Made by a program: the position numbers and the translations under genes
Assembly (NCBI RefSeq): GCF_020735385.1
Contig: NZ_CP085953.1
Location: 682,001 to 746,000 of the forward strand
From: Granulicatella elegans
GTDB taxonomy: Bacteria > Bacillota > Bacilli > Lactobacillales > Aerococcaceae
DNA length: 64,000 nucleotides
Direction: 5' to 3'
The notes under the pieces: model-generated
Databases searched by the model: none
What the model was told of the DNA's origin: nothing
What the model saw: only the letters and a program-made list of their open reading frames with translations
Part shown: positions 1 through 64,000 of the stretch, piece by piece
Layout: each line of letters opens with the position of its first letter
How positions within the stretch are numbered: the first letter of the stretch is position 1

Positions 1-521
1 TGTATCAAACGATTAAACAACATGTAGAAAAAGAAGGGTTTACCGTATTATCAGATGGTACGATTATGGATGATGTGGATGATTTTCGTCCAGGAGTAAA
101 AGCTCGTAATGAGGAAGGCGTTCGAAGTTTATTACAAGAAGCTGAATTATATAAGAGCGAAATTCGTCAATTAGCCAAAAGACTTGGTGTAGAAAATTGG
201 AACAAAGTGCCTTCCTGTAGTATGGCATCTCGCTTCCCATATGGTACAAAAATTACCGCGGAAAAAGTTCGTTGGGTACAAGAAGCAGAAGCGTATTTAA
301 TTCAATTAGGATTTGAACAAGTGCGTGTACGTGTTCACCATGATTTAGCAAGAATTGAAGTGTCTCTTGATTTAGTCCCTACATTATTAGAGCATCGTCA
401 AGAAATTGAAAGTAAATTACGCTCGATTGGGTTTAGTTATGTTGCATTAGACTTAGCAGGTTACCAGTATGGACGAATGAATCAAGTGTTAAGTGATAAA
501 GAAAAAGCAAAAATTGGATAA
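1..521 (+). CDS. larE: LarE, ATP-dependent sacrificial sulfur transferase (C-terminal part)
   Basis: The frame is open from the left window edge, so the start and the N-terminal PP-loop ATPase half lie outside. What remains has the family pattern DGT-x-DD-x-D-x-RPG followed by CSMASRFPYG. LarE makes the nickel-pincer cofactor of lactate racemase by giving up the sulfur of its own cysteine. The Cys, the Ser four residues on and a Glu 24 residues on match Cys176, Ser180 and Glu200 of the L. plantarum enzyme, so this appears to be the sacrificial-cysteine type. No larA, larB or larC is visible in the window. Family assignment is firm; the role in this strain is inferred. Confidence 0.88.
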   Translation, partial: YQTIKQHVEKEGFTVLSDGTIMDDVDDFRPGVKARNEEGVRSLLQEAELYKSEIRQLAKRLGVENWNKVPSCSMASRFPYGTKITAEKVRWVQEAEAYLIQLGFEQVRVRVHHDLARIEVSLDLVPTLLEHRQEIESKLRSIGFSYVALDLAGYQYGRMNQVLSDKEKAKIG

Positions 522-580
522 GAGATATAGGAGAACTTTGATAAGGAGTTCTTCTTTCTTTGCATAGAAATGAGGAGAGT

Positions 581-1111
581 ATGGAAGCTCAAGAAGTATT
601 ACAATTTTGGTTTGAGGAATTAGAACCAAAAGACTGGTTTGAAAAATCCGTTGCAGTAGATTCAGAAATCTATCGACGTTTTTTTAACATTCATCAAGCA
701 GCTATTGCTGGAGAATTAAGTCATTGGAGAAAGACTATTCAAGGAAGATTAGCAGAAATTATAGTATTGGATCAATTTTCTAGAAATTTATATCGTGATG
801 ATGCGAGAGCTTTTTTATATGATGGCATGGCACTTGTACTCGCTCAAGAAGCTCTACCTTATTCCGAAAAATTAACGATTATTGAACGAAGTTTTTTATA
901 TATGCCATTTATGCATTCAGAATCATTAGCGATTCATCACGCAGCGGAAAAATTATTTTCCGAACCTGGTATGGAAAAGCGTGCGAAATATGAACAGATG
1001 CACCGAAATATGATCGAACAGTTTGGACGCTATCCGCATCGAAATGAAATTTTAGGAAGAAAATCGACTGAAGAAGAGTTAGAATTTCTTCAAAATCATT
1101 CAGGATTTTAA
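581..1111 (+). CDS. DUF924 family protein
   Basis: A 176-residue protein of the DUF924 family, recognised from the N-terminal VLQFWFEE and from LDQFSRNLYR around residue 65. The family is all-helical, TPR-like, and has no settled biochemical role. The ATG at 581 is preferred because the family normally begins just before the VLxFWF motif. A TTG at 560 in the same frame, with AAGGAG upstream (543-548), is an alternative start that adds seven residues. The gene lies 59 bases after larE on the same strand and could share its transcript. Confidence 0.8.
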   Translation: MEAQEVLQFWFEELEPKDWFEKSVAVDSEIYRRFFNIHQAAIAGELSHWRKTIQGRLAEIIVLDQFSRNLYRDDARAFLYDGMALVLAQEALPYSEKLTIIERSFLYMPFMHSESLAIHHAAEKLFSEPGMEKRAKYEQMHRNMIEQFGRYPHRNEILGRKSTEEELEFLQNHSGF

Positions 1112-1233
1112 GTAAAAACTTTTTGTAAAGCGGATTAAAAAAAGTAATAAAACCTTAATATAAATAGAGTTGTTTTTTCGTAGAAAATTCGATACGATGG
1201 ATAGGCAAAAGAGAGAATTGTGGAGATATAGAT

Positions 1234-2628
1234 ATGAAAAAATTCAAATGGATGAAGGCGGTAGTGACAGTTTTATTGGCTTGTTGTTTAGCAGCTCCGA
1301 TGCAAACAAGGGTTCACGCTGATGAACCTGAAAGACCTAAAACAGCAGAAGAAATTGCCGCATTAGAAGATGTAGCATCTTACATTGCTATTGAACAAAC
1401 AAGTGGAAAAATTTTGATGGAAAAAAATCAAGATGATGTTCGAGGCATTGCTTCGATGAGTAAAATGATTAGTCAATATTTAATATTAGAAGCGATTAAA
1501 AATTCAGAAATCACATGGGAAACAAAAATCCCCATTAGTGAACGTGCAAGTAAATTAAGTGCCAATTATTCCTTATCAAATGTTCCATTATGGCCAAATG
1601 AGAAATATAGTATTCAAGAATTATTTGAAGCAAGTTCCATTTATTCTGCTAATGCAGCAACCATTGCAATGGCAGAATATTTAGCGGGCAGTGAAGCTAA
1701 ATGGGTGGAACGAATGAAGGAAAAAGTTGAATCTTGGGGGATTCAAGATGCAACGATTATGAATGCGACAGGATTACCAAATAAATACGGAACAACAGAA
1801 AAAAATCCAAATTTTGGTGATGATGCAGAAAATAGTATGTCTGCACGTTCTGTTGCCATTGTTGCAAGACGTTTAGTATTAGATTTTCCAGAAATTTTAA
1901 AAATTTCTTCTGTTGCAACGAAGGAATTTAGACCAGGAACTGCTGGGATGACAAAGATGGATAATTTTAACTATTTAATTCCAGGGTTATTATTTGGCTA
2001 TGAGGGTGTAACTGGCTTAAAAACTGGGACTTCTGAGATGAGTGGAGCTTCTATTACGACAACTGCAACTCGTAATAATTTTTCAGTCATTGTTGTATCT
2101 ATGGGGTCTAAGCAACCTTTGAATCGTTTTAAAGTAACAGCGAAAATGTTAGATGAATTATTCAAGAAATATGAAGGTTTAGTAGTAGGAATTCCAGGGA
2201 AATCGGTTCAAAATATCCAATCTTATCCAGTTAACGGCGGTTCTGATGAAAAAATTAGTGTCGATTATGGCGATAATTTTGTAGCAGCTGTTCCAAAGGG
2301 AACGGCTATGAGCCAAGTAAAAGTTCGTTTTGAACCATTTAAGGAATTATTAGATGAAAATAATGCTTTAAAAGCACCTATCACTGCAGGAAAAACAATT
2401 GGAGATATTTATTTCCAAATGCCTGGAGAAGATTTGGGATATGTAGATGGACAAGCTGAAGGTCATGTACCAGCTTTTGCAGGATATGAAATTGATCCAT
2501 CGAATATTGTGACAGATAGCTATCGACAAGCGAGAGGATTTGTTGAAAAGATCATTCACCGAATCCAAGACTTTTTTGCAAATATCTTCCAAAAAGTAAC
2601 AGGTTTCTTACATGCGCAAGAAGCGTAG
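1234..2628 (+). CDS. dacA: D-alanyl-D-alanine carboxypeptidase (PBP5/DacA type)
   Basis: A 464-residue peptidase S11 penicillin-binding protein that trims the terminal D-Ala from peptidoglycan stem peptides. An N-terminal signal peptide (about residues 1-29) ends near HAD. The three active-site motifs are intact: SMSK at 74-77 with the nucleophile Ser, SAN at 138-140 and KTG at 263-265. After a PBP5 C-terminal beta domain, the last ~30 residues form an amphipathic helix rich in Phe, Ile and Lys that would anchor the protein to the outer face of the membrane. It is monocistronic, with its own upstream gap and a hairpin terminator directly after it. Confidence 0.93.
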   Translation: MKKFKWMKAVVTVLLACCLAAPMQTRVHADEPERPKTAEEIAALEDVASYIAIEQTSGKILMEKNQDDVRGIASMSKMISQYLILEAIKNSEITWETKIPISERASKLSANYSLSNVPLWPNEKYSIQELFEASSIYSANAATIAMAEYLAGSEAKWVERMKEKVESWGIQDATIMNATGLPNKYGTTEKNPNFGDDAENSMSARSVAIVARRLVLDFPEILKISSVATKEFRPGTAGMTKMDNFNYLIPGLLFGYEGVTGLKTGTSEMSGASITTTATRNNFSVIVVSMGSKQPLNRFKVTAKMLDELFKKYEGLVVGIPGKSVQNIQSYPVNGGSDEKISVDYGDNFVAAVPKGTAMSQVKVRFEPFKELLDENNALKAPITAGKTIGDIYFQMPGEDLGYVDGQAEGHVPAFAGYEIDPSNIVTDSYRQARGFVEKIIHRIQDFFANIFQKVTGFLHAQEA

Positions 2629-2649
2629 CATGGATTTGTTAAGAGTGGG

Positions 2650-2672
2650 GACGACGAAGGTCGTCTCTTTTT
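2650..2672 (+). terminator. Rho-independent terminator of dacA
   Basis: GACGAC and GTCGTC form a 6-bp stem with a GAAG tetraloop, followed by TCTTTTTT, 22 bases after the dacA stop. Confidence 0.85.
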
Positions 2673-2812
2673 TATAAGCAAAAACTATTTCTATATAGAA
2701 CGTTTTTATTGATGGAGAATTTATTTTTATATAGAATAAAACGCAAAGAGTTAGAGAACTAGTTCTAAACTCTAAAAATTATTTAACAAATAAGAGAAAA
2801 GAGGGAATTAAT

Positions 2813-2931
2813 ATGACAAACTTTACAGATTTACAAGAAAAACGCCGTTCAATTTACGCTTTAGGAAAAATTTGGAACTTTCTAATCAAGAATTGGTAGA
2901 AACAATTCAAGGAGCTATTATTCTACCTTAT
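2813..2931 (+). pseudogene. Nitroreductase-family relic, copy 1
   Basis: An ATG with a GAGGG ribosome site opens a frame reading MTNFTDLQEKRRSIYALGK and then loses frame in an A-run; it stops at 2907 (TAG). About 110 bases match the second relic at 9126-9240 nearly base for base. The start resembles the nitroreductase-like oxidoreductases of about 200 residues found in lactobacilli and streptococci. Homology ends near 2925 and nothing downstream continues the gene. A 12-bp palindrome AGAACTAGTTCT (2755-2766) sits in the old promoter region and may be a former operator. Confidence 0.7.
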
Positions 2932-3222
2932 TTTATAGTAGATTTAAAACTTTGCAACAGAATCAGAAAAACTTATTAAGTACACGATAGAATAAAATGA
3001 TCATCTTTCAAGCGATACCTAAACCATGACAGTATCGATGAAAAAAGTAATTTTAGTGATTATAAATAAAAAATGGTTTTACAAATTGAATTTCTCCACC
3101 AGATATCCTATCTTAAATGAATCTATTTCGCCATACGACAGCTCACAAAGACAATCTTAAGTCCACCATTTGAAACCAAACTCTTGCTAGTAATTCAAGT
3201 TCGTTATATCAATTTGGTTTCA
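2932..3222. other. Gene-free spacer between nitroreductase relic and insertion sequence
   Basis: About 290 bases with no convincing reading frame, hairpin or repeat beyond short AT-rich runs. It is probably decayed coding DNA cut off by the insertion sequence on its right. Confidence 0.5.
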
Positions 3223-4927
3223 GAGGCTGGGCAAAAAGTCTCAAAAATAGAAGAAAGCACGTCCCGATTTTGACTGAAATCAAAATTAGGACGTGCTTTT
3301 TAATAAATTCAGTAAAATCAAGGGGGATAAACCACCCTTGATTCATATTATTTAAGATATATTTCCTTAATCTCTGCAAATTCATCCCTAAAAAGAGCAG
3401 ACCAATGTCATTATGAACTGCATTTTTACCTCTAACATGAGTTCTGCGCATGCCAAAATTGCGCTTCATTTGACCGAAAACTGGCTCAACTTCAATTTTT
3501 CGTTGAGCATATATACTACTTCCACGGTCACTATGTAACGCTTCTTTAATCGTTTCTTTATAAGATTCCCAAACTTGGTTTACACGGATTTGACGTTGTT
3601 GTCCAGTAGGAGTTTTCGCTAATTCATCCAATGCTTCTGTTTCTTGAATTGAATCTGTCTCATACACTTTAAATCTACGAGTAAATCCATTCTTATCGTT
3701 TCTTGTTGAATAATATTTAAAACTAAATTTTACACCTAAATGATCAATATAATAATCTTCCTCTTCATTGTAATACCAATTTTGTCTATTAGATGGATCA
3801 TTTTTAAATTTCTTCGTTTGTTCTTTTTCGTACATTGTGTAAGGAATCAAAGGTGTCTTTTCATACTCTTCAAGAATCAATTGATAGTTTTCTTCACTAC
3901 CGTATCCAGCATCCGCAATAATAATAGAAAATTTGTCTAATAGTTTAAATGAATTTAAAAATGGTTTAAGAGTACGCATATCTGTAGGATTAGGAAATAC
4001 ATCAAAACCTAAAACATATTGATGATTCGTTGCGATTTGAAGATTATAGCCAGGTTTTAATTCTCGATTTTTCATGGCATCTTCTTTCATACACATAAAA
4101 GTAGCATCGTTATCTGTTTTAGAATAACTATTCCGGTTATCAAATGTTTCCTTAGCTATCGTATATTTTTCTTTACGAGGCAGAAAATCTTTTTCAAGTT
4201 GACGTTTAAAAGAATTTAACAAGCGTTTTTTCTGTTTGTTTTTAGAACCACCAACAATATGTTTAGGTTCTTCTTCAATGAGTTCTTCTAACTGTTCTAG
4301 AGAGTTATTAGTAGCTTCAATCATGGCATGAACACCATATTCAGTAATTTTTTCTTCTTCTGATAAAGCAATATTCACTTGATTTTGAATTAATTGATCA
4401 TATAATGTACTAATTTTTTCATTTAAAGCTTCATCATATCTTTCAATAGCTTTACGCCATACAAATGAATAACGATTGGCATCTGCTTGAACTTTTGTAC
4501 CATCAATAAATAAACTATCTGAATCAATAATATGATAGTGTTGGAGTAATAAAGTAAAGTATACGAAAATGTTTTTAATGATAGAGGAAAACTGTTCATT
4601 ACTTCTAAAATTATTAATAACATGGTAACAGACATAAGTTTGTTGAGAAAGCCACTGCATCGGAATATTTTCTTCATTTAATTGAACAATTTTTCTACCA
4701 CTATACGTAGAACGAGTATAAGCGAAGAGAATCATTTTTAATAACATACGAGGATGATGAGCAGGTCTACCCATTTTTGATGTTGTATTAGGAAAGATAA
4801 TAGAATCTGGAATAGAATCTACAAACTGATTAATAAATTGAGCAATGTGGTTTTTAGGGACGGTTAATGTAAAATTTAGTTCTAAAGTATCTGTTGGTGT
4901 GGTATAATTTTTGTACATAGGAGTCAC
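3209..4927 (-). CDS. IS1182-family transposase
   Basis: A 572-residue DDE transposase, full length for the family. The N-terminal domain contains GRPAHHPRMLLKM. Catalytic-core landmarks include FIDGTKVQA (first Asp), IIADAGYGSEENY (second Asp) and EPVFGQMKRNFG (Glu). The frame shows no internal damage. The last four residues and the stop codon lie outside the element: the gene reads through the left inverted repeat into flanking DNA and stops at 3209. The exact C-terminus therefore depends on the insertion site, or the original stop has been lost. Confidence 0.93.
   Translation of the reverse strand: MTPMYKNYTTPTDTLELNFTLTVPKNHIAQFINQFVDSIPDSIIFPNTTSKMGRPAHHPRMLLKMILFAYTRSTYSGRKIVQLNEENIPMQWLSQQTYVCYHVINNFRSNEQFSSIIKNIFVYFTLLLQHYHIIDSDSLFIDGTKVQADANRYSFVWRKAIERYDEALNEKISTLYDQLIQNQVNIALSEEEKITEYGVHAMIEATNNSLEQLEELIEEEPKHIVGGSKNKQKKRLLNSFKRQLEKDFLPRKEKYTIAKETFDNRNSYSKTDNDATFMCMKEDAMKNRELKPGYNLQIATNHQYVLGFDVFPNPTDMRTLKPFLNSFKLLDKFSIIIADAGYGSEENYQLILEEYEKTPLIPYTMYEKEQTKKFKNDPSNRQNWYYNEEEDYYIDHLGVKFSFKYYSTRNDKNGFTRRFKVYETDSIQETEALDELAKTPTGQQRQIRVNQVWESYKETIKEALHSDRGSSIYAQRKIEVEPVFGQMKRNFGMRRTHVRGKNAVHNDIGLLFLGMNLQRLRKYILNNMNQGWFIPLDFTEFIKKHVLILISVKIGTCFLLFLRLFAQPLKPN
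3223..3260 (+). repeat. Left terminal inverted repeat of the IS1182-family element
   Basis: 38 bases, exactly the reverse complement of 5033-5070. The first 21 bases recur alone at 24134-24154. Confidence 0.95.
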
Positions 4928-5032
4928 CCTTTCTTATTTTATTTCATTCAAACTTATTATAACAGAGGTAGACTCCTATGTTTAATTTATAAGACTAAAA
5001 AGCACTATAAAATCCTGTTTCAGAATTTTATA

Positions 5033-5070
5033 GTGCTTTCTTCTATTTTTGAGACTTTTTGCCCAGCCTC
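5033..5070 (-). repeat. Right terminal inverted repeat of the IS1182-family element
   Basis: 38 bases, exactly the reverse complement of 3223-3260. It marks the junction with the PTS operon upstream region. Confidence 0.95.
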
Positions 5071-5081
5071 ATCCGATACGT

Positions 5082-5129
5082 TGTAAGCGATTTACTAATA
5101 TGATAAATTACTTTGTAGATACGTATCTA
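5082..5129 (+). promoter_or_regulatory. Putative operator region of the alpha-glucoside PTS operon
   Basis: Two signals lie between the insertion sequence and the PTS gene. TGTAAGCGATTTACTA (from 5082) resembles a CcpA cre site but has one extra base in the core. A perfect 14-bp palindrome TAGATACGTATCTA occupies 5116-5129, 13 bases before the Shine-Dalgarno site AAGGAGG (5142-5148). The palindrome is the natural candidate for binding by the RpiR-type regulator encoded at 8151-8933. Regulatory roles are inferred. Confidence 0.5.
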
Positions 5130-5156
5130 AGAAATGTAAATAAGGAGGTTGTTTTG

Positions 5157-6721
5157 ATGAAAGAGAATATTAGTCAAGCAATGCAAAAATTTTCTCGATC
5201 TGTTATCGTTCCTGTAAAATTCATGGCTGTTATGGGTTTATTCTTAGCTTTTTCAGTTGTTTTACAGCTTCAATTTATGCCTAGTTTTCTACAAACATTT
5301 GGCACATTGATAAAAACCATGATGGATAGCATGTTGAATAATTTATCATTAATTTTTTGTATAGGTATCGCTTCTTCTTTAGCTAACAAGAAAAAGGTTG
5401 AAGCCTCCCTCATCGCTTTGGTTTCATTTCTTTTTTTCTAGCAGCGAATAATGCATGGTTAAATCTAACGAATCAAATCGCTAATCCAGGAGAAGTGGGA
5501 TTGTTTGGGACAGGGCAAGGAATGGTGTTAGGTTTTCAAGTTGTTGATATGAATGTATTTTTAGGAATGATTATTGGTTGTATAGTTGGTTACTTCCACA
5601 ATAAATTTTCAGATAAAAAATTTGTTGATTTCTTAAGTATTTATGGTGAATCTCGCTTTACGTTCATGTTACTTATTCCTGTCATTTTAATTTTAGCAGT
5701 AGCAATGTGTTATATTTGGCCAATTGTCAATGGATTGATTTCATCACTATCTGGCTTTATTTTAACAACAGGGTTAATTGGCGTATTCGTGTACTCATTC
5801 GGAAATCGCTTCTTAATCCCTACTGGTCTTCATCACCTATTATGGATGCCGTTTTGTTTTACCGCACTTGGCGGTACAGCAGAAATCAATGGGCAAGTAT
5901 ATAGTGGTGCAGTAAACATTTTTTATGCGCAATTGGCTAATGCTAGCACAATTACTAGCTTAGATTCCTCTTTAAGATTTGCAACATTCGGTTTTGTAAA
6001 AATATTTGGTTCGATTGCAGTTGCTTTAGCAATCATCTACTGTGCGAAAAAAGAAAGAAAAGATGAAGTAAAAGGGATGGTTTTACCTTCAATGTTTGTT
6101 GCATCTGTAGCAGGTATCACCGAACCTTTAGATTTCACCTTCTTATTTGTTTCGCCTCTGCTATGGTTCGTTCATAGCGTATTAACTGCTATCTCAGAAA
6201 CACTTTTATGGGCATTAGGCGCAAGGACATATATGCTCTATGGATTGATAGACACCGTTGTATCAAATTCAGCATTTAGTCCAAGTGTAACCAAGTTTTA
6301 TATTGTGATTATCGTAGGAATTATTATGAGTGCCATTTGGTTTGTAATCTTTGTTTTCTTGATTAGAAAATTAGATATTAAAACTCCTGGCAGAGAGAAT
6401 TTAGAATTAGCCGCTGAAGATAATGTTATAACTACCTCAGAAGTAGAAGAAAATAGTCAATCAGAATTGTTAAATTCTAATGACGTTACTTTAGTCATTG
6501 ATGGATTAGGTGGTCCAAATAACATTGAACATGTAACAAATTGTTTTACAAGATTAAGAGTTACTGTAAAAGACGAAAACAAAGTTGAAAAAGGGATATT
6601 AGAAAAAGTTTCTCAACAAAAAGGGATCGTTGAAAATGGAAAAAATATTCAAGTTGTTATTGGTATGGGTGTACAAACTTTCAAAGAAGAAGTATGCGAT
6701 GTCTTAGGAATTACAGAATAA
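5157..6721 (+). pseudogene. PTS alpha-glucoside transporter EIICB, split by a T-tract frameshift
   Basis: The product would be a ~521-residue glucose-superfamily EIICB of the MalX/GlvC/AglA kind, which imports and phosphorylates alpha-glucosides. The first part (5157-5441) ends at TAG straight after seven Ts (5431-5437). The rest of EIIC and the EIIB domain follow in the -1 frame to 6721. An eighth T would restore VSFLFFLAANNAW. EIIB carries its phospho-cysteine in NCFTRLR near the end. The start at 5157 has AAGGAGG at good spacing. The zero-frame sequence T TTT TTC followed by a stop is also a canonical -1 slippery site, so some full-length product is conceivable. The gene is probably cotranscribed with the GH4 glucosidase. 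Confidence 0.85.
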
Positions 6722-8083
<1,362 letters not shown>

Positions 8084-8150
8084 TTGTCTTCTATCTGAAA
8101 GTATGTTATAAAAATGGATAAGATACTATAAGAATTTTATTTGAGATAGG

Positions 8151-8933
8151 ATGAGTACTATTATGCACTTTACAGATTTAGTAAACGAACATTATGCTGA
8201 TTTAAACGAAACAGAGTTATTAATGTGTAATTATATCATGGAAAATATCGATATAATTCCCACTATGAGTACACTTAAATTTGCTAGAAATAGTTTATCC
8301 TCAAAGTCTTCAGTTATACGCTTTTCACAGAAATTAGGGTTTACTGGATTCACCGAACTTAGAAATTTCATTAAATGGCAAGATCATGAAGAACGTTTTG
8401 ATGAGCAAATAACTTTTACTAATCAAGTAATTAAAGACATAGAACGTTTATTAAACATCTTGAAAGACCGCAATTGGCTCCCAATTTATCAAATTATTGA
8501 TTCTGTAGATAATATCTACGTCATTACAACAGGGATTACACAAAAAAATCAGGCAGCAGAATTACAACGATTATTTCTTTTGATTGGTAAACCTCTGCAA
8601 ATCATTCCTGGAAATGGTAACTCCAACGAGTTCAGAAGAATCCTTGAGAGACTAACTGAAAAAGATATCGTTTTTGTTTTATCATTATCTGGAGAAAATA
8701 ATCGGTTAGAATCTATCATTCATCAATTAGAACTTGTTAAAAGCAAAATTGTCTCAATTACCAGTTTACAGAATAATTGGTTATCTGGAAAATCAGATTT
8801 TAACTTGTATGCTACAACTAGTCGCAGTCCTTTACCTAAAGATTGGTGGATACAGACAGCCTCTTCTTTTTTTGTTTTAATTGAAGCTTTTGCTTTTGGA
8901 TATATGGATTATAAACGCAAAGAATCCTCTTAA
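8151..8933 (+). CDS. MurR/RpiR family transcriptional regulator (GlvR-like)
   Basis: A 260-residue regulator. Residues 1-75 form the RpiR helix-turn-helix domain (TLKFARNSLSSKSSVIRFSQKLGFTG, split here as helix, turn and recognition helix). Residues ~105-240 form the SIS sugar-phosphate-sensing domain. It follows the GH4 gene on the same strand and ends the sugar operon, as glvR-type genes do, so it likely senses a phosphorylated alpha-glucoside and controls the operon, perhaps at the palindrome 5116-5129. The ribosome site before the ATG at 8151 is weak; the ATG at 8163 is an alternative. A terminator follows. Confidence 0.85.
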   Translation: MSTIMHFTDLVNEHYADLNETELLMCNYIMENIDIIPTMSTLKFARNSLSSKSSVIRFSQKLGFTGFTELRNFIKWQDHEERFDEQITFTNQVIKDIERLLNILKDRNWLPIYQIIDSVDNIYVITTGITQKNQAAELQRLFLLIGKPLQIIPGNGNSNEFRRILERLTEKDIVFVLSLSGENNRLESIIHQLELVKSKIVSITSLQNNWLSGKSDFNLYATTSRSPLPKDWWIQTASSFFVLIEAFAFGYMDYKRKESS

Positions 8934-8951
8934 ACAATTATTTATCTTATG

Positions 8952-8978
8952 AAACGACGATGTATTCGTCGTTTTTTT
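8952..8978 (+). terminator. Terminator of the alpha-glucoside operon
   Basis: AAACGACGA and TCGTCGTTT pair around a TGTAT loop, followed by a T-run, 19 bases after the regulator stop. Confidence 0.88.
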
Positions 8979-9125
8979 ATTATGGCGAAAATTGTTTCTA
9001 TATAAAAATATTTCACATGCATAAAAGTAGATATTGCTGATTTCTTTTGTGTATACTTTTTATCAAAGAGTAGGAAAACCGATTATTAACTCTTAAATTA
9101 GTTCAGAATAGAAGGAGAAATATAT

Positions 9126-9432
9126 ATGACAAACTTTACAGAATTACAAAAAATAACGCCGTTCAATTTATGATTTAGGAAAAAATGTGGAACTTTCTAA
9201 TCAAGAATTGGTAGAAACAATTCAAGGAGCTATTCTTCAAAATCCATCAGCATTCCATTCACAAACAACTCGTGCTGTGATTTTATTTGATGAAGAATCA
9301 GATGCACTTTGGAATGAAATTGCTTATTCAGAATTAGAAAAAGTAACACCTGTTGAAGCGTTTGAAACTACAAAACAACGTTTGGCAGGATTTGCGCAAG
9401 CAAAAGGGACGATTTTATTTTATGAAGATTAA
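9126..9432 (+). pseudogene. Nitroreductase-family relic, copy 2
   Basis: The ATG at 9126 begins the same MTNFTELQ start as copy 1, then a one-base insertion near 9150 shifts the frame. From 9187 the proper frame resumes: VELSNQELVETIQGAILQNP through AKGTILFYED. It then hits TAA where the family normally continues into its FMN-binding second half. Only the first ~95 of ~200 residues remain. The relic is joined directly to a truncated dioxygenase, indicating a deletion junction near 9433. Confidence 0.78.
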
Positions 9433-9441
9433 GATGATTCG

Positions 9442-10113
9442 ATGATTGATTTAGGTGTAGGCAAGACCGTTTTAGTTCGATTAATCAAAACTGAGGAACT
9501 ACGGGATGTTGCTAGTAGTTATGGCCTTTATCATTTGGCGATTTTACTCCCCTCTAGAGAAGATTTGGCACAGATTTTTAAACATTTTGTAGATCGTTCG
9601 GTTCCATTAATTGGAGCGAGTGATCATGACTATAGCGAAGCGATTTTTTTAGAAGATACAGAAGGAAATGGAATTGAAATCTATCGCGATAGACCTGTTT
9701 CTGAATGGGATATTAGAGAAGATGGCCGTATTATTGGGACAACAGAAGCGATGAATGCAGAAGGATTATATCGTTTAGCCACTCCTTTAGAAAGTCCTTA
9801 TCAAATGCCAGAAGGAAGCCGAATGGGGCATGTTCGTCTATCGGTTCGTAAGAGTGGTGTTTCGAGCGAATTTTATCAAAATGTTCTTCAAGTTCAAGAT
9901 AAATTCTCTGTTCGTTCTGCTTCATGGTTAGCCTCTGGAAATTATCACCATCATTTAGCAGTCAATGAAAGGGATGAGCAAAATTTAACCACTAGAACAG
10001 AAGGAATGCGAGGATTAGCTTACTATACCGTTAATTTCAAAGATGAACAATTGTATCGAGATACGATTGAAAGAGCAAAGACATTTGCTAAAGATGTTGA
10101 AATAGGAGAATAG
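9442..10113 (+). pseudogene. VOC (glyoxalase/catechol 2,3-dioxygenase CatE-like) protein, truncated at both ends
   Basis: The 223-residue frame matches the interior of CatE-like VOC proteins, normally about 285 residues. It has GLYHLAILLPSR, a metal-ligand pattern GNGIEIYRDRP, then the second module GHVRLSVRKS. It lacks about 45 residues at the N-terminus (the first beta-alpha unit with its metal His) and a similar stretch at the C-terminus. It abuts a nitroreductase relic on the left and type VII toxin debris on the right, so both ends look like deletion joints. It is unlikely to be active. Confidence 0.75.
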
Positions 10114-10159
10114 GGTTAAAAAACTATTAGGTTTATAGAAAGAAAGGTTGTAAAAAACA

Positions 10160-10663
10160 ATGGAAGTAAATCATAAGACTTTTGGTAAAATAAAATTTAA
10201 TTACGGTTGGACAAAAGATATTTCTCTAGATATTTTCAATAAGCACCATGTTTTGGAAATCAATATTGATGCGGATGAAGATGCTGAATTTGAAATTAAT
10301 TAGGAAAAAGCTTATATATTTTTCAATAATCACTTAGATGAAATAGTAAAAGAGGCAGATTCTGCAATTATATCATATTACAATCGTGAAATATCAGATC
10401 TTGTTTCAAGCTACACGAATAATAACGAAAAAAAATATTTTTTAGATATAATTGGAGACAAAGATAAAATTTATTCTTTGTTGCAACCCAAACAAATCAT
10501 GTTTCCTTTAACTTTTGATGAAAATATTGAAGAGTTTGGTTTTTTATGTGAGTGTGATTGGGATAAAGAAAATGGCATAGGAATAAAATTTGTTAATGGT
10601 GTATTGTCTGAAATTGGTTATCAGGATATACTCCTAACAGTTAGACAATCTTCGACCATCTAA
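10160..10663 (+). pseudogene. DUF6985-type protein with an internal stop
   Basis: From the ATG at 10160 (after AGAAAGG) a single frame runs to 10663, interrupted only by TAG at 10301-10303 after 47 codons. The sequence before (FGKIKFNYGW, INIDADEDAEF) and after (FGFLCECDWDKENGIGIKF, LSEIGYQDI) fits the DUF6985 family. That family is often found beside polymorphic toxin genes and is suspected to be immunity-like; the assignment is from memory of the pattern. Its 3' end runs into the toxin fragment that begins at 10638 in another frame, which marks a recombination joint. Confidence 0.6.
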
Positions 10664-11282
10664 TTCGGCAGATGCTCTAAGCGATGGTTTGCGCCATGCA
10701 GATAATGTTTTAAGTGAAGCCGCACAGAACTTCCGTCTGAATATTGGGCTGGAGCCTCAACTAGCAGATGGTGTTCTATCAAGTGGTGGAGGAAAGTTAT
10801 CTCATCTAGCAGATAATCTCAGTGCTTTCGCGAAGAATCTAGATGGTAGTGTGGATGAAGTTGGGAAACTAAAACCGAATGTCAAATATCAAACAGGCGA
10901 ATTTGAATATCTCTATCAAACAGATGGTCTAGGACGCTTGACAGATTGGAATGCATCAGAACTTCAATTGACAGAACGAAATGGCCGACTTCCTCACGAT
11001 TCTAGCACTCCAGGTAAGTTACCGGGTGACCATGCAGGTCACTTGGCAGGAGATTGGTTTGGTGGTTCTCCGGAGATTGATAATTTGGTTTCACAGTTGA
11101 GCGATGTGAACTTGAGTGATTATAAAAAATTGGAAAATCAATGGGCCAAAGCTTTGGAAGAAGGTAAGGATGTTTCAGTCAATGTCAAAGTGAATTATAT
11201 TGGCGATAGTCTGAAGCCGGATAGTTTTGATGTGAGGTACACAATTGAGGGTTTTCCATTTAGCAGAAGAATAAAAAATTAG
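10638..11282 (+). pseudogene. Orphan LXG toxin tip: DNA/RNA non-specific endonuclease (NS_2 type)
   Basis: An open frame without a proper start (first possible TTG at 10689) carries the C-terminal end of a type VII secreted toxin. Residues before ~10865 match the linker of LXG toxins (LRHADNVLSEAAQNF, then KLSHLADNLSAFAKNL). The remainder is an Endonuclea_NS_2 nuclease domain: YLYQTDGLGRLTDW, GDHAGHLAGDWFGGSPEIDN with the catalytic-type DHAGH, and a final beta sheet. B. subtilis YeeF carries the same kind of domain. The LXG secretion domain is missing, so the tip cannot be exported as it stands. It could be a donor for recombination into an intact toxin gene. Confidence 0.75.
10782..10863 (+). 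repeat. LXG linker repeat, copy 1
   Basis: About 80 bases encoding GGGKLSHLADNLSAFAKNL-DGSVDEV. Near-identical DNA occurs at 12848-12920 and 13995-14069, each time directly before a different toxin tip. This is a ready-made region for homologous exchange. Confidence 0.85.
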
Positions 11283-11291
11283 AGGTGAAAA

Positions 11292-11744
11292 ATGATTTTT
11301 GAAGATAAGTTATCAGAAATTCAAACAGATATGATTAGTTTAGCTCTTGAACTAGCAGAAGATAAAATTGATACTGCATATATATACGGTTCTTACGAGA
11401 ATAATTCCTTATCTTTTAACAGTTTTTTTGCTCAAGATAACAAAGTATATACGATAAATAAACTAGACCAGCTTGGTATAGAAAATTTAACAAAAGATAG
11501 AATGTTTCAATATTTAGAAATTGGAATAAGTGACTTAGAGCGATTTATAACATTATTTCAAGAGGATAAAAAACAAGCCCCAACTCAACTGAAATTGGTA
11601 TATGATAATGTGAATAAAAAAGCTAATGCTAAATATTCTTATGAAATTTTTTATTCAAATTCTGACTCACTAACTCCTGAAGATATTTTCATGGAATGGT
11701 ACAATGAAGTGAAGGAAGAAGTTGAAGGGCATCATGATATTTGA
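11292..11744 (+). CDS. YezG/DUF600-family immunity protein
   Basis: A 150-residue cytoplasmic protein resembling the YezG (DUF600) family, which neutralises the YeeF-type nuclease in Bacillus. Features are the N-terminal helix EIQTDMISLALELAED, a central beta sheet (IYGSYENNSLSF, KVYTINKL) and a late YEIFYSNSDSLTPEDIF region. It starts 9 bases after the NS_2 nuclease tip with AGAGGTGAAA as ribosome site, the expected toxin-then-immunity order. The frame is intact, so it may still protect against sibling-delivered nuclease even though the adjacent toxin is headless. Family call is by pattern; specificity is inferred. Confidence 0.7.
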   Translation: MIFEDKLSEIQTDMISLALELAEDKIDTAYIYGSYENNSLSFNSFFAQDNKVYTINKLDQLGIENLTKDRMFQYLEIGISDLERFITLFQEDKKQAPTQLKLVYDNVNKKANAKYSYEIFYSNSDSLTPEDIFMEWYNEVKEEVEGHHDI

Positions 11745-11766
11745 AGATGAATTTTCAGCTATAATG
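11734..11766 (+). pseudogene. 5' stub of a second YezG-like immunity gene
   Basis: Overlapping the end of the immunity gene in another frame, an ATG opens MIFEDEFSAIM, a near copy of the start of the 11292 gene (MIFEDKLSEIQ). After 11 codons it dissolves into the next toxin tip. It records a lost duplicate and a recombination joint. Confidence 0.5.
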
Positions 11767-12206
11767 AACCGGAGTTTGCACGTCAGCTCACTGATCAGGA
11801 AAAAGGCATGAACGAGCTTACCGTTAAAGAGTATCTTGATAATCGCGAACGATATATTGCCGAAGGTCGAGCGATTGAAGGAAATGCGGCACAGAAAGCG
11901 GCTAGGGAAACAGCTTTAGAAGAAAAAATAGAAGAGTTGGTTAATAAAGGTATAGATATTGATGTTGCTGAGGAACAAGCCCAAAAATGGATGGATACTC
12001 AAGCAGCTCTTCATAATCCAGACCAGATAGCTGGAGGTTATGCCGATCAGATTGGCGGAATGGGGGATAAGAGAATTAATTCTTCCATCGGTTCTCAATG
12101 GAAATATCGGATTGATGCCGTAGATGAGCAGATACAAGCCTTGGTTGAGAAGATGACACCAGAGCAATTACAAACTACCTATCTAAATGTTCGCTTAACT
12201 TATTAA
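11763..12206 (+). pseudogene. Orphan toxin tip: Ntox15 (Tde1-like) DNase domain
   Basis: The frame is open from about 11760 (first ATG 11808) and encodes the C-terminal domain of a polymorphic toxin of type 15. Landmarks are EFARQLTDQEKGMNEL, a helical stretch, then HNPDQIAGG carrying the HxxD motif required for DNase activity in Agrobacterium Tde1, and GDKRINSSIGSQWKYRID, which is highly typical of Ntox15. No linker or export domain precedes it. A matching immunity gene follows 13 bases later. Activity of the domain alone is plausible but not shown. Confidence 0.72.
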
Positions 12207-12219
12207 ACAAGGAGTCTAT

Positions 12220-12759
12220 ATGTTAAAAGATTTTACAAGAGTGGCAGCCATGCCTCAAGAAGTGATTGAAAAGTACAAGAATCAAATTCCGTCAGAGCTG
12301 GTTCAAATCTGGGAAGAAGATGGTTTGGGAACCTTTTTAGACGGTTATCTGAAAGTGATTAATCCGGATGAATATCTTGAACTGGTTCAGGAGACCTATT
12401 TCAGAGGGGATATTTCCATTCCCATTTTTGCGACAGCTTTTGGGGATATTATTACTTGGGAGAAGAACGAATTTTTGGGGATTATTAAATATAAAGATGG
12501 TACATTTGATATTTTTTTAGAAAATTTATCGCTTTTTATCAAATTTTTACCTGATGAAAGTTTTACAGATGATTATTTTAACCTACCGCTTTATCATAAG
12601 GCGATAGAGAAATATGGCTCGCTTGATTATACACAGTGTTTTGGTTTTGTGCCACTTTTGGTTTTAGGTGGCTTTAAAGACGTGAATCATCTGGATAAGG
12701 TAAAAATGTACGAACATATTTTACTGATTACTCAATTGGCTGGTCCTATCGGAGATTAA
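12220..12759 (+). CDS. GAD-like/Tdi1-type immunity protein
   Basis: A 179-residue protein with a GAD-like N-terminal part (residues ~15-100, including IPSELVQIWEEDGLGTF and ITWEKNEFLGIIKYKDG) and a C-terminal DUF1851/Tdi1 region (YHKAIEKYGSLDYTQCFGFVPLLVLGG). In Agrobacterium, Tdi1 is the immunity partner of the Ntox15 DNase Tde1. Finding it immediately after an Ntox15 tip strongly supports a cognate pair moved into a type VII setting. The start at 12220 has AAGGAG upstream. The frame is intact. Confidence 0.75.
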   Translation: MLKDFTRVAAMPQEVIEKYKNQIPSELVQIWEEDGLGTFLDGYLKVINPDEYLELVQETYFRGDISIPIFATAFGDIITWEKNEFLGIIKYKDGTFDIFLENLSLFIKFLPDESFTDDYFNLPLYHKAIEKYGSLDYTQCFGFVPLLVLGGFKDVNHLDKVKMYEHILLITQLAGPIGD

Positions 12760-12823
12760 AGAGGTCATAGTTTTGATAATCTAATCAAAAGCAACTTAGT
12801 ATCACTATCGAGAACCTGGCTTA

Positions 12824-13467
12824 ATGCAACTAGTAGATAGTAGTAGCTGGAAGTTATCTCATTTAGCAGATAATCTCAGCGCTTTCGCGAAGAATCTAGA
12901 TGGTAGTGTGGATGATGTTGTGGAAGCCAACCGGTTCTCCTTAGAGTGGCATAATTTGCAGAAAAGTTTTCCGGATTCAGGATTATCAGAACGACAATCA
13001 GAAAAGATAGTCAATATTAAACCAAGTGAAACAATTAAACGACCAGATCCGGAGCAATATTTGAGTTCTAATTATATTAAAGAACATAATGCCTTATTTG
13101 ACGAAGGGGTGCCAGCTTTTGCTAAAAATGATTATTGGATTCAAAAAGAAGGTTATTTTGGTCGACCGGATGGGCATTTGTCTTTCCAAAAGATGTAGCT
13201 GAAGCTATGGTCAAGGGAGCTGATGGTGATCCCCATGTACTTGAAAAACTTTTTGGACTTGATAAAGGTAGTCTTGGAAATAATCCAATTATGATCGAAC
13301 CTAAGGAAGTTGAAAATCTGAGGATTCCAAGTGGCAATGAGGGCGGAGCAAGCGGGAATGTTCAATGGCGTCCGGGTGGTAAGACCTATCCGGGCGGTGT
13401 TCCAGAATCTGTGATTGACAGAGTTCCTAAAGATAAATTGAACATTAAAGAATTGTGGAGTGAATAA
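12824..13467 (+). pseudogene. Orphan LXG toxin tip of unrecognised type, frameshifted
   Basis: The ATG at 12824 leads into linker copy 2 and then a tip beginning NIKPSETIKRPDPEQYL. At 13177-13179 three Ts occur where four would keep the frame: adding one gives YFGRPDGHFVFPKDVAEAM and joins cleanly to the downstream frame. That frame ends with LRIPSGNEGGAS, a glycine-rich GGKTYPGGVPESVIDRVP and a stop at 13467. Similar GNEAGAN/GGKTxGG endings occur in other polymorphic toxins, but I do not know the enzymatic activity. The 13470 gene is the likely immunity partner. Confidence 0.62.
12848..12920 (+). repeat. LXG linker repeat, copy 2
   Basis: Encodes WKLSHLADNLSAFAKNL-DGSVDDV, almost identical in DNA to the copies at 10782 and 13995. 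Confidence 0.85.
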
Positions 13468-13469
13468 TA

Positions 13470-13829
13470 ATGAAAGAAATACCAACAAAAAAAGGTGATA
13501 TGTTAGAAATTTATGAAGCCAATGGTAAGTATATTTTAAAGTATCCAACTTTCAATATCACCATGCCAGAGGTTGTTAAAGAAATCTCTAAAGAAGCAGT
13601 GGATAGCTATTTAGCAGGAAAACATGATGGTGAAGAATTAATTAATTATGCTAATTTCGGATTTTGGAAATCAAAAATTAGTCAAGAAGATGCTAATATA
13701 CAATTTTTAAGAGATAATCCAGAATTTCTTCTTATTGATACAGATAGAAAGAGACACTATTTCTCCGAAAAAGAATTTGAAGAATTGTTGAAAAAAGCTC
13801 ATGAAGTTTCTGATGCAGACGATAAGTAA
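13470..13829 (+). CDS. Putative immunity protein for the preceding tip
   Basis: A 119-residue acidic soluble protein that I do not recognise. It starts two bases after the stop of the frameshifted tip, the tight spacing seen for toxin-immunity pairs. It has no signal peptide or membrane segment, as expected for a cytosolic antidote. Visible features are the beta-rich start IYEANGKYILKYPTFNITMPEV and the helical end EKEFEELLKKAHEVSDADDK. The frame is intact. Function is inferred from position only. Confidence 0.55.
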   Translation: MKEIPTKKGDMLEIYEANGKYILKYPTFNITMPEVVKEISKEAVDSYLAGKHDGEELINYANFGFWKSKISQEDANIQFLRDNPEFLLIDTDRKRHYFSEKEFEELLKKAHEVSDADDK

Positions 13830-13919
13830 TCATTCCCTACATTAAAGAATATAAGAGGCAGAGTTCTTGCTTTGTCTCTTACGTATTATAAGAAAATTCT
13901 TAGGCAGTAGGCTCAGACC

Positions 13920-14560
13920 ATCATCCGTTGCACGCTATGAGGCTGGTCTTTTTGATGAGAATGCCCGTCTAGTCTATGGAAGCCAGAAGAGAGCGGTGGG
14001 AAGTCATCTCATTTAGCAGACAATCTCAGTGCTTTCGCGAGGAATCTCGATGATAGTGTAGATGATCTTTCAGAAAACATAGTTAAGTTTTTTGAAAAGC
14101 CTCTTTCTACTATGGACAGATTTAATGAGATAGATATTGTTAGTTATAAGGAAACTATGAAAAAAATTATACAGAAATTGATGTTGCTAAATTAACTGAT
14201 TTAACAACACACAATACAGAATCAAATACCGCCTTACTTGGTTATTTTCAACCTAATAGTGTAACTTCTTATGAGCAAGTGGCTCATGCTAATGGCTGGA
14301 CTTATTTTGATGCTTGAAATGATGGATGGAATGCAATGTGGAAAGTGGATCCAGACTTAGCTTATAAAGTAAATGATGAATTCTTGCTAAAACAGATTCA
14401 GGAAGGAAAGAATTTTATATTGAGTTCCAATCCAGAAGCTGCAGATTTTGTATTTCATACGACTGGTAAAGGGGAATCATTTATGAATGAAATGAATATT
14501 CTAAGAGAAAATGAATATAAGTTTGAGAATTTTGGAAATATGTGGAGGGCTTATAAATGA
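13920..14560 (+). pseudogene. Orphan LXG toxin tip, badly decayed
   Basis: Starting around 13920 a remnant reads SVARYEAGLFDENARLVYG, then after a small shift linker copy 3. The tip follows (LSENIVKFFEKPLSTMDRF), loses frame near 14165-14190, continues as LLGYFQPNSVTSYEQVAHANG and is cut by TGA at 14318-14320. The last stretch, from 14336, reads MWKVDPDLAYKVNDEFLL through NFGNMWRAYK. At least one frameshift and one stop make it non-functional. I do not recognise the enzyme class. The gene at 14557 overlaps its end by four bases and is the likely immunity partner. Confidence 0.55.
13995..14069 (+). repeat. LXG linker repeat, copy 3
   Basis: Encodes GGKSSHLADNLSAFARNL-DDSVDDL. It is the most diverged of the three copies and the only one in a heavily damaged frame. 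Confidence 0.8.
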
Positions 14561-14958
14561 GCGAAGTATACTTGCCTACAAGAGATAGTTTAGGTTATCA
14601 GAATGTCAAACAAGCTTTAGAGAAAATTTTTTCGATTAATCTTGATACAATTACGATTAATGAAGGAGAAGATGAAAATTTTAATTTTCCGTTCATGTAT
14701 AACGGTTATCATATGACAATAGGTATTTCGTCAACCGGTAAAAATACGCAATTGGAAGCAGGAGAGGGTGGCTTGTTTAACATTTGGTTCACTCAAACTG
14801 ATGAACAGAGATTTTCAATCACCTTTTTATCCAAGATTATTGATGATAAGAGTATAAAAAGAGTGTATGGCCGTGATGAAGAATCAGTCGAACAAACTTT
14901 GAATATATTGAAAGACTTTCTAAATTCAGATAAAGCGGAAGTTCTATTGAAGAATTGA
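14557..14958 (+). CDS. Putative immunity protein for the decayed tip
   Basis: A 133-residue soluble protein of unknown family. ATGA overlap with the stop of the preceding tip argues for a translationally coupled toxin-immunity pair. The sequence is alpha/beta, with FNFPFMYNGYHMTIGIS and FNIWFTQTDEQRFSITFLS as likely strands and a helical C-terminus. No signal peptide. Intact frame beside a ruined toxin, a pattern repeated across this cluster. The role is inferred. Confidence 0.55.
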   Translation: MSEVYLPTRDSLGYQNVKQALEKIFSINLDTITINEGEDENFNFPFMYNGYHMTIGISSTGKNTQLEAGEGGLFNIWFTQTDEQRFSITFLSKIIDDKSIKRVYGRDEESVEQTLNILKDFLNSDKAEVLLKN

Positions 14959-14962
14959 ATCC

Positions 14963-15349
14963 ATGTCTAAATTTTGTCATGGGAGTGGTGGATCTAAAAA
15001 AATCGTCATGAATCCTGATGAACTACAGGCAATCATGCGTTACATCACCACAGTTAAGGTTTCATTTCAAAATAATTTGGCTCCAAAATTGAAGAGCCTA
15101 TCTGAAACAAAATATTATGAAGGTGGAGAAGCCTCGAAAGCAATGGATCACTATTCTAAAATGCTCAACAAAGTGAATGAAGTTGGAGATTTATATCAGC
15201 GAGCCAATAGTGAAATTTTAAGTATGATGGGACAGTGGCTCCAACAAGATGCTCAGTTGAGAGATGATTTTCTAAATGGTCTTTCTTCTAATCCTACTCT
15301 AGTAAAAAATTTAGAAACTCTGGGAATGATTCCGCGAGGTGACCAATGA
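14963..15349 (+). CDS. LXG-partner small helical protein (Lap-like, type VII secretion)
   Basis: A 128-residue, mainly helical protein. Two long helices flank a turn, with YYEGGEASKAMDHYSKML in the middle, and the size fits the WXG100-like proteins encoded before LXG toxins (Lap1/Lap2 class), which bind the LXG domain and present it to the type VII secretion machine. Only five bases separate it from the preceding gene, and its stop overlaps the start of the next gene in ATGA. In intact loci the order is lap genes, LXG toxin, immunity; here the toxin body is missing downstream. Assignment rests on size, helicity and context. Confidence 0.6.
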   Translation: MSKFCHGSGGSKKIVMNPDELQAIMRYITTVKVSFQNNLAPKLKSLSETKYYEGGEASKAMDHYSKMLNKVNEVGDLYQRANSEILSMMGQWLQQDAQLRDDFLNGLSSNPTLVKNLETLGMIPRGDQ

Positions 15350-15729
15350 CCAAAGACGTAGAACTTCATTCATCGACCTGGAAGACGATGCAATAAGCCC
15401 TGACAGGCTTCACTGAAAATTCCACAATCTCAAGCAGTGGCTATGGGAATTACACCAATGTTCAAGCAGGAGCCTATAGTACTGGAACAGCTTCAACCGG
15501 ATTTGACAAGCGAGTAGAAGAGCTGGTTAAAATTTCTGAGAAGGTTCGGCGCTTGATAGCAGAAAAGGATACGGACGGTGCTGTGTCCTATAGCTATTAT
15601 GATGACACAAGTATCGGACAAACTCTGCAATCCAAGCCCTCAAAGACATTCCCTAACTTGAATCGAGTAACAGTGACTTCTTTCTCTCCCATTTCATTCT
15701 CAGATGGAGAAAAACTCAACTCATTTTGA
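15346..15729 (+). pseudogene. Second LXG-partner protein with nonsense codon
   Basis: The ATG at 15346 overlaps the previous stop (ATGA). The frame reads MTKDVELHSSTWKTMQ, then TAA at codon 17, then remains open for 110 more codons: ALTGFTENSTIS, GFDKRVEELVKISEKVRRLIAEKD, ending FSDGEKLNSF and TGA at 15729. A single substitution would repair it. The helical DKRVEELVKISEKV segment and position fit a T7SS LXG accessory protein. The cluster breaks off here, facing an opposite-strand gene. Confidence 0.58.
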
Positions 15730-15764
15730 TTAGCGGAAATCTTAGTTTTCACTTGGTAAGGAAC

Positions 15765-17528
15765 TCAAATCTTCAGAGCTTTAGAACCCTTTTTAACTGT
15801 TCTTTCAAAATCCGTTTTCCATTTATTAAAACTTGCAACACGGGAAACATTAGGATTTTGCATCTTCAGCAAATGAATATTGTTGAGTGAGTAGTTGTGA
15901 AACTTACTCATCGTATCCAAGAACGATTTAAACTGTTCTGAATCTAAATAGTTCTTCATTCCCTCTTTCAAGTGTTCAGCTAAAGCTTTTGTATCTTTAT
16001 TTGCGACTAACTGGGAAATAGTTTGTTCTGAACTTTTAGTAGCAATTGCATTGGTTATAATAGCTCCAGTTTCAGCTTCAACATCTGTCCTTCTTTCTCT
16101 ATCTTCCTGTTTTTTATGAAGGTTAGAGGCACTGTTGTATGGATCTGTTCCCTGCAACATCTCATCAGAATTGGAAATACCATCACTATCCAAATCACGA
16201 TCTCTCTCAACTTTTCGGTTATACTGATAAATTTTTTCGTATGGATTATCTAGTGTATTTTGTGAATTCTTGACTTGTGTTTTTTCAAATTTATCTAGAA
16301 CGTTGACAATGGTTTGTTCAACTTTTTCCGATAATTCTTTAATTTCATTTTGCCATTTTTCTACAAGAGCTACTTGTTCTTGAGGCGAATCTCTAACTCC
16401 CAACTTCTCAAACCAAGCAGATAAATTGTCTACCTCAACACTATCCATTCCATCAAAAGAGATAAAGCCAAGACGACTATCATGACTACTATCCGAAAAA
16501 CCAATCGGACTATTTTCTAACACTCCATAAGGTACTTGGGATAAAAGTTGATCGGCATAAGGAGTATCTTTCAAAGCGTAACTGAACTGAGAAATATCTA
16601 GTTCACTCGCTAATCTCTCCAGATGATACTGATTAAATAATGCCCCATCTAGCTTTATCAGCTCTGGATGCTCTCTCATTTCTCGTGTACCAAGTCTTTC
16701 TTTATGAGCGATTGGATTAATCTCCTCACCAATATTGTAACGGATGCTATCCTGAATCAGTTCACCTTCAGGACTGTATAAGTCAAATTGAACCTTTGTA
16801 AAAGGGGTATAGGAAGCACCTTCTACCTGGTTCATTCGATCACTTACACTTGCATGATGCTTTTCGTAATAGATATTATTCTGCTTATATAGCTCTGTTG
16901 CAAAAGACTGATAATCAACCAACTCTGTTTCGCTAAAAGGTAAAATTGGCCCACCATCATGCTTTTCTGCCCATTGAAGGCGGACATTGTAGTTATTTTT
17001 GTCAATCTCATTTGGTTGAATTGCCTCAAACAAGCCGTTTTCCATAATGGATTGCAATTCTTTGCCCCCATCTTTAATATAGTCCTCATTGATTGATAGC
17101 TGTTCAATGTGGCCATTACGTTCATGGAAGATACCAAGAATAACTTTTCCATCGGTTTTCTCCACATCAACTTTTAAATCTTTCTTAATTTTGATAAGAG
17201 ATGCAGGGACACGTTCTTCTCCTATATCTTTGAAAAGAAGTAGGAAGTCTTCATCTTTACTCTTAATAGCTTCTGAAAAATTAAGCCGTTGTGCTATTCT
17301 TACCTCATCTAAGTTATCCAATACAAACGATTTAGAATCAAGAATATCCTCCAACATGGGAATGACTTGTAATTTTTCTTTTAGACTATTACTAACCATT
17401 ATTTGGTTATAGTTTCCTCTTCCTTCTTCAAAATCAACTACAAAATCTGAAGCTTTTTTCCCTTCCACAATAGGTCTGATTCCTGTTAAGTGTAAAAAGT
17501 TTTCTTGTTTAAAACTAACATCTAACAA
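15765..17528 (-). CDS. Large polyvalent protein fragment: PBECR4-like N-terminus, ArdC-like C-terminus (truncated both ends)
   Basis: The frame encodes 587 residues of a mobile-element protein. The N-terminus (SFKQENFLHLTGIRP) matches PBECR4-type nuclease-fold domains. A middle section resembles large polyvalent protein-associated domains (DYQSFATELYKQN). Near residue 445 a calcium-type repeat DRDLDSDGISNSDEM occurs. The end, FHNYSLNNIHLLKMQNPN through KKGSKALKI, is the beginning of an ArdC-like ssDNA-binding domain, cut after ~45 residues. Upstream the frame stays open for another ~20 codons without ATG, back to TAG near 17590, so the TTG at 17528 is only a nominal start. It looks like debris of a conjugative element that replaced the LXG toxin body. 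Confidence 0.65.
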   Translation of the reverse strand: MLDVSFKQENFLHLTGIRPIVEGKKASDFVVDFEEGRGNYNQIMVSNSLKEKLQVIPMLEDILDSKSFVLDNLDEVRIAQRLNFSEAIKSKDEDFLLLFKDIGEERVPASLIKIKKDLKVDVEKTDGKVILGIFHERNGHIEQLSINEDYIKDGGKELQSIMENGLFEAIQPNEIDKNNYNVRLQWAEKHDGGPILPFSETELVDYQSFATELYKQNNIYYEKHHASVSDRMNQVEGASYTPFTKVQFDLYSPEGELIQDSIRYNIGEEINPIAHKERLGTREMREHPELIKLDGALFNQYHLERLASELDISQFSYALKDTPYADQLLSQVPYGVLENSPIGFSDSSHDSRLGFISFDGMDSVEVDNLSAWFEKLGVRDSPQEQVALVEKWQNEIKELSEKVEQTIVNVLDKFEKTQVKNSQNTLDNPYEKIYQYNRKVERDRDLDSDGISNSDEMLQGTDPYNSASNLHKKQEDRERRTDVEAETGAIITNAIATKSSEQTISQLVANKDTKALAEHLKEGMKNYLDSEQFKSFLDTMSKFHNYSLNNIHLLKMQNPNVSRVASFNKWKTDFERTVKKGSKALKI

Positions 17529-17646
17529 ATTTACTTTTCCATTATTTGAGTAGAAATAATAGACTTTACTATTTGCTAACTCTTCTAAATACTATTGAGA
17601 AAAAACACGTTTAGTCTTGAATCGTTAATTCTTTGTGGCTTACCTG

Positions 17647-17675
17647 TTGCACAAGTCTAGAGAATATTGTAAAAT
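17647..17675 (+). promoter_or_regulatory. Promoter of serS leader
   Basis: TTGCAC (17647-17652) and TAAAAT (17670-17675) with a 17-base spacer, just ahead of the T-box leader. Confidence 0.65.
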
Positions 17676-17681
17676 ATAGAC

Positions 17682-19274
<1,593 letters not shown>

Positions 19275-19281
19275 TGATTAG

Positions 19282-19371
19282 ATGAAGAATGAAGTATCTA
19301 AAGACGAAAATTGGCGTGTTCAAGAAGTGTTAGCGAAAGTCTTTGATGAATACTGCAAGAAAACAGGTTAA
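19282..19371 (+). pseudogene. DNA alkylation repair protein remnant
   Basis: A 29-codon frame containing NWRVQEVLAKVFDEYCKKTG, which resembles the start of a HEAT-like unit in DNA alkylation repair proteins. It has no ribosome site of quality and no continuation, so it is a decayed fragment. Too short for certainty. Confidence 0.4.
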
Positions 19372-19601
19372 GAAAATTGAGGAATCGTTTCAACAACATA
19401 TTTTTCAAGGGCATAGAATAGAAATCTGGGATTATGAACCGATACATTTTAACTATTTAAAAGAGGATTACTTAAGAGATGAAAGTAAGGGAGGATCTAC
19501 TTTAATTGATCCTATACAATAGTCTATGAGAGAAATCCTCCTTTGTTTTTTGTTTTGGTCGACTTAATCATAACCTGGATTTCTCTTTTTTGCATGTAAA
19601 A
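19372..19601. other. Spacer downstream of serS with an unexplained open frame
   Basis: A 51-codon open stretch (19370-19522, plus strand) reads KKIEESFQQHIFQGHRIEIW and ends DPIQ, without a plausible start. It may be the tail of the gene whose head is the alkylation repair remnant, or of another deleted gene. Nothing else is recognisable before the terminator at 19602. Confidence 0.35.
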
Positions 19602-19633
19602 AATCCTGTCGGTGATTTCTCACCAACAGGATT
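19602..19633 (-). terminator. Terminator of the zinc-uptake operon
   Basis: AATCCTGT-GGTGA and TCACC-ACAGGATT pair around a short loop with one mismatch. The run of As on the plus side gives a U-run in the minus-strand transcript. Confidence 0.8.
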
Positions 19634-19662
19634 TGTCGAACAACCAAATTTTAGAACTTTAT

Positions 19663-21459
19663 TTATTTTTCTTCTTTTTTATTGTCTTCTTTCTTTTCTA
19701 CATTTTTTTCATTTTCTTTGTTTTCTGTACTTTCCACACTTTCGCTTAGATCTTCTTGGGATTTAGCGTTTTTCTTTTCTTTATTTTTGATATCTTTTTC
19801 TTCTTTTTTTGAATTTTCTACTTTTTCTTTATTTTCTTTCTTTTCTACATTTTCTTCATTTTCTTCATTTTCTGTACTTTCCACACTTTCGTTTAGATCT
19901 TTTTTGGATTTAGCTGTTGTTATTTGTGGTAATGTTTTTTTGTATACTACTTTTCCATTTTCTTCTTTAAAATCTTTTAAAAAGAATTTGTGTGAATCTG
20001 ATTGTGCATCGTATATATAAGCTTCATTTCCAAGAACATAAATATCATCATTTTTTAAGTGATAATGATTTTTTAAAAAGTTAATTATTTTTTCTGGATC
20101 TACGGTTATTTTTTCTTCATTTTCTTTTTGTAATTGTTTTATTTTTTCGGGATTTTGTATGATATATTTAAGTGCTGCAACAACTTCTCTTGCTGTATAA
20201 TTTCCATAATCTCCCGCTTTTGCATTTTTAATAATTTGTTTTATTGTTATAGCGTGATAGTGATTTCCGTTGTGAAGCCAGTAAAATATATTTTCTTTTA
20301 TTCCGTCAGAACCATAGACAGGTATGTTTGTATCTGTTAAACTACCATAGTTTGTCATATTTTTAAGATTATCATCTAATACATCCAGTATTCCATCTTT
20401 TAATTCAGCACTTACACTCCAGTAACTAAAAATTTCATGGTTTTCTACTTTTGTATTATTATGTTTACGAGGTCTTTCGTCTATATATTCTGCATTAGGG
20501 TAGTGTGATCTTGGATTTTCATGGACAACTGCAACTTCAGTATTTCCTCTATAAAGATGCCAGTGATCACCGTGGTCAACTATTCTTGTAATTCCTGCTG
20601 GCCACTGAGAATTAGTAATATTGTTATTATTATTATTGTTATTATCTCCATGGCTTCCTTGATATTGCCCAAATGAAGCATTAGGATAAAGATTTCTAGG
20701 GTTAGTATATGTTATTCCTTCATTACCTTCTGAATCATATATGTGGAAATGGTCTTCATGTTGCAATATTTTAACTATATCATAACGATTGGCTGCCTTT
20801 TTACCCAAAACTCCTACAATGTGCAATCTTTCTATTGCTTCTTTTATAGTTCCATTTTGTGGGACCAATGGTGTAGATGCATTTGAAGAATCGTGTTCTT
20901 CAGAAGATGAATCATAAGAGTTAGTATTACTATTACTTAAGTAATTGTAACTTGCTCCGCCATAATTGCTACTGCCTAAATCTCCATGGTGACCTGTATA
21001 CTGCGTAACTGGAACATCAGGGAACATACTAGAAGGGTCATCATAAGTAATATATTCTTGGCCATCTCTAGTGTATACGTGCCAGTGATCACCGTGTTTT
21101 TTTATAGCAACAACATCTGTACCATTAAGGTCTTTGCTATCAACTACACTAGAAGAACTTATACTTGATCCGTCAGAGATAGTATTAGGGTCTGTATAAG
21201 TTATATGTTCTTTCCCATCTTTTGTAAATACGTGCCAGTGATCACCGTGTTTTATAATTTTAGCTATATCTTCTTTTTTAATATTAGGATTATCAATTAA
21301 CACTTCTGTAGTGTTATCTTGGACATAAGAAGATTTTTTTTCTTCAAAATCATGTTTATTTTCAGTATTTTTTATTGAATTAGAAGTAGAACACGCCGTT
21401 AGCAATAATGTTGTAGCTAGTAAGTAATTTGCTATTGTTAATTTTTTATTTTTTTTCAT
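19663..21459 (-). CDS. Histidine triad (Pht-like) surface lipoprotein
   Basis: A 598-residue lipoprotein with lipobox LLTAC (Cys23). It has four HxDHxH motifs (HGDHWH three times, HEDHFH once) and a variant HNGNHYH. Between them are conserved K-DG-E-x-ITYTDP repeats. Streptococcal Pht proteins of this type bind zinc outside the cell, hand it to the AdcA permease system and can bind complement factors. The last ~85 residues are a Lys/Glu/Asn-rich tail with two copies of a DLxESVESTEN unit. The ATG at 21459 follows AAGGAG, better than the GTG at 21474. It closes the adc operon. Very AT-rich codon use points to transfer. Confidence 0.88.
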   Translation of the reverse strand: MKKNKKLTIANYLLATTLLLTACSTSNSIKNTENKHDFEEKKSSYVQDNTTEVLIDNPNIKKEDIAKIIKHGDHWHVFTKDGKEHITYTDPNTISDGSSISSSSVVDSKDLNGTDVVAIKKHGDHWHVYTRDGQEYITYDDPSSMFPDVPVTQYTGHHGDLGSSNYGGASYNYLSNSNTNSYDSSSEEHDSSNASTPLVPQNGTIKEAIERLHIVGVLGKKAANRYDIVKILQHEDHFHIYDSEGNEGITYTNPRNLYPNASFGQYQGSHGDNNNNNNNNITNSQWPAGITRIVDHGDHWHLYRGNTEVAVVHENPRSHYPNAEYIDERPRKHNNTKVENHEIFSYWSVSAELKDGILDVLDDNLKNMTNYGSLTDTNIPVYGSDGIKENIFYWLHNGNHYHAITIKQIIKNAKAGDYGNYTAREVVAALKYIIQNPEKIKQLQKENEEKITVDPEKIINFLKNHYHLKNDDIYVLGNEAYIYDAQSDSHKFFLKDFKEENGKVVYKKTLPQITTAKSKKDLNESVESTENEENEENVEKKENKEKVENSKKEEKDIKNKEKKNAKSQEDLSESVESTENKENEKNVEKKEDNKKEEK

Positions 21460-21489
21460 AATTCTCCTTTTCACTATTAAAGTTATAAT

Positions 21490-22281
21490 TTATTTTCTTT
21501 TTATTATTAAGGTCATAAGTAAAGTTATTACAGATATTAAAACAATAACAGAACCTGGTTTTAAATCATAATAGTAAGATATAAAAAGTCCTGCATAGAT
21601 AAAACATATAGAAAATATAATTGAAATGATTAGTGTATTTTTATATGTTTTACAAAATTGCATTGCTAGAATACATGGGATAATAAGTAGTGATGACACT
21701 ATAAGTGAACCAATTGTCTTTGCTGAAATTGATATAGAAATTGCACTTAAAAAAGTTATAATAAAATTAATTGTTTTATTATTAATTCCTAAGATATTTG
21801 CATTTTCAGCGTCAAATATTAAAAGATAAAGTTTTGTATATATTAATTTATAAGATATTAAAACTATAAGTGATATAAATATTACAAGATAAAATTCACT
21901 ATCACTAATGGTTATAATAGAACCAAAAAGATAAGATGCAATTGTATTTCCACTACTAAAGCTAGAGAAAATACCAGCAATACCTACAGAAGCTGCTAAT
22001 ATTATAACAGTAGAAATTTCTTGATATGCTTTTAGTTTATTTCTAATAAATTCTATACTAAGTGAGGCGACAATACACGCTACTATTGACCCTAATATGG
22101 GGTGTATCCCCGTAAAAAGTCCAATACTTACACCAGCAAGAGAAGAGTGAGCAAGAGTATCGCCCATAGATGATAATCTTTTTAGAAGTATAGGCATTCC
22201 CATACAGGGTAATATTACCGACAAAAGACCTCCAACTATAAAAGCTCTTGTCATAAATTGATAGTTAAAAATATCTAGCAT
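21490..22281 (-). CDS. adcB: Zinc/manganese ABC transporter permease
   Basis: A 263-residue ABC-3 family permease with seven or eight membrane segments. The conserved start (AFIVGGLLSVILPCMGMPILLKR) and the glycine/alanine/serine motif DTLAHSSLAGVSIGLFTG match ZnuB/AdcB/TroC proteins. It would form the channel for the metal bound by the adjacent lipoprotein. It starts one base after the adcC stop, implying tight coupling, and is followed 30 bases later by the histidine triad gene. ATA and AAT codons are common, unlike the housekeeping genes nearby. Confidence 0.88.
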   Translation of the reverse strand: MLDIFNYQFMTRAFIVGGLLSVILPCMGMPILLKRLSSMGDTLAHSSLAGVSIGLFTGIHPILGSIVACIVASLSIEFIRNKLKAYQEISTVIILAASVGIAGIFSSFSSGNTIASYLFGSIITISDSEFYLVIFISLIVLISYKLIYTKLYLLIFDAENANILGINNKTINFIITFLSAISISISAKTIGSLIVSSLLIIPCILAMQFCKTYKNTLIISIIFSICFIYAGLFISYYYDLKPGSVIVLISVITLLMTLIIKRK

Positions 22282-22282
22282 C

Positions 22283-22957
22283 TTATCCTCCTAAGTTTTT
22301 TAAATGTTCTTTTAAACACTTATCACAAGAGTTATTTTTTATTTTAATGGCATAATCAACATAATGGTGAAGTTCATGAAGGTCATGAGTTACCATGATA
22401 ATTGTTTTATCTTTTTTTGTTAAATTTTTTAAAAGAGTAAATAATTCTTTTGAAAAATTTTTATCAATATTAGATGTAGGTTCATCAAGTATTATTATTT
22501 TAGAATTTTTTATTAAAGCAACTAATATAGCAACTCTTTGTAACTCTCCTCCTGATAAAGAGGAAAGAGATTTATTTTTATGTTTTAAAAGATTTACTAT
22601 AGATAAATATTCATCTACATTAACATTTATTTTTAAAAATTTAAGATGATTATTTATAACTTCTTCTACAGTTGTAGGAAAACCTTTATATGAAAGAACA
22701 GAGTTTTGAGAAATATAAGAAATATCTTTATAGTGATTATTTTTCTTGATATCATCTCCTAAAATAAAAATACTACCTTTATCAGGTTGAAGTTTTCTTA
22801 ATATTAATTTTAAAAGAGTACTTTTCCCTGCTCCATTCTCTCCAATTATGGCAACAAATTCATTTTTTAATATATTAAAATTTATATTTTTTAATATGTA
22901 ATCAGAATTTTTATCATATTTAAAATCTAAATTTTTTATTTCAAGTACATTATTCAT
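22283..22957 (-). CDS. adcC: Zinc/manganese ABC transporter ATP-binding protein
   Basis: A 224-residue ABC ATPase. Walker A GENGAGKST (residues 39-47), signature LSGGELQRVAIL (about 134) and Walker B IIILDEPTSNID (about 154) are intact, and the switch His lies in VTHDLHE. The C-terminus has CDKC, possibly metal-responsive. The start overlaps the end of adcA by eight bases. It would power zinc uptake with the AdcB-like permease. Confidence 0.9.
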   Translation of the reverse strand: MNNVLEIKNLDFKYDKNSDYILKNINFNILKNEFVAIIGENGAGKSTLLKLILRKLQPDKGSIFILGDDIKKNNHYKDISYISQNSVLSYKGFPTTVEEVINNHLKFLKINVNVDEYLSIVNLLKHKNKSLSSLSGGELQRVAILVALIKNSKIIILDEPTSNIDKNFSKELFTLLKNLTKKDKTIIMVTHDLHELHHYVDYAIKIKNNSCDKCLKEHLKNLGG

Positions 22958-23894
22958 TAAATGATTTCACCAAGGCATCTAAGTTAAGTTCCATAAGTTT
23001 AACATAACCTAAATTAGCTTCTTCTTCCGTTAAATTTTCCATTGTATAAAGTGTTGATGTTTTAGTATTTGTACTTTTTGCTAAAGTTTCAGCAACTTTT
23101 GGTGTAGCCTTACCTTCAAAAAATATCGTAGTTATATTGTGTTTTTTAACAAAATCTGCAATTTTAGAAAGTTGCTGTGCTGATGGTTCATCTTCTGGAG
23201 AAATTCCAGTAACAGCCACTTGTTTTAGTCCATAATCTTTTGCAAGATAGTTAAATGCAGCATGAGAAGTAACAAAATATTTTTCATCTTTGTTCACTTT
23301 TTTTAATTCTGTTTCAAACTTATTATCTAATTGTTTAAATTGTTTTGTAGCTTCTTCTAAATTTTTTTTATAAAAAGGTTCATTTTCAGGGTCTATACTA
23401 GAAACTTTTTGATAAATTGTATCAAGTTCTGTCATGGCATTTTTAACACTTAACCATGTATGAGGGTTTATATTAATATGTTCTCCTTCTTTTTTAAGTC
23501 CGTCATCTCCTCCTTTTCCTTCAAGAAGAGTTAAACCTTTAGAAAGGTCTAAATATTTATCATCATTATTTGTACTTTTTTTAAGAGCATCTATAAAGTT
23601 TTCCATATTAGCTCCATTGTAAATAATAAGGTCTGCGTTAGAAATTTCTTTCATATTTTGGGCTTTAAGCTCAAAATTATGAGGCTCTTCATTGCCTTTT
23701 ATAATAGTTTTCACTTCCATTTTATCTTTAATGATTAATTTAGTTAAATCATAAACAGGGAAGAAAGTGGTATAAATTACTTTTTTATCGTTGTTATTTT
23801 GCTGTTTATTCTTGCTGTCATTTTTGCTACAACCTGATAAAATAACAGAAATTGTAAGCATAAGCACCAAGAAATATTTAATACTTTTTTTCAT
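22950..23894 (-). CDS. adcA: Zinc-binding ABC transporter lipoprotein (AdcA/AdcAII/Lmb-like)
   Basis: A 314-residue cluster A-I substrate-binding lipoprotein with lipobox LSGC (Cys22). Metal ligands are visible in EEPHNFE (His), NPHTWLS (His), TSHAAFNYL (His) and the late FFEGKATPK (Glu). It lacks both the His-rich loop and the ZinT-like C-terminal domain of pneumococcal AdcA, so it is closer in build to AdcAII/Lmb, which normally pairs with Pht proteins. It is the first gene of the operon; a Zur-like box lies 53 bases upstream of the start. Confidence 0.9.
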   Translation of the reverse strand: MKKSIKYFLVLMLTISVILSGCSKNDSKNKQQNNNDKKVIYTTFFPVYDLTKLIIKDKMEVKTIIKGNEEPHNFELKAQNMKEISNADLIIYNGANMENFIDALKKSTNNDDKYLDLSKGLTLLEGKGGDDGLKKEGEHININPHTWLSVKNAMTELDTIYQKVSSIDPENEPFYKKNLEEATKQFKQLDNKFETELKKVNKDEKYFVTSHAAFNYLAKDYGLKQVAVTGISPEDEPSAQQLSKIADFVKKHNITTIFFEGKATPKVAETLAKSTNTKTSTLYTMENLTEEEANLGYVKLMELNLDALVKSFNE

Positions 23895-23946
23895 TATTTT
23901 TCTCCTTTATATTTTTGATTTGAAAAAAATCATCATAAATTTTTTC

Positions 23947-23967
23947 AAATCGTAATGATTACTATTT
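23947..23967. promoter_or_regulatory. Zur box upstream of the adc operon
   Basis: AAATCGTAATGATTACTATTT matches the Gram-positive Zur consensus (inverted AAATCGTAAT around one base) at all but one position. It suggests zinc-dependent repression by a Fur-family regulator rather than by AdcR, whose streptococcal site has a different TTAAC-based sequence. No regulator gene is linked. Confidence 0.75.
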
Positions 23968-24133
23968 TAAAACAAAAGATAAAAAATTTCAACTATAAAG
24001 AAATAAGAATTATTTACGCTGTGACCTTTTTTAGAGGAAATAGCGATATCATCATACAAATCTGTTTCAGAAATCAAAAAAATTATCTCGGGAAGTCAAT
24101 TAAAAGAAAAAACTCGTCAAAAATTTGACGCGA

Positions 24134-24154
24134 GAGGCTGGGCAAAAAGTCTCA
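24134..24154 (+). repeat. Orphan IS1182-type terminal repeat
   Basis: GAGGCTGGGCAAAAAGTCTCA is identical to the outer 21 bases of the IS ends at 3223 and 5070, but no transposase adjoins it. Just to its left a GTCAAAAATTTGAC hairpin (about 24115-24136) forms part of the same junction. It is a solo end left by a deleted or related element. Confidence 0.8.
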
Positions 24155-24174
24155 TTTGTCGAACAATCAAAATA

Positions 24175-24213
24175 AAAGGAATGAACGAACCTTATGGCAC
24201 GTTCATTCCTTTT
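24175..24213 (-). terminator. Terminator at the end of the two-component operon
   Basis: A perfect 13-bp stem AAAGGAATGAACG / CGTTCATTCCTTT with A-rich and T-rich flanks. It would work in both directions and lies inside the IS-end remnant. Confidence 0.82.
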
Positions 24214-24215
24214 TC

Positions 24216-25262
24216 TTATTTAGAATTTTTATTTTCAAAAGGGATAGAAAGAATGAAGGTACTTCCTACATCTTTTTGACTTTGAACCGTAATTTTTCCA
24301 TCCAGTTGATGAGCTAATTCTTGAGCAATGGCTAGACCAAGTCCATGGCCTCCAGTTTTCATATTTCTTGAACTTTCAACTCTATAGAGTCTTTTGAATA
24401 TATGTTCAAATTCTTTAGCATCAATTCCTTTTCCTTTATCCGATAGACTAATTGTGAGAGTGTTATCTTCTAACGTACCTTTTACATTGATTGGTGTGCC
24501 AGGCTCAGAGTATTTAAAAGCATTATTCAATAAATTGATTAGAATACGTAATAATTTATCATAATGACTTATAAATTTAGCAGATTCTGGTAGAACTTGT
24601 ATATTAATTTCTCTGTTTTCTTGCTCGATTAAAAGGTGGAACTCATTCATAGCATGAACTAATAACTGATCTAAGAAAATCACTTCGTTTTTTTGATGAT
24701 ACTCAGTTTCTTGTGTATTAAGAGTTAAGTCATCTAATTCTTCTACTAATTTATTTAATCGTTCAGTTTGACGATTAATAGTGGTTAAGTAACGGAATTG
24801 TTCTTCGTGAGTAATGACGCCATCCAAAATACCTTCAACAGTTGCTTGTATAGAAGTAATTGGAGTCTTTATGTCATGAGAAAGTTGAGCAATCATTAAC
24901 CGTTTTTCTTTTTCGCTTTCTGCAAGTGAGGAGAATGATTGTTGCAAGTTAGCAGACATATCATTAAAAGCTTCCCCTAATTCTTGAAATTCAATGGGAC
25001 CTTTACTAGCTACAGGTTCTCCGAAGTCTTTATTGGCAATTTTTTTCGCCTTTAATTTAAGAGCTTGAAGTGAAGAAAAGATGGGGGAAAGAAGGAATAA
25101 GCTAATCATAGCTCCAATAAAACTAGCGATGAGTGTGATTCCAACTAAAAAATATACTTCACTTTTGTCAATTAGCATTCGTTGAATAGCCCAAAAAACT
25201 GCAAGAATCGTTAAAAGAGTAGATATCAAGTAACCGATGATAATATAACTTTTTAATTTCAT
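24216..25262 (-). CDS. Sensor histidine kinase
   Basis: A 348-residue membrane kinase. Two transmembrane helices (about residues 5-27 and 36-59) with a very short extracellular link suggest intramembrane or partner-mediated sensing. A HAMP domain follows (60-112), then a HisKA domain with the phospho-acceptor His129 in QLSHDIKTP. The ATPase has the N box LINLLNNAFKYSEPG, the G1 box DKGKGID and a G2 box HGLGLAIAQELAHQ. It overlaps the regulator gene by four bases, so the two are coupled. The neighbouring SSURE adhesin is a possible but unproven target. Confidence 0.9.
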   Translation of the reverse strand: MKLKSYIIIGYLISTLLTILAVFWAIQRMLIDKSEVYFLVGITLIASFIGAMISLFLLSPIFSSLQALKLKAKKIANKDFGEPVASKGPIEFQELGEAFNDMSANLQQSFSSLAESEKEKRLMIAQLSHDIKTPITSIQATVEGILDGVITHEEQFRYLTTINRQTERLNKLVEELDDLTLNTQETEYHQKNEVIFLDQLLVHAMNEFHLLIEQENREINIQVLPESAKFISHYDKLLRILINLLNNAFKYSEPGTPINVKGTLEDNTLTISLSDKGKGIDAKEFEHIFKRLYRVESSRNMKTGGHGLGLAIAQELAHQLDGKITVQSQKDVGSTFILSIPFENKNSK

Positions 25263-25957
25263 AATGTACCTCGTGGTTTTTCAATTTTATAGCCTAATCC
25301 CCAAACGGTTTTAATGGTTGGAGTATGCATACTAGCATGTTTTGTTAATTCTTGTCTCAAAGCATGGATATGGACATTAAGGGTATTCGTATCATCGATA
25401 AACTCTTCTTGCCAAACTTTTTCATATAATTCTGTCTTTGAAAAAACACGTTCAGGATGTTTGCATAAAATCCAAAGAAGTTCAAATGCTTTAATTGTTA
25501 AATTCAGTAGGTGGTTTCCAATATAAGCTTCATAGGTCTCGTGGTTCATGGTGAGATTTCCAAGCTGCACTTGAGGAGATTTTCCACTTTTATAAATTCT
25601 CTTGAAGATATTATTGACTCGAAGAACGAGTTCTCTTGGACTAAAGGGTTTAATGATAAAATCATCTGCTCCCATATTAAGACCGAAGATTTTATCCTGT
25701 TCACTGGTTTTAGCGGTGGTAAAGAGGAAAGGCTGATCTGGTGATAAGTATTGTACTTCACTAATGAAATCATACCCATCCATTCTAGGCATCATAATAT
25801 CTGTAATGATTAAATCGATGGATTTGTTTTTAAATATTTCTAATCCTTCGAGACTATCGTGAGCCACTAAAACATTGTATCCAGATTGAGATAAATAACG
25901 TTTTTGGATATCTGTAATTTCAAATTCATCATCTACCAGTAATATTGTTTTTTCCAT
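25259..25957 (-). CDS. OmpR/PhoB-family response regulator
   Basis: A 232-residue regulator. The receiver domain has acidic residues VDDEFE near the start, phospho-acceptor Asp53 in LIITDIMMPRMDGYDF, a conserved Thr in FLFTTAKTS and Lys in IIKPFSPRELVLR. The C-terminal winged helix (residues ~133-228) includes FELLWILCKHPERVFSKTEL and the TVWGLGYK wing. It is first in the operon and translated with the kinase. No DNA targets can be assigned from the sequence. Confidence 0.92.
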   Translation of the reverse strand: MEKTILLVDDEFEITDIQKRYLSQSGYNVLVAHDSLEGLEIFKNKSIDLIITDIMMPRMDGYDFISEVQYLSPDQPFLFTTAKTSEQDKIFGLNMGADDFIIKPFSPRELVLRVNNIFKRIYKSGKSPQVQLGNLTMNHETYEAYIGNHLLNLTIKAFELLWILCKHPERVFSKTELYEKVWQEEFIDDTNTLNVHIHALRQELTKHASMHTPTIKTVWGLGYKIEKPRGTL

Positions 25958-25980
25958 TAGAAACTCCTTTTTTAAAAATA

Positions 25981-26007
25981 GTGTTATACTTTCGCTCGGT
26001 ATAACAC
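25981..26007 (-). terminator. Terminator of the adhesin gene
   Basis: GTGTTATAC and GTATAACAC form a 9-bp stem. The minus-strand transcript continues into TATTTTT. It separates the adhesin from the two-component operon. Confidence 0.82.
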
Positions 26008-26027
26008 CATTTCTGTTTGAATCAAAC

Positions 26028-27436
26028 TTAGTTTCTTTCTTTTTTAGCTTTTAATCCTAAACTTCCGATGATAAAAGCAAATGCTGTTGCAAATACACCT
26101 AATGTTGCAGTGTTTGTAGCTGTTTCTCCAGTTTCTGGAAGAGTAGACATGTTATCTTTCTTCATCATATCTTGAGATGTTGTTTTTTGATGTGCCATCA
26201 TTGAAGAATTCATTTCTTCTTTAGGTATACTCATATTGTTCGTTGCTTGAGTTGTATTTGTAGAAGTTGATACTTTATTGAAATGAATTTTCACGTTACG
26301 AGTTGCAATAAGATTTGTTAAGTCAGGTTTACCATCTTTATTACCGTATACTTTTACAGTTGCATTATAAGTATGATCGCCATTTTCGCGAAGTTGATTG
26401 ATTAAGGCTTGACCTTGTTTTTCAACAGTATTGCCATTTAAATTTACTTCATAGAAGTATTGACCTTTAGTGTTCACATTTTCACCTAAAGGAGATAAAG
26501 CAGGATTTTTAGCTGTACCATTGTCAGACCAAGGAGCTTTATCAGAATCTTTTAATAAAAGACGAGTTAACATACCATCACCAGCGAATAATTCATATGG
26601 AATTACTTGGTTCACACCAGCAGTGAAAGGACCAACTCCTTCAGCTTTTTCAAGATAAGCAGCAGGGACATCGATGTTTTCTTTTACGTTATCTTGAACA
26701 GCTTTTTGAACAGTTTCTTTAGAAACTAAATCATTAATGTTGATATCTACATTTTTAGTAGCGACTAGATTCGTCAAGTCGACTTTACCATCTTTATTGC
26801 CGTAAACTTTAACTGCAGCTTTATAAGTTTGAGTACCATTGGCGCGAAGTTGATCGATTAAAGCTTGACCTTGCTTACCAACAGTATTGCCATTTAAGTC
26901 TACTTCATAGAAGTATTTCCCTTTTGTTAATCCTTCAAGAGGGGGTAAAGCAGGATTTTTAGCTGTGCCATTGTCAGACCAAGGAGCTTTATCAGAAGCC
27001 TTTAGTAAAAGACGAGTTAACATACCATCACCAGCGAATAATTCATATGGAATTACGTGGTTCACACCGGCAGTGAAAGGACTAACTCCTTCAGCTTTTT
27101 CAAGATAAGCAGCAGGAACATCAATGCTGTCTTTTGTGTTTTCTTTCACTCCATCTTTTACTTGTTCAGGAGTAGTTGAATCATTTTGATTTGTTAAGGC
27201 TGTATCAACAGCATTTTTAATAAGTTTATTAACATCATCCGGTTTTGATTCTTTCTCGTTATCAACCTTATCTGGTTTCGTTTGAGTAACTGGTGTAACA
27301 TTGATTTCTGTTGCTAGTACGGAAGTTGCTGGAGAGGTAATCATAAAGAATCCACTAGCAATGGCGACGGATGCTACACCGACACTTAAACGACGGATTG
27401 ACCATCTAGTAAATTTGCCCTGTATATTTTTTTCAC
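26028..27436 (-). CDS. LPXTG adhesin with YSIRK-type signal and two SSURE repeats; frame broken after the start
   Basis: The open frame (26028-27344) lacks a proper signal peptide start. Upstream in the same frame are WSIRRLSVGVASVAIASGFF, a YSIRK/GS export signal, and codons back to a run of seven As at 27427-27433. A GTG at 27434-27436 with AGGAGG at ideal spacing would begin MKKNIQGKF if the run had eight As. With seven it stops after 16 codons. The mature part has two ~135-residue SSURE repeats (VPAAYLEKAEGV, IPYELFAGDGMLTRLLLK, WSDNGTAKNPAL), known in pneumococcal PavB to bind fibronectin and plasminogen. It ends with LPETG, a hydrophobic segment and KAKKERN for sortase anchoring. Confidence 0.85.
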
Positions 27437-27624
27437 AGTAAAACCTCCTAAGTTTTATTTATTTTGTACATTGATACTATACGAGGTGAAAATAAAGTGA
27501 AATTAATCAAAATCTAAAATAATTCTTAAATATACGTTATGAATTACTTATAATACGAAATAATTAGTGAAAATAATGTTTGAATGGATATATTTCCAGA
27601 TAGGAGAGGAGTTTTTCTAATAAT

Positions 27625-27666
27625 AAAAAGGCAACAATCATCCTTGTAAATGATTGTTACCTTTAA
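27625..27666 (-). terminator. Terminator of the glycerophosphodiesterase gene
   Basis: AAAGG-AACAATCAT pairs with ATGATTGTT-CCTTT (one mismatch), flanked by A- and T-rich runs. Confidence 0.8.
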
Positions 27667-27668
27667 AA

Positions 27669-29456
27669 TTATTTTTTCACACTAATATTAATTGCATTTA
27701 ACACACGCTCAACAGGGGTGCTTTCTTCGAGTAAGTGCTTTTGTTCTTCTTTAGCAATATCAGGGTGATCAGTAATGATGCCTGAAACGGAACTATGAAG
27801 ATATTTATGAATTTCTTCAGGTTCATTAATCGTCCAAACATAAACTTCATGACCTTGTTGTCTTGCGGCAATGGCTGTTAAGTCATGGTAAGAAAAATCT
27901 TCCACCACATAAAAGTCTACAGCAGGATTTCCAAATCCACCAAATTGGAGTGGAATGACATATCCGGTATCCATTTCAGGAGCTTTTCGCTCAATTTCTT
28001 CAATCACGTTTAAGTTGATAGACATTACTTTGTAAGTTTTTTCAACCCCTAATTCTCTCATTTTTGCAATAAAGAGGTCGGTGTAGTCATCTCCTTCAAA
28101 ACCATGAGGTTTTAATTCAATAAGTAATTTGATATTCAGTTCCTTTGCTTTGGCAACAAATTCTTCAAAAGAAGGAATGTGACTTTCGTAATCATTTTGG
28201 TAAATTGGAAGTCCAACAATTTCATCATAAGTCATATCTTTAACTTTTTTATTGAGACGTGCTAATCGTTTCAAATTATAATCATGCATGACGATAAAGC
28301 GATTATCTTTTGTGAGTATAATATCCATTTCCACATAATCGGCGCCTTCTTTTGCTGCAGCTTCTAGAGCTTCAAGAGAATTTTCTACTCCGTATTCGGT
28401 AAATCCTCGGTGAGCGACGATAGCAGCTGAGGAAGAGTTTTCCCAGTAATATTTTGTAATCGCTTCGCTAGAATAGTAAATCGTTAAACCGATAAAAGCT
28501 GACACTGTAATAATGGTACTTTTAAAGGGGATTTCAGGAATATGATGCTTAATTGTTACATCTACTGCGTCTTCATCATCTGCTAGTTTTACTAAAATAA
28601 TGACTAGAGAAATTTTAGTATAAATCGCCATAAAGAAAATGACTAGTTTTGATAAGACGAATAGGCTCGTTACGATAAAGACATTATCCATTATAGAAGA
28701 TAAGTTTCCTAAAGTAACCGTGAGAATAAATGTCACTAAAAATCCGATAATGGATAGGACGGCCTCAACTAGTAAGAAGATTCCAATATGTCTCCAAATC
28801 TTCTTCTTTGTGAGAGACCAACTTGTTTTTAGATTTTCTAAGAAACAATGATTCGTCAAAATTTGTAGTGGAATAGCGTAAATGAATCGAAGATGAAAAT
28901 AAGCCAGCACGATATATACAATGCTAAATCCGATTGCTCCGGTAGTTGTTTTTTGAATTTCTTCTGTAATAAAGTTTGGAATATATAATTGTTCGGTTAA
29001 AAACGAAGTCATTCCAAATTTTCCTAATGGTAATAGGGTCAATAAATACAATAAGAAATAGATAAATTGTGGGCTGAAAAATTCTCTTACTTCACCGAAA
29101 GCATTTTTCAAGCTCGTTCGCCACGAAAAATGTGTCTTAGAAATGGTTCCATAAACCATAAACGTAAGAATTGAAAATTCAATAAAGACAAATAAAATGA
29201 CGGCGAATAAATACGCAATAAATGCTAAAATAATAATGGGAGAAGAGAAGAATAATTTCATATTACTAAAATTAAAATTACTTTCTCCCGATAAAAAAAT
29301 AATGCCTTTAAATAAAGTTGATAAAATTCGAAAACCAACAAAGGATATGAAAAATTGTAAAAAGGCAGCATTTCGAACATAGGTAATTTTATTGGAAAAT
29401 AAATTGTTTAATACAAATCGAACAGATTTCCAAACAGGTAAAGTTTGATTTTCCAT
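27669..29456 (-). CDS. Membrane-anchored glycerophosphodiester phosphodiesterase
   Basis: A 595-residue protein in two parts. Residues 1-~335 hold seven to eight membrane helices of the GDPD membrane domain. Residues ~340-595 are a GDPD TIM barrel with catalytic VAHRGFTEYGVENSLEA (His, Arg, Glu), YVEMDIILTKD (metal ligands) and MHDYNLKR (second His). It cleaves glycerophosphodiesters to glycerol-3-phosphate, probably acting on lipid or lipoteichoic acid breakdown products at the membrane. It is monocistronic with its own terminator. Confidence 0.9.
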   Translation of the reverse strand: MENQTLPVWKSVRFVLNNLFSNKITYVRNAAFLQFFISFVGFRILSTLFKGIIFLSGESNFNFSNMKLFFSSPIIILAFIAYLFAVILFVFIEFSILTFMVYGTISKTHFSWRTSLKNAFGEVREFFSPQFIYFLLYLLTLLPLGKFGMTSFLTEQLYIPNFITEEIQKTTTGAIGFSIVYIVLAYFHLRFIYAIPLQILTNHCFLENLKTSWSLTKKKIWRHIGIFLLVEAVLSIIGFLVTFILTVTLGNLSSIMDNVFIVTSLFVLSKLVIFFMAIYTKISLVIILVKLADDEDAVDVTIKHHIPEIPFKSTIITVSAFIGLTIYYSSEAITKYYWENSSSAAIVAHRGFTEYGVENSLEALEAAAKEGADYVEMDIILTKDNRFIVMHDYNLKRLARLNKKVKDMTYDEIVGLPIYQNDYESHIPSFEEFVAKAKELNIKLLIELKPHGFEGDDYTDLFIAKMRELGVEKTYKVMSINLNVIEEIERKAPEMDTGYVIPLQFGGFGNPAVDFYVVEDFSYHDLTAIAARQQGHEVYVWTINEPEEIHKYLHSSVSGIITDHPDIAKEEQKHLLEESTPVERVLNAINISVKK

Positions 29457-29603
29457 AAAGCCTCCTTATAGAAAGATTGAGAATATTGTAGCACAGAATG
29501 AAGAAAAGTTGAATATTATAGAAAATGCAAGTTTGATTCGTTGTATCCGTATAGGGATTTCCGTATACTTAAAGCGTAATCATGAATTTATAGGAGGGGT
29601 TTT

Positions 29604-30740
29604 ATGTTTTTATCGGAGGAATTACTAGCACAAATTCATCAAAGAGCAGCGCAATATGACTTAGAAAATGCGTGGCCAAAGGAAGATTATGAGGCATTAA
29701 AAGAAGCGGGGTATTATAAAGCTTTTGTGCCAAAAGAATATGGGGGATATGGTTTATCTCTTCAAGAAATTGCACAAGAACAAACAAGACTGGCGATGGC
29801 AGCACCAGGAACAGCTCTTGGTATTAATATGCACCAAATTATTGTCGGATTAGCCAAACATATGGTTCGATTCGGGAATAAGAAGGGCGAGCAAATTTTA
29901 CGAGATGCGGCTGATGGGAAGTTGCTGGCGTTTGGTATTTCTGAACCAAGTAATGACCGAGTTTTATTTGGCTCCATTTCAAAAGCGGAGCCACAAGAAG
30001 ATGGAGACTATCGTTTTTATGGGAAGAAAGTTTTCCTATCGATGGGGAAATATTGCGATAAATTAGTTTCATTTGGTTCAGATACTTCTGGAGAATCTCC
30101 ATTATCGGTCTTTGCTTATTTAACACCTGATGCAGAAACGTTCGAAGTCAAAGATGATTGGAATACATTAGGAATGAAAGCAACTCAATCAAACACAGTT
30201 GAATTAAAAGGTATTTATGCTGCAGAAGAGCAAATTTTAACAAAAGTAGCTCCTGGTCCAAGTTTTGATCCAGTGGTTTTTGGTATTTTTGCTTATTTTG
30301 AAATTTTATTAGCTGCTACTTATCATGGGATTGGAAAACGTGCGTTAGAAATCGGAATTGAAACGGTAAAAAATCGTCATTCTGTATCGAATGATGCGCC
30401 GTATTCTCAAGATAAAAATATTCGTTGGAGAATTGCCGAAGCAGCTATTATTTTAGATGGCATTCAACCACAAATTAATGAATTAAGTCAAAGATTGGAA
30501 TCAAGCAAAGAATATAGCTTTATTTGGTTACCACGTTTATCTTCGATTAAAAATCGTTCTGTTGAAGTGTCTAAAAAAGCGGTGGAAGAAATTGTACGTG
30601 CGAGTGGAGGAAGTTCTTATTATAATACAACAGAACTTTCACGCTTATATCGTGATGTATTAGCTGGTTTATTCCAACCATCTGATCAAGAATCTCTTCA
30701 TGATGCATGGGCAAATATTTTATTAGGACCTATTGCGTAG
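29604..30740 (+). CDS. Acyl-CoA dehydrogenase family flavoprotein
   Basis: A 378-residue member of the acyl-CoA dehydrogenase superfamily. Features are the N-terminal helical domain (YKAFVPKEYGGYGLSLQE), a middle beta domain with FGISEPSNDR and WNTLGMKATQSNTVELKG, and a C-terminal four-helix domain including IVRASGGSSYYNTTELSRLYRD. The usual catalytic Glu position cannot be fixed by eye, so it could be an acyl-CoA dehydrogenase or a related flavin monooxygenase of the DszC/SfnB type. The start at 29604 has AGGAGG. It is apparently monocistronic. Confidence 0.82.
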   Translation: MFLSEELLAQIHQRAAQYDLENAWPKEDYEALKEAGYYKAFVPKEYGGYGLSLQEIAQEQTRLAMAAPGTALGINMHQIIVGLAKHMVRFGNKKGEQILRDAADGKLLAFGISEPSNDRVLFGSISKAEPQEDGDYRFYGKKVFLSMGKYCDKLVSFGSDTSGESPLSVFAYLTPDAETFEVKDDWNTLGMKATQSNTVELKGIYAAEEQILTKVAPGPSFDPVVFGIFAYFEILLAATYHGIGKRALEIGIETVKNRHSVSNDAPYSQDKNIRWRIAEAAIILDGIQPQINELSQRLESSKEYSFIWLPRLSSIKNRSVEVSKKAVEEIVRASGGSSYYNTTELSRLYRDVLAGLFQPSDQESLHDAWANILLGPIA

Positions 30741-30858
30741 TTAGTTGGTTGGGGTGTGAGTTTTGTTTGAATTTCTTCTTTTTCAAGGGGACGCCTAGCG
30801 ATATTCCTAGTATTTTCAAGAGGTTTATAGTATAATCATTCGTGGCGTTTTGAACGCT

Positions 30859-30898
30859 CGAGGTTCGCAACCATCCCTCGATTCAAAAAACTAGGAGG
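30859..30898 (+). promoter_or_regulatory. preQ1-I riboswitch
   Basis: P1 is CGAGG (30859-30863) with CCTCG (30876-30880), enclosing TTCGCAACCATC. The A-rich tail ATTCAAAAAACTA runs into the ribosome site AGGAGG. This is the class I preQ1 aptamer, and the tail pairing would hide the ribosome site, giving translational control of the downstream queT gene. A TATAAT at 30831-30836 is the likely -10 box. Confidence 0.88.
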
Positions 30899-30905
30899 AA
30901 AAGAA

Positions 30906-31415
30906 ATGAAACAAAATAATGTAAAAGTGTTGATTATCAATGCGATTGTAGCAGCACTATATGTGGTGATTACAACAGTATTTGCTTTTATGTCCTTTGG
31001 GAATATCCAATTCCGTATTTCAGAAATGTTAAACCATTTATTTGTCTTTGATAAAAAATATGGGTACGGAATTATTGCGGGTGTTATTTTAGCCAATACG
31101 ATTTTTATGTCTAGCTCTGGTTTAGGAGTGTATGATTTAGTATTTGGTTTAGGACATTCTATTTTATCTTTATTGATTGGTACATTAGTGTTCCGATTTG
31201 CAAAAGATTTAAAAGGGAAAATGTTATTGTTATCCATCGTATTTAGTGTGATGATTTTCTTAGTAGCTATTGAGTTGAAAATTGTATTAGAATTACCATT
31301 TTGGTTAAGCTACTTTGAAACTTTTGTTGGTGAAATTGTAGTCATGTTAGTGGGAATTCCAGTCATGTTAGCAGCCGACAAAGCAATTGATTTTACAAAA
31401 CAAATGAATGCATAA
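30906..31415 (+). CDS. queT: QueT family queuosine-precursor transporter
   Basis: A 169-residue membrane protein with five to six helices, of the QueT (COG4708) ECF substrate-binding family. The typical start KVLIINAIVAALYVVITTVF and the motif GNIQFRISEMLNHL are present. It takes up preQ0 or preQ1 for queuosine synthesis, presumably with a shared ECF energising module encoded elsewhere. Control by the preQ1-I riboswitch just upstream supports the assignment. A terminator follows. Confidence 0.92.
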   Translation: MKQNNVKVLIINAIVAALYVVITTVFAFMSFGNIQFRISEMLNHLFVFDKKYGYGIIAGVILANTIFMSSSGLGVYDLVFGLGHSILSLLIGTLVFRFAKDLKGKMLLLSIVFSVMIFLVAIELKIVLELPFWLSYFETFVGEIVVMLVGIPVMLAADKAIDFTKQMNA

Positions 31416-31424
31416 TTGATGTTT

Positions 31425-31462
31425 TAAAAGGTATATTCGAGAATTCGGGTATGCCTTTTATT
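31425..31462 (+). terminator. Terminator of queT
   Basis: AAAAGGTATA pairs with TATGCCTTTT (one G-U) before TATTG, ten bases after the stop. Confidence 0.7.
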
Positions 31463-31583
31463 GTTGTGGGAAATGTTGTTGGTTAGGTTTATTAAAAAAG
31501 TCAAAACTTAACCAGATAACTTGTCAAATAGCATAAAAGCATCTAAACTATAGTAGACTATGAATCAGAAAAGAGGAATTTCA

Positions 31584-32222
31584 ATGGAATTATTGAGTTT
31601 AACAGTAGGACGTCTACAAGAGAACGTGTATTTTTTAATTGATGAAAATAAAGAAACATTAATTTTTGACCCAGGTGCACAAGCAGAGGATATTAAAGAA
31701 TTAATTGAAGAAGAAGGATTGAAGCCAATTGCGATTGTGTTAACACATGCGCATGGAGATCATATTGGAGCAGTAGATGAATTAAGAAAAGCCTATAATA
31801 TTCCAATGTATATGAATGAAATTGAAAAAGAATTTTTAACGAATACAGATTTCAATCGTTCATTATATTCAAACGAAAATATTACGGTAAAACCTGCTGA
31901 CGGATACTATCCAGCAGAATTAGGAAAATGGAAAATTGGAAGTTTCGAGCCTGAATTAGCGTTAATTCCAGGACATTCTCCAGGTAGTACAGTCTTTATC
32001 TTCAAAGACAATGGATTTGTTATCGGAGGAGATGTTTTATTCAAAGGAAGCGTTGGACGCAGTGACTTCTCATATGGCAGTCATATGACATTAATGGCAG
32101 GGATTGAACAATATTTATTACCATTACCAGGAAATACGGTTGTTTTCCCAGGACATGGAGAACCAACAACATTACAAGATGAAATTGCAAGTAATCCGTT
32201 TTTAAATGGCGCAACGAGATAG
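31584..32222 (+). CDS. MBL-fold metallohydrolase (glyoxalase II-like, YqgX type)
   Basis: A 212-residue metallo-beta-lactamase-fold hydrolase. The metal-binding HAHGDH follows at about residues 62-67, with further ligands in IPGHSPGS, IGGDVLFKGSVGRSD and FPGHGEPT. It resembles YqgX/YcbL small glyoxalase II-like proteins acting on thioesters. The ATG at 31584 follows AGAGGA and is preferred over the upstream ATG at 31560. It is the first gene of a run with tatD, rnmV and rsmA, all on the plus strand with short gaps. Confidence 0.88.
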   Translation: MELLSLTVGRLQENVYFLIDENKETLIFDPGAQAEDIKELIEEEGLKPIAIVLTHAHGDHIGAVDELRKAYNIPMYMNEIEKEFLTNTDFNRSLYSNENITVKPADGYYPAELGKWKIGSFEPELALIPGHSPGSTVFIFKDNGFVIGGDVLFKGSVGRSDFSYGSHMTLMAGIEQYLLPLPGNTVVFPGHGEPTTLQDEIASNPFLNGATR

Positions 32223-32243
32223 GACTCAGTAGGAGAATTCATA

Positions 32244-33022
32244 ATGATTTTTGATACACATACACATTTAAATGTAGAGCAATTCGAAGGAGAAGAAGCA
32301 GACGTTATTAAGCGTGCAAAGGAATTAGCTGTTACGCGATTTGCGGTTGTCGGATTTGATACACCAACGATTGAAAAAGCTCTTCGATTAAGTGAAACTT
32401 TTGAAGAAGTAGTGGCGATTGTAGGATGGCATCCGGTCGAAGCACATGCCTATACACTAGAAATTGAGAAAACATTAATCACACAATTAACCCATCCAAA
32501 AGTAGTGGCAATGGGGGAAATGGGATTAGACTATTACTGGGATGATTCTACACCAGAAGAACAAGAACGAGTATTCCGTCGTCAAATTGCCATTGCTAAA
32601 GAAATGAAATTGCCGATTGTTATTCATAATCGTGATGCGACAGAAGATTGCTATCGTATTTTAAAAGAAGAAGATATTCGAGATATTGGTGGAATTATGC
32701 ATAGTTATAATGGCGATGTGGAATATATGAAACGTTTCTTAGATTTAGGAATGCATATTTCTTTTAGTGGAGTTGTAACGTTTAAAAATGCTCCTCAAGT
32801 TCGTGAGTGTGCGAAAATCGTTCCACTCGATCGTTTTTTAGTTGAAACAGATGCCCCTTATTTGGCTCCTGTTCCGTATCGTGGAAAGAGAAACGAAACG
32901 GGGTATACCCGCTATGTTGTTGAAACAATTGCTAAGGAACGGGAAATGGCTTGGGAAGAAATTGCTAGAGCATCGACAGAAAATGCAATGAAGCTATTTC
33001 GGTTTGAAGAAAGAGGATTAAA

Positions 33023-33026
<4 letters not shown>
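32244..33026 (+). CDS. tatD: TatD family deoxyribonuclease
   Basis: A 260-residue TatD/YcfH metal-dependent hydrolase. Metal ligands are seen in FDTHTHLN, GWHPVEAH, GEMGLDYYW, IVIHNRDA, IMHSYNGD and ETDAPYLAP. TatD proteins are 3'-exonucleases implicated in DNA repair and DNA breakdown. The stop overlaps the rnmV start (ATGA), and the tatD-rnmV-rsmA order is the classic Firmicute arrangement. Confidence 0.94.
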
Positions 33027-34463
<1,437 letters not shown>

Positions 34464-34534
34464 CAATTGTTCACAGGAAAAGACAGGGAACGTGATATAT
34501 TTATTTGTAATCATTTTTGAAAGGATGGAGAAAA

Positions 34535-35524
34535 ATGGAATAATGGGTTCAACGAAGTAAAGGAATTTTATTAACTTTTGGATTAGCAGTATTAGCTGTT
34601 ATGTTAGGAGACGTAATGCCGGTTATTGGAAGTGCGGTATTTGCGATTATTTTTGGGATGTTAGTCAGTAATTTCTATACATTACCAAGTGATTTTAAAC
34701 CAGGAATTAATTATTCTGCTAAAAAATTATTACATTATTCGATTATTGCATTAGGGTTTACAATGTCATTTGCCCAAGTTCAACAAACAGGATTAGAGTC
34801 TTTACAAGTAACGCTTTTTACGATTGTGGCAGCTTTCTTAACAGCAGCTCTTGTGGGAAAATGGTTAGGCTTATCTAATCATTTACGAACATTAGTAGGA
34901 TTTGGGACAGCCATTTGTGGAGGTTCTGCAATTGCAGCAGCTTCTCCTATTATTGAAGCAGATGATGAAGAAATTGCTTTGTCGATGTCAACAATTTTCT
35001 TATTTAATATTATTGCTGTGTTCTTATTCCCATTTTTAGGACATGTGTTACAAATGACAGATGCACAATTTGGATTGTTCGCAGGAACAGCGATTAATGA
35101 TACTTCCAGCGTAGTCGCTGCTGGTTATAGTTATAGTAGTGGGGCAGGCGATATTGCCACGATTGTAAAATTAACACGTGCGTTAATGATTTTACCAGCT
35201 TGCTTAATTTTGTCACTTATTGAAGCAAGACGTCAAAAGCAATCTGGGGAATCTGTGAATTGGAAGAAAATTTTCCCGATGTTTATTTTATGGTTTTTAG
35301 TGGCATCTGTTGTGACAAGTGTGGGAATTTTCCCTAAAGCATTTATCCCATATGCAAAATTAGCTTCTAACTGGTTAATGGCAATGGCATTAGCTGGTAT
35401 TGGTTGCCAAGTATCGTTTAAGAGTTTCCGTAAAGCAGGAGCTAAACCGATTGCTACAGGTTTGGCAACTTGGTTTGTAGTAGGAGTAACTAGTTTATTT
35501 TTTCAATATTTTGTAATGAAGTAG
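34535..35524 (+). pseudogene. YeiH/UPF0324 family membrane transporter with stop at codon 3
   Basis: The proper start appears to be the ATG at 34535, with AAAGGATGGAG before it. It reads Met-Glu-TAA, and the same frame then runs open (WVQRSKGILLTFGLAVLAVML) to 35524. One base change (TAA to AAA) would restore a full 329-residue YeiH protein. From the next ATG, 34601, a 307-residue protein lacking the first membrane helix could be made. The family (putative sulfate exporters) has about ten helices; GFGTAICGGSAIAA and AINDTSSVVAAG are its conserved loops. Confidence 0.75.
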
Positions 35525-35545
35525 TCCCTGAATGAAGGAGAGTTT

Positions 35546-35740
35546 ATGAAGCGCCTATTGAGTGTAGGATTTTGGATAGGTTTGATTTATCTTTTGATTT
35601 TTTTGAAGGTAAATGCGGTTCAATCGTTTGTAAATACTTCGATGGTTGGAGTTTATTTACATGTGGTGATGATTTGCTTGTTGATTATCGGATTTTTCGC
35701 CTATCTATTAAGAATCATACATTTCTTATTTGTGTCGTAG
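35546..35740 (+). CDS. Small membrane protein of unknown function
   Basis: A 64-residue protein that is almost wholly two hydrophobic helices (VGFWIGLIYLLIFLKV and VYLHVVMICLLIIGFFAYLL). It starts 22 bases after the YeiH gene with GAAGGAG as ribosome site and is probably cotranscribed. I do not recognise the family. It ends exactly where the structured element begins. Confidence 0.6.
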   Translation: MKRLLSVGFWIGLIYLLIFLKVNAVQSFVNTSMVGVYLHVVMICLLIIGFFAYLLRIIHFLFVS

Positions 35741-35909
35741 AATAGAAAAAACAAAGATTTGTTTTGAATGGCAACGGACGCCAGCAGCTTCGCAAAAGCG
35801 AATCTCATGGCTAAAATTTGAGCCTAGGGTCTCAAATTTTCCGGCAACTAAAACCGCTGTTGCGGTTTTGGTTGCTTCTGCTATTAAAACAAATCTTTGT
35901 TTTTCTATT
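35741..35909. other. Highly structured multi-hairpin element between convergent genes
   Basis: Arms 35741-35765 and 35886-35909 pair over 24 bp with one bulged A. Inside are three hairpins: TTCGC/GCGAA (35789-35802), AAAATTTGAG/CTCAAATTTT (35813-35840, loop CCTAGGGT) and a 14-bp arm pair GCAACTAAAACCGC with a TGTT loop (35844-35875). AGCAG/CTGCT closes an inner junction. The whole ~170 nt folds as a cloverleaf on either strand. The fni stop codon (35905-35907) lies in the right arm. It may be a bidirectional terminator, a MITE-like repeat or a structured RNA. Confidence 0.7.
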
Positions 35910-36981
35910 TCTTTTTACTTCTATTTGCGAAGGTTGTCCAGTCTATGTGGCGGGCGTTGCACCAGTGAGCGGTGGTTTTTGGGAGAATGATGTCTGTTTG
36001 GCGTAATGCTTCTGTTTTTGAAACGCCTAATAGGGTGTAAATATTTCTTAATTGATTCTTCCAGTCATTGACCGTTTGAATGGCTGTTGGTAGGGAATCT
36101 TGTGGGCGAATTAAATGTAAAAATTCTCCAGACATTCCTACAGCACTTGCTCCTAGAGCAAGACATTTTATGATATCTAATGGTGAATGAATGCCCCCAG
36201 AAGCAATGAGTTCACAAGATAAATCATAACCTTCTACTAAGGACTGAACTGTTGTTTGTCCCCAGTCTTCTAATTCATCAAATAAATCATCTTCTCTTCG
36301 AGCACTTTCAATGGCTGCAAAATTTGTGCCTCCACGTCCACTAATATCAATCGTTTGAACTCCGATATTGATCAGTTCTTGCATTGCTTCTCTACTAAAT
36401 CCAAATCCCACTTCTTTAACAATAACAGGAACATCTACATTAGAGACGATTTCCTCAATGTTTTTTAACCAATGATGGAAAGAGCGATCTCCTTCAGGCA
36501 TCACTAATTCTTGTAAAGTATTCACATGGATTTGAATGCCATTAGCTTCAATGAGGTCAATCGCTTTTTTAGCAGATTCAACGGTATAGTGTGCACCTAA
36601 ATTCGCCAATACAATTCCGTTAGGATTTTCTTTTCGGATAATGGTAAAGCTTTCTGCAGTAGAAGGGTCTTTCATGGTAATACTCATCGATCCAGTGGCC
36701 ATCGCAATTCCTGTTTCATGTGCCAATTGTGCTAGCCGTTGATTAATCAGAGTTGTTCGAGGACTTCCACCAGTAATCGCATTAATGAAAAATGGAGTTT
36801 CTAAAGTGAATCCTGCCATTTTTGTTTGAAGAGAAATTTCATCTACAGCCATTTCAGATAGAGGATGGTGGACAAAACGAGTTTGTCGTAATTCTAAATG
36901 CGACTGTGATTGATATTGTTGAGTCGCATGACCTACATGTTCATCTTTTCTTTTCATTTGTTGTGTATAGGCTTGTATCAT
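35905..36981 (-). CDS. fni: Type 2 isopentenyl-diphosphate delta-isomerase
   Basis: A 358-residue FMN- and NADPH-dependent isomerase converting isopentenyl diphosphate to dimethylallyl diphosphate. Motifs: TPFFINAITGGSP near the start, ANLGAHYT, the conserved VKEVGFGFS, and ISGRGGTNFAAIE for FMN phosphate binding. It is the last gene of the mevalonate operon and overlaps mvaK2 by four bases. Its stop codon lies within the right arm of the structured element. Confidence 0.95.
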   Translation of the reverse strand: MIQAYTQQMKRKDEHVGHATQQYQSQSHLELRQTRFVHHPLSEMAVDEISLQTKMAGFTLETPFFINAITGGSPRTTLINQRLAQLAHETGIAMATGSMSITMKDPSTAESFTIIRKENPNGIVLANLGAHYTVESAKKAIDLIEANGIQIHVNTLQELVMPEGDRSFHHWLKNIEEIVSNVDVPVIVKEVGFGFSREAMQELINIGVQTIDISGRGGTNFAAIESARREDDLFDELEDWGQTTVQSLVEGYDLSCELIASGGIHSPLDIIKCLALGASAVGMSGEFLHLIRPQDSLPTAIQTVNDWKNQLRNIYTLLGVSKTEALRQTDIILPKTTAHWCNARHIDWTTFANRSKKK

Positions 36982-38090
36982 GAGAGTTCCTTTCTAATAG
37001 CACCTTTTGAAGGGGCTATTTCTAAGTTTAGTGGAAGAATACCAGATTTTTCCCATTGGGTTGTGATGGTGTCTTCTTGTTGTGGTTTTGTAATAAAGCA
37101 AATCCCACAATCGCCTCCGCCAGCTCCAGAAGTTTTGGCACTTGCGTTTTCTTGAAGTGCAATTTGGCAAAGTTTTGTTAAGGATGGGGTTTCGAGTACA
37201 ATATTCATCTCCTTAGCAAAGTTTAATAAGAGAGCTCGATTATCCGTAATTCCTTGTAGAAATGCTTCTGTATCTTGGTTTGTTAAAGCAGTTGTTAGTT
37301 GGTTTAGAATCATTGTGTTTTGTTTCAAAAATTGTTGATAATACGCATCTTTTTCTGCTTGTGTTCTTGTATGAGTGACGGATGATACGAACGAAGAAGT
37401 ATCTGCTTTTTCCTTTGTCCATCCTACAAGTATTTTTAGCGATGTTGGTAAAGATACTGGCTGAATCACTAAGCCTGTCCATCCTTTGTCGACGACTTCT
37501 GAAATAGAATGCTGTTGTAATTGTTCTTGGATCCATGTTGCATCGATTCGTTGATATAAAATGACACCTCCAAATGCACTAGAAGCAATATCTCCTAAGG
37601 AACCATTACTACCAAGAAGAGTATTGGTAATGGCTGCTAATTTATAGATGAGTAGAGGTTCAACAGGAATATGATGCCATTGTAAAATAGCGTCAATGGT
37701 CGCAACAACAACAGCTCCACTAGAGCCAAGACCGAATTTGATAGTAGAGTGAACATCATCTAATTGGCTTGTTACTTTTAAATGATAGAGATTTTCATTC
37801 CAATAGTTTCGTTGTTTCGCATAAGTTTCAGCAACTTCAATTGCAGTAGTCATTAATGTATATGGATGATTTTCTTCGATCATTTGTAAAAGTCCTTGTT
37901 CTCTTTTCCAATGAAGCGTCAAATTCGGTTGTTGAGTGGAATAAATCGTTCCAACTTCTGCAAGAGAAGGAGTTAAGTCAACGGTTAAATAGCGATTGAC
38001 AGCTGCAATCAGTGCCGGTTGTCTTGGAGTAACGACTGCATATTCGCCAGCGATAAATAATTTTCCAGGAGCTGTAGCTTGTATATTCAT
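36978..38090 (-). CDS. mvaK2: Phosphomevalonate kinase
   Basis: A 370-residue GHMP kinase making mevalonate diphosphate. The N-terminus APGKLFIAGEYAVV, the ATP-binding loop KFGLGSSGAVVVATI (about residue 106) and the late KTSGAGGGDCGICF motif are intact. It is the third gene of the operon mvaK1-mvaD-mvaK2-fni, two bases after mvaD. Confidence 0.95.
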   Translation of the reverse strand: MNIQATAPGKLFIAGEYAVVTPRQPALIAAVNRYLTVDLTPSLAEVGTIYSTQQPNLTLHWKREQGLLQMIEENHPYTLMTTAIEVAETYAKQRNYWNENLYHLKVTSQLDDVHSTIKFGLGSSGAVVVATIDAILQWHHIPVEPLLIYKLAAITNTLLGSNGSLGDIASSAFGGVILYQRIDATWIQEQLQQHSISEVVDKGWTGLVIQPVSLPTSLKILVGWTKEKADTSSFVSSVTHTRTQAEKDAYYQQFLKQNTMILNQLTTALTNQDTEAFLQGITDNRALLLNFAKEMNIVLETPSLTKLCQIALQENASAKTSGAGGGDCGICFITKPQQEDTITTQWEKSGILPLNLEIAPSKGAIRKELS

Positions 38091-38092
38091 AG

Positions 38093-39118
38093 TTAAATTC
38101 CTTTATGATTAAAATGTTGAATGCTTTCTTGCCATTCATCTTCTGTTAGAGTTCTCATTGCTTCTCCTGGAAGAGAGGAAATAAGTTTTTCAGAAGCAAA
38201 ATATTGTTCGAAATGGTCACGGACTTTGTCTAAATCACTCGCCTTGCAAAGAACTTTTACATTCGGACCAGCATCCATTGTGTAATAAGCAGGAATTCCT
38301 AATACTTCACGTAAGTAAACGACTTGTTGCTGAGCAATCAGACTATCTGGTTCAAAATAACAAAACGGAGGTTGACTGGCTAGCATTGTCGCATGCATTT
38401 TCATTCCGTTAAATTCAGCAATTTCTCCCATTCGAGTAAAGTTTTTCTCTTGAATGGCTGTTTTAATCTTTTCTAAATCAGTTTTTGCACTTTCTACCCA
38501 TGCAGGATAGAACGGAGAAGTGGCAACTGTTTGCTCCATTCCAACACGGCTGGAGATTTTTTTAGCAGCACCATTGACAACGACGATGAGCATCCCAATA
38601 TCCCAAGAAGCATCGTCTATAGGAATCGCCATACTATCTTTGGAATTTGTTCCTTGATTCCATTCAACAAAGCCACCAAATAAACTTCTCGTAGAACTTC
38701 CACTTCCACGACGAGCATATGTCGATAATTCACTTCTTGATAAATTCCATCCCATTGCTTGATGCATCGCTCCTGCTAAAGCTGCAAAAGCTGAAGCAGA
38801 ACTTGCTAAACCAGCTGCAGTAGGAACAAAGTTATAACTTTCAATACGAGCAAATCGTGTTTCCTTAGCAGGAATACGGAATAAATCTAAAAATTTTGAA
38901 ATTTTATGTGTTTCTGCTTCTTGTTGCAAAACATGATTTAGATAAAATTCATCTTTTTCTAAAGTTTCATCTAAAGTGATTTTTGTATCGGTATAAAAAG
39001 CCTCTAATGTGAGGGATAAGCTACTATTCATTGGAAGGAATAATGTTTTATCCTTTTTCCCCCAATATTTAATAAGTGCAATATTTGTATGTGCACGTGC
39101 AATTCCTGTTGTTTTCAT
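38093..39118 (-). CDS. mvaD: Diphosphomevalonate decarboxylase
   Basis: A 341-residue GHMP-family enzyme producing isopentenyl diphosphate from mevalonate diphosphate. The start ARAHTNIALIKYWGK, the phosphate loop AAGLASSASAFAAL and the late YTMDAGPNVKVL with its catalytic Asp are typical. Located between the two kinases, as in streptococci and enterococci. Confidence 0.96.
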   Translation of the reverse strand: MKTTGIARAHTNIALIKYWGKKDKTLFLPMNSSLSLTLEAFYTDTKITLDETLEKDEFYLNHVLQQEAETHKISKFLDLFRIPAKETRFARIESYNFVPTAAGLASSASAFAALAGAMHQAMGWNLSRSELSTYARRGSGSSTRSLFGGFVEWNQGTNSKDSMAIPIDDASWDIGMLIVVVNGAAKKISSRVGMEQTVATSPFYPAWVESAKTDLEKIKTAIQEKNFTRMGEIAEFNGMKMHATMLASQPPFCYFEPDSLIAQQQVVYLREVLGIPAYYTMDAGPNVKVLCKASDLDKVRDHFEQYFASEKLISSLPGEAMRTLTEDEWQESIQHFNHKGI

Positions 39119-39130
39119 ATAAGCTCCTTT

Positions 39131-40159
39131 TTATTCATTGGAAAATGAATGTGTCCATGTTTGTATCGCTCCTGCTTGTTGTAAAGCTGCAGCAATTTTT
39201 TGTGCGTCTGCAAGATTTGCTGCAAGAGCAATCATACACCCACCAAGTCCGCCACCTGTCATTTTGGCGCCAATCGCTCCATTTTCAAGAGCCGTTTGAA
39301 CAAGATGGTCTAATGTTTCGTTTGATACTTCTAATTGTTGGAGAAGTGCATGGTTTTGAGTCAGAAGACTTCCTAATGTCTGCACGTCTCCTTTTGATAG
39401 ACAATCTTTAGCAGTGTGTACTAATGATCCAATTTTTTCAATGATATTTTGAGTAGAAATGGGTTTTTGTTGGATTTTTTTTTGTACGGTTTGAACAGCT
39501 TTTAGAGTTTGTCCTGTAATGCCTGTATCTGCCACGACTAAACTTCCTTTTAGTTGAATCGACAGCGGTTGTAAAGCTTCTCCTTTTATAAAAAATACGG
39601 CTTCTTTTCCACTAGTTGTTGCTGTATCAATACCGCTTGGATTTCCATGAGCGATTTTTTCAGAAGCTTGTACAATTTCAAATAATAATGGATCGCTTAA
39701 AGGAACATTGTAATAATCAAATAATCCTCTCACTACTGCTACTGAAACAGCAGCACTAGATCCCATGCCGCGTTCTGCAGGAATCGAAGAAGTAATTGTA
39801 ATCTCAATAGAAGGTGCTTGTACGAAGGAAGCCTTGCCTTTTTCTACTTTTCCATTATTCCAATACGAATGAGTAGTAGGTGTAATTCTTAATTCAGGAC
39901 GAAGTTGTTCAATTTGATTCAATGCTTCATGGATGGTAAACTTTAAACTTTTTAATATTTCCGGCATTTCATAAGCTAATCCACTATAAAAGTCGCAATG
40001 AATGCTTAGCGGATGAGAGCTTGGTTGAATTTTTGCTTGAACTGATACACCGGAAAAAGGAATGGCAATCGCAGGTTGATGATGGACGACTGCATGTTCC
40101 CCCATTAAAATGACTTTTCCAGTAGATTGTCCCATACCGGAAGCTGTTGTATATTCCAT
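39131..40159 (-). CDS. mvaK1: Mevalonate kinase
   Basis: A 342-residue GHMP kinase phosphorylating mevalonate. Seen: GKVILMGEHAVVH near the start, the loop PAERGMGSSAAVSVAV, and AKMTGGGLGGCMIAL near the end. It is the first gene of the operon and its start has GAAGGAG upstream. The 168-base gap to coaA holds divergent promoters; TATGAT on the minus strand near 40190 is a likely -10. Confidence 0.95.
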   Translation of the reverse strand: MEYTTASGMGQSTGKVILMGEHAVVHHQPAIAIPFSGVSVQAKIQPSSHPLSIHCDFYSGLAYEMPEILKSLKFTIHEALNQIEQLRPELRITPTTHSYWNNGKVEKGKASFVQAPSIEITITSSIPAERGMGSSAAVSVAVVRGLFDYYNVPLSDPLLFEIVQASEKIAHGNPSGIDTATTSGKEAVFFIKGEALQPLSIQLKGSLVVADTGITGQTLKAVQTVQKKIQQKPISTQNIIEKIGSLVHTAKDCLSKGDVQTLGSLLTQNHALLQQLEVSNETLDHLVQTALENGAIGAKMTGGGLGGCMIALAANLADAQKIAAALQQAGAIQTWTHSFSNE

Positions 40160-40327
40160 GATAAAACTCCTTCATAATTTCTCTTATTTATCATACTAAA
40201 AACCACTAAAGGTGTAAACGAACAAGCGAGGATTTAACGGAAATTTAAAGACCCAATCGTTAGTCATCCTAAAAAAACTATGGTAAAATACGCTAGAAAA
40301 GGAATTCAACAAAAGGAGAGAATCGTT

Positions 40328-41251
40328 GTGACAGACACATCGACGTATTATCATATTAGCCGAGATGAATGGAAACAATACCAAAACGCTCATCACTTGG
40401 CATTAACATTACATGAATTAGAACATTTAACATCATTGAATGATAGAATTTCGTTAATTGATGTACAAGAAGTATATGCACCTTTATTAGATTACTTTGA
40501 TATCTATTATCAAAAACATGGGCAAATTCATGAACAAGAACAATGTTTTTTAAAACAACCGAAGAAGAAAGTTCCGTTTATTATTGGAGTTTCAGGAAGT
40601 GTGGCAGTTGGGAAAAGTACAACGGCTCGTTTAATGCAAACAATGCTCCAACAAAAATATCCAGAATTAACCATTGAGCTGATGACAACGGATGGATTTT
40701 TATGGCCTACAAAGGATTTGGTGGAAAAAGGGATTTTACACCGAAAAGGATTCCCTGAAAGTTATGATATGGAATCATTAGTGAATTTCTTACTGGATAT
40801 TAAAACAGGAGAAGAAGCTGTTGAAGCACCTGTTTATTCTCATGAAATTTACGACATTATTCCAAATGAAAAACAAGTTATCTATCCACCTGATATTTTA
40901 ATTGTGGAAGGAATTAATGTATTACAATTACCACCAAATCGAGAAATTTACGTAAGTGATTTCTTTGACTGGTCGATTTATGTTGATGCAGAAGAACATC
41001 TGATTGAAAAATGGTATTTAGAACGTTTTGAATTATTAATGGAACGAGCAAAAACTCAACCTGATAATTTTTATTACCAATTTGCGATTGGAGATCGAGA
41101 AGAAGCGATTGCTATGGCAAAAGATGTGTGGAAAAAAACCAATTTGAAAAATCTAAAAGAATACATCTTACCAACAAAAAGGCGTGCAGACTTCATTTTG
41201 CATAAAACATACGGACATCATATTGATTATGTCCAAGTGAAGAAATACTAA
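40328..41251 (+). CDS. coaA: Type I pantothenate kinase
   Basis: A 307-residue CoaA enzyme doing the first step of coenzyme A synthesis. The Walker A loop GSVAVGKSTTARL, the TTDGFLWP substrate region, KGFPESYD and IVEGINVLQ are all present. The GTG at 40328 has AAAGGAGAG at the right distance; the ATG at 40280 gives 16 extra residues without a ribosome site. TAAAAT at 40284-40289 with TTAGTC at 40260 is a plausible promoter, which would rule out the longer start. Confidence 0.95.
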   Translation: MTDTSTYYHISRDEWKQYQNAHHLALTLHELEHLTSLNDRISLIDVQEVYAPLLDYFDIYYQKHGQIHEQEQCFLKQPKKKVPFIIGVSGSVAVGKSTTARLMQTMLQQKYPELTIELMTTDGFLWPTKDLVEKGILHRKGFPESYDMESLVNFLLDIKTGEEAVEAPVYSHEIYDIIPNEKQVIYPPDILIVEGINVLQLPPNREIYVSDFFDWSIYVDAEEHLIEKWYLERFELLMERAKTQPDNFYYQFAIGDREEAIAMAKDVWKKTNLKNLKEYILPTKRRADFILHKTYGHHIDYVQVKKY

Positions 41252-41262
41252 ATAATGGAAGA

Positions 41263-41299
41263 AGAACTCACAGTATGAATGTCGCTGTGGGTTCTTTTT
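41263..41299 (+). terminator. Terminator of coaA
   Basis: AGAACTCACAG pairs with CTGTGGGTTCT and is followed by TTTTT, 12 bases after the stop. Confidence 0.88.
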
Positions 41300-41343
41300 T
41301 GGAATTGAAAGGAGTATACAAGAAAAATGAGAAAATTTAATAA

Positions 41344-41356
41344 AAATCCGAACGAA
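41344..41356 (+). promoter_or_regulatory. Possible PurR box upstream of guaA
   Basis: AAATCCGAACGAA carries the CCGAAC core of the lactococcal/streptococcal PurBox (AWWWCCGAACWWT), with mismatches in the 3' flank. It sits about 40 bases upstream of a TACAAT -10 (41395-41400) for guaA, a purine synthesis gene. Moderate support only. Confidence 0.42.
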
Positions 41357-41428
41357 TTTTATAAATATTTAAGGTGATTTTCGTGATTTTCTGATACAAT
41401 ATAGGTAATAAGACTAAGGAGGCTTTTT

Positions 41429-42982
41429 ATGTCAACAAGAACCACTTCGTTAGAAAAAATTATTGTATTAGATTTTGGAAGTCAGTATAACCAACTGATT
41501 ACACGTCGTATTCGTGAATTTGGAGTATTCAGTGAGTTACTTCATAATGATATTACAGCGGAAGAAATCAAAAAACATGGAAATGTAAAAGGGATTATTT
41601 TCTCTGGAGGACCTCATAGTGTTTATGAATCAGGTGCTTTTACAGTAGATCCTGCTATTTTTGAATTAGGAATTCCGGTATTAGGAATCTGTTATGGAAT
41701 GCAGCTGACAACTCATTTATTTGGAGGAACTGTTGAATCTTCAACGACAAGAGAATATGGCCCTGCTAAAGTAGAAGTATTTAATACAGATTCAGGAATT
41801 TTCCAAGGATTATCTACTTCAGAAGAAGTCTTAATGAGCCATGGTGACAGAATTACAGCTATTCCTGAAGGTTTCACTGTAACAGCTTCGAATGACCATA
41901 CACCATTTGCAGCATTTGAAAACCCAGAACGGAATATTTATGGCGTACAATTCCATCCAGAAGTACGTCACAGTATTCATGGAAATGATATGTTGAAAAA
42001 CTTCGTGTTCAATATTTGTGGTGCTACAGGTGATTGGACGATGGCAAACTTCATCGAGATGGAAATTGAAAAAATCCGCGAAAAAGTTGGTAATAAAAAA
42101 GTATTATTGGGGTTATCAGGCGGGGTTGACTCAAGCGTTGTAGGTGTTCTATTACAAAAAGCTATCGGCGACCAATTAACGTGTATTTTTGTAGACCATG
42201 GTTTACTTAGAAAAGACGAAGGCGACCAAGTAATGGAAAGCTTATCTGGAAAATTCGGCTTAAATATTATCCGAGTGAATGCCCAAGATCGTTTTTTATC
42301 AAAATTAAAAGGTGTTAGTGATCCAGAACAAAAACGTAAAATTATTGGAAATGAATTTGTTTATGTATTCGATGATGAAGCCGCAAAATTAACGGATGTG
42401 GATTTCTTAGCACAAGGAACTTTATATACAGATATTATCGAATCAGGAACAAAAACAGCTCAAACAATTAAGTCTCACCACAATGTGGGAGGACTACCAG
42501 AGGATATGCAGTTTGAATTAATTGAACCACTGAATACATTATTCAAAGACGAAGTTCGTGCCTTAGGAACAGCGTTAGGCATGCCAGATTCAATCGTATG
42601 GCGCCAACCATTCCCAGGACCAGGATTAGGTATTCGTGTACTAGGAGAAGTAACTGAAGAAAAACTAGAAATCGTACGAGAAAGTGATGCAATCTTAAGA
42701 GAAGAAATTGCCAAAAACGGACTTGAAAGAGATGTATGGCAATACTTCACCGTTTTACCAGGAATTCGCAGTGTCGGAGTAATGGGAGACGGAAGAACCT
42801 ATGATTACACAATCGGCATTCGTGCAGTGACAAGTATCGATGGTATGACAAGTGACTTCGCCCGCATCCCATGGGAAGTCTTACAAACCATCAGTGCAAG
42901 AATTGTTAACGAAGTCGGACATGTGAATCGAGTGGTGTATGACATTACAAGTAAACCACCTGCTACGATTGAATGGGAATAG
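41429..42982 (+). CDS. guaA: GMP synthase (glutamine-hydrolysing)
   Basis: A 517-residue two-domain enzyme converting XMP to GMP. The class I amidotransferase domain has Cys88 in GICYGMQL and His176/Glu178 in QFHPEVRH. The ATP pyrophosphatase loop LSGGVDSSV is at about 229-237. The C-terminus PPATIEWE is complete. Its 3' end is a known entry point for genomic islands, and a mobile element starts immediately downstream here. Confidence 0.97.
42971..42982 (+). other. Putative left attachment site (attL) at the guaA 3' end
   Basis: GAATGGGAATAG forms the last four guaA codons. Islands that use guaA recreate this end on insertion. Integrase, xis and repressor genes lie within 2.5 kb. An inverted repeat CAGTTACAG/CTGTAACTG (43015-43043) just inside could bind recombinase. 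The matching attR is not in the window. Confidence 0.5.
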
Positions 42983-43118
42983 TAGCAAAAAAACAAAAAA
43001 CCTTGTAAAATCAACAGTTACAGAAGATGAAAAACTGTAACTGGGATTAAAATGGGAACATTTGTTAAAAAGAATAAATTGAATAATAGTTCCAAGTGGT
43101 TTACATTTGGACAAAAAA

Positions 43119-43150
43119 TAAGACCGTAGTTTCAAGCTATGGTCTTTATT
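43119..43150. terminator. Bidirectional terminator between guaA and the element's first gene
   Basis: AAGACCGTAG pairs with CTATGGTCTT (one G-U) with A-rich left and T-rich right flanks, adjacent to the stop of the minus-strand gene at 43152. Confidence 0.7.
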
Positions 43151-43151
43151 T

Positions 43152-43439
43152 TTATCCAATATGAACATTCCTTTTAAATTCTATATGTTTTTCGTTACAG
43201 AAATCTTCAAATTTATTGGAGTCGAAATTTTTATCAAACTCATCAATTAAGTATTTTTCAATATTATCTTTTTTAGATATGCCGAGAGCATCAAGCAATA
43301 ATTTAAAATTATTTTTGTCTAAATAATACATAACTTCATAGTCAGCTCCATCAAAAATTTCTACATCATAATCCTCGTACCCAATCTCGGCTGATTCATC
43401 AGAATTGAGTGTAAATAATAATCCACTAGTGTTTAACAT
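43152..43439 (-). CDS. Small acidic protein of unknown function
   Basis: A 95-residue acidic soluble protein that I do not recognise. It contains EDYDVEIFDGADYEVMYYLD and a helical second half. It lies nine bases after the repressor gene on the same strand and is probably cotranscribed with it, near the left edge of the mobile element, so a role in the repressor circuit or in element maintenance is possible. Confidence 0.55.
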   Translation of the reverse strand: MLNTSGLLFTLNSDESAEIGYEDYDVEIFDGADYEVMYYLDKNNFKLLLDALGISKKDNIEKYLIDEFDKNFDSNKFEDFCNEKHIEFKRNVHIG

Positions 43440-43448
43440 AATTACCTC

Positions 43449-43880
43449 TTATTTTAAAAATCTTGATTTTTTAGGGTAAGATAACTTCCAATCTTCAAAT
43501 TCCTCGTCTGTTATCTCATCGTTGTAATGCTTTTTTCTCATCTCATTCCATTCTATAAGAAAATTATTGAAGTCTACATCATTTGATAAAAGTCCAGTGA
43601 TCTCTCCATCGCCTGCCAACGGTCTAAACTTCATGTCTTTTTCATAATCAAATATTATATGCATTATTTCAAAAATAGAATTAGGTTCATGATTAATTAA
43701 TGCTGATATGTCACAATCAAGTGCTTCAGATATTTTTTGTAATTGTTCTTTACTTGGAGATCTATTTCCAAGCTCGTAATTTCTTATAGCAGCATCTGTC
43801 AAACCAGACTTAATGGCAAGTTCTTTTTGAGTTAAGTTTCGTATAAGTCTTAACTTTTTTAATTTTTCTCCAGAAATCAA
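43449..43880 (-). CDS. XRE/Cro-family repressor of the mobile element
   Basis: A 143-residue regulator. Residues 5-62 form an HTH_3 domain (LRLIRNLTQKELAIKSGLTDAAIRNYE). The C-terminal ~80 residues are acidic and specific to such element repressors. It is divergent from xis and int, the layout of immunity repressors. The intergenic region carries repeated GAACA/TGTTC half-sites overlapping a strong promoter, the likely operators. No LexA-like protease domain is seen, so induction would need another route. Confidence 0.8.
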   Translation of the reverse strand: MISGEKLKKLRLIRNLTQKELAIKSGLTDAAIRNYELGNRSPSKEQLQKISEALDCDISALINHEPNSIFEIMHIIFDYEKDMKFRPLAGDGEITGLLSNDVDFNNFLIEWNEMRKKHYNDEITDEEFEDWKLSYPKKSRFLK

Positions 43881-44010
43881 ACTAACTCCTCCTTATTTCA
43901 CAATAACTATAAATATTTTATCACAAAACGAATAAAAGCTCAACAAAACTGTTCTGTTGTAAATATTTGCAAGTATCTGAATATTATAGAAAAAAATAAA
44001 TAGAAAAAAC

Positions 44011-44066
44011 TTGACAGAACAAATATGAACTGTTATTATATATACATACCGTTCGATATTGAACGG
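44011..44066 (+). promoter_or_regulatory. Promoter and operators for xis-int
   Basis: A consensus promoter TTGACA (44011-44016), 17 bases, TATTAT (44034-44039). AGAACA and GAACTGTT half-sites lie inside the promoter, and AACTGTTCTGTT occurs again near 43949-43960. A perfect inverted repeat CCGTTC-GATATT-GAACGG covers 44049-44066, near the expected transcription start. The repressor at 43449 is the expected ligand. Confidence 0.65.
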
Positions 44067-44141
44067 AAATTGTAAGACATATAAATTAATGCTCGCCCTT
44101 TTTAGGATGTAGAACCTTACAAACTATAAAAGGAGGACATT

Positions 44142-44336
44142 ATGAAAGGTATTTTTATGAATGCAAAAGATGTACAAGAATTTCTTGATGTAAGTAGGAC
44201 AACAGCATATCAGATAATAAACGATATGAATCAAGATCTACTTAAATTAGGTTATCGTGTGCAAAGAGGAAAGGTAAATAGAGAATACTTTATGGAAAAG
44301 TATTGCTATAAACCAACAAATACAAAGGAGGTTTAA
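44142..44336 (+). CDS. xis: Excisionase-like DNA-binding protein
   Basis: A 64-residue helix-turn-helix protein (NAKDVQEFLDVSRTTAYQIIND) of the type encoded directly before tyrosine integrases in Firmicute elements. It would bend attachment-site DNA and favour excision. AAGGAGG precedes the ATG at 44142; a second ATG at 44157 is possible. One base separates it from int. Confidence 0.75.
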   Translation: MKGIFMNAKDVQEFLDVSRTTAYQIINDMNQDLLKLGYRVQRGKVNREYFMEKYCYKPTNTKEV

Positions 44337-44337
44337 A

Positions 44338-45462
44338 GTGCCAGCATACAGAGATGAAAGTGGAAATAAAACTTGGTATTGCAGGTTTTATTATACCAAC
44401 TGGAAAGGAGAAAAATTAACTAAGAAAAAACGCGGATTTTTAACAAAAAAAGAAGCATTAAAATGGGAAAAAGAATTTTTAAATCAACATTCTGAATCAA
44501 TTGAGATGAGCTTTAGGGAGTTTTTTGAACTTTACAAGAGGGATAGAAAACCAAGAATAAGAGAAAATACTTGGAGGACAAAAGAATCAATTGTAAATCA
44601 AAAAATACTTCCCTATATTGGTGATTTAATGCTTAATGAGATTAATAATGTAACCATCATTCAATGGCAAAATGAGCTTATGAAGATTAAGGATAAGAAT
44701 GGAAAAAACTACTCTCCTACTTATTTGAGAACTATTCATGCCCAGTTATCCAGTATCTTAAATCATGCTTGTAGGTACTACAATTTAAAAACTAATGTTG
44801 CTCGTGATGTTGGTTCTATGGGTGAAAAAGAAGCTGACGAAATGCTATTTTGGACTCAAGATGAATATGAAAGATTTATAGAAGCTATTAAAGATAAACC
44901 TGAGTCATTCTATGCTTTTGAACTTTTGTATTGGTGTGGTCTTAGAATGGGAGAATTATTAGCTTTAACACAAGAGAAATTTGATTTTGAAAGGCATACA
45001 TTAAAAATTGATGAATCTTTACAAAGGATTGATGGGAAAAATGTAATAACAGCCCCTAAGACTAAAAAAAGCATTAGGACAATAGTTATGCCTGAATTTT
45101 TAACGGATGAGATTAAAGAGTATATAGACAGCTTTTATAAGTTAAAACCAAAAGACTTAATATTTAATTTTTCTAAGAGCTACCTCCACCATGAAATGGA
45201 TAGGGGATCTAAGAAATCCCAAGTGAAGAGAATTAGAATACATGATTTAAGGCATTCTCATGTTTCACTCTTAATTGAACTAGGATTTTCTGCAACTGCA
45301 ATAGCTGATAGGGTTGGACACGAATCGATTGATATCACCTATAGATACGCTCATCTCTTCCCTAGTAAGCAAAAAGAAATGGCTCTGTCTTTAACGCAAG
45401 TAAGAAATAATAAGGCAAATGATTGGAAAGATTTATTAGAAGAGGATGATAAAGATGTTTAG
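44338..45462 (+). CDS. int: Tyrosine recombinase/integrase of the element
   Basis: A 374-residue phage/Tn916-type integrase, starting with GTG. The N-terminal arm-binding domain (residues ~8-55) is followed by a SAM-like core-binding domain. Catalytic residues are Arg in YWCGLRMGELLAL, HDLRHSH (His, Arg) and the GHESIDITYRYAHL region with its Tyr nucleophile. It lies near guaA reading inward, and should catalyse integration at the guaA 3' end. Intact. Confidence 0.92.
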   Translation: MPAYRDESGNKTWYCRFYYTNWKGEKLTKKKRGFLTKKEALKWEKEFLNQHSESIEMSFREFFELYKRDRKPRIRENTWRTKESIVNQKILPYIGDLMLNEINNVTIIQWQNELMKIKDKNGKNYSPTYLRTIHAQLSSILNHACRYYNLKTNVARDVGSMGEKEADEMLFWTQDEYERFIEAIKDKPESFYAFELLYWCGLRMGELLALTQEKFDFERHTLKIDESLQRIDGKNVITAPKTKKSIRTIVMPEFLTDEIKEYIDSFYKLKPKDLIFNFSKSYLHHEMDRGSKKSQVKRIRIHDLRHSHVSLLIELGFSATAIADRVGHESIDITYRYAHLFPSKQKEMALSLTQVRNNKANDWKDLLEEDDKDV

Positions 45463-45817
45463 AAGACATTCATTAGATGAAATTTCTAAAAAAACGAGAA
45501 ATAAAGACAAAAATAGAAAAAGAAATCGAATTTTAAACTTTAGAGTATCTGAAGAAGAATATGATCTAATAAACAAAAAGATAGAAATAAGTGGACTTAA
45601 AAAACAAGATTATTTTCTACAAATGTTATTAAATCATGAAGTTAAGTTAGTAAGTGATTACAGACTTTCTGATAATATAGCCAAGGAAATATTTCAACTA
45701 GCAAAAGCTATTAAAAAGTTTGGAAAACTAGATGACGATGAAGCTGATATTTTAATCTATATTTTAGAAATATATGAAAAAATCAAAAAAGAAAAAAGCC
45801 CCTACTACAAAGAGTAA
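45455..45817 (+). CDS. MobC/ribbon-helix-helix-like mobilisation accessory protein
   Basis: A 120-residue basic protein. The start NRILNFRVSEEEYDLINKKI and the following GLKKQDYFLQMLL resemble the ribbon-helix-helix region of plasmid mobilisation proteins (MobC-type), with an acidic helical C-terminus. The start at 45455 overlaps the integrase stop by eight bases; an ATG at 45446 is an alternative. A second, different MobC-like gene exists at 49336. Confidence 0.6.
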   Translation: MFRRHSLDEISKKTRNKDKNRKRNRILNFRVSEEEYDLINKKIEISGLKKQDYFLQMLLNHEVKLVSDYRLSDNIAKEIFQLAKAIKKFGKLDDDEADILIYILEIYEKIKKEKSPYYKE

Positions 45818-45825
45818 AGGCATAC

Positions 45826-45873
45826 ACTCCTGTGAGAAGTGTTCTCTAGACAAGTTCATTTTACCACAGGAGT
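45826..45873 (+). other. RNA hairpin between mobilisation and VapE genes
   Basis: ACTCCTGTG and CACAGGAGT form a 9-bp stem around a 30-base loop that holds AGA-AGTGTT-CTCT. It is followed by CTTATTT. It could be a weak terminator or attenuator; the right arm contains CAGGAGT, so the stem could also hide ribosome-site-like sequence. Confidence 0.5.
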
Positions 45874-45900
45874 CTTATTTATACCAGACAGGAGGATAAA

Positions 45901-45978
45901 ATGGAGAATAAATATAAAGCAATAAAGAGATTAGATGGTTGTAAAAAGAAGAGGAGTAAGGCTTATGACAGATATTAA
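45901..45978 (+). CDS. Small basic 25-residue ORF overlapping vapE
   Basis: MENKYKAIKRLDGCKKKRSK and five more residues, starting from an ATG with a strong CAGGAGG five bases upstream. It ends inside the start of the VapE-type gene (45965), so its translation would couple to that gene. Highly basic. It is either a leader peptide or a small nucleic-acid-binding protein. Confidence 0.45.
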   Translation: MENKYKAIKRLDGCKKKRSKAYDRY

Positions 45979-47416
45979 ATTAAAATTCCCAGAAATAGAT
46001 CAGACTTACGCCTTTTTAGACTTACAAACTACGGATAAGGGGACGGTTAGACAAATTACTGGAAATATTGTAACAGCTATTTTAAATCCCAAATATTGTC
46101 AAAACCAAAAAATCATTGATGGACAAATATTCTTTGATAAATTTACCAATGAAATAAAATTCCAGGGGAAAATTATCGGAGAAAGAAATATAAAGGAAAA
46201 TCAAATACGACTTTGGGATGATTCTTTAAATAATAGACTAGGCTTAGAGATAGAAAAACATTTTGGAATTAATTATAACGCCAATAAAATGTGGGAAGCT
46301 ATTCGTTTTGTAGCTCATCAATACGAAGTGAGTCCGCCAAAGCAATATCTTCAAAATTTAAAATGGAATGGAGATAAAAATGCCATTAGAAAACTTTTAC
46401 CAAGGTATTTGGGAGCGGATGATACAGATCTTAATAATTGGATAATGGAACATATGATATTGGGTATGATAAAAAGAATTTTCAATCCAGGTTCTAAGTT
46501 TGATGAGATGATTGTTTTAGTTGGTGGGCAAGGTATAGGCAAATCTACTTTTGCAAGATACTTGTCCATAACAGATGATTGGTTTTGTACAATAGAAAAC
46601 ATTCAAGGCAAGGATGCTGTCATGAACCTTATGGGAAAAACTGTTGTTGAGATCGAAGAATTTGTTGCTTTAAGAAATGCAAAATCGGCTAATGAAGCTA
46701 AATCTTTTTTATCAAAATTAAGTGATAGGATAAGAATACCCTACGAAAAATATGCAACAGATGTGCCTAGAACTTGTATCTTTATAGGTACATTAAACGA
46801 AAGAACTTTTCTTAATGATCATACTGGAGAACGAAGATATTTACCTGTTGAATGTAACCCGAATAAAAGAATAAGGACTATATATCCTGATAAAAATAAT
46901 AAAGAAAAACTTTCAGACAAAGAATATATATCTAGTATAAGAGAAGATTTTAATCAGGCTCTAGCCTTGGGATATGAAATCTTTAAAAACAAGACTCATG
47001 CATGGACTATACCAAAAAATCTATTAGAAGACTTGTATAAGGAGCAAGAAAAGTTTAAATATCTAAACCCAGATGTGGAAGACATTAGGTATTTCTTAGA
47101 AGAATATAAGCCAAAGAGTGCAGATCCTAATATAACTTGTTTCAAAGAACTAACCATGCAAGGCTACCAAATAAAATCAAAATCTTTTTCAGAGATTATG
47201 GATAATTATTTCCAAGAATGGATTCCAGTTAGGTCATCAAAGACCCAGAGAATATCACCAAGTGGAGTCTCAATTCCAGTAAAACTATATTATGAAAAGA
47301 AAGAAGAAAATGAAACTGATTTTATAGAAGTTGATAAGAAGTTTTTGCCAGAAGAATGGCAAAAAGAAAATCAATTAGAAATAGATACAGCAAATCAAGT
47401 AAAGATACAAATGTAA
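45965..47416 (+). CDS. VapE/primase-helicase type ATPase
   Basis: A 483-residue virulence-associated E family protein. The Walker A loop GGQGIGKSTFAR, an acidic Walker B stretch VVEIEEFVAL, and an arginine-containing FIGTLNERTFLNDHTGERRYLPVE are typical of D5/VapE P-loop ATPases that support replication of phage-like islands and integrative elements. The ATG at 45965 has AGGAG eight bases upstream and is preferred over an in-frame ATG at 45935. The downstream DNA is interrupted by an IS150-like element before the second mob pair. Confidence 0.82.
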   Translation: MTDIKLKFPEIDQTYAFLDLQTTDKGTVRQITGNIVTAILNPKYCQNQKIIDGQIFFDKFTNEIKFQGKIIGERNIKENQIRLWDDSLNNRLGLEIEKHFGINYNANKMWEAIRFVAHQYEVSPPKQYLQNLKWNGDKNAIRKLLPRYLGADDTDLNNWIMEHMILGMIKRIFNPGSKFDEMIVLVGGQGIGKSTFARYLSITDDWFCTIENIQGKDAVMNLMGKTVVEIEEFVALRNAKSANEAKSFLSKLSDRIRIPYEKYATDVPRTCIFIGTLNERTFLNDHTGERRYLPVECNPNKRIRTIYPDKNNKEKLSDKEYISSIREDFNQALALGYEIFKNKTHAWTIPKNLLEDLYKEQEKFKYLNPDVEDIRYFLEEYKPKSADPNITCFKELTMQGYQIKSKSFSEIMDNYFQEWIPVRSSKTQRISPSGVSIPVKLYYEKKEENETDFIEVDKKFLPEEWQKENQLEIDTANQVKIQM

Positions 47417-47581
47417 CTTTGTAACCTGTAACCCATCGTTATAAATCTTCTTAAATTAGGATTACATAAATTAATGGCTTGATAATAAAGGGTTGACACA
47501 GACTCTTAAAACAAGCTCACCTAATTTGTACTGCACCCCAAAAGTTAGACATGAAAAATCTAACTTTTGGGGTGTTTTTTA

Positions 47582-48097
47582 ATGAAATTAACTTATGAAG
47601 ATAAAATAGAAATTTATCAACTAAGAAAACAAGGTGAAAGTTTAAAGAATCTTTCAAAGAAATACGATATTGCCGATTCTAATATTAAATACTTAGTTCG
47701 ATTGATTGATCAATATGGAATAGAAATTGTTAAAAAAGAAAAAAATCGTTACTATTCACCAAAACTAAAGCAGGAAATAATGAATAAAGTTCTTTTAGAA
47801 GGTCGTTCACAAACAAGTGTGGCTATTGATTATGCACTTCCTAATCGTTCCCTACTTTCAAATTGGCTAGCACAATATAAGAAAAATGGGTATACTATTG
47901 TTGAGAAAACAAGAGGGAGACCAAATTCAATGGGACGTAAGCCAAAGAAAAAATTAGAAGAAATGACAGAATTAGAACATCTTGAATTAGAAAATCTATA
48001 CTTAAAGGCGGAAATTGCTGTTCTAAAAAAGTTGAGGGAACTACGATTGAAGGAGGAAAAAGAGAAAGAAGAAAAACTGAAATTGTTCAAGAATTAA
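47582..48097 (+). CDS. IS150-type transposase OrfA
   Basis: A 171-residue DNA-binding protein with two helix-turn-helix units ([20 protein letters not shown], and [20 protein letters not shown] for the second) and a C-terminal leucine-zipper-like helix. The frame ends at 48097. A slippery A AAA AAG at 48025-48031 lets a fraction of ribosomes shift -1 into orfB and make the OrfAB transposase. The ATG at 47582 is preferred. Confidence 0.9.
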
Positions 48098-48111
48098 TCA
48101 ATGAATTTCCA

Positions 48112-48945
48112 TTGGATATTCTTCTTAAAGTAATTAATTTAGCTCGTTCAACGTACTATTACCATTTAAAACAAATGAACCAACCGGATAAGGATCAACA
48201 GCTTAAAGATGAAATACAAGATATTTTTACAGAACATAAGGAAAACTATGGTTACCGTAGAATTCATTTAGAATTAAGAAATCGTGGCTTTAAAGTGAAT
48301 CATAAGAAGGTACAACGCTTAATGAAAGCACTTGGTTTAATTGCCCGTATTCGTCGTAAACGCAAATATTATTCATACCAAGGAGATGTTGGAAAGAAAT
48401 CAGATAATCTGATTCAACGTGATTTTGAAGGATCTAAACCAATGGAAAAATGTTACACAGATGTAACGGAGTTTGCCATTCCAAGTAGTGAACAGAAACT
48501 ATATTTATCACCAGTCTTAGATGGATTTAACAGTGAAATTATTGCGTTCAATCTTTCTCGTTCACCTAACTTACATCAACTAAAGGCAATGTTAAACGAG
48601 GCATTTACAGATGAAAAATACAAAAATACTATTCTCCACAGTGACCAAGGTTGGCAATACCAGCATGATTCTTATCATCGATTTTTAGAAAGTAAAGATA
48701 TAAAGCCGTCTATGTCACGTAAGGGGAACAGTGCAGATAATGGTATGATGGAATCTTTCTTTGGTATTTTGAAATCAGAAATGTTTTATGGATTTGAAAA
48801 AGAATTTAAGTCTCTTGAGGAATTAGAGAAAGCTATTATCGATTATATTGATTATTACAACAACAAACGTATAAAAATTAAACTGGATGGACTAAGTCCT
48901 GTAAATTACAGAATAACTCATTCAAACTCTGCTCGTATTGCTTAA
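48112..48945 (+). CDS. IS150-type transposase OrfB (DDE catalytic part)
   Basis: A 277-residue retroviral-integrase-like catalytic subunit. The DDE triad is in YTDVTEFAI, LHSDQGWQYQ and ESFFGILKSEMF. The TTG at 48112 is nominal: the frame is open back to the A6G site at 48025-48031, so the main product is probably the OrfAB fusion made by -1 frameshifting. No damage seen. Confidence 0.92.
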   Translation: MDILLKVINLARSTYYYHLKQMNQPDKDQQLKDEIQDIFTEHKENYGYRRIHLELRNRGFKVNHKKVQRLMKALGLIARIRRKRKYYSYQGDVGKKSDNLIQRDFEGSKPMEKCYTDVTEFAIPSSEQKLYLSPVLDGFNSEIIAFNLSRSPNLHQLKAMLNEAFTDEKYKNTILHSDQGWQYQHDSYHRFLESKDIKPSMSRKGNSADNGMMESFFGILKSEMFYGFEKEFKSLEELEKAIIDYIDYYNNKRIKIKLDGLSPVNYRITHSNSARIA

Positions 48946-48989
48946 CTAGTAAATCTAATTGAAAGTTTAATAATATTTCCAAGAAAAAA

Positions 48990-49076
48990 CGCGCCAAAAA
49001 TTTTGGCGCGAACCCCCTAGGGGGTTATTCATACATTTTGTTTTATTAATCAAAAAGAGACGACTTAAGTCGTCTC
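48990..49076. terminator. Three consecutive palindromes in the IS150-like element's 3' tail
   Basis: CGCGCCAAAAATTTTGGCGCG (48990-49010), AACCCCCTAGGGGGTT (49011-49026, perfect) and the perfect 20-bp GAGACGACTTAAGTCGTCTC (49057-49076) lie between orfB and the right end. The last is flanked by A-runs on both sides. They could insulate the transposase from outside transcription. Confidence 0.7.
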
Positions 49077-49208
49077 AAAAAAGTCTAACTTTTTGGGGTC
49101 ACTTCAATTTTGGAAGTTTTTATTTTATAAGTTACAGTTACACTTATTAATTCCTATTTGAAAAAATATTAAAAATAAATTTTAGACTTGTTAATAATAG
49201 CAAGCACA

Positions 49209-49310
49209 GTAAGTGTACGGACACTTACGAAAAATTTAATGGAGCAGCCCTTTACGGAATGCTCCATTTTTTTAATTTTTACCTTGTTAGGGAGAACCCT
49301 AAGACCCCGA
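49209..49310 (+). other. Candidate oriT of the mobilisation module
   Basis: Just upstream of mobC and the relaxase are two clean inverted repeats: GTAAGTGT-ACGG-ACACTTAC (49209-49228) and TTAGGG-AGAA-CCCTAA (49287-49302) followed by GACCCCG, with a terminator between. Position and layout fit an origin of transfer with nicking near the second hairpin. Inferred. Confidence 0.45.
49238..49273 (+). terminator. Terminator upstream of the mob operon
   Basis: AATGGAGC pairs with GCTCCATT, followed by TTTTTT. It would stop readthrough from the left. Confidence 0.8.
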
Positions 49311-49335
49311 AATAAGTTTTATAAAGGAGAATAAA

Positions 49336-49692
49336 ATGGCAAATAGATTTAGAAATGAAAGAATAGAAATAAAATTAACTAAGGAAGAAAAGGAAGTTTT
49401 TGAAAATAAAATGAAACTTGCAAACTGCAAAACTATGTCCCACTTTCTTAGGAAATGTGTATTAGAAAAAGAAATTTATGTAGTGGATTTAGAACCATTC
49501 AGAAACCTACAATGGCTACTTTCAAATGCAACAAATAATATAAACCAGATTGCAAAAGCGACTAATACAACTGGTGTTATTTACAAAAATGAAATTGAAT
49601 CAATGAATAAGCAGATAGAAAAATTATCTAAAGAAATATGGCAGATCCATTCCCTACTTCTTAATAAATCAAAAGAAAGTTCTGGTGATTAG
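49336..49692 (+). CDS. mobC: MobC-like relaxosome accessory protein
   Basis: A 118-residue basic protein. It starts RFRNERIEIKLTKEEKEVFE, a ribbon-helix-helix style region, and has the MobC hallmark ATNNINQIAKATN in the middle with a coiled-coil end. It would bind oriT and help the relaxase nick. AAAGGAG precedes the ATG. Its end meets the relaxase start, with two bases between stop and ATG, so the two are coupled. Confidence 0.8.
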   Translation: MANRFRNERIEIKLTKEEKEVFENKMKLANCKTMSHFLRKCVLEKEIYVVDLEPFRNLQWLLSNATNNINQIAKATNTTGVIYKNEIESMNKQIEKLSKEIWQIHSLLLNKSKESSGD

Positions 49693-49693
49693 T

Positions 49694-51025
49694 ATGGCAA
49701 TTACAAAAATACATCCTATAAAATCAACTCTAAATTTGGCAATAGACTATATAACTAAGAGTGAAAAAACTGATGAAAAAATCTTGGTATCTTCATTCAA
49801 ATGTCATCCATCTACTGCCCATATTCAATTTATGAAAACACGAGAAGATAATGATACTAAAGGTACAGTTTTGGCTAGACATTTAATTCAATCTTTTCTA
49901 CCAGGAGAGGTTGATCCTATAAAAGCTCACGAAATTGGAATGGAATTATGTAAGAAAATTTTAAAAGAAAATTATGAATTTGTTCTTGCAACTCATATAG
50001 ATAGAGGGCATATCCATAACCATATTATTTTTAATAATGTTAATTACAAGACTGGCAAATGCTACCAATCTAACAAAAAATCTTACCACAAAATCAGGTA
50101 TCAAAGTGATGAATTATGTAAAGCAAATAAGCTTTCAGTCATTGATAAATACTATGAAGCTTACAAGAGAAAATATAAAACTGCTGGTAAATCTTGGTAC
50201 GAATATGACCAAAACAAGAAAGGAAATTCTTGGAAGTCTAAACTGCAATTTGATATAGATAGAGTGATTAATAAGTCTAAATCATGGGAAGAATTTTTAG
50301 AAAATATGAAATCTCTTGATTATGAAATTAAGTTTGGTAAACACATTGCTTTTCGTCATAAAGATAAGAAAAGATTTACAAGAGCTAAGACTATCGGAGA
50401 AGATTATACTGAAGAAAAGATCAAAGAAAGAATAGATTTAGCTATAATAAATAAAGCTAATCCTATTAAAAAACGAGTAGGAAATGTTATTGATATATCT
50501 ACTAATGAAAAAGCACAATCCTCTAAAGGTTACGAAGTCTGGGCAAGAAAACACAATATCAAAACAATGGCAGATTCAATAATTAAATTAAGAGAACAAG
50601 GCATTAATTCCATTACCCAGCTCGATGATCTGATCAAAAAATCTGCTGATGATAGACAAGACTTATTAGATAAAATAAAAAAATTTGAAACTGAGATGAA
50701 GAGTTTATCCAAAGATATGGAAAATATTTATACTATAAATAAGTATCGTGAAATATATAAATACCACAAGAAAAATCCTGAAGATAAGCAATTTGAAGAG
50801 GAGTATTATAGCGAACTTTCCGTCTATAAAATAGCCGCTAAAGAAATCTTAGAAAATTATAATAAGCTACCAAATACAAAAGAAATACTATCCAAGCTCG
50901 ATAAACTGCAAGAAAAAAAGAACACCCTTATGCAAGAGTATTCTTTGAATAAAGAACAATTTTCTGACCTTGTTCAGTATAGAAAAAACTATGAAAATTA
51001 TTATGGAAAGGAAGTGGAGAGATAG
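49694..51025 (+). CDS. MobA/VirD2-like relaxase
   Basis: A 443-residue relaxase of the PF03432 type. The three-histidine metal site is in ATHIDRGHIHNHIIFNNV, with a Tyr in the first ~20 residues (NLAIDYITKSEK) as the likely nucleophile. The C-terminal half is a Lys/Glu-rich coiled coil. The ATG at 49694 is chosen; the upstream GTG at 49685 overlaps mobC. It would nick the adjacent oriT candidate and travel with the strand, using the transfer machinery of another element, possibly the Tn916-like module next door. Confidence 0.85.
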   Translation: MAITKIHPIKSTLNLAIDYITKSEKTDEKILVSSFKCHPSTAHIQFMKTREDNDTKGTVLARHLIQSFLPGEVDPIKAHEIGMELCKKILKENYEFVLATHIDRGHIHNHIIFNNVNYKTGKCYQSNKKSYHKIRYQSDELCKANKLSVIDKYYEAYKRKYKTAGKSWYEYDQNKKGNSWKSKLQFDIDRVINKSKSWEEFLENMKSLDYEIKFGKHIAFRHKDKKRFTRAKTIGEDYTEEKIKERIDLAIINKANPIKKRVGNVIDISTNEKAQSSKGYEVWARKHNIKTMADSIIKLREQGINSITQLDDLIKKSADDRQDLLDKIKKFETEMKSLSKDMENIYTINKYREIYKYHKKNPEDKQFEEEYYSELSVYKIAAKEILENYNKLPNTKEILSKLDKLQEKKNTLMQEYSLNKEQFSDLVQYRKNYENYYGKEVER

Positions 51026-51059
51026 AAAGCTATAAGTGGATAAACTTATAGCTTTTTTA
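51026..51059 (+). terminator. Terminator of the mob operon
   Basis: AAAGCTATAAGT and ACTTATAGCTTT form a perfect 12-bp stem followed by TTTT, right after the relaxase stop. Confidence 0.88.
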
Positions 51060-51099
51060 AAATTATTTACAAATTTTTATTCTAAACTTATTATCTTAC

Positions 51100-51366
51100 T
51101 TAAAGAGATCCTACTAGATGACCTGCAAACATTGCTATAGGAAGTAATAAGATTAACAGAATATTCAATACTATGAACAACTTATTCTTTTCCTTTATCC
51201 CAAATATTAAACCTATTAGTCCAATAATTGGGCAGACAAACATTGATGTCAGTCCAGTTGGTCTTAAACTTGTATAGCTTTCAAAGATGTCTATAGGCAG
51301 TAGGTAGGAAATCACAAAAATCGTGAGTCCGAATAGAAATATCTTCTTGCTTAAATTTTCTTTCAT
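51100..51366 (-). CDS. Small membrane protein (copy A of a duplicated gene)
   Basis: An 88-residue protein with three membrane helices (LFGLTIFVISYLLPI, MFVCPIIGLIGLIFGI and LFIVLNILLILLLPIAMFAG). I do not recognise a function; similar small proteins accompany ABC transporters of the FtsX/lantibiotic type. A decayed second copy lies at 52080-52323. It starts 14 bases after the chimeric ABC gene. Confidence 0.6.
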   Translation of the reverse strand: MKENLSKKIFLFGLTIFVISYLLPIDIFESYTSLRPTGLTSMFVCPIIGLIGLIFGIKEKNKLFIVLNILLILLLPIAMFAGHLVGSL

Positions 51367-51379
51367 AAAACCTCCTCTA

Positions 51380-52030
51380 TTATTCTAAACTTCTAATTCT
51401 ATCTACAAGGCTGTTTTGGCTATGCTTTTCATAGAACCTACCTGTAAATATTATCCCAATGATTATATTTACAAAGTTTACAAGTATAAGCGGCATGATT
51501 ACAAATTTATAGGAAGTCCACTGAGTCTGTTCAATAAAATCCATCAAGATAAATTTATCTACAAGAAGCATAATGATGAAAGAAAATAGTAAGCCACATA
51601 AAGAATAAATCAAATTCTTTTTTACCAAATATTTTTTAATATTTTTCTTTGTCATTCTAATTGCTTCAAGAATTGATAAGTTCACCATGTTTCTTAATAT
51701 TTCAGTAGCAATAACGTTAATAAAATTCAGTACAGAAATTAAAAACAATACTATAGATAAACTATAACCCACAAATTCTATAAGATTTTTGAAATCTTTA
51801 AAAGACTTTATTTGAAGATCTCTTGAGTTTCCAAAAAGTGATAATTCTCCACTAGTTAGAAAAGCCAGTCCTGTAATAATTCTTATAAATGTGGTCTTAC
51901 CTGCACCATTTTTACCAATAAAACCATAAACTTTACCTTTTTCTAGTTTTAAATTAATATTATTAAGTGCAGTATTGTGTTTATATTTTTTTGTTAAGTT
52001 TTTTGTTTCCACAATTACTTCTTCCGTCAT
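51380..52030 (-). CDS. Chimeric ORF: ABC ATPase head fused in frame to an FtsX-type permease tail
   Basis: 216 residues. The first ~75 are the start of an ABC ATPase (TKNLTKKYKHNTAL, Walker A FIGKNGAGKTTFIRI). From ~residue 80 the protein is the C-terminal end of an FtsX-family permease: three or four membrane helices with NLSILEAIRMTKKNIKKYLV between them. The ABC signature, Walker B and the permease N-terminus are missing. A single in-frame deletion between two neighbouring genes of an ATPase/permease pair would explain it. It cannot hydrolyse ATP as an ABC protein; any function would be new. Confidence 0.7.
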   Translation of the reverse strand: MTEEVIVETKNLTKKYKHNTALNNINLKLEKGKVYGFIGKNGAGKTTFIRIITGLAFLTSGELSLFGNSRDLQIKSFKDFKNLIEFVGYSLSIVLFLISVLNFINVIATEILRNMVNLSILEAIRMTKKNIKKYLVKKNLIYSLCGLLFSFIIMLLVDKFILMDFIEQTQWTSYKFVIMPLILVNFVNIIIGIIFTGRFYEKHSQNSLVDRIRSLE

Positions 52031-52079
52031 TTTTTTCCTCCAACATTACTATATAATCTAAACTCCTAACTTGATTAAA

Positions 52080-52323
52080 TACCTATGATATGACCTGCAA
52101 ATATTACTATTGGTAGTAATAAGCTTCAAATTATATTCAACCCTATAAATAACTTGTTATTTTCTTTTATTCCAAATATTAGCCTTACTAATCCAATAAT
52201 TGGGTAGGCAAACATAGATGTAAATCCTGCTGGATTTAAATTTGTAAAGGTATAAAATATAATATTACGAATATAATTGCACCAAGTGCAAAAAAATTCT
52301 AACAATTTTTCATAGACATTCAC
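52080..52323 (-). pseudogene. Decayed copy B of the small membrane protein gene
   Basis: The DNA from ~52087 to ~52250 matches 51115-51280 at roughly three bases in four. The reading frame keeps FAYPIIGLVRLIFGIKENNKLFIGLN, but the N-terminus is altered and the last helix is lost by frameshift before 52126. It is a remnant of tandem duplication of the transporter unit. Confidence 0.6.
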
Positions 52324-52369
52324 TTCACTTAATTTTAGATATTGAATATTTTTATCTCAAATTATTTCA

Positions 52370-53095
52370 TCAAAATTCTTGTTTTTTCAATACTTTAATC
52401 GAAACTATAAGTGATAATAATGATAGAATCAGTATAGAAGTGACTTCACAATAAACATAAGGATTGTTAGCATTAAATATTAATATGAAGGCGGAACTCC
52501 ATGGTAAGATATAAGGTAAAATGTTACTTGACTGCAAGAATCCTACTGAAAGTATAATAGAGACAGCTCCTGATATCAAAGACAATATAAATGCGTTTCT
52601 CTGTACTATACAAATTATTAAGTTTGGAAGTAATATAGCAAAACCTAGTATACAGGTTTTAAAATATAATGTTATCAAGGAAATAATATAATCAGTTAAA
52701 TTTAGTCCTTTAAAAATTATTAGTCCCCCAATCATGGTTAATAAAAAGCTAATAAGAGTCATTATTAAATGCAATCTAAACCATGTAATTATTTTTTCAA
52801 TAATAAAACTACTTTTTCTTTCAAGATAAGGTAAAATATTTTGTACTATATTATTTGCATACTCCCTTTGAAATATTAACGTAATAAAAGTAATACTTAT
52901 TGCATGTATAAATATAAAATTTCCAATCATTATATTAGATTTTACCCACTCATTGAGTCCTACCCTACTTACTGATTCACTCATAAATATATCCTTAACA
53001 ACTAACATACCTATTAATAGTAATGAAAAATATATTGAGTAAGTATAAATTTTTGTGTTCTTAAGCTTTAATAATTCTCTATTTAATTTCTTCAT
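52370..53095 (-). CDS. ABC transporter permease (lantibiotic/bacitracin-immunity type)
   Basis: A ~241-residue ABC-2 type permease with six membrane helices. The short cytoplasmic start KKLNRELLKLKNTKIYTYSI is typical of BcrB/LanE-like subunits. It overlaps the ATPase gene by about 17 bases and belongs with it; the pair likely exports or detoxifies a peptide. An in-frame ATG at 53107 gives four extra residues. Intact. Confidence 0.75.
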   Translation of the reverse strand: MKKLNRELLKLKNTKIYTYSIYFSLLLIGMLVVKDIFMSESVSRVGLNEWVKSNIMIGNFIFIHAISITFITLIFQREYANNIVQNILPYLERKSSFIIEKIITWFRLHLIMTLISFLLTMIGGLIIFKGLNLTDYIISLITLYFKTCILGFAILLPNLIICIVQRNAFILSLISGAVSIILSVGFLQSSNILPYILPWSSAFILIFNANNPYVYCEVTSILILSLLSLIVSIKVLKKQEF

Positions 53096-53963
53096 ATATA
53101 TCACCAACTATTTCCTCAAAGTATTCTTCCAACGTAGTTTTCTCAAAATATATTTCTGAAATTCTACCCCCATTAGAATATATTAATTGGATAATCATTT
53201 CAGAATTAATATCATTTCCCTCTATTCTTATAGTATTTTCATCCAATAAATAGTTTTGACTTAACTTGTGTTTTTTGAGAATCCCCATAATTTTTTCGGA
53301 ATCTTTCGATTTAATTACCAATCTCTTTTCTTTATGAACTTCGTTTATATTCACACTCTTAACTATTTTTGTATTATGAATTAGATTGATCTGATCCACA
53401 ATTCTTTCGATTTCTGGTAAATTATGACTTGATATTAAGATAGATTTTCCTGATTTTGCTAACTCTTTTAATAATCCTCTAATTTCGATTACTCCTGAAG
53501 GATCTAATCCATTAAAAGGCTCATCTAATATCAATAAATCCGGGTCAGTTAACAAAACTCGCCCTAAGCCAAGTCTTTGTTTCATTCCTAAAGAATAATT
53601 TGCAAATATTTTATCTCCATGCTTTGTAAGACCCACTATATCTATGATATCTTTTATTCTTTTATCACATACATTTAATATTGACGCAAAAATTTTCAAA
53701 TTATCATATGCAGATAAGTTTGGATAAAAAGCTGGATATTCAATTAAATATCCGAATTTATTAGAAACTACACCATTAAATTTGATCTTTCCATAATCTT
53801 TTCTTACTAGTCCAACTATACATTTCATTAAAGTAGATTTACCCGCACCATTTCTACCAAGTAGTCCCACTATTTCTCCGCTATCTATTGACAAATTTAC
53901 ATTATCTAAAATTATAGTTTCCCCATATGATTTTGTTAAATTTGTTATTTGTAGATAATTCAT
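53079..53963 (-). CDS. ABC transporter ATP-binding protein (BcrA/LanF-like)
   Basis: A 294-residue ATPase. Walker A GRNGAGKSTLMK, signature YSLGMKQRLGLGRVLL, Walker B LLILDEPFNGLDPSG and the switch SSHNLPEIE are intact; a ~75-residue C-terminal extension is typical of the BcrA family. It is translated just ahead of its permease. Such pairs often protect against bacteriocins or bacitracin-like peptides; the actual substrate is unknown. Confidence 0.85.
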   Translation of the reverse strand: MNYLQITNLTKSYGETIILDNVNLSIDSGEIVGLLGRNGAGKSTLMKCIVGLVRKDYGKIKFNGVVSNKFGYLIEYPAFYPNLSAYDNLKIFASILNVCDKRIKDIIDIVGLTKHGDKIFANYSLGMKQRLGLGRVLLTDPDLLILDEPFNGLDPSGVIEIRGLLKELAKSGKSILISSHNLPEIERIVDQINLIHNTKIVKSVNINEVHKEKRLVIKSKDSEKIMGILKKHKLSQNYLLDENTIRIEGNDINSEMIIQLIYSNGGRISEIYFEKTTLEEYFEEIVGDIYEEIK

Positions 53964-54017
53964 TAAATTTATTCTCCTTATTTATATACAAATCTTAGAA
54001 TACTTAATAAGTATAAG

Positions 54018-54422
54018 TTAATCAAAATAATCTTTATCTAATTGTTCGTCTAAATAATAGTTTAAATTATTTTCTAACTCATTATATCTATCTAAAGGAA
54101 TTACATTTTTAGAACGGCCATTATCTACCATAATAATATATGGTATCTTATCAGTATTAATGTCTATATCATTTTTTCCTTTATCAGTTTTATCAATATT
54201 AAGTATCCTCAAATACATTTTTTCATTTAAAGCTAGAGACTTAAGCTGCTCATTAATATCTTTATTTTTATTATTAGTTATCAATAGGCTATAAGTTTTA
54301 ATGTCCTCATTCTCCGAATAATCTGAAACCCAATTTTTATCTTTTTTAGCATTGGATAATAATAATACAACAAATGCTAAGATAATTATTGTTATAGAAA
54401 TTTTAAATTTTGATTTTTTCAC
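54018..54422 (-). CDS. Membrane-anchored protein of unknown function
   Basis: A 134-residue protein with one N-terminal membrane helix (ISITIIILAFVVLLLSN) and an extracellular part. The stretch YSLLITNNKNKDINEQLKSL and IPYIIMVDNGRSKNVIPLD could form a small thioredoxin-like fold, but no CxxC is present. It is the first gene of the minus-strand ABC cluster, 54 bases ahead of the ATPase, so an accessory role in peptide transport or immunity is possible. Not recognised. Confidence 0.5.
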   Translation of the reverse strand: MKKSKFKISITIIILAFVVLLLSNAKKDKNWVSDYSENEDIKTYSLLITNNKNKDINEQLKSLALNEKMYLRILNIDKTDKGKNDIDINTDKIPYIIMVDNGRSKNVIPLDRYNELENNLNYYLDEQLDKDYFD

Positions 54423-54794
54423 TTCTATCTCTCCCTTTTACTAATTTTTTAGATAAAAATAGTATGAAAATCTAGTTATCCGTATAAACACTGGACTTAT
54501 CACACTTTATCAAGGTCGAAACCAATCAATTTACTACTAATTTACTACTTATGAATGAGCTTTGATACGACGATTTACCCTTGAAAAGTGAAGAAACAAA
54601 GATACTTCCAATAAAAATTGAATAGGCAAAAGGTGGACACTTCAAAAATGAGGTGTCTATTTTTTTACCCGATTTGAAAGGACGTGATACTACGAAAATA
54701 GAAAAACAAGAGAATAAAGGTCGCTCCCCACCGTGAAAGACCATCAAACAAACGAGATTCATTCAACCATAAAAAAGAAAGGATAGGTAAAAAT
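54423..54794. other. Junction between ABC cluster and Tn916-like module
   Basis: About 370 bases without a gene. It holds the promoter side of the minus-strand cluster, then Tn916-like upstream DNA. A terminator hairpin GACACTT/AGGTGTC with TATTTTTTT occupies 54636-54666. The left boundary of the conjugative module probably falls in the first half, but I cannot place it exactly. Confidence 0.5.
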
Positions 54795-55109
54795 ATGGAA
54801 CTTAAATTTGTGATTCCCAAGATGGAAAAAACATTCGGCAATTTAGAATTTGCTGGCGAGGATAAAGTCGTACAGCGAAGAATCAACGGACATCTAACCG
54901 TCTTATCTCGAAGCTATAATCTCTATTCAGACGTTCAAAGAGCAGATGATATTGTGGTCGTACTTCCTGCTGAAGCTGGCGAAAAACATTTCGGCTTTGA
55001 GGAACGTGTTAAGTTAGTCAATCCACGTATTACCGCCGAGGGCTATAAAATCGGCACTCGTGGTTTTACAAATTACCTTTTACATGCTGACGACATGGTA
55101 AAAGAATAA
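54795..55109 (+). CDS. DUF961 protein of the Tn916-like module (orf23-like)
   Basis: A 104-residue YdcP/DUF961 protein (MEKTFGNLEFAGEDKV, RADDIVVVLPAEAGEKHFGF). These paired beta-rich proteins begin the transfer operon of Tn916, ICEBs1 and relatives; their role in conjugation is unclear. AGAAAGGAT precedes the ATG. Sequence is close to the Tn916 protein; the orf number is from memory of that element. Confidence 0.85.
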   Translation: MELKFVIPKMEKTFGNLEFAGEDKVVQRRINGHLTVLSRSYNLYSDVQRADDIVVVLPAEAGEKHFGFEERVKLVNPRITAEGYKIGTRGFTNYLLHADDMVKE

Positions 55110-55124
55110 AGAAAGAGAGGAAAA

Positions 55125-55511
55125 ATGATGAGATTAGCAAATGGTATCGTATTAGATAAAGACACGACTTTTGGAGAATTAAAATTCTCTGCTCTACGTC
55201 GTGAAGTGAGAATCCAAAATGAAGACGGTACGGTTTCAGAGGAAATCAAAGAACGTACCTATGACTTAAAATCCAAAGGGCAAGGACGCATGATTCAAGT
55301 AAGTATTCCTGCCAGCGTGCCTTTGAAAGAGTTTGAATATAACGCACGGGTGGAACTTATCAATCCCATTGCGGATACTGTCGCTACTGCTACCTTTCAA
55401 GGAGCAGATGTTGACTGGTACATCAAGGCAGACGATATTGTGCTGACAAAGGATTCTAATTCCTTTAGAAATCAACAGCCACCTAAGAAAGAACCTGCTA
55501 CGGACAAATAG
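55125..55511 (+). CDS. DUF961 protein of the Tn916-like module (orf22-like)
   Basis: A 128-residue second DUF961 paralogue (KDTTFGELKFSALRREVRIQ, FEYNARVELINPIADTVAT). It lies 15 bases after the first copy, in the order seen in Tn916. Intact. Confidence 0.85.
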   Translation: MMRLANGIVLDKDTTFGELKFSALRREVRIQNEDGTVSEEIKERTYDLKSKGQGRMIQVSIPASVPLKEFEYNARVELINPIADTVATATFQGADVDWYIKADDIVLTKDSNSFRNQQPPKKEPATDK

Positions 55512-55550
55512 CCACGTATCTTCCATTAGAGAGAAAGGAGAAAATCAAAC

Positions 55551-56945
55551 ATGAAACAGCGTGTCTTTCGTGGTAAAAGGATTCGTCCGAGTGACAAAGA
55601 TTTAGTCTTTCATTTTACAGTAGCGTCCTTACTGCCTATTTTACTGCTTGTTGTCGGACTGTTTCATGTGAAGACAATCCAGCAGGTCAACTGGCAGGAC
55701 TTTAACCTATCACAAGCAGATAAGATTGACATTCCGTATTTAAGTATCAGTTTCAGTGTCGCAATTCTTGTCTGCTTGCTGGTGGCGTTTCTATTCAAAC
55801 GGTATCGCTATGATACGATTAAACAACTCTACCACCGTCAAAAGCTGGCGAAGATGGTTCTTGAAAATAAGTGGTATGAATCAGAACAGGTCAAAACAGA
55901 TGGCTTCTTCAAGGATTCCCCCAGTCGTACCAAAGAAAAGATAACCTACTTCCCTAAAATCTATTATCGCCTTAAAAATGGCTTAATACAGATACAAGTG
56001 GAAATCACTCTGGGGAAATATCAAGACCAGCTCCTACACTTGGAAAAGAAATTAGAAAGTGGCTTGTACTGTGAGCTGACGGATAAAGAGTTAAAGGATT
56101 CCTACGTGGAATATACCTTGCTCTATGATATGATAGCCCGTCGTATTTCTATTGATGAAGTACAAGCTCATGATGGGAAACTTTGCTTAATGAAAAATAT
56201 GTGGTGGGAATATGACAATCTGCCTCACATGCTCATAGCTGGTGGTACAGGTGGCGGTAAGACCTACTTTATCCTGACACTGATTGAAGCCTTGCTTCAT
56301 ACAGATTCTAAGCTGTATATCTTAGACCCGAAAAATGCAGACTTAGCCGATTTAGGCTCTGTGATGGCAAATGTCCACTACAGAAAAGAAGACTTGCTTT
56401 CCTGCATTGATACATTCTATGAAGAAATGATAAAACGCAGTGAGGAAATGAAGCAGATGGAAAAGTATAAGACTGGCGAAAATTATGCTTACTTAGGACT
56501 TCCAGCACACTTCTTAATCTTTGATGAATATGTCGCTTTCATGGAAATGCTGGGAACAAAAGAAAACACCGCAGTTATAAATAAGTTGAAACAGATTGTC
56601 ATGTTAGGTCGTCAAGCTGGCTTCTTTCTAATACTGGCTTGTCAGCGTCCAGACGCAAAATATCTAGGCGACGGAATCCGTGACCAGTTTAATTTCAGAG
56701 TGGCTTTAGGTCGTATGTCTGAAATGGGCTATGGCATGATGTTTGGCAGTGACGTACAAAAGGATTTCTTCTTAAAGCGAATCAAAGGTCGTGGCTATGT
56801 TGATGTAGGAACAAGTGTCATATCAGAGTTTTATACTCCCCTTGTACCAAAAGGACATGACTTTTTAGAGGAAATTAAAAAGTTATCCAACAGCAGACAG
56901 GACACAAAAAAGCCATCATCAGAACAACAAGAAATGGAGAAATAA
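55551..56945 (+). CDS. FtsK/SpoIIIE-type coupling protein TcpA (Tn916 Orf21)
   Basis: A 464-residue coupling ATPase. Two membrane helices (residues ~25-45 and ~60-82) precede the motor domain with Walker A GGTGGGKTYF, Walker B HFLIFDEYVAF and an RQAGFFLILACQRPDAK sensor region. It would pump the nicked DNA strand to the mating channel. It precedes oriT and the MobT relaxase as in Tn916. Intact. Confidence 0.92.
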   Translation: MKQRVFRGKRIRPSDKDLVFHFTVASLLPILLLVVGLFHVKTIQQVNWQDFNLSQADKIDIPYLSISFSVAILVCLLVAFLFKRYRYDTIKQLYHRQKLAKMVLENKWYESEQVKTDGFFKDSPSRTKEKITYFPKIYYRLKNGLIQIQVEITLGKYQDQLLHLEKKLESGLYCELTDKELKDSYVEYTLLYDMIARRISIDEVQAHDGKLCLMKNMWWEYDNLPHMLIAGGTGGGKTYFILTLIEALLHTDSKLYILDPKNADLADLGSVMANVHYRKEDLLSCIDTFYEEMIKRSEEMKQMEKYKTGENYAYLGLPAHFLIFDEYVAFMEMLGTKENTAVINKLKQIVMLGRQAGFFLILACQRPDAKYLGDGIRDQFNFRVALGRMSEMGYGMMFGSDVQKDFFLKRIKGRGYVDVGTSVISEFYTPLVPKGHDFLEEIKKLSNSRQDTKKPSSEQQEMEK

Positions 56946-56950
56946 AAGTA

Positions 56951-57388
56951 ATGGATATTAAAAGATTGGAGATATATCATACACCGACTGAAAAATCTGT
57001 CATTTGTCTTTGCTTGAATACAGACCAATTCACGGTAGATTGTGAACAATACATCATTGACCGATACAGGCATTTTACCGTCAATCCAAAAGTACGATTC
57101 TATTCCAGAATAGATAAGCTGATTGATGAAATTATCCGTGAAGTGAAGAAACCACCGTTCACATTCAGAATGAGGTTAGAGAAGCGACATAGTATTACCA
57201 GCAAAAATATTCTATATGAATTTCAGCTTTTTGATAGAAATTCATTCAAAACGGACGGTCTATCAGAAGTGATTGAACAGGAATATTTAAGACCAGAAGT
57301 TGATTTGGTAGTGATTTACACTGGCATACAGGGAGAATCAAAGGCAGATACAGACGACAAAGGCAGGTTTTACGGTCTTAAACCGTAA
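56951..57388 (+). CDS. Conserved conjugative-element protein of unknown function
   Basis: A 145-residue protein starting five bases after the coupling-protein gene and ending at the edge of oriT. It contains SVICLCLNTDQFTVDCEQY, KPPFTFRMRLEKRHSI and VDLVVIYTGIQGE. No signal or membrane segment. I know of no equivalent annotated gene at this place in canonical Tn916, so it may be a variant-specific addition involved in oriT processing or regulation. Frame intact. Confidence 0.55.
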   Translation: MDIKRLEIYHTPTEKSVICLCLNTDQFTVDCEQYIIDRYRHFTVNPKVRFYSRIDKLIDEIIREVKKPPFTFRMRLEKRHSITSKNILYEFQLFDRNSFKTDGLSEVIEQEYLRPEVDLVVIYTGIQGESKADTDDKGRFYGLKP

Positions 57389-57394
57389 GTTCTG

Positions 57395-57470
57395 GCTTTG
57401 TCGGGCAGGGCTTGCCCTGCCCATTAACCCCCCGTATCTAACAGGGGGGTACAAATCGACAGGAAACAGT
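57395..57470 (+). other. Tn916-type origin of transfer (oriT)
   Basis: Between the coupling-protein side and the relaxase gene are GGGCAGGGC-TT-GCCCTGCCC (57403-57422) and ACCCCCC-GTATCTAACA-GGGGGGT (57427-57450), followed by ACAAATCGACAGGAAAC. This matches the well-known Tn916/ICEBs1 oriT layout, the target of Orf20. Confidence 0.82.
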
Positions 57471-57564
57471 CAAAAAAACATTAGAAAATCCTTTGGTTAC
57501 AAGGGATTTACAAAATTTCAGCGTATGTAAAATGGGCTTTAAAAGTTGACATACGCCTTTTTGA

Positions 57565-58770
57565 TTGGAGGGATTTTTACTGAATGAACAAACTTGGTTA
57601 CAGCAGTTAAAAGAAAAACGCTTGGCTTATGGACTATCTCAAAATCGTTTAGCGGTTGCGACTGGTATTACAAGGCAGTATCTAAGCGATATTGAAACAG
57701 GAAAAGTCAAGCCATCAGAGGATTTACAGCAATCTCTTTTTGAAGCTCTGGAACGCTTCAATCCCGACGCTCCCCTTGAAATGCTCTTTGATTATGTAAG
57801 GATTCGCTTTCCCACAACGGACGTACAGCATGTGGTCGAAAACATCTTACAACTGAAACTGTCCTATTTTCTTCATGAGGACTATGGTTTCTATTCTTAT
57901 TCAGAGCATTATGCTTTAGGCGATATATTCGTTCTCTGCTCCCACGAACTGGACAAAGGAGTTCTGGTGGAATTGAAAGGTCGTGGGTGTCGGCAATTTG
58001 AAAGCTATCTTCTGGCTCAACAAAGAAGCTGGTATGAGTTCTTTATGGACGCTTTGGTGGCTGGCGGTGTGATGAAACGCCTTGACCTTGCCATTAACGA
58101 TAAGACAGGGATTTTGAATATCCCTGTACTCACTGAAAAATGCAGACAGGAAGAATGTATATCCGTCTTCCGCAGTTTCAAAAGCTATCGCAGTGGCGAA
58201 CTGGTACGCAAAGATGAAAAGGAATGTATGGGAAATACCCTCTATATCGGTTCATTACAGAGTGAAGTTTATTTCTGTATCTATGAAAAGGACTATGAAC
58301 AGTACAAGAAAAATGATATTCCCATTGAAGACGCAGAAGTAAAAAACCGTTTTGAGATTCGGCTGAAAAATGAGCGTGCCTATTATGCAGTCCGTGATTT
58401 ACTCGTCTATGACAATCCAGAAAAGACTGCTTTTAAAATTATCAATCGGTATATCCGTTTTGTAGATAAAGACGATTCCAAACCTCGTTCTGATTGGAAG
58501 CTGAATGAAGAATGGGCTTGGTTTATTGGGAACAACCGTGAACGATTAAAACTAACCACAAAACCAGAGCCTTACTCTTTCCAGCGGACGCTGAACTGGC
58601 TTTCCCATCAAGTCGCACCCACTTTAAAGGTTGCGATTAAACTTGATGAAATCAACCAGACGCAGGTTGTGAAAGACATTCTCGACCATGCGAAACTGAC
58701 AGACCGGCATGAGCAGATTTTGAAGCAACAGTCGGCAAAAGATAAGGACGTGATAACGACAAAGAAATAA
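57565..58770 (+). CDS. MobT-type relaxase (Tn916 Orf20)
   Basis: A 401-residue relaxase related to rolling-circle initiators. The N-terminal XRE helix-turn-helix (LSQNRLAVATGITRQYLSDIE) binds oriT, and the Rep_trans catalytic domain follows (MKRLDLAINDKTG, FEIRLKNERAYYAVRDLL). It starts with TTG at 57565, as in Tn916; a CTG at 57580 is the only nearby alternative. It lies directly after oriT. Intact. Confidence 0.92.
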   Translation: MEGFLLNEQTWLQQLKEKRLAYGLSQNRLAVATGITRQYLSDIETGKVKPSEDLQQSLFEALERFNPDAPLEMLFDYVRIRFPTTDVQHVVENILQLKLSYFLHEDYGFYSYSEHYALGDIFVLCSHELDKGVLVELKGRGCRQFESYLLAQQRSWYEFFMDALVAGGVMKRLDLAINDKTGILNIPVLTEKCRQEECISVFRSFKSYRSGELVRKDEKECMGNTLYIGSLQSEVYFCIYEKDYEQYKKNDIPIEDAEVKNRFEIRLKNERAYYAVRDLLVYDNPEKTAFKIINRYIRFVDKDDSKPRSDWKLNEEWAWFIGNNRERLKLTTKPEPYSFQRTLNWLSHQVAPTLKVAIKLDEINQTQVVKDILDHAKLTDRHEQILKQQSAKDKDVITTKK

Positions 58771-58812
58771 CCTAAACACAAATTCATTGAATATAGAGAG
58801 GAGAACATTTTT

Positions 58813-61792
58813 ATGAATTTTGGACAAAACCTTTGTGCGACTCGTTCCTTAGTGAAAAGCTAAGGCACTAATAAAAGAACGAAAAAGTTTGATTATTAGG
58901 AGAACTGATAATCTGACAGGTGGAATGATGAAGTAACGCTCTGAAACGCCTGCCCTGAGCCTCCGACAAGCATTGAATGAGGAAACTCAGAATGTTTGAA
59001 GCTCGGTAAAGACGGCTGAAAGATACCGTAATAGTTGATGAACATATATCTTCTATCGAAAACTATCCAGAGGTGGGTAGCGTATCCAACAGGTCGGGGG
59101 TCTATAAAATATCTATGGTTAGAATGTTCCACAAGGGACTGACGAAACAGCGAATGTACGGGTCTAAATTTGTACTTTGTAGAAATGCAAAGGTACGAGA
59201 AATCGTAGCTGGTGTGGCAAAGTAAGAATATAGGTTATGAAATGCCATATACCGTTACAGGCGGTATCAAGCCAGCAGGCTTATAGCTAGTGACCTAAGG
59301 ATATATATGTATAGATAAGATTATCGGAACGAGGAAAGGTATTGGGTTCTCATCAAGAGAATAAGCTGACGAAGAACAATAAGCAGTTGAACCAATGCTG
59401 AAAAGCAGAGGGCGAACCTAAGAAATTCTTGTAATGGGAATGGAGGAATACCCTCAAGTCGTGTATATATTAGAAAAGTATTATGTTGCTTTAATAAGGA
59501 TTACGAGTAAGATAAAAAAGCTCACTCAATTTCAAGCAAAGGAGTGAAGCCTTATGCCTAAAAATAAAAATGAAACATTGTGTGTAGAAGATTTAAGACA
59601 CGCTGAATATTACGAAATGCAAAACACCTTTGATGATTTATATGCCAAAAGTAAGAATGGAGATATTTTCACTCATCTTATGGATATTATCCTATCGAGA
59701 GAAAATATATTACTGGCATATCGAAATATCAAAGCAAATGCAGGCAGTAAGACAGCAGGAACAGACGGTACAATAATTAAAGATATTGGCAAATTGCCAG
59801 CAGAAACAGTTGTCAAAAAGGTAAGATATATTGTCGCAGGCACTCCGCACGGGTATCGACCTAAGCCAGTAAGGCGAAAAGAAATACCAAAACCAAATGG
59901 GAAAACCAGACCTCTAGGCATTCCTTGTATGTGGGACAGGCTTATACAACAATGTATCAAACAAGTATTAGAACCAATCTGCGAAGCTAAATTTAGTGAA
60001 AACAGCTACGGTTTCAGACCTAATAGGTCGGTTGAAAATGCAATAAAAGCAACCTATAACCGCCTACAAATCAGCCAGCTACATTATGTGATTGAATTTG
60101 ATATTAAGGGTTTCTTTGACAACGTGAACCATTCCAAACTGATAAAACAGATATGGGCTATGGGAATACGGGACAAGCACTTGATATTCATTTTAAAAAG
60201 GATATTAAAAGCTCCAATTAAAATGCCTGACGGCACAATAACATATCCAGAGAAAGGAACTCCACAGGGGGGAATTATATCCCCACTACTAGCCAACATT
60301 GTTCTTAATGAGTTAGACCATTGGGTAGAAAGTCAATGGCATGAAAATCCTGTTACAAAAAACTATGTGGTTCATATCAATAAAAGCGGTAGCCCATGTA
60401 AAAGCAACGCTTACAAAGAAATGAAGAAAACAAAGTTAAAGGAAATGTATATGGTTCGTTATGCAGATGATTTTAGAGTTTTCTGTCGCTACAAAGAAAG
60501 TGCTGAAAAAACCAAAATAGCAATTACTCAATGGATCGAGCAACGACTAAAATTGGAAGTATCACAAGAAAAAACAAGAATTGTAAATGTTAGAAAAAGA
60601 TACTCCGACTTTCTTGGTTTCAAGATTAAAATGATACCGAGAAGAAAGAAGTTAGTTGTTAAATCACATATAAGTGATAAACAATTCAAGACCCAAAAAG
60701 ACAAGCTGGTATCACAGGCAAAGAAAATTGCTTCTCCCTCAAAGGGAAAAACAGAATTAGAGGAAATAAGACTTTATAATTCAATGGTATTAGGTATGCA
60801 AAATTATTATCAGATTGCAACAAATGTAAATCTGGATTGTATGAAACTTAATAGAGCTGTAATGGCTATCTTCACTAACAGATTAGGTGCAAGCAAAAAG
60901 GGCAGATTGAGAAAAACAGGCAGACAACTTACAACAAAAGAAGCAACAAGATATGGTAAATCTAAAATGCTTCGATATGTTGCTGGCGAGGGCGAACCTA
61001 TATTCCCTGTTGGATATATCCAACACAGAAAACCAATGGCAAAAGTGTATTCAGCAAACTGCTATACTCCAGAGGGAAGAAAATTTATCCATACCAATCT
61101 AAGTGTTGATAAATTACTGATGTATCAGTTGATGAAATTATCTTTGGAAAATCGCACAATAGAATACGCAGACAATCGAATTTCGCTATTTTCTGCCCAA
61201 CATGGAAAATGTGCTATAACTCTGGAAGAATTTCAACAAGCTAATGAAATACACTGTCATCATATTGTACCAACTAGGGCTGGTGGTAATGACGATTATA
61301 AAAATCTTATTTTGGTAAAAGAGGCGGTACATCGTCTAATACACGCAAAAACAGAAGAAACAATACAAAAATATATAGCTCTATTGAAACTAAATAAAGT
61401 CCAGCTCATAAGACTAAATAAATATAGAGTATTAGCTGGCAATCAAGAATTAAACTTGATATAGGTCTACTACATAAATACTTTTCAATATAAACACGAT
61501 GGAACGCGGAGTGCGGTGAAAGTCGCACGCTCCGTGTGAATGGGGGGAAAAGTTTGAGATATTTATAATATCAGGAACTTACCTATCCATATATAACTGG
61601 TTTCTATCAAACGCTCAATCACTGGTACTTTTAGCAATCGTTGTGATTGGCTTGTATCTTGGCTTCAAGCGTGAGTTCAGTAAACTCATTGGCTTTCTCA
61701 TTATTGCGATTATTGCGGTAGGCTTAGTCTTCAACGCTGCTGGAGTAAAAGACATTTTACTAGAGCTATTCAATCGCATTATTGGTGCTTAA
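58813..61792 (+). CDS. Tn916 Orf19-like small membrane protein, interrupted by a group II intron
   Basis: Exon 1 is 58813-58834 (MNFGQNL plus one base) and exon 2 is 61593-61792. Joined, they give exactly 222 bases: a 73-residue Orf19 protein reading YNWFLSNAQSLVLLAIVV across the joint and ending LFNRIIGA. It has one or two membrane helices and belongs to the transfer operon. Without splicing the reading frame runs into the intron and ends early, so transfer functions may depend on splicing if Orf19 matters. Confidence 0.85.
58835..61592 (+). mobile_element. Group II intron in orf19 of the Tn916-like module
   Basis: A 2,758-bp intron from GTGCGACTCG to CTATCCATAT. It has the required GTGCG 5' end and an AT (AY) 3' end. 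Domains I-III fill the ~720 bases before the reverse transcriptase gene. Domain V is recognisable around 61510-61535 (GAGTGCGGTGAAAGTCGCACGCTC), and the branch-point domain VI follows. Both splice joints restore orf19 exactly. It appears intact and mobile. Confidence 0.88.
59554..61464 (+). CDS. ltrA: Group II intron-encoded reverse transcriptase/maturase (LtrA-like) with HNH endonuclease
   Basis: A 636-residue multifunctional protein. The reverse transcriptase region has GIPCMWDRLIQQCIKQ, NSYGFRPNRSVENAI, PQGGIISPLLAN and the active-site YADD in MVRYADDFRVF. A maturase X domain follows, then a C-terminal HNH endonuclease (CHHIVPTRAGGNDDYKNL). This set enables splicing and target-primed retrohoming. 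AAAGGAGTG precedes the ATG within intron domain IV. Intact. Confidence 0.94.
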   Translation: MPKNKNETLCVEDLRHAEYYEMQNTFDDLYAKSKNGDIFTHLMDIILSRENILLAYRNIKANAGSKTAGTDGTIIKDIGKLPAETVVKKVRYIVAGTPHGYRPKPVRRKEIPKPNGKTRPLGIPCMWDRLIQQCIKQVLEPICEAKFSENSYGFRPNRSVENAIKATYNRLQISQLHYVIEFDIKGFFDNVNHSKLIKQIWAMGIRDKHLIFILKRILKAPIKMPDGTITYPEKGTPQGGIISPLLANIVLNELDHWVESQWHENPVTKNYVVHINKSGSPCKSNAYKEMKKTKLKEMYMVRYADDFRVFCRYKESAEKTKIAITQWIEQRLKLEVSQEKTRIVNVRKRYSDFLGFKIKMIPRRKKLVVKSHISDKQFKTQKDKLVSQAKKIASPSKGKTELEEIRLYNSMVLGMQNYYQIATNVNLDCMKLNRAVMAIFTNRLGASKKGRLRKTGRQLTTKEATRYGKSKMLRYVAGEGEPIFPVGYIQHRKPMAKVYSANCYTPEGRKFIHTNLSVDKLLMYQLMKLSLENRTIEYADNRISLFSAQHGKCAITLEEFQQANEIHCHHIVPTRAGGNDDYKNLILVKEAVHRLIHAKTEETIQKYIALLKLNKVQLIRLNKYRVLAGNQELNLI

Positions 61793-61908
61793 ATAAAACC
61801 GTTCTTTTGTGGAATATAAGTGGTTTTCTTATGTTCCGCAAAGGAATGGTACACCAAACGAAGTGCGGTAGGGATTTTTGAATCTCTACAAAGAAAGGAC
61901 GTGAATAT

Positions 61909-62406
61909 ATGGACGATATGCAAGTCTATATTGCGAATTTAGGCAAATACAATGAGGGCGAATTGGTCGGTGCGTGGTTTACCTTTCCCATTGACTTTGA
62001 GGAAGTCAAAGAGAAAATCGGCTTGAATGATGAATATGAGGAATACGCCATTCATGACTACGAGTTACCCTTTACGGTTGACGAATACACTTCCATTGGC
62101 GAACTCAATCGACTATGGGAAATGGTATCGGAATTACCCGAAGAATTACAATCGGAGCTATCTGCTCTGCTCACTCATTTTTCAAGCATTGAAGAACTAA
62201 GCGAACATCAAGAGGATATTATCATTCATTCCGATTGTGATGATATGTATGACGTGGCACGCTACTACATTGAAGAAACGGGTGCTTTAGGCGAAGTACC
62301 AGCTAGTCTTCAAAACTATATTGATTATCAAGCCTATGGTCGGGATTTAGACCTTTCAGGAACGTTTATCTCAACCAATCATGGGATTTTTGAAATCGTC
62401 TATTAA
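61909..62406 (+). CDS. ardA: ArdA antirestriction protein (Tn916 Orf18)
   Basis: A 165-residue, very acidic DNA mimic (VYIANLGKYNEGELVGAWF, QEDIIIHSDCDDMYDVARYY) that blocks type I restriction enzymes and helps newly transferred DNA survive. Length and sequence agree with the Tn916 protein whose structure mimics bent B-DNA. GAAAGGACG precedes the ATG. Confidence 0.95.
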   Translation: MDDMQVYIANLGKYNEGELVGAWFTFPIDFEEVKEKIGLNDEYEEYAIHDYELPFTVDEYTSIGELNRLWEMVSELPEELQSELSALLTHFSSIEELSEHQEDIIIHSDCDDMYDVARYYIEETGALGEVPASLQNYIDYQAYGRDLDLSGTFISTNHGIFEIVY

Positions 62407-62494
62407 ATCTGTCGGTACATTACTACTGGCAGATTTTCTATTTTACGGGGTGGCTCAATCAGCTACCCCTATTTTTTATGAAAGGATTGATTAC

Positions 62495-62887
62495 ATGAAG
62501 AAAATACGAAGCTATACCAGTATCTGGTCTGTGGAAAAGGTACTGTATTCTATCAATGATTTTAGACTTCCGTTTCCCATAACCTTTACGCAAATGACAT
62601 GGTTTGTCGTGTCACTCTTTGCAGTGATGATACTTGGCAACTTGCCCCCTCTTTCCATGATAGAGGGAGCATTTCTCAAATACTTTGGGATTCCTGTGGC
62701 TTTCACATGGTTTATGTCTACAAAAACTTTTGATGGTAAAAAGCCTTATGGATTTTTGAAGTCTGTCATTGCTTATGCACTGCGACCAAAGCTGACCTAT
62801 GCAGGAAAAAAAGTAACGCTTGGCAGAAACCAGCCACAAGAAGCCATTACAGCAGTTAGGAGTGAATTTTATGGCATATCCAATTAA
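62495..62887 (+). CDS. TcpE-family conjugation membrane protein (Tn916 Orf17)
   Basis: A 130-residue protein with two membrane helices (ITFTQMTWFVVSLFAVMIL and YFGIPVAFTWFM region) and a C-terminal cytoplasmic part, typical of TcpE. The ATG at 62495 (AAAGGA upstream) is preferred; the same frame extends back to 62381 inside ardA. It overlaps the next gene by 17 bases. Confidence 0.85.
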   Translation: MKKIRSYTSIWSVEKVLYSINDFRLPFPITFTQMTWFVVSLFAVMILGNLPPLSMIEGAFLKYFGIPVAFTWFMSTKTFDGKKPYGFLKSVIAYALRPKLTYAGKKVTLGRNQPQEAITAVRSEFYGISN

Positions 62888-64000
62888 ATACATTGAAAAC
62901 AATCTCGTCTGGAATAAAGACGGGGAATGTTATGCTTACTATGAGCTTGTTCCTTACAATTACTCATTTCTAAGTCCAGAACAGAAAATACAAGTGCATG
63001 ATTCTTTCAGACAGCTTATCGCACAAAATCGTGATGGCAAAATTCATGCTTTACAAATCAGTACAGAATCCAGCATACGTTCTGCACAAGAGCGTTCCAA
63101 AAATGAAGTCACTGGCAAGCTCAAAGCGGTTGCCTATGACAAAATCGACCAACAGACAGACGCTTTAATATCCATGATTGGCGAAAATCAAGTGAACTAC
63201 CGTTTCTTTATCGGCTTTAAGTTGCTTCTCAACGATCAGGAGTTTTCTATGAAAAGTCTTAACGTTGAAGCAAAAAATGCTTTGTCTGATTTTGTCTATG
63301 ATGTGAACCATAAGCTGATGGGCGATTTTGTTAGTATGAGTAATGATGAAATCCTGCGTTTTCAGAAGATGGAAAAGCTCTTAGAAAATAAAATCTCTCG
63401 TCGTTTCAAAATCCGCAGGTTAGATAAGGACGACTTCGGCTATCTGATTGAACACCTTTACGGACAGACAGGGACTGCCTATGAAGAGTATGAGTACCAT
63501 CTATCAAAGAAAAAGCTGGATAATGAAACGCTGATTAAATACTATGACTTGATTAAGCCTACTCGCTGTTTGGTGGAAGAAAAACAGCGATATTTGAAAA
63601 TCCAGCAGGAAGATGAAACCGTCTATGTAGCTTACTTTACCATTAACAGCATTGTCGGAGAACTGGACTTCCCGTCCTCTGAAATCTTCTACTACCAGCA
63701 ACAGCAATTTACATTCCCGATTGATACGTCAATGAATGTGGAAATTGTAGCGAATCGTAAAGCCCTATCTACTGTCCGCAATAAAAAGAAAGAACTGAAA
63801 GACTTGGATAACCACGCTTGGCAAAGTGATAATGAAACCAGCTCCAATGTGGCGGAAGCTCTGGAAAGTGTGAATGAGCTGGAAACCAATTTAGACCAAA
63901 GCAAGGAATCTATGTACAAGCTGTCTTATGTGGTAAGGGTATCAGCAAATGATCTTGACGAACTCAAACGTCGTTGTAATGAAGTGAAAGATTTTTATGA
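62871..64000 (+). CDS. VirB4-like conjugation ATPase (Tn916 Orf16), cut by the window edge
   Basis: The ATG at 62871 (TAGGAG upstream) opens MAYPIKYIENNLVWNKDGEC and the frame stays open to the end of the window, about 376 codons of an expected ~815. This part is the N-terminal TraE/VirB4 domain. The Walker motifs lie beyond the edge. The gene follows TcpE as in Tn916 and would energise the mating channel. Confidence 0.9.
   Translation, partial: MAYPIKYIENNLVWNKDGECYAYYELVPYNYSFLSPEQKIQVHDSFRQLIAQNRDGKIHALQISTESSIRSAQERSKNEVTGKLKAVAYDKIDQQTDALISMIGENQVNYRFFIGFKLLLNDQEFSMKSLNVEAKNALSDFVYDVNHKLMGDFVSMSNDEILRFQKMEKLLENKISRRFKIRRLDKDDFGYLIEHLYGQTGTAYEEYEYHLSKKKLDNETLIKYYDLIKPTRCLVEEKQRYLKIQQEDETVYVAYFTINSIVGELDFPSSEIFYYQQQQFTFPIDTSMNVEIVANRKALSTVRNKKKELKDLDNHAWQSDNETSSNVAEALESVNELETNLDQSKESMYKLSYVVRVSANDLDELKRRCNEVKDFY

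What the first reader, a model, noticed from the sequence alone, without database searches (positions are those of the whole stretch)
10638..14958. Array of headless type VII (LXG) toxin tips with immunity genes, joined by a shared recombination linker
Four different toxin C-termini (NS_2 nuclease, Ntox15 DNase, two unrecognised) are lined up without any LXG export domain, and each is followed by its own immunity gene. Three tips start with almost the same ~75-bp linker encoding KLSHLADNLSAFAKNL (10782, 12848, 13995). This is the expected form of a silent cassette store: recombination at the linker could swap a tip onto an active LXG gene, while immunity genes stay intact even where tips have decayed. 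It parallels orphan Rhs/CDI tips, but in a Gram-positive type VII setting.
Basis: partly seen in the sequence, partly recalled or inferred. Interest (0 to 1): 0.85.

Follow-up and report, generated by a model that had tools for sequence, protein, structure and literature searches.

The report
Stranded type VII toxin tips, immunities
A bacterium in whose genome no type VII secretion system was found carries a decayed piece of a neighbour's type VII weapon locus: headless, partly broken toxin ends beside four intact antidote genes, which may protect it from those neighbours.

Summary
In detail: four headless toxin tips, each followed by an immunity gene, three with a shared linker. In streptococci the linker is the end of a conserved head that precedes the tip in full-length toxins of 572-626 aa, encoded near essC. 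That head matches Pfam PT-TG, marginally, and not LXG; relatives of tip 4 do sit on true LXG heads.

In the window's own genome I found no LXG, WXG100, EssC over cut-off or full-length parent, so a store feeding an active toxin has no acceptor here. Most pieces match different Streptococcus genomes at 90-99% DNA identity; part of Ntox15 and tip 4 reach only about 73%. They look laterally acquired and rearranged. The four adjacent immunity genes are open, but the excess over tips is not significant (P about 0.13).

Comparison supports one tip exchange at a headless linker. Headless islands occur in streptococci with and without EssC. Best reading: a transferred T7SSb effector-immunity island, retained, if at all, for immunity. 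New variant of known orphan-cassette and polyimmunity loci.

The parts
10160..10648 (+). imm0: immunity-like gene, broken by one in-frame stop at 10301
   Evidence: 92.7% DNA to G207 (L085) and 80.1% to G319 (L087), both ending at 10636; 88% protein identity to an open 159-aa gene in G207; stop
10658..10861 (+). linker copy 1, 3' remnant of the conserved head
   Evidence: 85-92% DNA to L006, L007, L008, L080
10862..11282 (+). tip 1, NS_2 nuclease domain, headless, frame open; about 67 bp shorter after the linker than in L008, across an 8-bp repeat
   Evidence: PF13930; 98.7% DNA to L008 over 10854-11759; alignment
11292..11744 (+). imm1, open
   Evidence: 99% protein identity to L008, 100% to G255
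11766..12206 (+). tip 2, Ntox15, no linker; follows a truncated start of an imm1 paralogue
   Evidence: PF15604; homology to L008 ends at 11759; best DNA match of its 5' part about 73% (G159)
12220..12759 (+). imm2, Tdi1/GAD-like, open
   Evidence: PF08906, PF08887; 90% protein identity to G281
12839..12925 (+). linker copy 2
   Evidence: 12839-13902 is 98.8% identical to G180
12926..13467 (+). tip 3, frameshifted
   Evidence: open within a 626-aa headed toxin in G180 and a 291-aa headless frame in G285; frameshift
13470..13829 (+). imm3, open
   Evidence: 98% to G180, 97% to G285
13829..13990 (+). relic shared with the headless island of G285
   Evidence: 94.4% over 162 nt in G285; G180 shares only 13829-13902
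13992..14066 (+). linker copy 3
14067..14559 (+). tip 4, broken (frame change, in-frame stop)
   Evidence: relatives on LXG heads in G089 (74%) and G081 (61%), headless in G089, G144, G334 (61-68%); fragment in G359
14557..14958 (+). imm4, open
   Evidence: 85-87% protein identity to genes in G207, G319, G245
14963..15349 (+). Lap-like partner gene, open
   Evidence: 96% to the gene directly upstream of a headed toxin in G180; low-confidence model resembles LapA3/LapA4 chains of PDB 8gmh, E 0.14
15346..15641 (+). first 99 residues of the toxin head, stop at 15394, cut at 15641
15640..17601 (-). PBECR4/LPD25/ArdcN gene fragment joined to the head fragment; foreign boundary of the array
   Evidence: 90.0% DNA to G219 (L096) from 15640; the frames in G219 and G148 run on past this point; Pfam

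Best explanation
This is a laterally acquired, rearranged and partly decayed piece of a streptococcal type VIIb secretion effector locus. The parent locus lies near essC and holds tandem modules: a Lap-like partner, then a toxin made of a conserved head with a PT-TG region, a linker and a variable tip, then the immunity gene. Recombination and deletion among the repeated heads removed heads and left tips behind with the last part of the head, the linker, attached (inferred). Headless tips could then be exchanged at the linker (one case supported by comparison). The recipient here shows no secretion system, so the tips have no known export route. The only product with an obvious use is the immunity set, which would protect against T7SSb toxins of neighbouring streptococci (inferred).
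For: Complete heads before the linker: 6 of 23 linker copies, all in EssC-positive genomes; toxin genes about 2-18 kb from essC in G076, G079, G080 and G180. Own genome: no LXG, WXG100, EssC over cut-off or full-length parent. Most pieces are 90-99% identical to different Streptococcus genomes, of 284 searched, while 0 of 6 other genomes of the genus have the linker; of 76 family genomes one besides the window's matches, mostly past the linker (query residues 33-64). Runs of immunity genes with imm0, imm2, imm3 or imm4 relatives and no hit to these tips occur in Streptococcus, and 7 of 16 further genomes with array pieces, picked from the 104, lack EssC over cut-off. By eye, imm1-4 each have a Shine-Dalgarno-like sequence and the starts of headless tips 1 and 3 do not. 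Imm1 is 100% identical in protein to G255 although the tip beside it is 82% identical, so immunity genes can move apart from tips.
Against: Selection on immunity in this genome is not shown. Five lesions fall outside imm1-4 and none inside, P 0.13 if uniform, 0.28 if broken imm0 is counted as immunity. dN/dS of imm2 (0.13 against G281) and imm4 (0.14-0.31) mixes donor history with the time since transfer; broken imm0 scores 0.36 and tip 1 0.12-0.40. Promoter-like sites are not in excess. EssC absence in multi-contig genomes may be assembly loss; only G359 and the window's genome are clearly near-complete single contigs. Unrecognised toxins in the immunity arrays are not excluded.
Confidence: 0.68

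Rival explanations
1. Silent cassette store: headless tips are templates that recombine at the linker onto an active secreted toxin, changing its tip and immunity gene together.
For: Same tip3-imm3 pair headed in G180 and headless in G285. The headless linker after imm3 shares its left junction (13829-13990) with G285 but carries tip4-imm4 instead of an NS_2 tip. Tip 4 relatives sit on LXG heads elsewhere, so tips cross head classes. EssC-positive S. suis (G080) holds headed and headless modules in one locus, with one Ntox15 copy of each.
Against: No acceptor or secretion system found in this genome. In G285 the headless island is about 0.93 Mb from essC. Two of four tips here are broken.
Confidence: 0.2
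2. Pure wreckage: a transferred fragment with no present function in tips or immunity genes, on its way to loss.
For: Broken imm0, tip3, tip4 and head fragment; junctions between unrelated pieces; intactness contrast not significant.
Against: Imm1-4 and the partner gene are all open, with Shine-Dalgarno-like sequences for imm1-4; runs of such immunity genes occur in several Streptococcus genomes.
Confidence: 0.27
3. Headless tips are themselves exported effectors, as reported for S. suis MSE-ExTs that lack the YeeF head.
For: Precedent PMC12558993. An imm3 relative in G207 carries DUF6572, the domain that paper calls EIC-CR.
Against: In that paper a full-length EssC was required; this genome has none over cut-off. 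Imm3 here is 119 aa and matches no Pfam family; tips 3 and 4 are broken.
Confidence: 0.03

Closest known systems
Standalone toxin cassettes and polyimmunity loci of polymorphic toxin systems (Zhang et al. 2012, PMC3482391; passages and section 41 read)
   Same: Toxin tips without trafficking domains next to immunity genes; tip replacement by recombination; a median 1:3 ratio of active toxins to cassettes
   Different: Here no active toxin or secretion system was found that could use the cassettes
MSE-ExT headless effectors of S. suis T7SSb (PMC12558993; abstract, passages, sections 19 and 20 and part 1 of the Discussion read)
   Same: T7SSb toxins lacking the N-terminal export domain but sharing a conserved N-terminal marker; several per locus with exchangeable tips; DUF6572 in immunity relatives
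   Different: MSE is about 310 aa and export needed full-length EssC; the linker remnant here is about 25-65 aa in a genome without EssC. Whether MSE is homologous to this head was not tested
Acquired interbacterial defence with orphan Tdi1 in Bacteroidales (PMC10470768; start of abstract in the listing only)
   Same: Orphan immunity for Ntox15 toxins; imm2 here is Tdi1/GAD-like
   Different: That is against T6SS in Bacteroidales; no protection shown here
Truncated LrhA and orphan immunities of Listeria T7SSb (PMC10327511; passages read)
   Same: Headless T7SS toxin copies proposed as templates for toxin diversification; orphan immunity genes
   Different: In T7SSb-positive Listeria; Rhs scaffold
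Truncated WapA duplications of S. suis, likened to Rhs orphans (PMC12704120; passages read)
   Same: Gram-positive headless tip-immunity pairs behind a full-length toxin; the one tested was not delivered
   Different: Sec-exported Rhs/WapA toxins with a full-length gene in the same locus
Orphan Rhs tips of Salmonella (PMC3967940; seen only as a listing and as cited in passages of PMC9484751)
   Same: Headless tip plus immunity that can recombine with a full-length gene
   Different: Full-length acceptor in the same genome

Membership tests
LXG toxins | N-terminal LXG domain PF04740 | tested here: not met
   0 matches in own genome; linker-bearing parents match PT-TG and tip domains only. Tip 4 relatives in G089 and G081 do have LXG heads
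T7SSb polymorphic effectors (broad) | encoded near essC with helical partner genes and immunity | tested here: met
   for the parents, not the window: EssC in 5 of 5 genomes and in G180, toxin genes about 2-18 kb away in G076, G079, G080, G180; partner resembles LapA3/LapA4, weak
T7SSb polymorphic effectors (broad) | export by T7SSb | not testable with these tools
   experiment needed
Orphan toxin cassette array | tips without head, each with its immunity gene | tested here: met
Orphan toxin cassette array | full-length acceptor in the same genome | tested here: not met
   only five fragments of the 608-aa parent; no LXG
Polyimmunity / acquired interbacterial defence | immunity genes kept without cognate headed toxins | tested here: met
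   no headed relative of the parent; imm1-4 open
Polyimmunity / acquired interbacterial defence | immunity genes uninterrupted by toxin cassettes (polyimmunity of PMC3482391) | tested here: not met
   tips still lie between the immunity genes
Polyimmunity / acquired interbacterial defence | protection against incoming toxins | not testable with these tools
   experiment needed
MSE-ExT | about 310-aa MSE sequence | not tested
   sequence not held; linker remnants here are 32-64 residues of my 70-aa query

The most novel reading that the evidence does not exclude
Headless T7SSb tip-immunity islands are a circulating pool shared across streptococci and into another family. They persist and trade tips, even between LXG and non-LXG heads, at short linkers in hosts without any T7SS, so that a T7SS-free host gains updatable immunity to neighbours' T7SS weapons, an acquired-defence counterpart for type VII secretion.
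Probability: 0.3. Interest if true: 0.75.

Novelty: new variant of a known kind. Interest (0 to 1): 0.5.

Why it matters
If the immunity genes work, bacteria with no type VII system collect defences against type VII weapons across family lines, as gut Bacteroidales are reported to do against type VI. The comparative set (same tip with and without head; same headless position with different tips; a tip shared with LXG toxins) gives natural material for asking whether headless tips are dead or a recombination reservoir.

Tried and rejected
LXG identity of the linker's own head: not met by Pfam; own genome has no LXG. T7SS in the own genome: the EssC model gave 3 sub-cut-off hits, of a kind that 9 of 14 control genomes, E. 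coli among them, also show; WXG100 none. EssB, EsaA and other core parts were not searched. Phage or plasmid origin: plasmids no match; viral contigs none; two S. suis phage records carry related sequence at 67%, one examined. Structure of the full-length parent: mean pLDDT 33, discarded. Solved relatives of tip 3: none by sequence, profile hits only at E 0.34 or worse; a NADase identity is unproven. Promoters and terminators: no excess over shuffles. Lesion test: not significant.

Papers: searched for T7SS orphan immunity, headless cassettes and acquired defence; each listing shows only its best entries (5 to 25 of up to 650). In those listings I saw no report of T7SSb immunity islands in genomes lacking T7SS, but most subscription papers are not held.

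Full report
What is there. The region codes on the + strand for four toxin C-termini, each followed by an open immunity frame. Tip 1 is an NS_2 nuclease domain and tip 2 an Ntox15 domain; tips 3 and 4 match no Pfam family. Imm2 is Tdi1/GAD-like. The second and third linker copies are 89% and 77% identical to the first over 87 nt; the Ntox15 tip has none. The array begins earlier than reported, with a broken immunity-like gene (10160-10648). It ends later, with a partner gene and the first 99 residues of a toxin head, cut at 15641 by a foreign PBECR4/ArdC-type gene that is itself cut there: its relatives in G219 and G148 run on past this point. Tip 3 is frameshifted; tip 4 changes frame and has a stop.

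Where the linker comes from. A scan of bacterial genomes found the linker in S. oralis, two Streptococcus sp. records and two S. suis genomes, plus two weak hits (30-32% identity) in one Binatia MAG that I did not follow. In the streptococci the linker is the end of a conserved head that directly precedes the variable tip. Of five full-length proteins aligned, four share head and linker and diverge after it; the fifth has the same head with another linker, as does a 642-aa protein in G180, so this linker is one of at least two types. The head matches PT-TG just over its cut-off, not LXG. The 284 held genomes of the genus of G076 (S. oralis DD15) contain 19 linker matches in 9 genomes. My census on fetched regions counts 23 copies including one extra fragment and three in the window: 6 with a complete head, 14 without one (two of these keep part of it), 3 undecided because of contig edges or gaps. 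All 6 complete heads lie in EssC-positive genomes. The seven copies in the two linker-bearing genomes found without EssC (G359 and the window's) have no complete head. G336 (one fragment) was not tested for EssC.

The link to type VII secretion. EssC passes the cut-off in 5 of 5 first parent genomes. The toxin genes lie about 2-18 kb from it: downstream in the S. suis genomes G079 and G080, upstream in G076 and G180. A related partner gene directly precedes six of the seven complete heads I mapped in G180, G079 and G080 whose upstream was intact enough to read, in full or in part. A model of the window's partner (mean pLDDT 66) is a helical hairpin whose best PDB matches are chains of the TelA-LXG/LapA3/LapA4 complex, weakly (E 0.14, probability 1.0). 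So the family is T7SSb-associated, although its head is not LXG by Pfam.

The window's genome cannot evidently use it. I found no LXG, no WXG100, no EssC over cut-off, and only five fragments of the 608-aa parent. None of 6 other genomes of the genus has the linker. In the family search (76 genomes) one other genome matched, mostly past the linker (query residues 33-64). The streptococcal parents did not appear in that family search, so the host family is not theirs.

Transfer and mosaic origin. A BLAST of 10120-15760 against the 284 genomes found matches in 104, some only to the ArdC end or the Tdi1 gene. The pieces are closest to different genomes: 10132-10636 G207 92.7%, 10854-11759 S. sp. 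oral taxon 058 98.7%, 12115-12794 G281 89.7%, 12839-13902 G180 98.8%, 14514-14958 G101 90.6%, 14985-15641 G180 93.0%, 15640-17601 G219 90.0%. The 5' part of Ntox15 and tip 4 have no close match (at best about 73%).

Evidence for tip exchange. Tip3-imm3 is headed in G180 (626 aa) and headless in G285 (291 aa) and here. Tip1-imm1 follows the linker in L008, but in G255 an upstream stretch with no similarity to head or linker precedes the tip while imm1 is 100% identical in protein. Ntox15-Tdi1 sits on this head in S. suis W153 but on an N-terminus without detectable similarity in G159. Tip 4 relatives sit on LXG heads in G089 (689 aa) and G081 (589 aa) and are headless in G089, G144 and G334; here the tip follows the non-LXG linker. 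After imm3, the window and G285 share a 162-nt relic ending at the linker (94.4%). Beyond the linker G285 has an NS_2 tip while the window has tip4-imm4. G359 also has imm3, linker, NS_2 tip in that order, with a longer remnant, so the window's state looks derived. This is one inferred event, not a rate.

Retention. G207, G281, G319 and G245 carry runs of related immunity genes with no full-length hit to these tips or this head, and in G281 Tdi1 follows only about the last 30 codons of Ntox15; unrecognised toxins there are not excluded. Of 16 further genomes with array pieces, picked by me from the 104, 9 have EssC over cut-off and 7 do not, but most are multi-contig. In the window, five disabling lesions fall outside imm1-4 and none inside (P 0.13), and one of the five is in the fifth immunity gene. 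Pairwise dN/dS is below 0.5 for imm1, imm2 and imm4 where defined, but also for tip 1 and broken imm0; imm3 gives 0.44 against G285 and is undefined against G180; the two halves of broken tip 3 give 0.52 and 0.91; the closest pairs have few changes. Retention for immunity is therefore a plausible inference, not a result.

Comparison with known systems. Standalone cassettes, tip replacement and polyimmunity loci were described in 2012 (PMC3482391). Headless T7SSb effectors that are still exported were reported in S. suis (PMC12558993), and truncated WapA copies there were likened to Rhs orphans (PMC12704120). Truncated T7SS toxins as templates were proposed in Listeria (PMC10327511). Orphan immunity against Ntox15 toxins is reported in Bacteroidales (PMC10470768, start of abstract). 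What differs here is the combination: a T7SSb-derived tip-immunity island in a host of another family where no type VII system was found, and a linker that seems to have served as an exchange point in the headless state.

Noticed in passing
window 15640-17601: Minus-strand PBECR4-LPD25-TSP3-ArdcN gene, cut where the toxin head fragment is cut; related frames in G219 (1007 aa) and G148 (about 1196 aa) run on past the breakpoint.
   Followed up: partly
L085, L086, L088, L089: Longer imm3 relatives (217-225 aa); the one scanned (L085) carries a C-terminal DUF6572 domain, reported in S. suis to bind EssC; the imm3 of the window, G180 and G285 is 119 aa.
   Followed up: partly
L014 8764-12085 (phage YS771): A S. 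suis phage record carries two head-truncated NS_2 tips with an imm1 relative, a few kb from serine recombinase genes: a possible vehicle for such cassettes.
   Followed up: no
L081 9184-10666: In G285 two headless tips lie head to head, with an identical start sequence on both strands.
   Followed up: no
L126 3412-7025: G089 has an LXG toxin ending in a tip 4 relative, followed by a second, headless tip 4 relative, each with an imm4 relative.
   Followed up: partly
L011, L012: Two weak linker-like matches (30-32% identity) in a Candidatus Binatia MAG.
   Followed up: no
window 44338-62887: By the look of the frames (recalled, not searched): a Tn916-like element with IS3-type genes and a group II intron maturase (59554-61464).
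   Followed up: no
window 10854-10861: Eight-base repeat at a loss of about 67 bp between linker and NS_2 tip relative to L008.
   Followed up: yes

Follow-up and report, generated by a model that had tools for sequence, protein, structure and literature searches.

A multicopy cloverleaf element at gene ends in Granulicatella, probably a mobile unit that targets terminators

The window, a stretch of 64,000 nucleotides of a Granulicatella genome, contains a cloverleaf-like element at 35741-35909 that spans the whole gap between two convergent genes, a 64-aa ORF and fni. The locus raises the question of what such an element is, how it came to lie there and what it does to the genes on either side. 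An earlier note on this DNA offered a MITE, a REP-like repeat or a new structured RNA, and considered that no known family fits. This interpretation is partly supported. The MITE guess fits best of the three, since the element is interspersed and multicopy, is mobile in Streptococcus, and shares terminal inverted repeats (TIRs) there with an insertion sequence (IS).

Fold and setting of the element

The outer stem enclosing three hairpins, as the earlier note described it, is real. The minimum free energy of 35741-35909 is -79.2 kcal/mol on the + strand, compared with a shuffle mean of -34.9 (z -11.75), and -71.6 kcal/mol on the - strand (z -10.76). None of the 200 shuffles is as stable as the real fold on either strand. 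The outer stem (P1) is confirmed, but not its length of 24 bp: it comprises about 31 pairs, interrupted by small bulges, between 35741-35773 and 35879-35909. The arms of hairpin 3 in the window copy include one G-U pair, and the fold bears out the pairing through it. The features of the locus are as follows.

35546..35740, + strand: 64-aa ORF, the upstream sense gene; its stop codon (35738-35740) abuts the element
35741..35909, + strand (the core strand, sense with respect to the upstream ORF): complete cloverleaf element; fold, blastn self match of 100%, 149.4 bits with covariance model R1
35741..35773, + strand: 5' arm of the outer stem P1; fold; begins directly 3' of the stop codon of ORF 35546-35740
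35775..35778, + strand: 5' side of the inner helix P2 (GGA/TCC), with its partner at 35840-35843; fold; GGAC...CC conserved
35780..35811, + strand: hairpin 1, GCCAGCAGC..TCTCATGGC, with conserved internal loops; fold and copy alignment
35814..35839, + strand: hairpin 2, AAAATTTGAGCCTAGGGTCTCAAATTTT, which bears the signature of the family (GAGCC..GGTCTC and a single bulged base); alignment and covariation
35844..35875, + strand: hairpin 3, in which pairing is kept and sequence varies among copies
35879..35909, + strand: T-rich 3' arm of P1; fold; overlaps the fni stop codon
35905..36981, - strand: fni (type 2 isopentenyl-diphosphate isomerase), convergent; ORF call, named from the earlier note and the mevalonate-pathway neighbours

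The overlap with the fni stop codon was correctly seen before, the element ending at 35909 and the fni ORF covering 35905-36981. What had been missed is that the 5' end of the element directly follows the last base of the 64-aa ORF's stop codon. A simple scan of the gap found no second terminator-like hairpin. Two congeneric species without the element at this locus (G001 and G004; loci L326 and L328) carry a plain terminator hairpin at the corresponding position. The same 64-aa ORF is followed directly after its stop codon by AAGAGCTTAGGC..GCCTAAGCTCTTTTT in G001 (L326) and by CCAGCTTAG..CTAAGCTGGTTTT in G004 (L328).

Copies and covariation

Further copies, which the earlier note had thought possible, are abundant. 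The window element matches 43 places in its own genome (G000) by blastn, independently of any model, and 57 places in the sister species, with no blastn matches in 39 other genomes. The covariance model R1 was built from 33 copies, the window copy among them, and its E-values are rough (about 4e-30 for the window copy); copies were analysed as separate sequence stretches (loci). R1 gives 100 matches in G000, which represent about 78 distinct places or roughly 80 copies, and 138 matches (about 136 places) in the G. elegans sister genome, both counts including some reverse-strand echoes. The model is positive in 2 of 7 congeneric species, in 3 of 76 genomes of the family (one weakly), and in 64 of 395 genomes of the order Lactobacillales. 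The positive genomes belong to just two of 80 genera, Granulicatella and Streptococcus. The streptococci, recovered by a search with the hairpin-2 pattern, are mainly oral species, and their loci contain 89 R1 matches.

R1 depends on hairpin 1, and a sister type that lacks this hairpin escapes it; the Granulicatella family is therefore wider than the R1 counts. This sister element is found on the minus strand at the guaB 3' end (L310, L315; G001, G004) and consists of a long P1, GGACTGAGCCTAAGGTCTCAGTTCC and hairpin 3, with a tandem pair in L315. Tandem arrays of the element itself exist, as does a deletion derivative that retains P1 and hairpin 1 alone (L340). In another derivative (L060, about 364-395), hairpin 1 has become a perfect palindrome, GCCAGTAGTCTCGC..GCGAGGCTACTGGC, which is what template switching would produce in a copy free of constraint. 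The G. elegans copy that follows rbfA (L339, about 640-760) seems to be split within the loop of hairpin 1 by a different insertion sequence.

Compensatory changes are strong. In the alignment of 100 distinct copies from Granulicatella, 95.6% of cells are paired, and two-sided changes occur at 29 of 34 pairs (28 of 34 in a separate count). They amount to 610 cells, against about 40 one-sided cells and a shuffled mean of 156 two-sided ones. Pairing falls to 36-45% once the partners are slid by one column. Hairpin 3 (helix 4 of the copy alignment) has two-sided changes at 12 of 12 pairs. The streptococcal units are 89.2% paired, with 550 two-sided changes versus 150 after shuffling. At 15 orthologous sites in two Granulicatella species, 57 two-sided changes keep the pairing, as do 9 one-sided changes, while 21 one-sided changes break it. 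The share of G-U pairs is 0.4-2.5% in the inner hairpins and 6.9% in P1. Mismatches in P1 and the hairpin-3 arms are of the G-U type in 37 cases and of the A-C type in 16 (p 0.005), an excess that hints modestly at selection on core-strand RNA. Two readings of the concerted change of the arms remain: selection on both strands, as in a cruciform or a two-way terminator, or conversion between copies that replaces whole arms.

These patterns could also be explained by a functional structured RNA, an sRNA or 3'-UTR element that spread through its usefulness and for which mobility is incidental. The strong covariation in both genera agrees with this, as do the excess of G-U over A-C mismatches, the sense-orientation bias of the copies (given below), and the unpaired loops of hairpin 1, which are conserved in Granulicatella and identical in the streptococcal units. 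The Rfam family RF02616 is moreover annotated as a Streptococcus sRNA, but on the strand antisense to the neighbouring gene. The distribution is also patchy even among congeneric species, and individual sites are empty in some strains with no visible loss. G-U intermediates are very few, and two-sided changes outnumber them more than tenfold, as expected if both DNA strands count. Strong RNA covariation by itself is no proof of a cellular RNA role, because DNA-level palindromes mark a sequence similarly. A spread driven by a cellular RNA function is unlikely.

Placement and mobility

The copies favour convergent gaps and shun divergent ones. In G000, 28 copies lie in convergent, 42 in co-directional and 4 in divergent gaps (n=74), compared with 13, 53 and 22 in the background (n=88), the gene context being taken from simple ORF calls that may be wrong in individual cases. 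In 62 of 71 co-directional copies, the core strand coincides with the sense strand of the gene upstream (p about 7e-11), with sense-to-antisense ratios of 38:4 in G000 and 24:5 in G. elegans. Many copies start at most about 20 nt from the upstream stop codon. A 3' T-run (at least 6 T in 8) is present in 75 of 100 copies and in 13% of background 20-mers, and a mirrored 5' A-run in 44 of 100. In its sequence, the element has the predicted layout of an intrinsic terminator, a stable stem and then a T-run, placed where a gene ends. Species without the element have an ordinary hairpin at 20 of 30 orthologue ends, compared with 34 of 400 random stretches; a few of the 30 ends are occupied by the element. 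The window copy is probably a strong, roughly bidirectional terminator for both convergent operons. The third guess of the earlier note, a new structured RNA that protects both 3' ends, keeps some plausibility: the copy is the one terminator-like candidate between these operons, and two congeneric species have a terminator hairpin at this site.

Mobility is best documented in Streptococcus, where the complete unit has a length of about 225-275 nt. Strains of S. parasanguinis vary in whether a site holds the unit, the flanks of such sites being 90-97% identical. Of 60 streptococcal units, 16 lie between direct repeats of 13-31 nt, compared with none of 297 random pairings. Eleven of the 15 repeats examined are complete hairpins, each of which beats all 200 shuffles. 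The unit follows directly after the left repeat, and the right repeat is mostly followed by a T-rich stretch, so the original U-tract stays with the right copy.

The streptococcal units have terminal inverted repeats, starting with CAGATTGAAGACAAAGTC and ending with GTTTGTCTACACTCTG. Six streptococcal genomes were searched for the unit end, and two of them contain pairs about 1.55 kb apart. These pairs delimit an IS of 1,548-1,550 bp with the ends CAGATTGAAGACAAAGTC and GTTTGTCTACGTTCTG, and the TIRs are therefore common to the IS and the units; the IS1182-family ends in question are CAGATTGAAGACAAAG. Both ISs hold an IS1182-family transposase, interrupted by stops in each copy, and the pieces match NF033551 (IS1182) at 9e-66. 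One IS copy lies between two copies of a 25-nt hairpin, AGGAATGTAGTTTTACTACATTCTT, the right-hand one being followed by a T-run, and the other is flanked by two different hairpins. Judged from these sequences (common TIRs, strain polymorphism and hairpin duplications), the streptococcal units are MITEs of an IS1182-family IS. Other TIR pairs 1-2 kb apart (L125, L126, L211) are due to chance, the enclosed ORFs not being transposases.

MITE membership is shown just for the streptococcal relatives, because TIRs and target duplications were not detected at the Granulicatella copies. Inspection of the ends revealed no recognisable TIR at the window copy or at other Granulicatella copies, and direct repeats in G000 show no excess (1 of 78 versus 3 of 390 controls). 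The Granulicatella comparisons gave no precise empty/occupied junction: two sites (1258956 and 1844800) have a plain terminator in the sister species, but the sequence past the terminator diverges. One orthologous site carries the whole element, including P1, in opposite orientations (G000:1691334 and G006:779768, the latter in G. elegans). The same is seen between S. parasanguinis strains (L193:7097 and L158:2479). Such orientation switches, together with the deletion derivatives and tandem arrays, fit a mobile palindromic element.

Two other mobile elements occur in the window. A complete IS1182-family insertion sequence lies at 3224-5073, with inverted ends GAGGCTGGGCAAAAAGTCTCAAAAATAG and a transposase of 572 aa (3209-4927, minus strand; NF033551, 3.4e-104). 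Its TIRs are unlike the ends of the cloverleaf units. A 636-aa ORF at 59554-61464 has a reverse transcriptase domain (RVT_1) and two similar copies in the genome, and is possibly a multicopy group II intron.

Several other routes were considered and rejected. Mobilisation by a reverse transcriptase of the group II intron type is not indicated, as the number of reverse transcriptases does not track the element and the match in G. elegans is weak. IS1202 makes long duplications. As a mobiliser it found no supporting paper and is superseded by the IS1182 match. Phage or plasmid vehicles yielded nothing similar in either sequence collection. Insertion into the loop of a host terminator, whose stem P1 would then represent, does not suit Granulicatella, where P1 keeps the family sequence and is inverted together with the rest of the element at one orthologous site.

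Proposed origin and known systems

The window copy is best read, with a probability of roughly 0.7, as a non-autonomous mobile cloverleaf that targets terminators, that replaced the terminator at this locus and that is probably a bidirectional terminator itself. The DNA of the element would fold as a single strand, a cruciform or RNA, with P1 around one variable and two conserved hairpins. The likely mobiliser is an IS1182-type transposase that acts on hairpins in trans, because of the TIRs common with the IS and the insertion at terminator hairpins in Streptococcus. In that genus, the unit enters an intrinsic terminator hairpin and often leaves a full hairpin copy on each side. In Granulicatella, the copies occupy the terminator position directly after the stop codon in sense orientation, as they would if the target hairpin had been replaced and not duplicated. 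The A-rich and T-rich arms of P1 would then end transcription of both convergent operons. From the data at hand, we infer the trans-mobilisation, the replacement in Granulicatella and the terminator activity.

A more far-reaching version is put forward tentatively. The passenger may have taken over termination at dozens of genes, and its fold may now be a host-selected bidirectional terminator or 3'-UTR RNA. If true, the arms of the fold co-evolve on both strands and native terminators have been replaced across a bacterial lineage. A terminator-targeting cloverleaf suggests a route by which mobile elements could spread in a compact genome without doing much damage, by occupying gene ends and supplying or regenerating a terminator.

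For the boxA/boxC modules of BOX elements, the core pattern GGCGAMGCTGACGTGG has no exact match in the 357 loci. A BOX-type streptococcal repeat, of the kind found in S. pneumoniae and S. suis and moved by an unspecified system, is another candidate: BOX-type repeats including RepSU1 are described in S. suis, and they resemble the cloverleaf units in being small, folded at their TIRs, modular, intergenic and enriched between convergent genes (PMC3049150). Their termini are unlike the outer ends of the cloverleaf units, which are IS1182 ends. This origin is improbable, though the units may overlap with the S. suis boxE/F group of Croucher et al. The pneumococcal SPRITE is similar in its long stem, T-rich tail and enrichment at convergent 3' ends (PMC3049150), but is a plain duplex of 18 bp that lacks the three hairpins within.

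Interspersed, intergenic copies with imperfect hairpins would likewise be expected of a REP/BIME-like element and its mover, a REP-associated Y1 (HUH) transposase, but the Y1 transposase (PF01797) has no matches in the element-rich G000 and occurs in relatives that have no R1 copies. The REP-like guess of the earlier note is accordingly not supported, and such an origin is very improbable. An ordinary lone inverted repeat or terminator, which the terminator-like site between convergent genes might suggest, is next to negligible, given an element that is multicopy, has a common core and covaries in its stems. The outcome that the earlier note named as refuting, a single copy with no compensatory changes, is contradicted by the same results.

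The view that the element matches no known family needs correction in part. RF02616 (SSRC8_2) matches the window copy end to end, although at 43.8 bits, below its curated threshold of 72 bits. Four streptococcal units (L190, L129, L133, L188) reach the threshold, at the same positions as R1. The hairpin-2 loop, GAGACCCUAGGCUC, is identical in RF02616 and the window copy. Rfam describes the family as Streptococcus sRNA 8, whereas here it corresponds to a repeat that, in Streptococcus, has TIRs and duplicates hairpins. By sequence comparison, the "sRNA" family appears to be the same mobile element. The terminator-targeting reading would thereby tie an unexplained repeat and an Rfam family to a concrete mobilising system, the hairpin-recognising IS1182 transposases.

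The closest parallel is the IS1182 family itself. IS1272 and TnSha1 enter hairpins, several of which are confirmed terminators; the target is not duplicated, and the hairpin is partly or wholly lost (PMC4923244, PMC5678879). The streptococcal units share their TIRs with an IS1182-family IS and target hairpins and terminators as IS1272 does, but they have a cloverleaf fold and no transposase. Unlike IS1272, which deletes or replaces the hairpin, they duplicate it entirely. Duplication of the whole hairpin was drawn merely as a possible pathway in the IS1272 paper (PMC4923244), and the streptococcal units would provide natural cases of it. By analogy, the streptococcal units look like products of the duplicating route, and the Granulicatella copies look like products of the replacing route.
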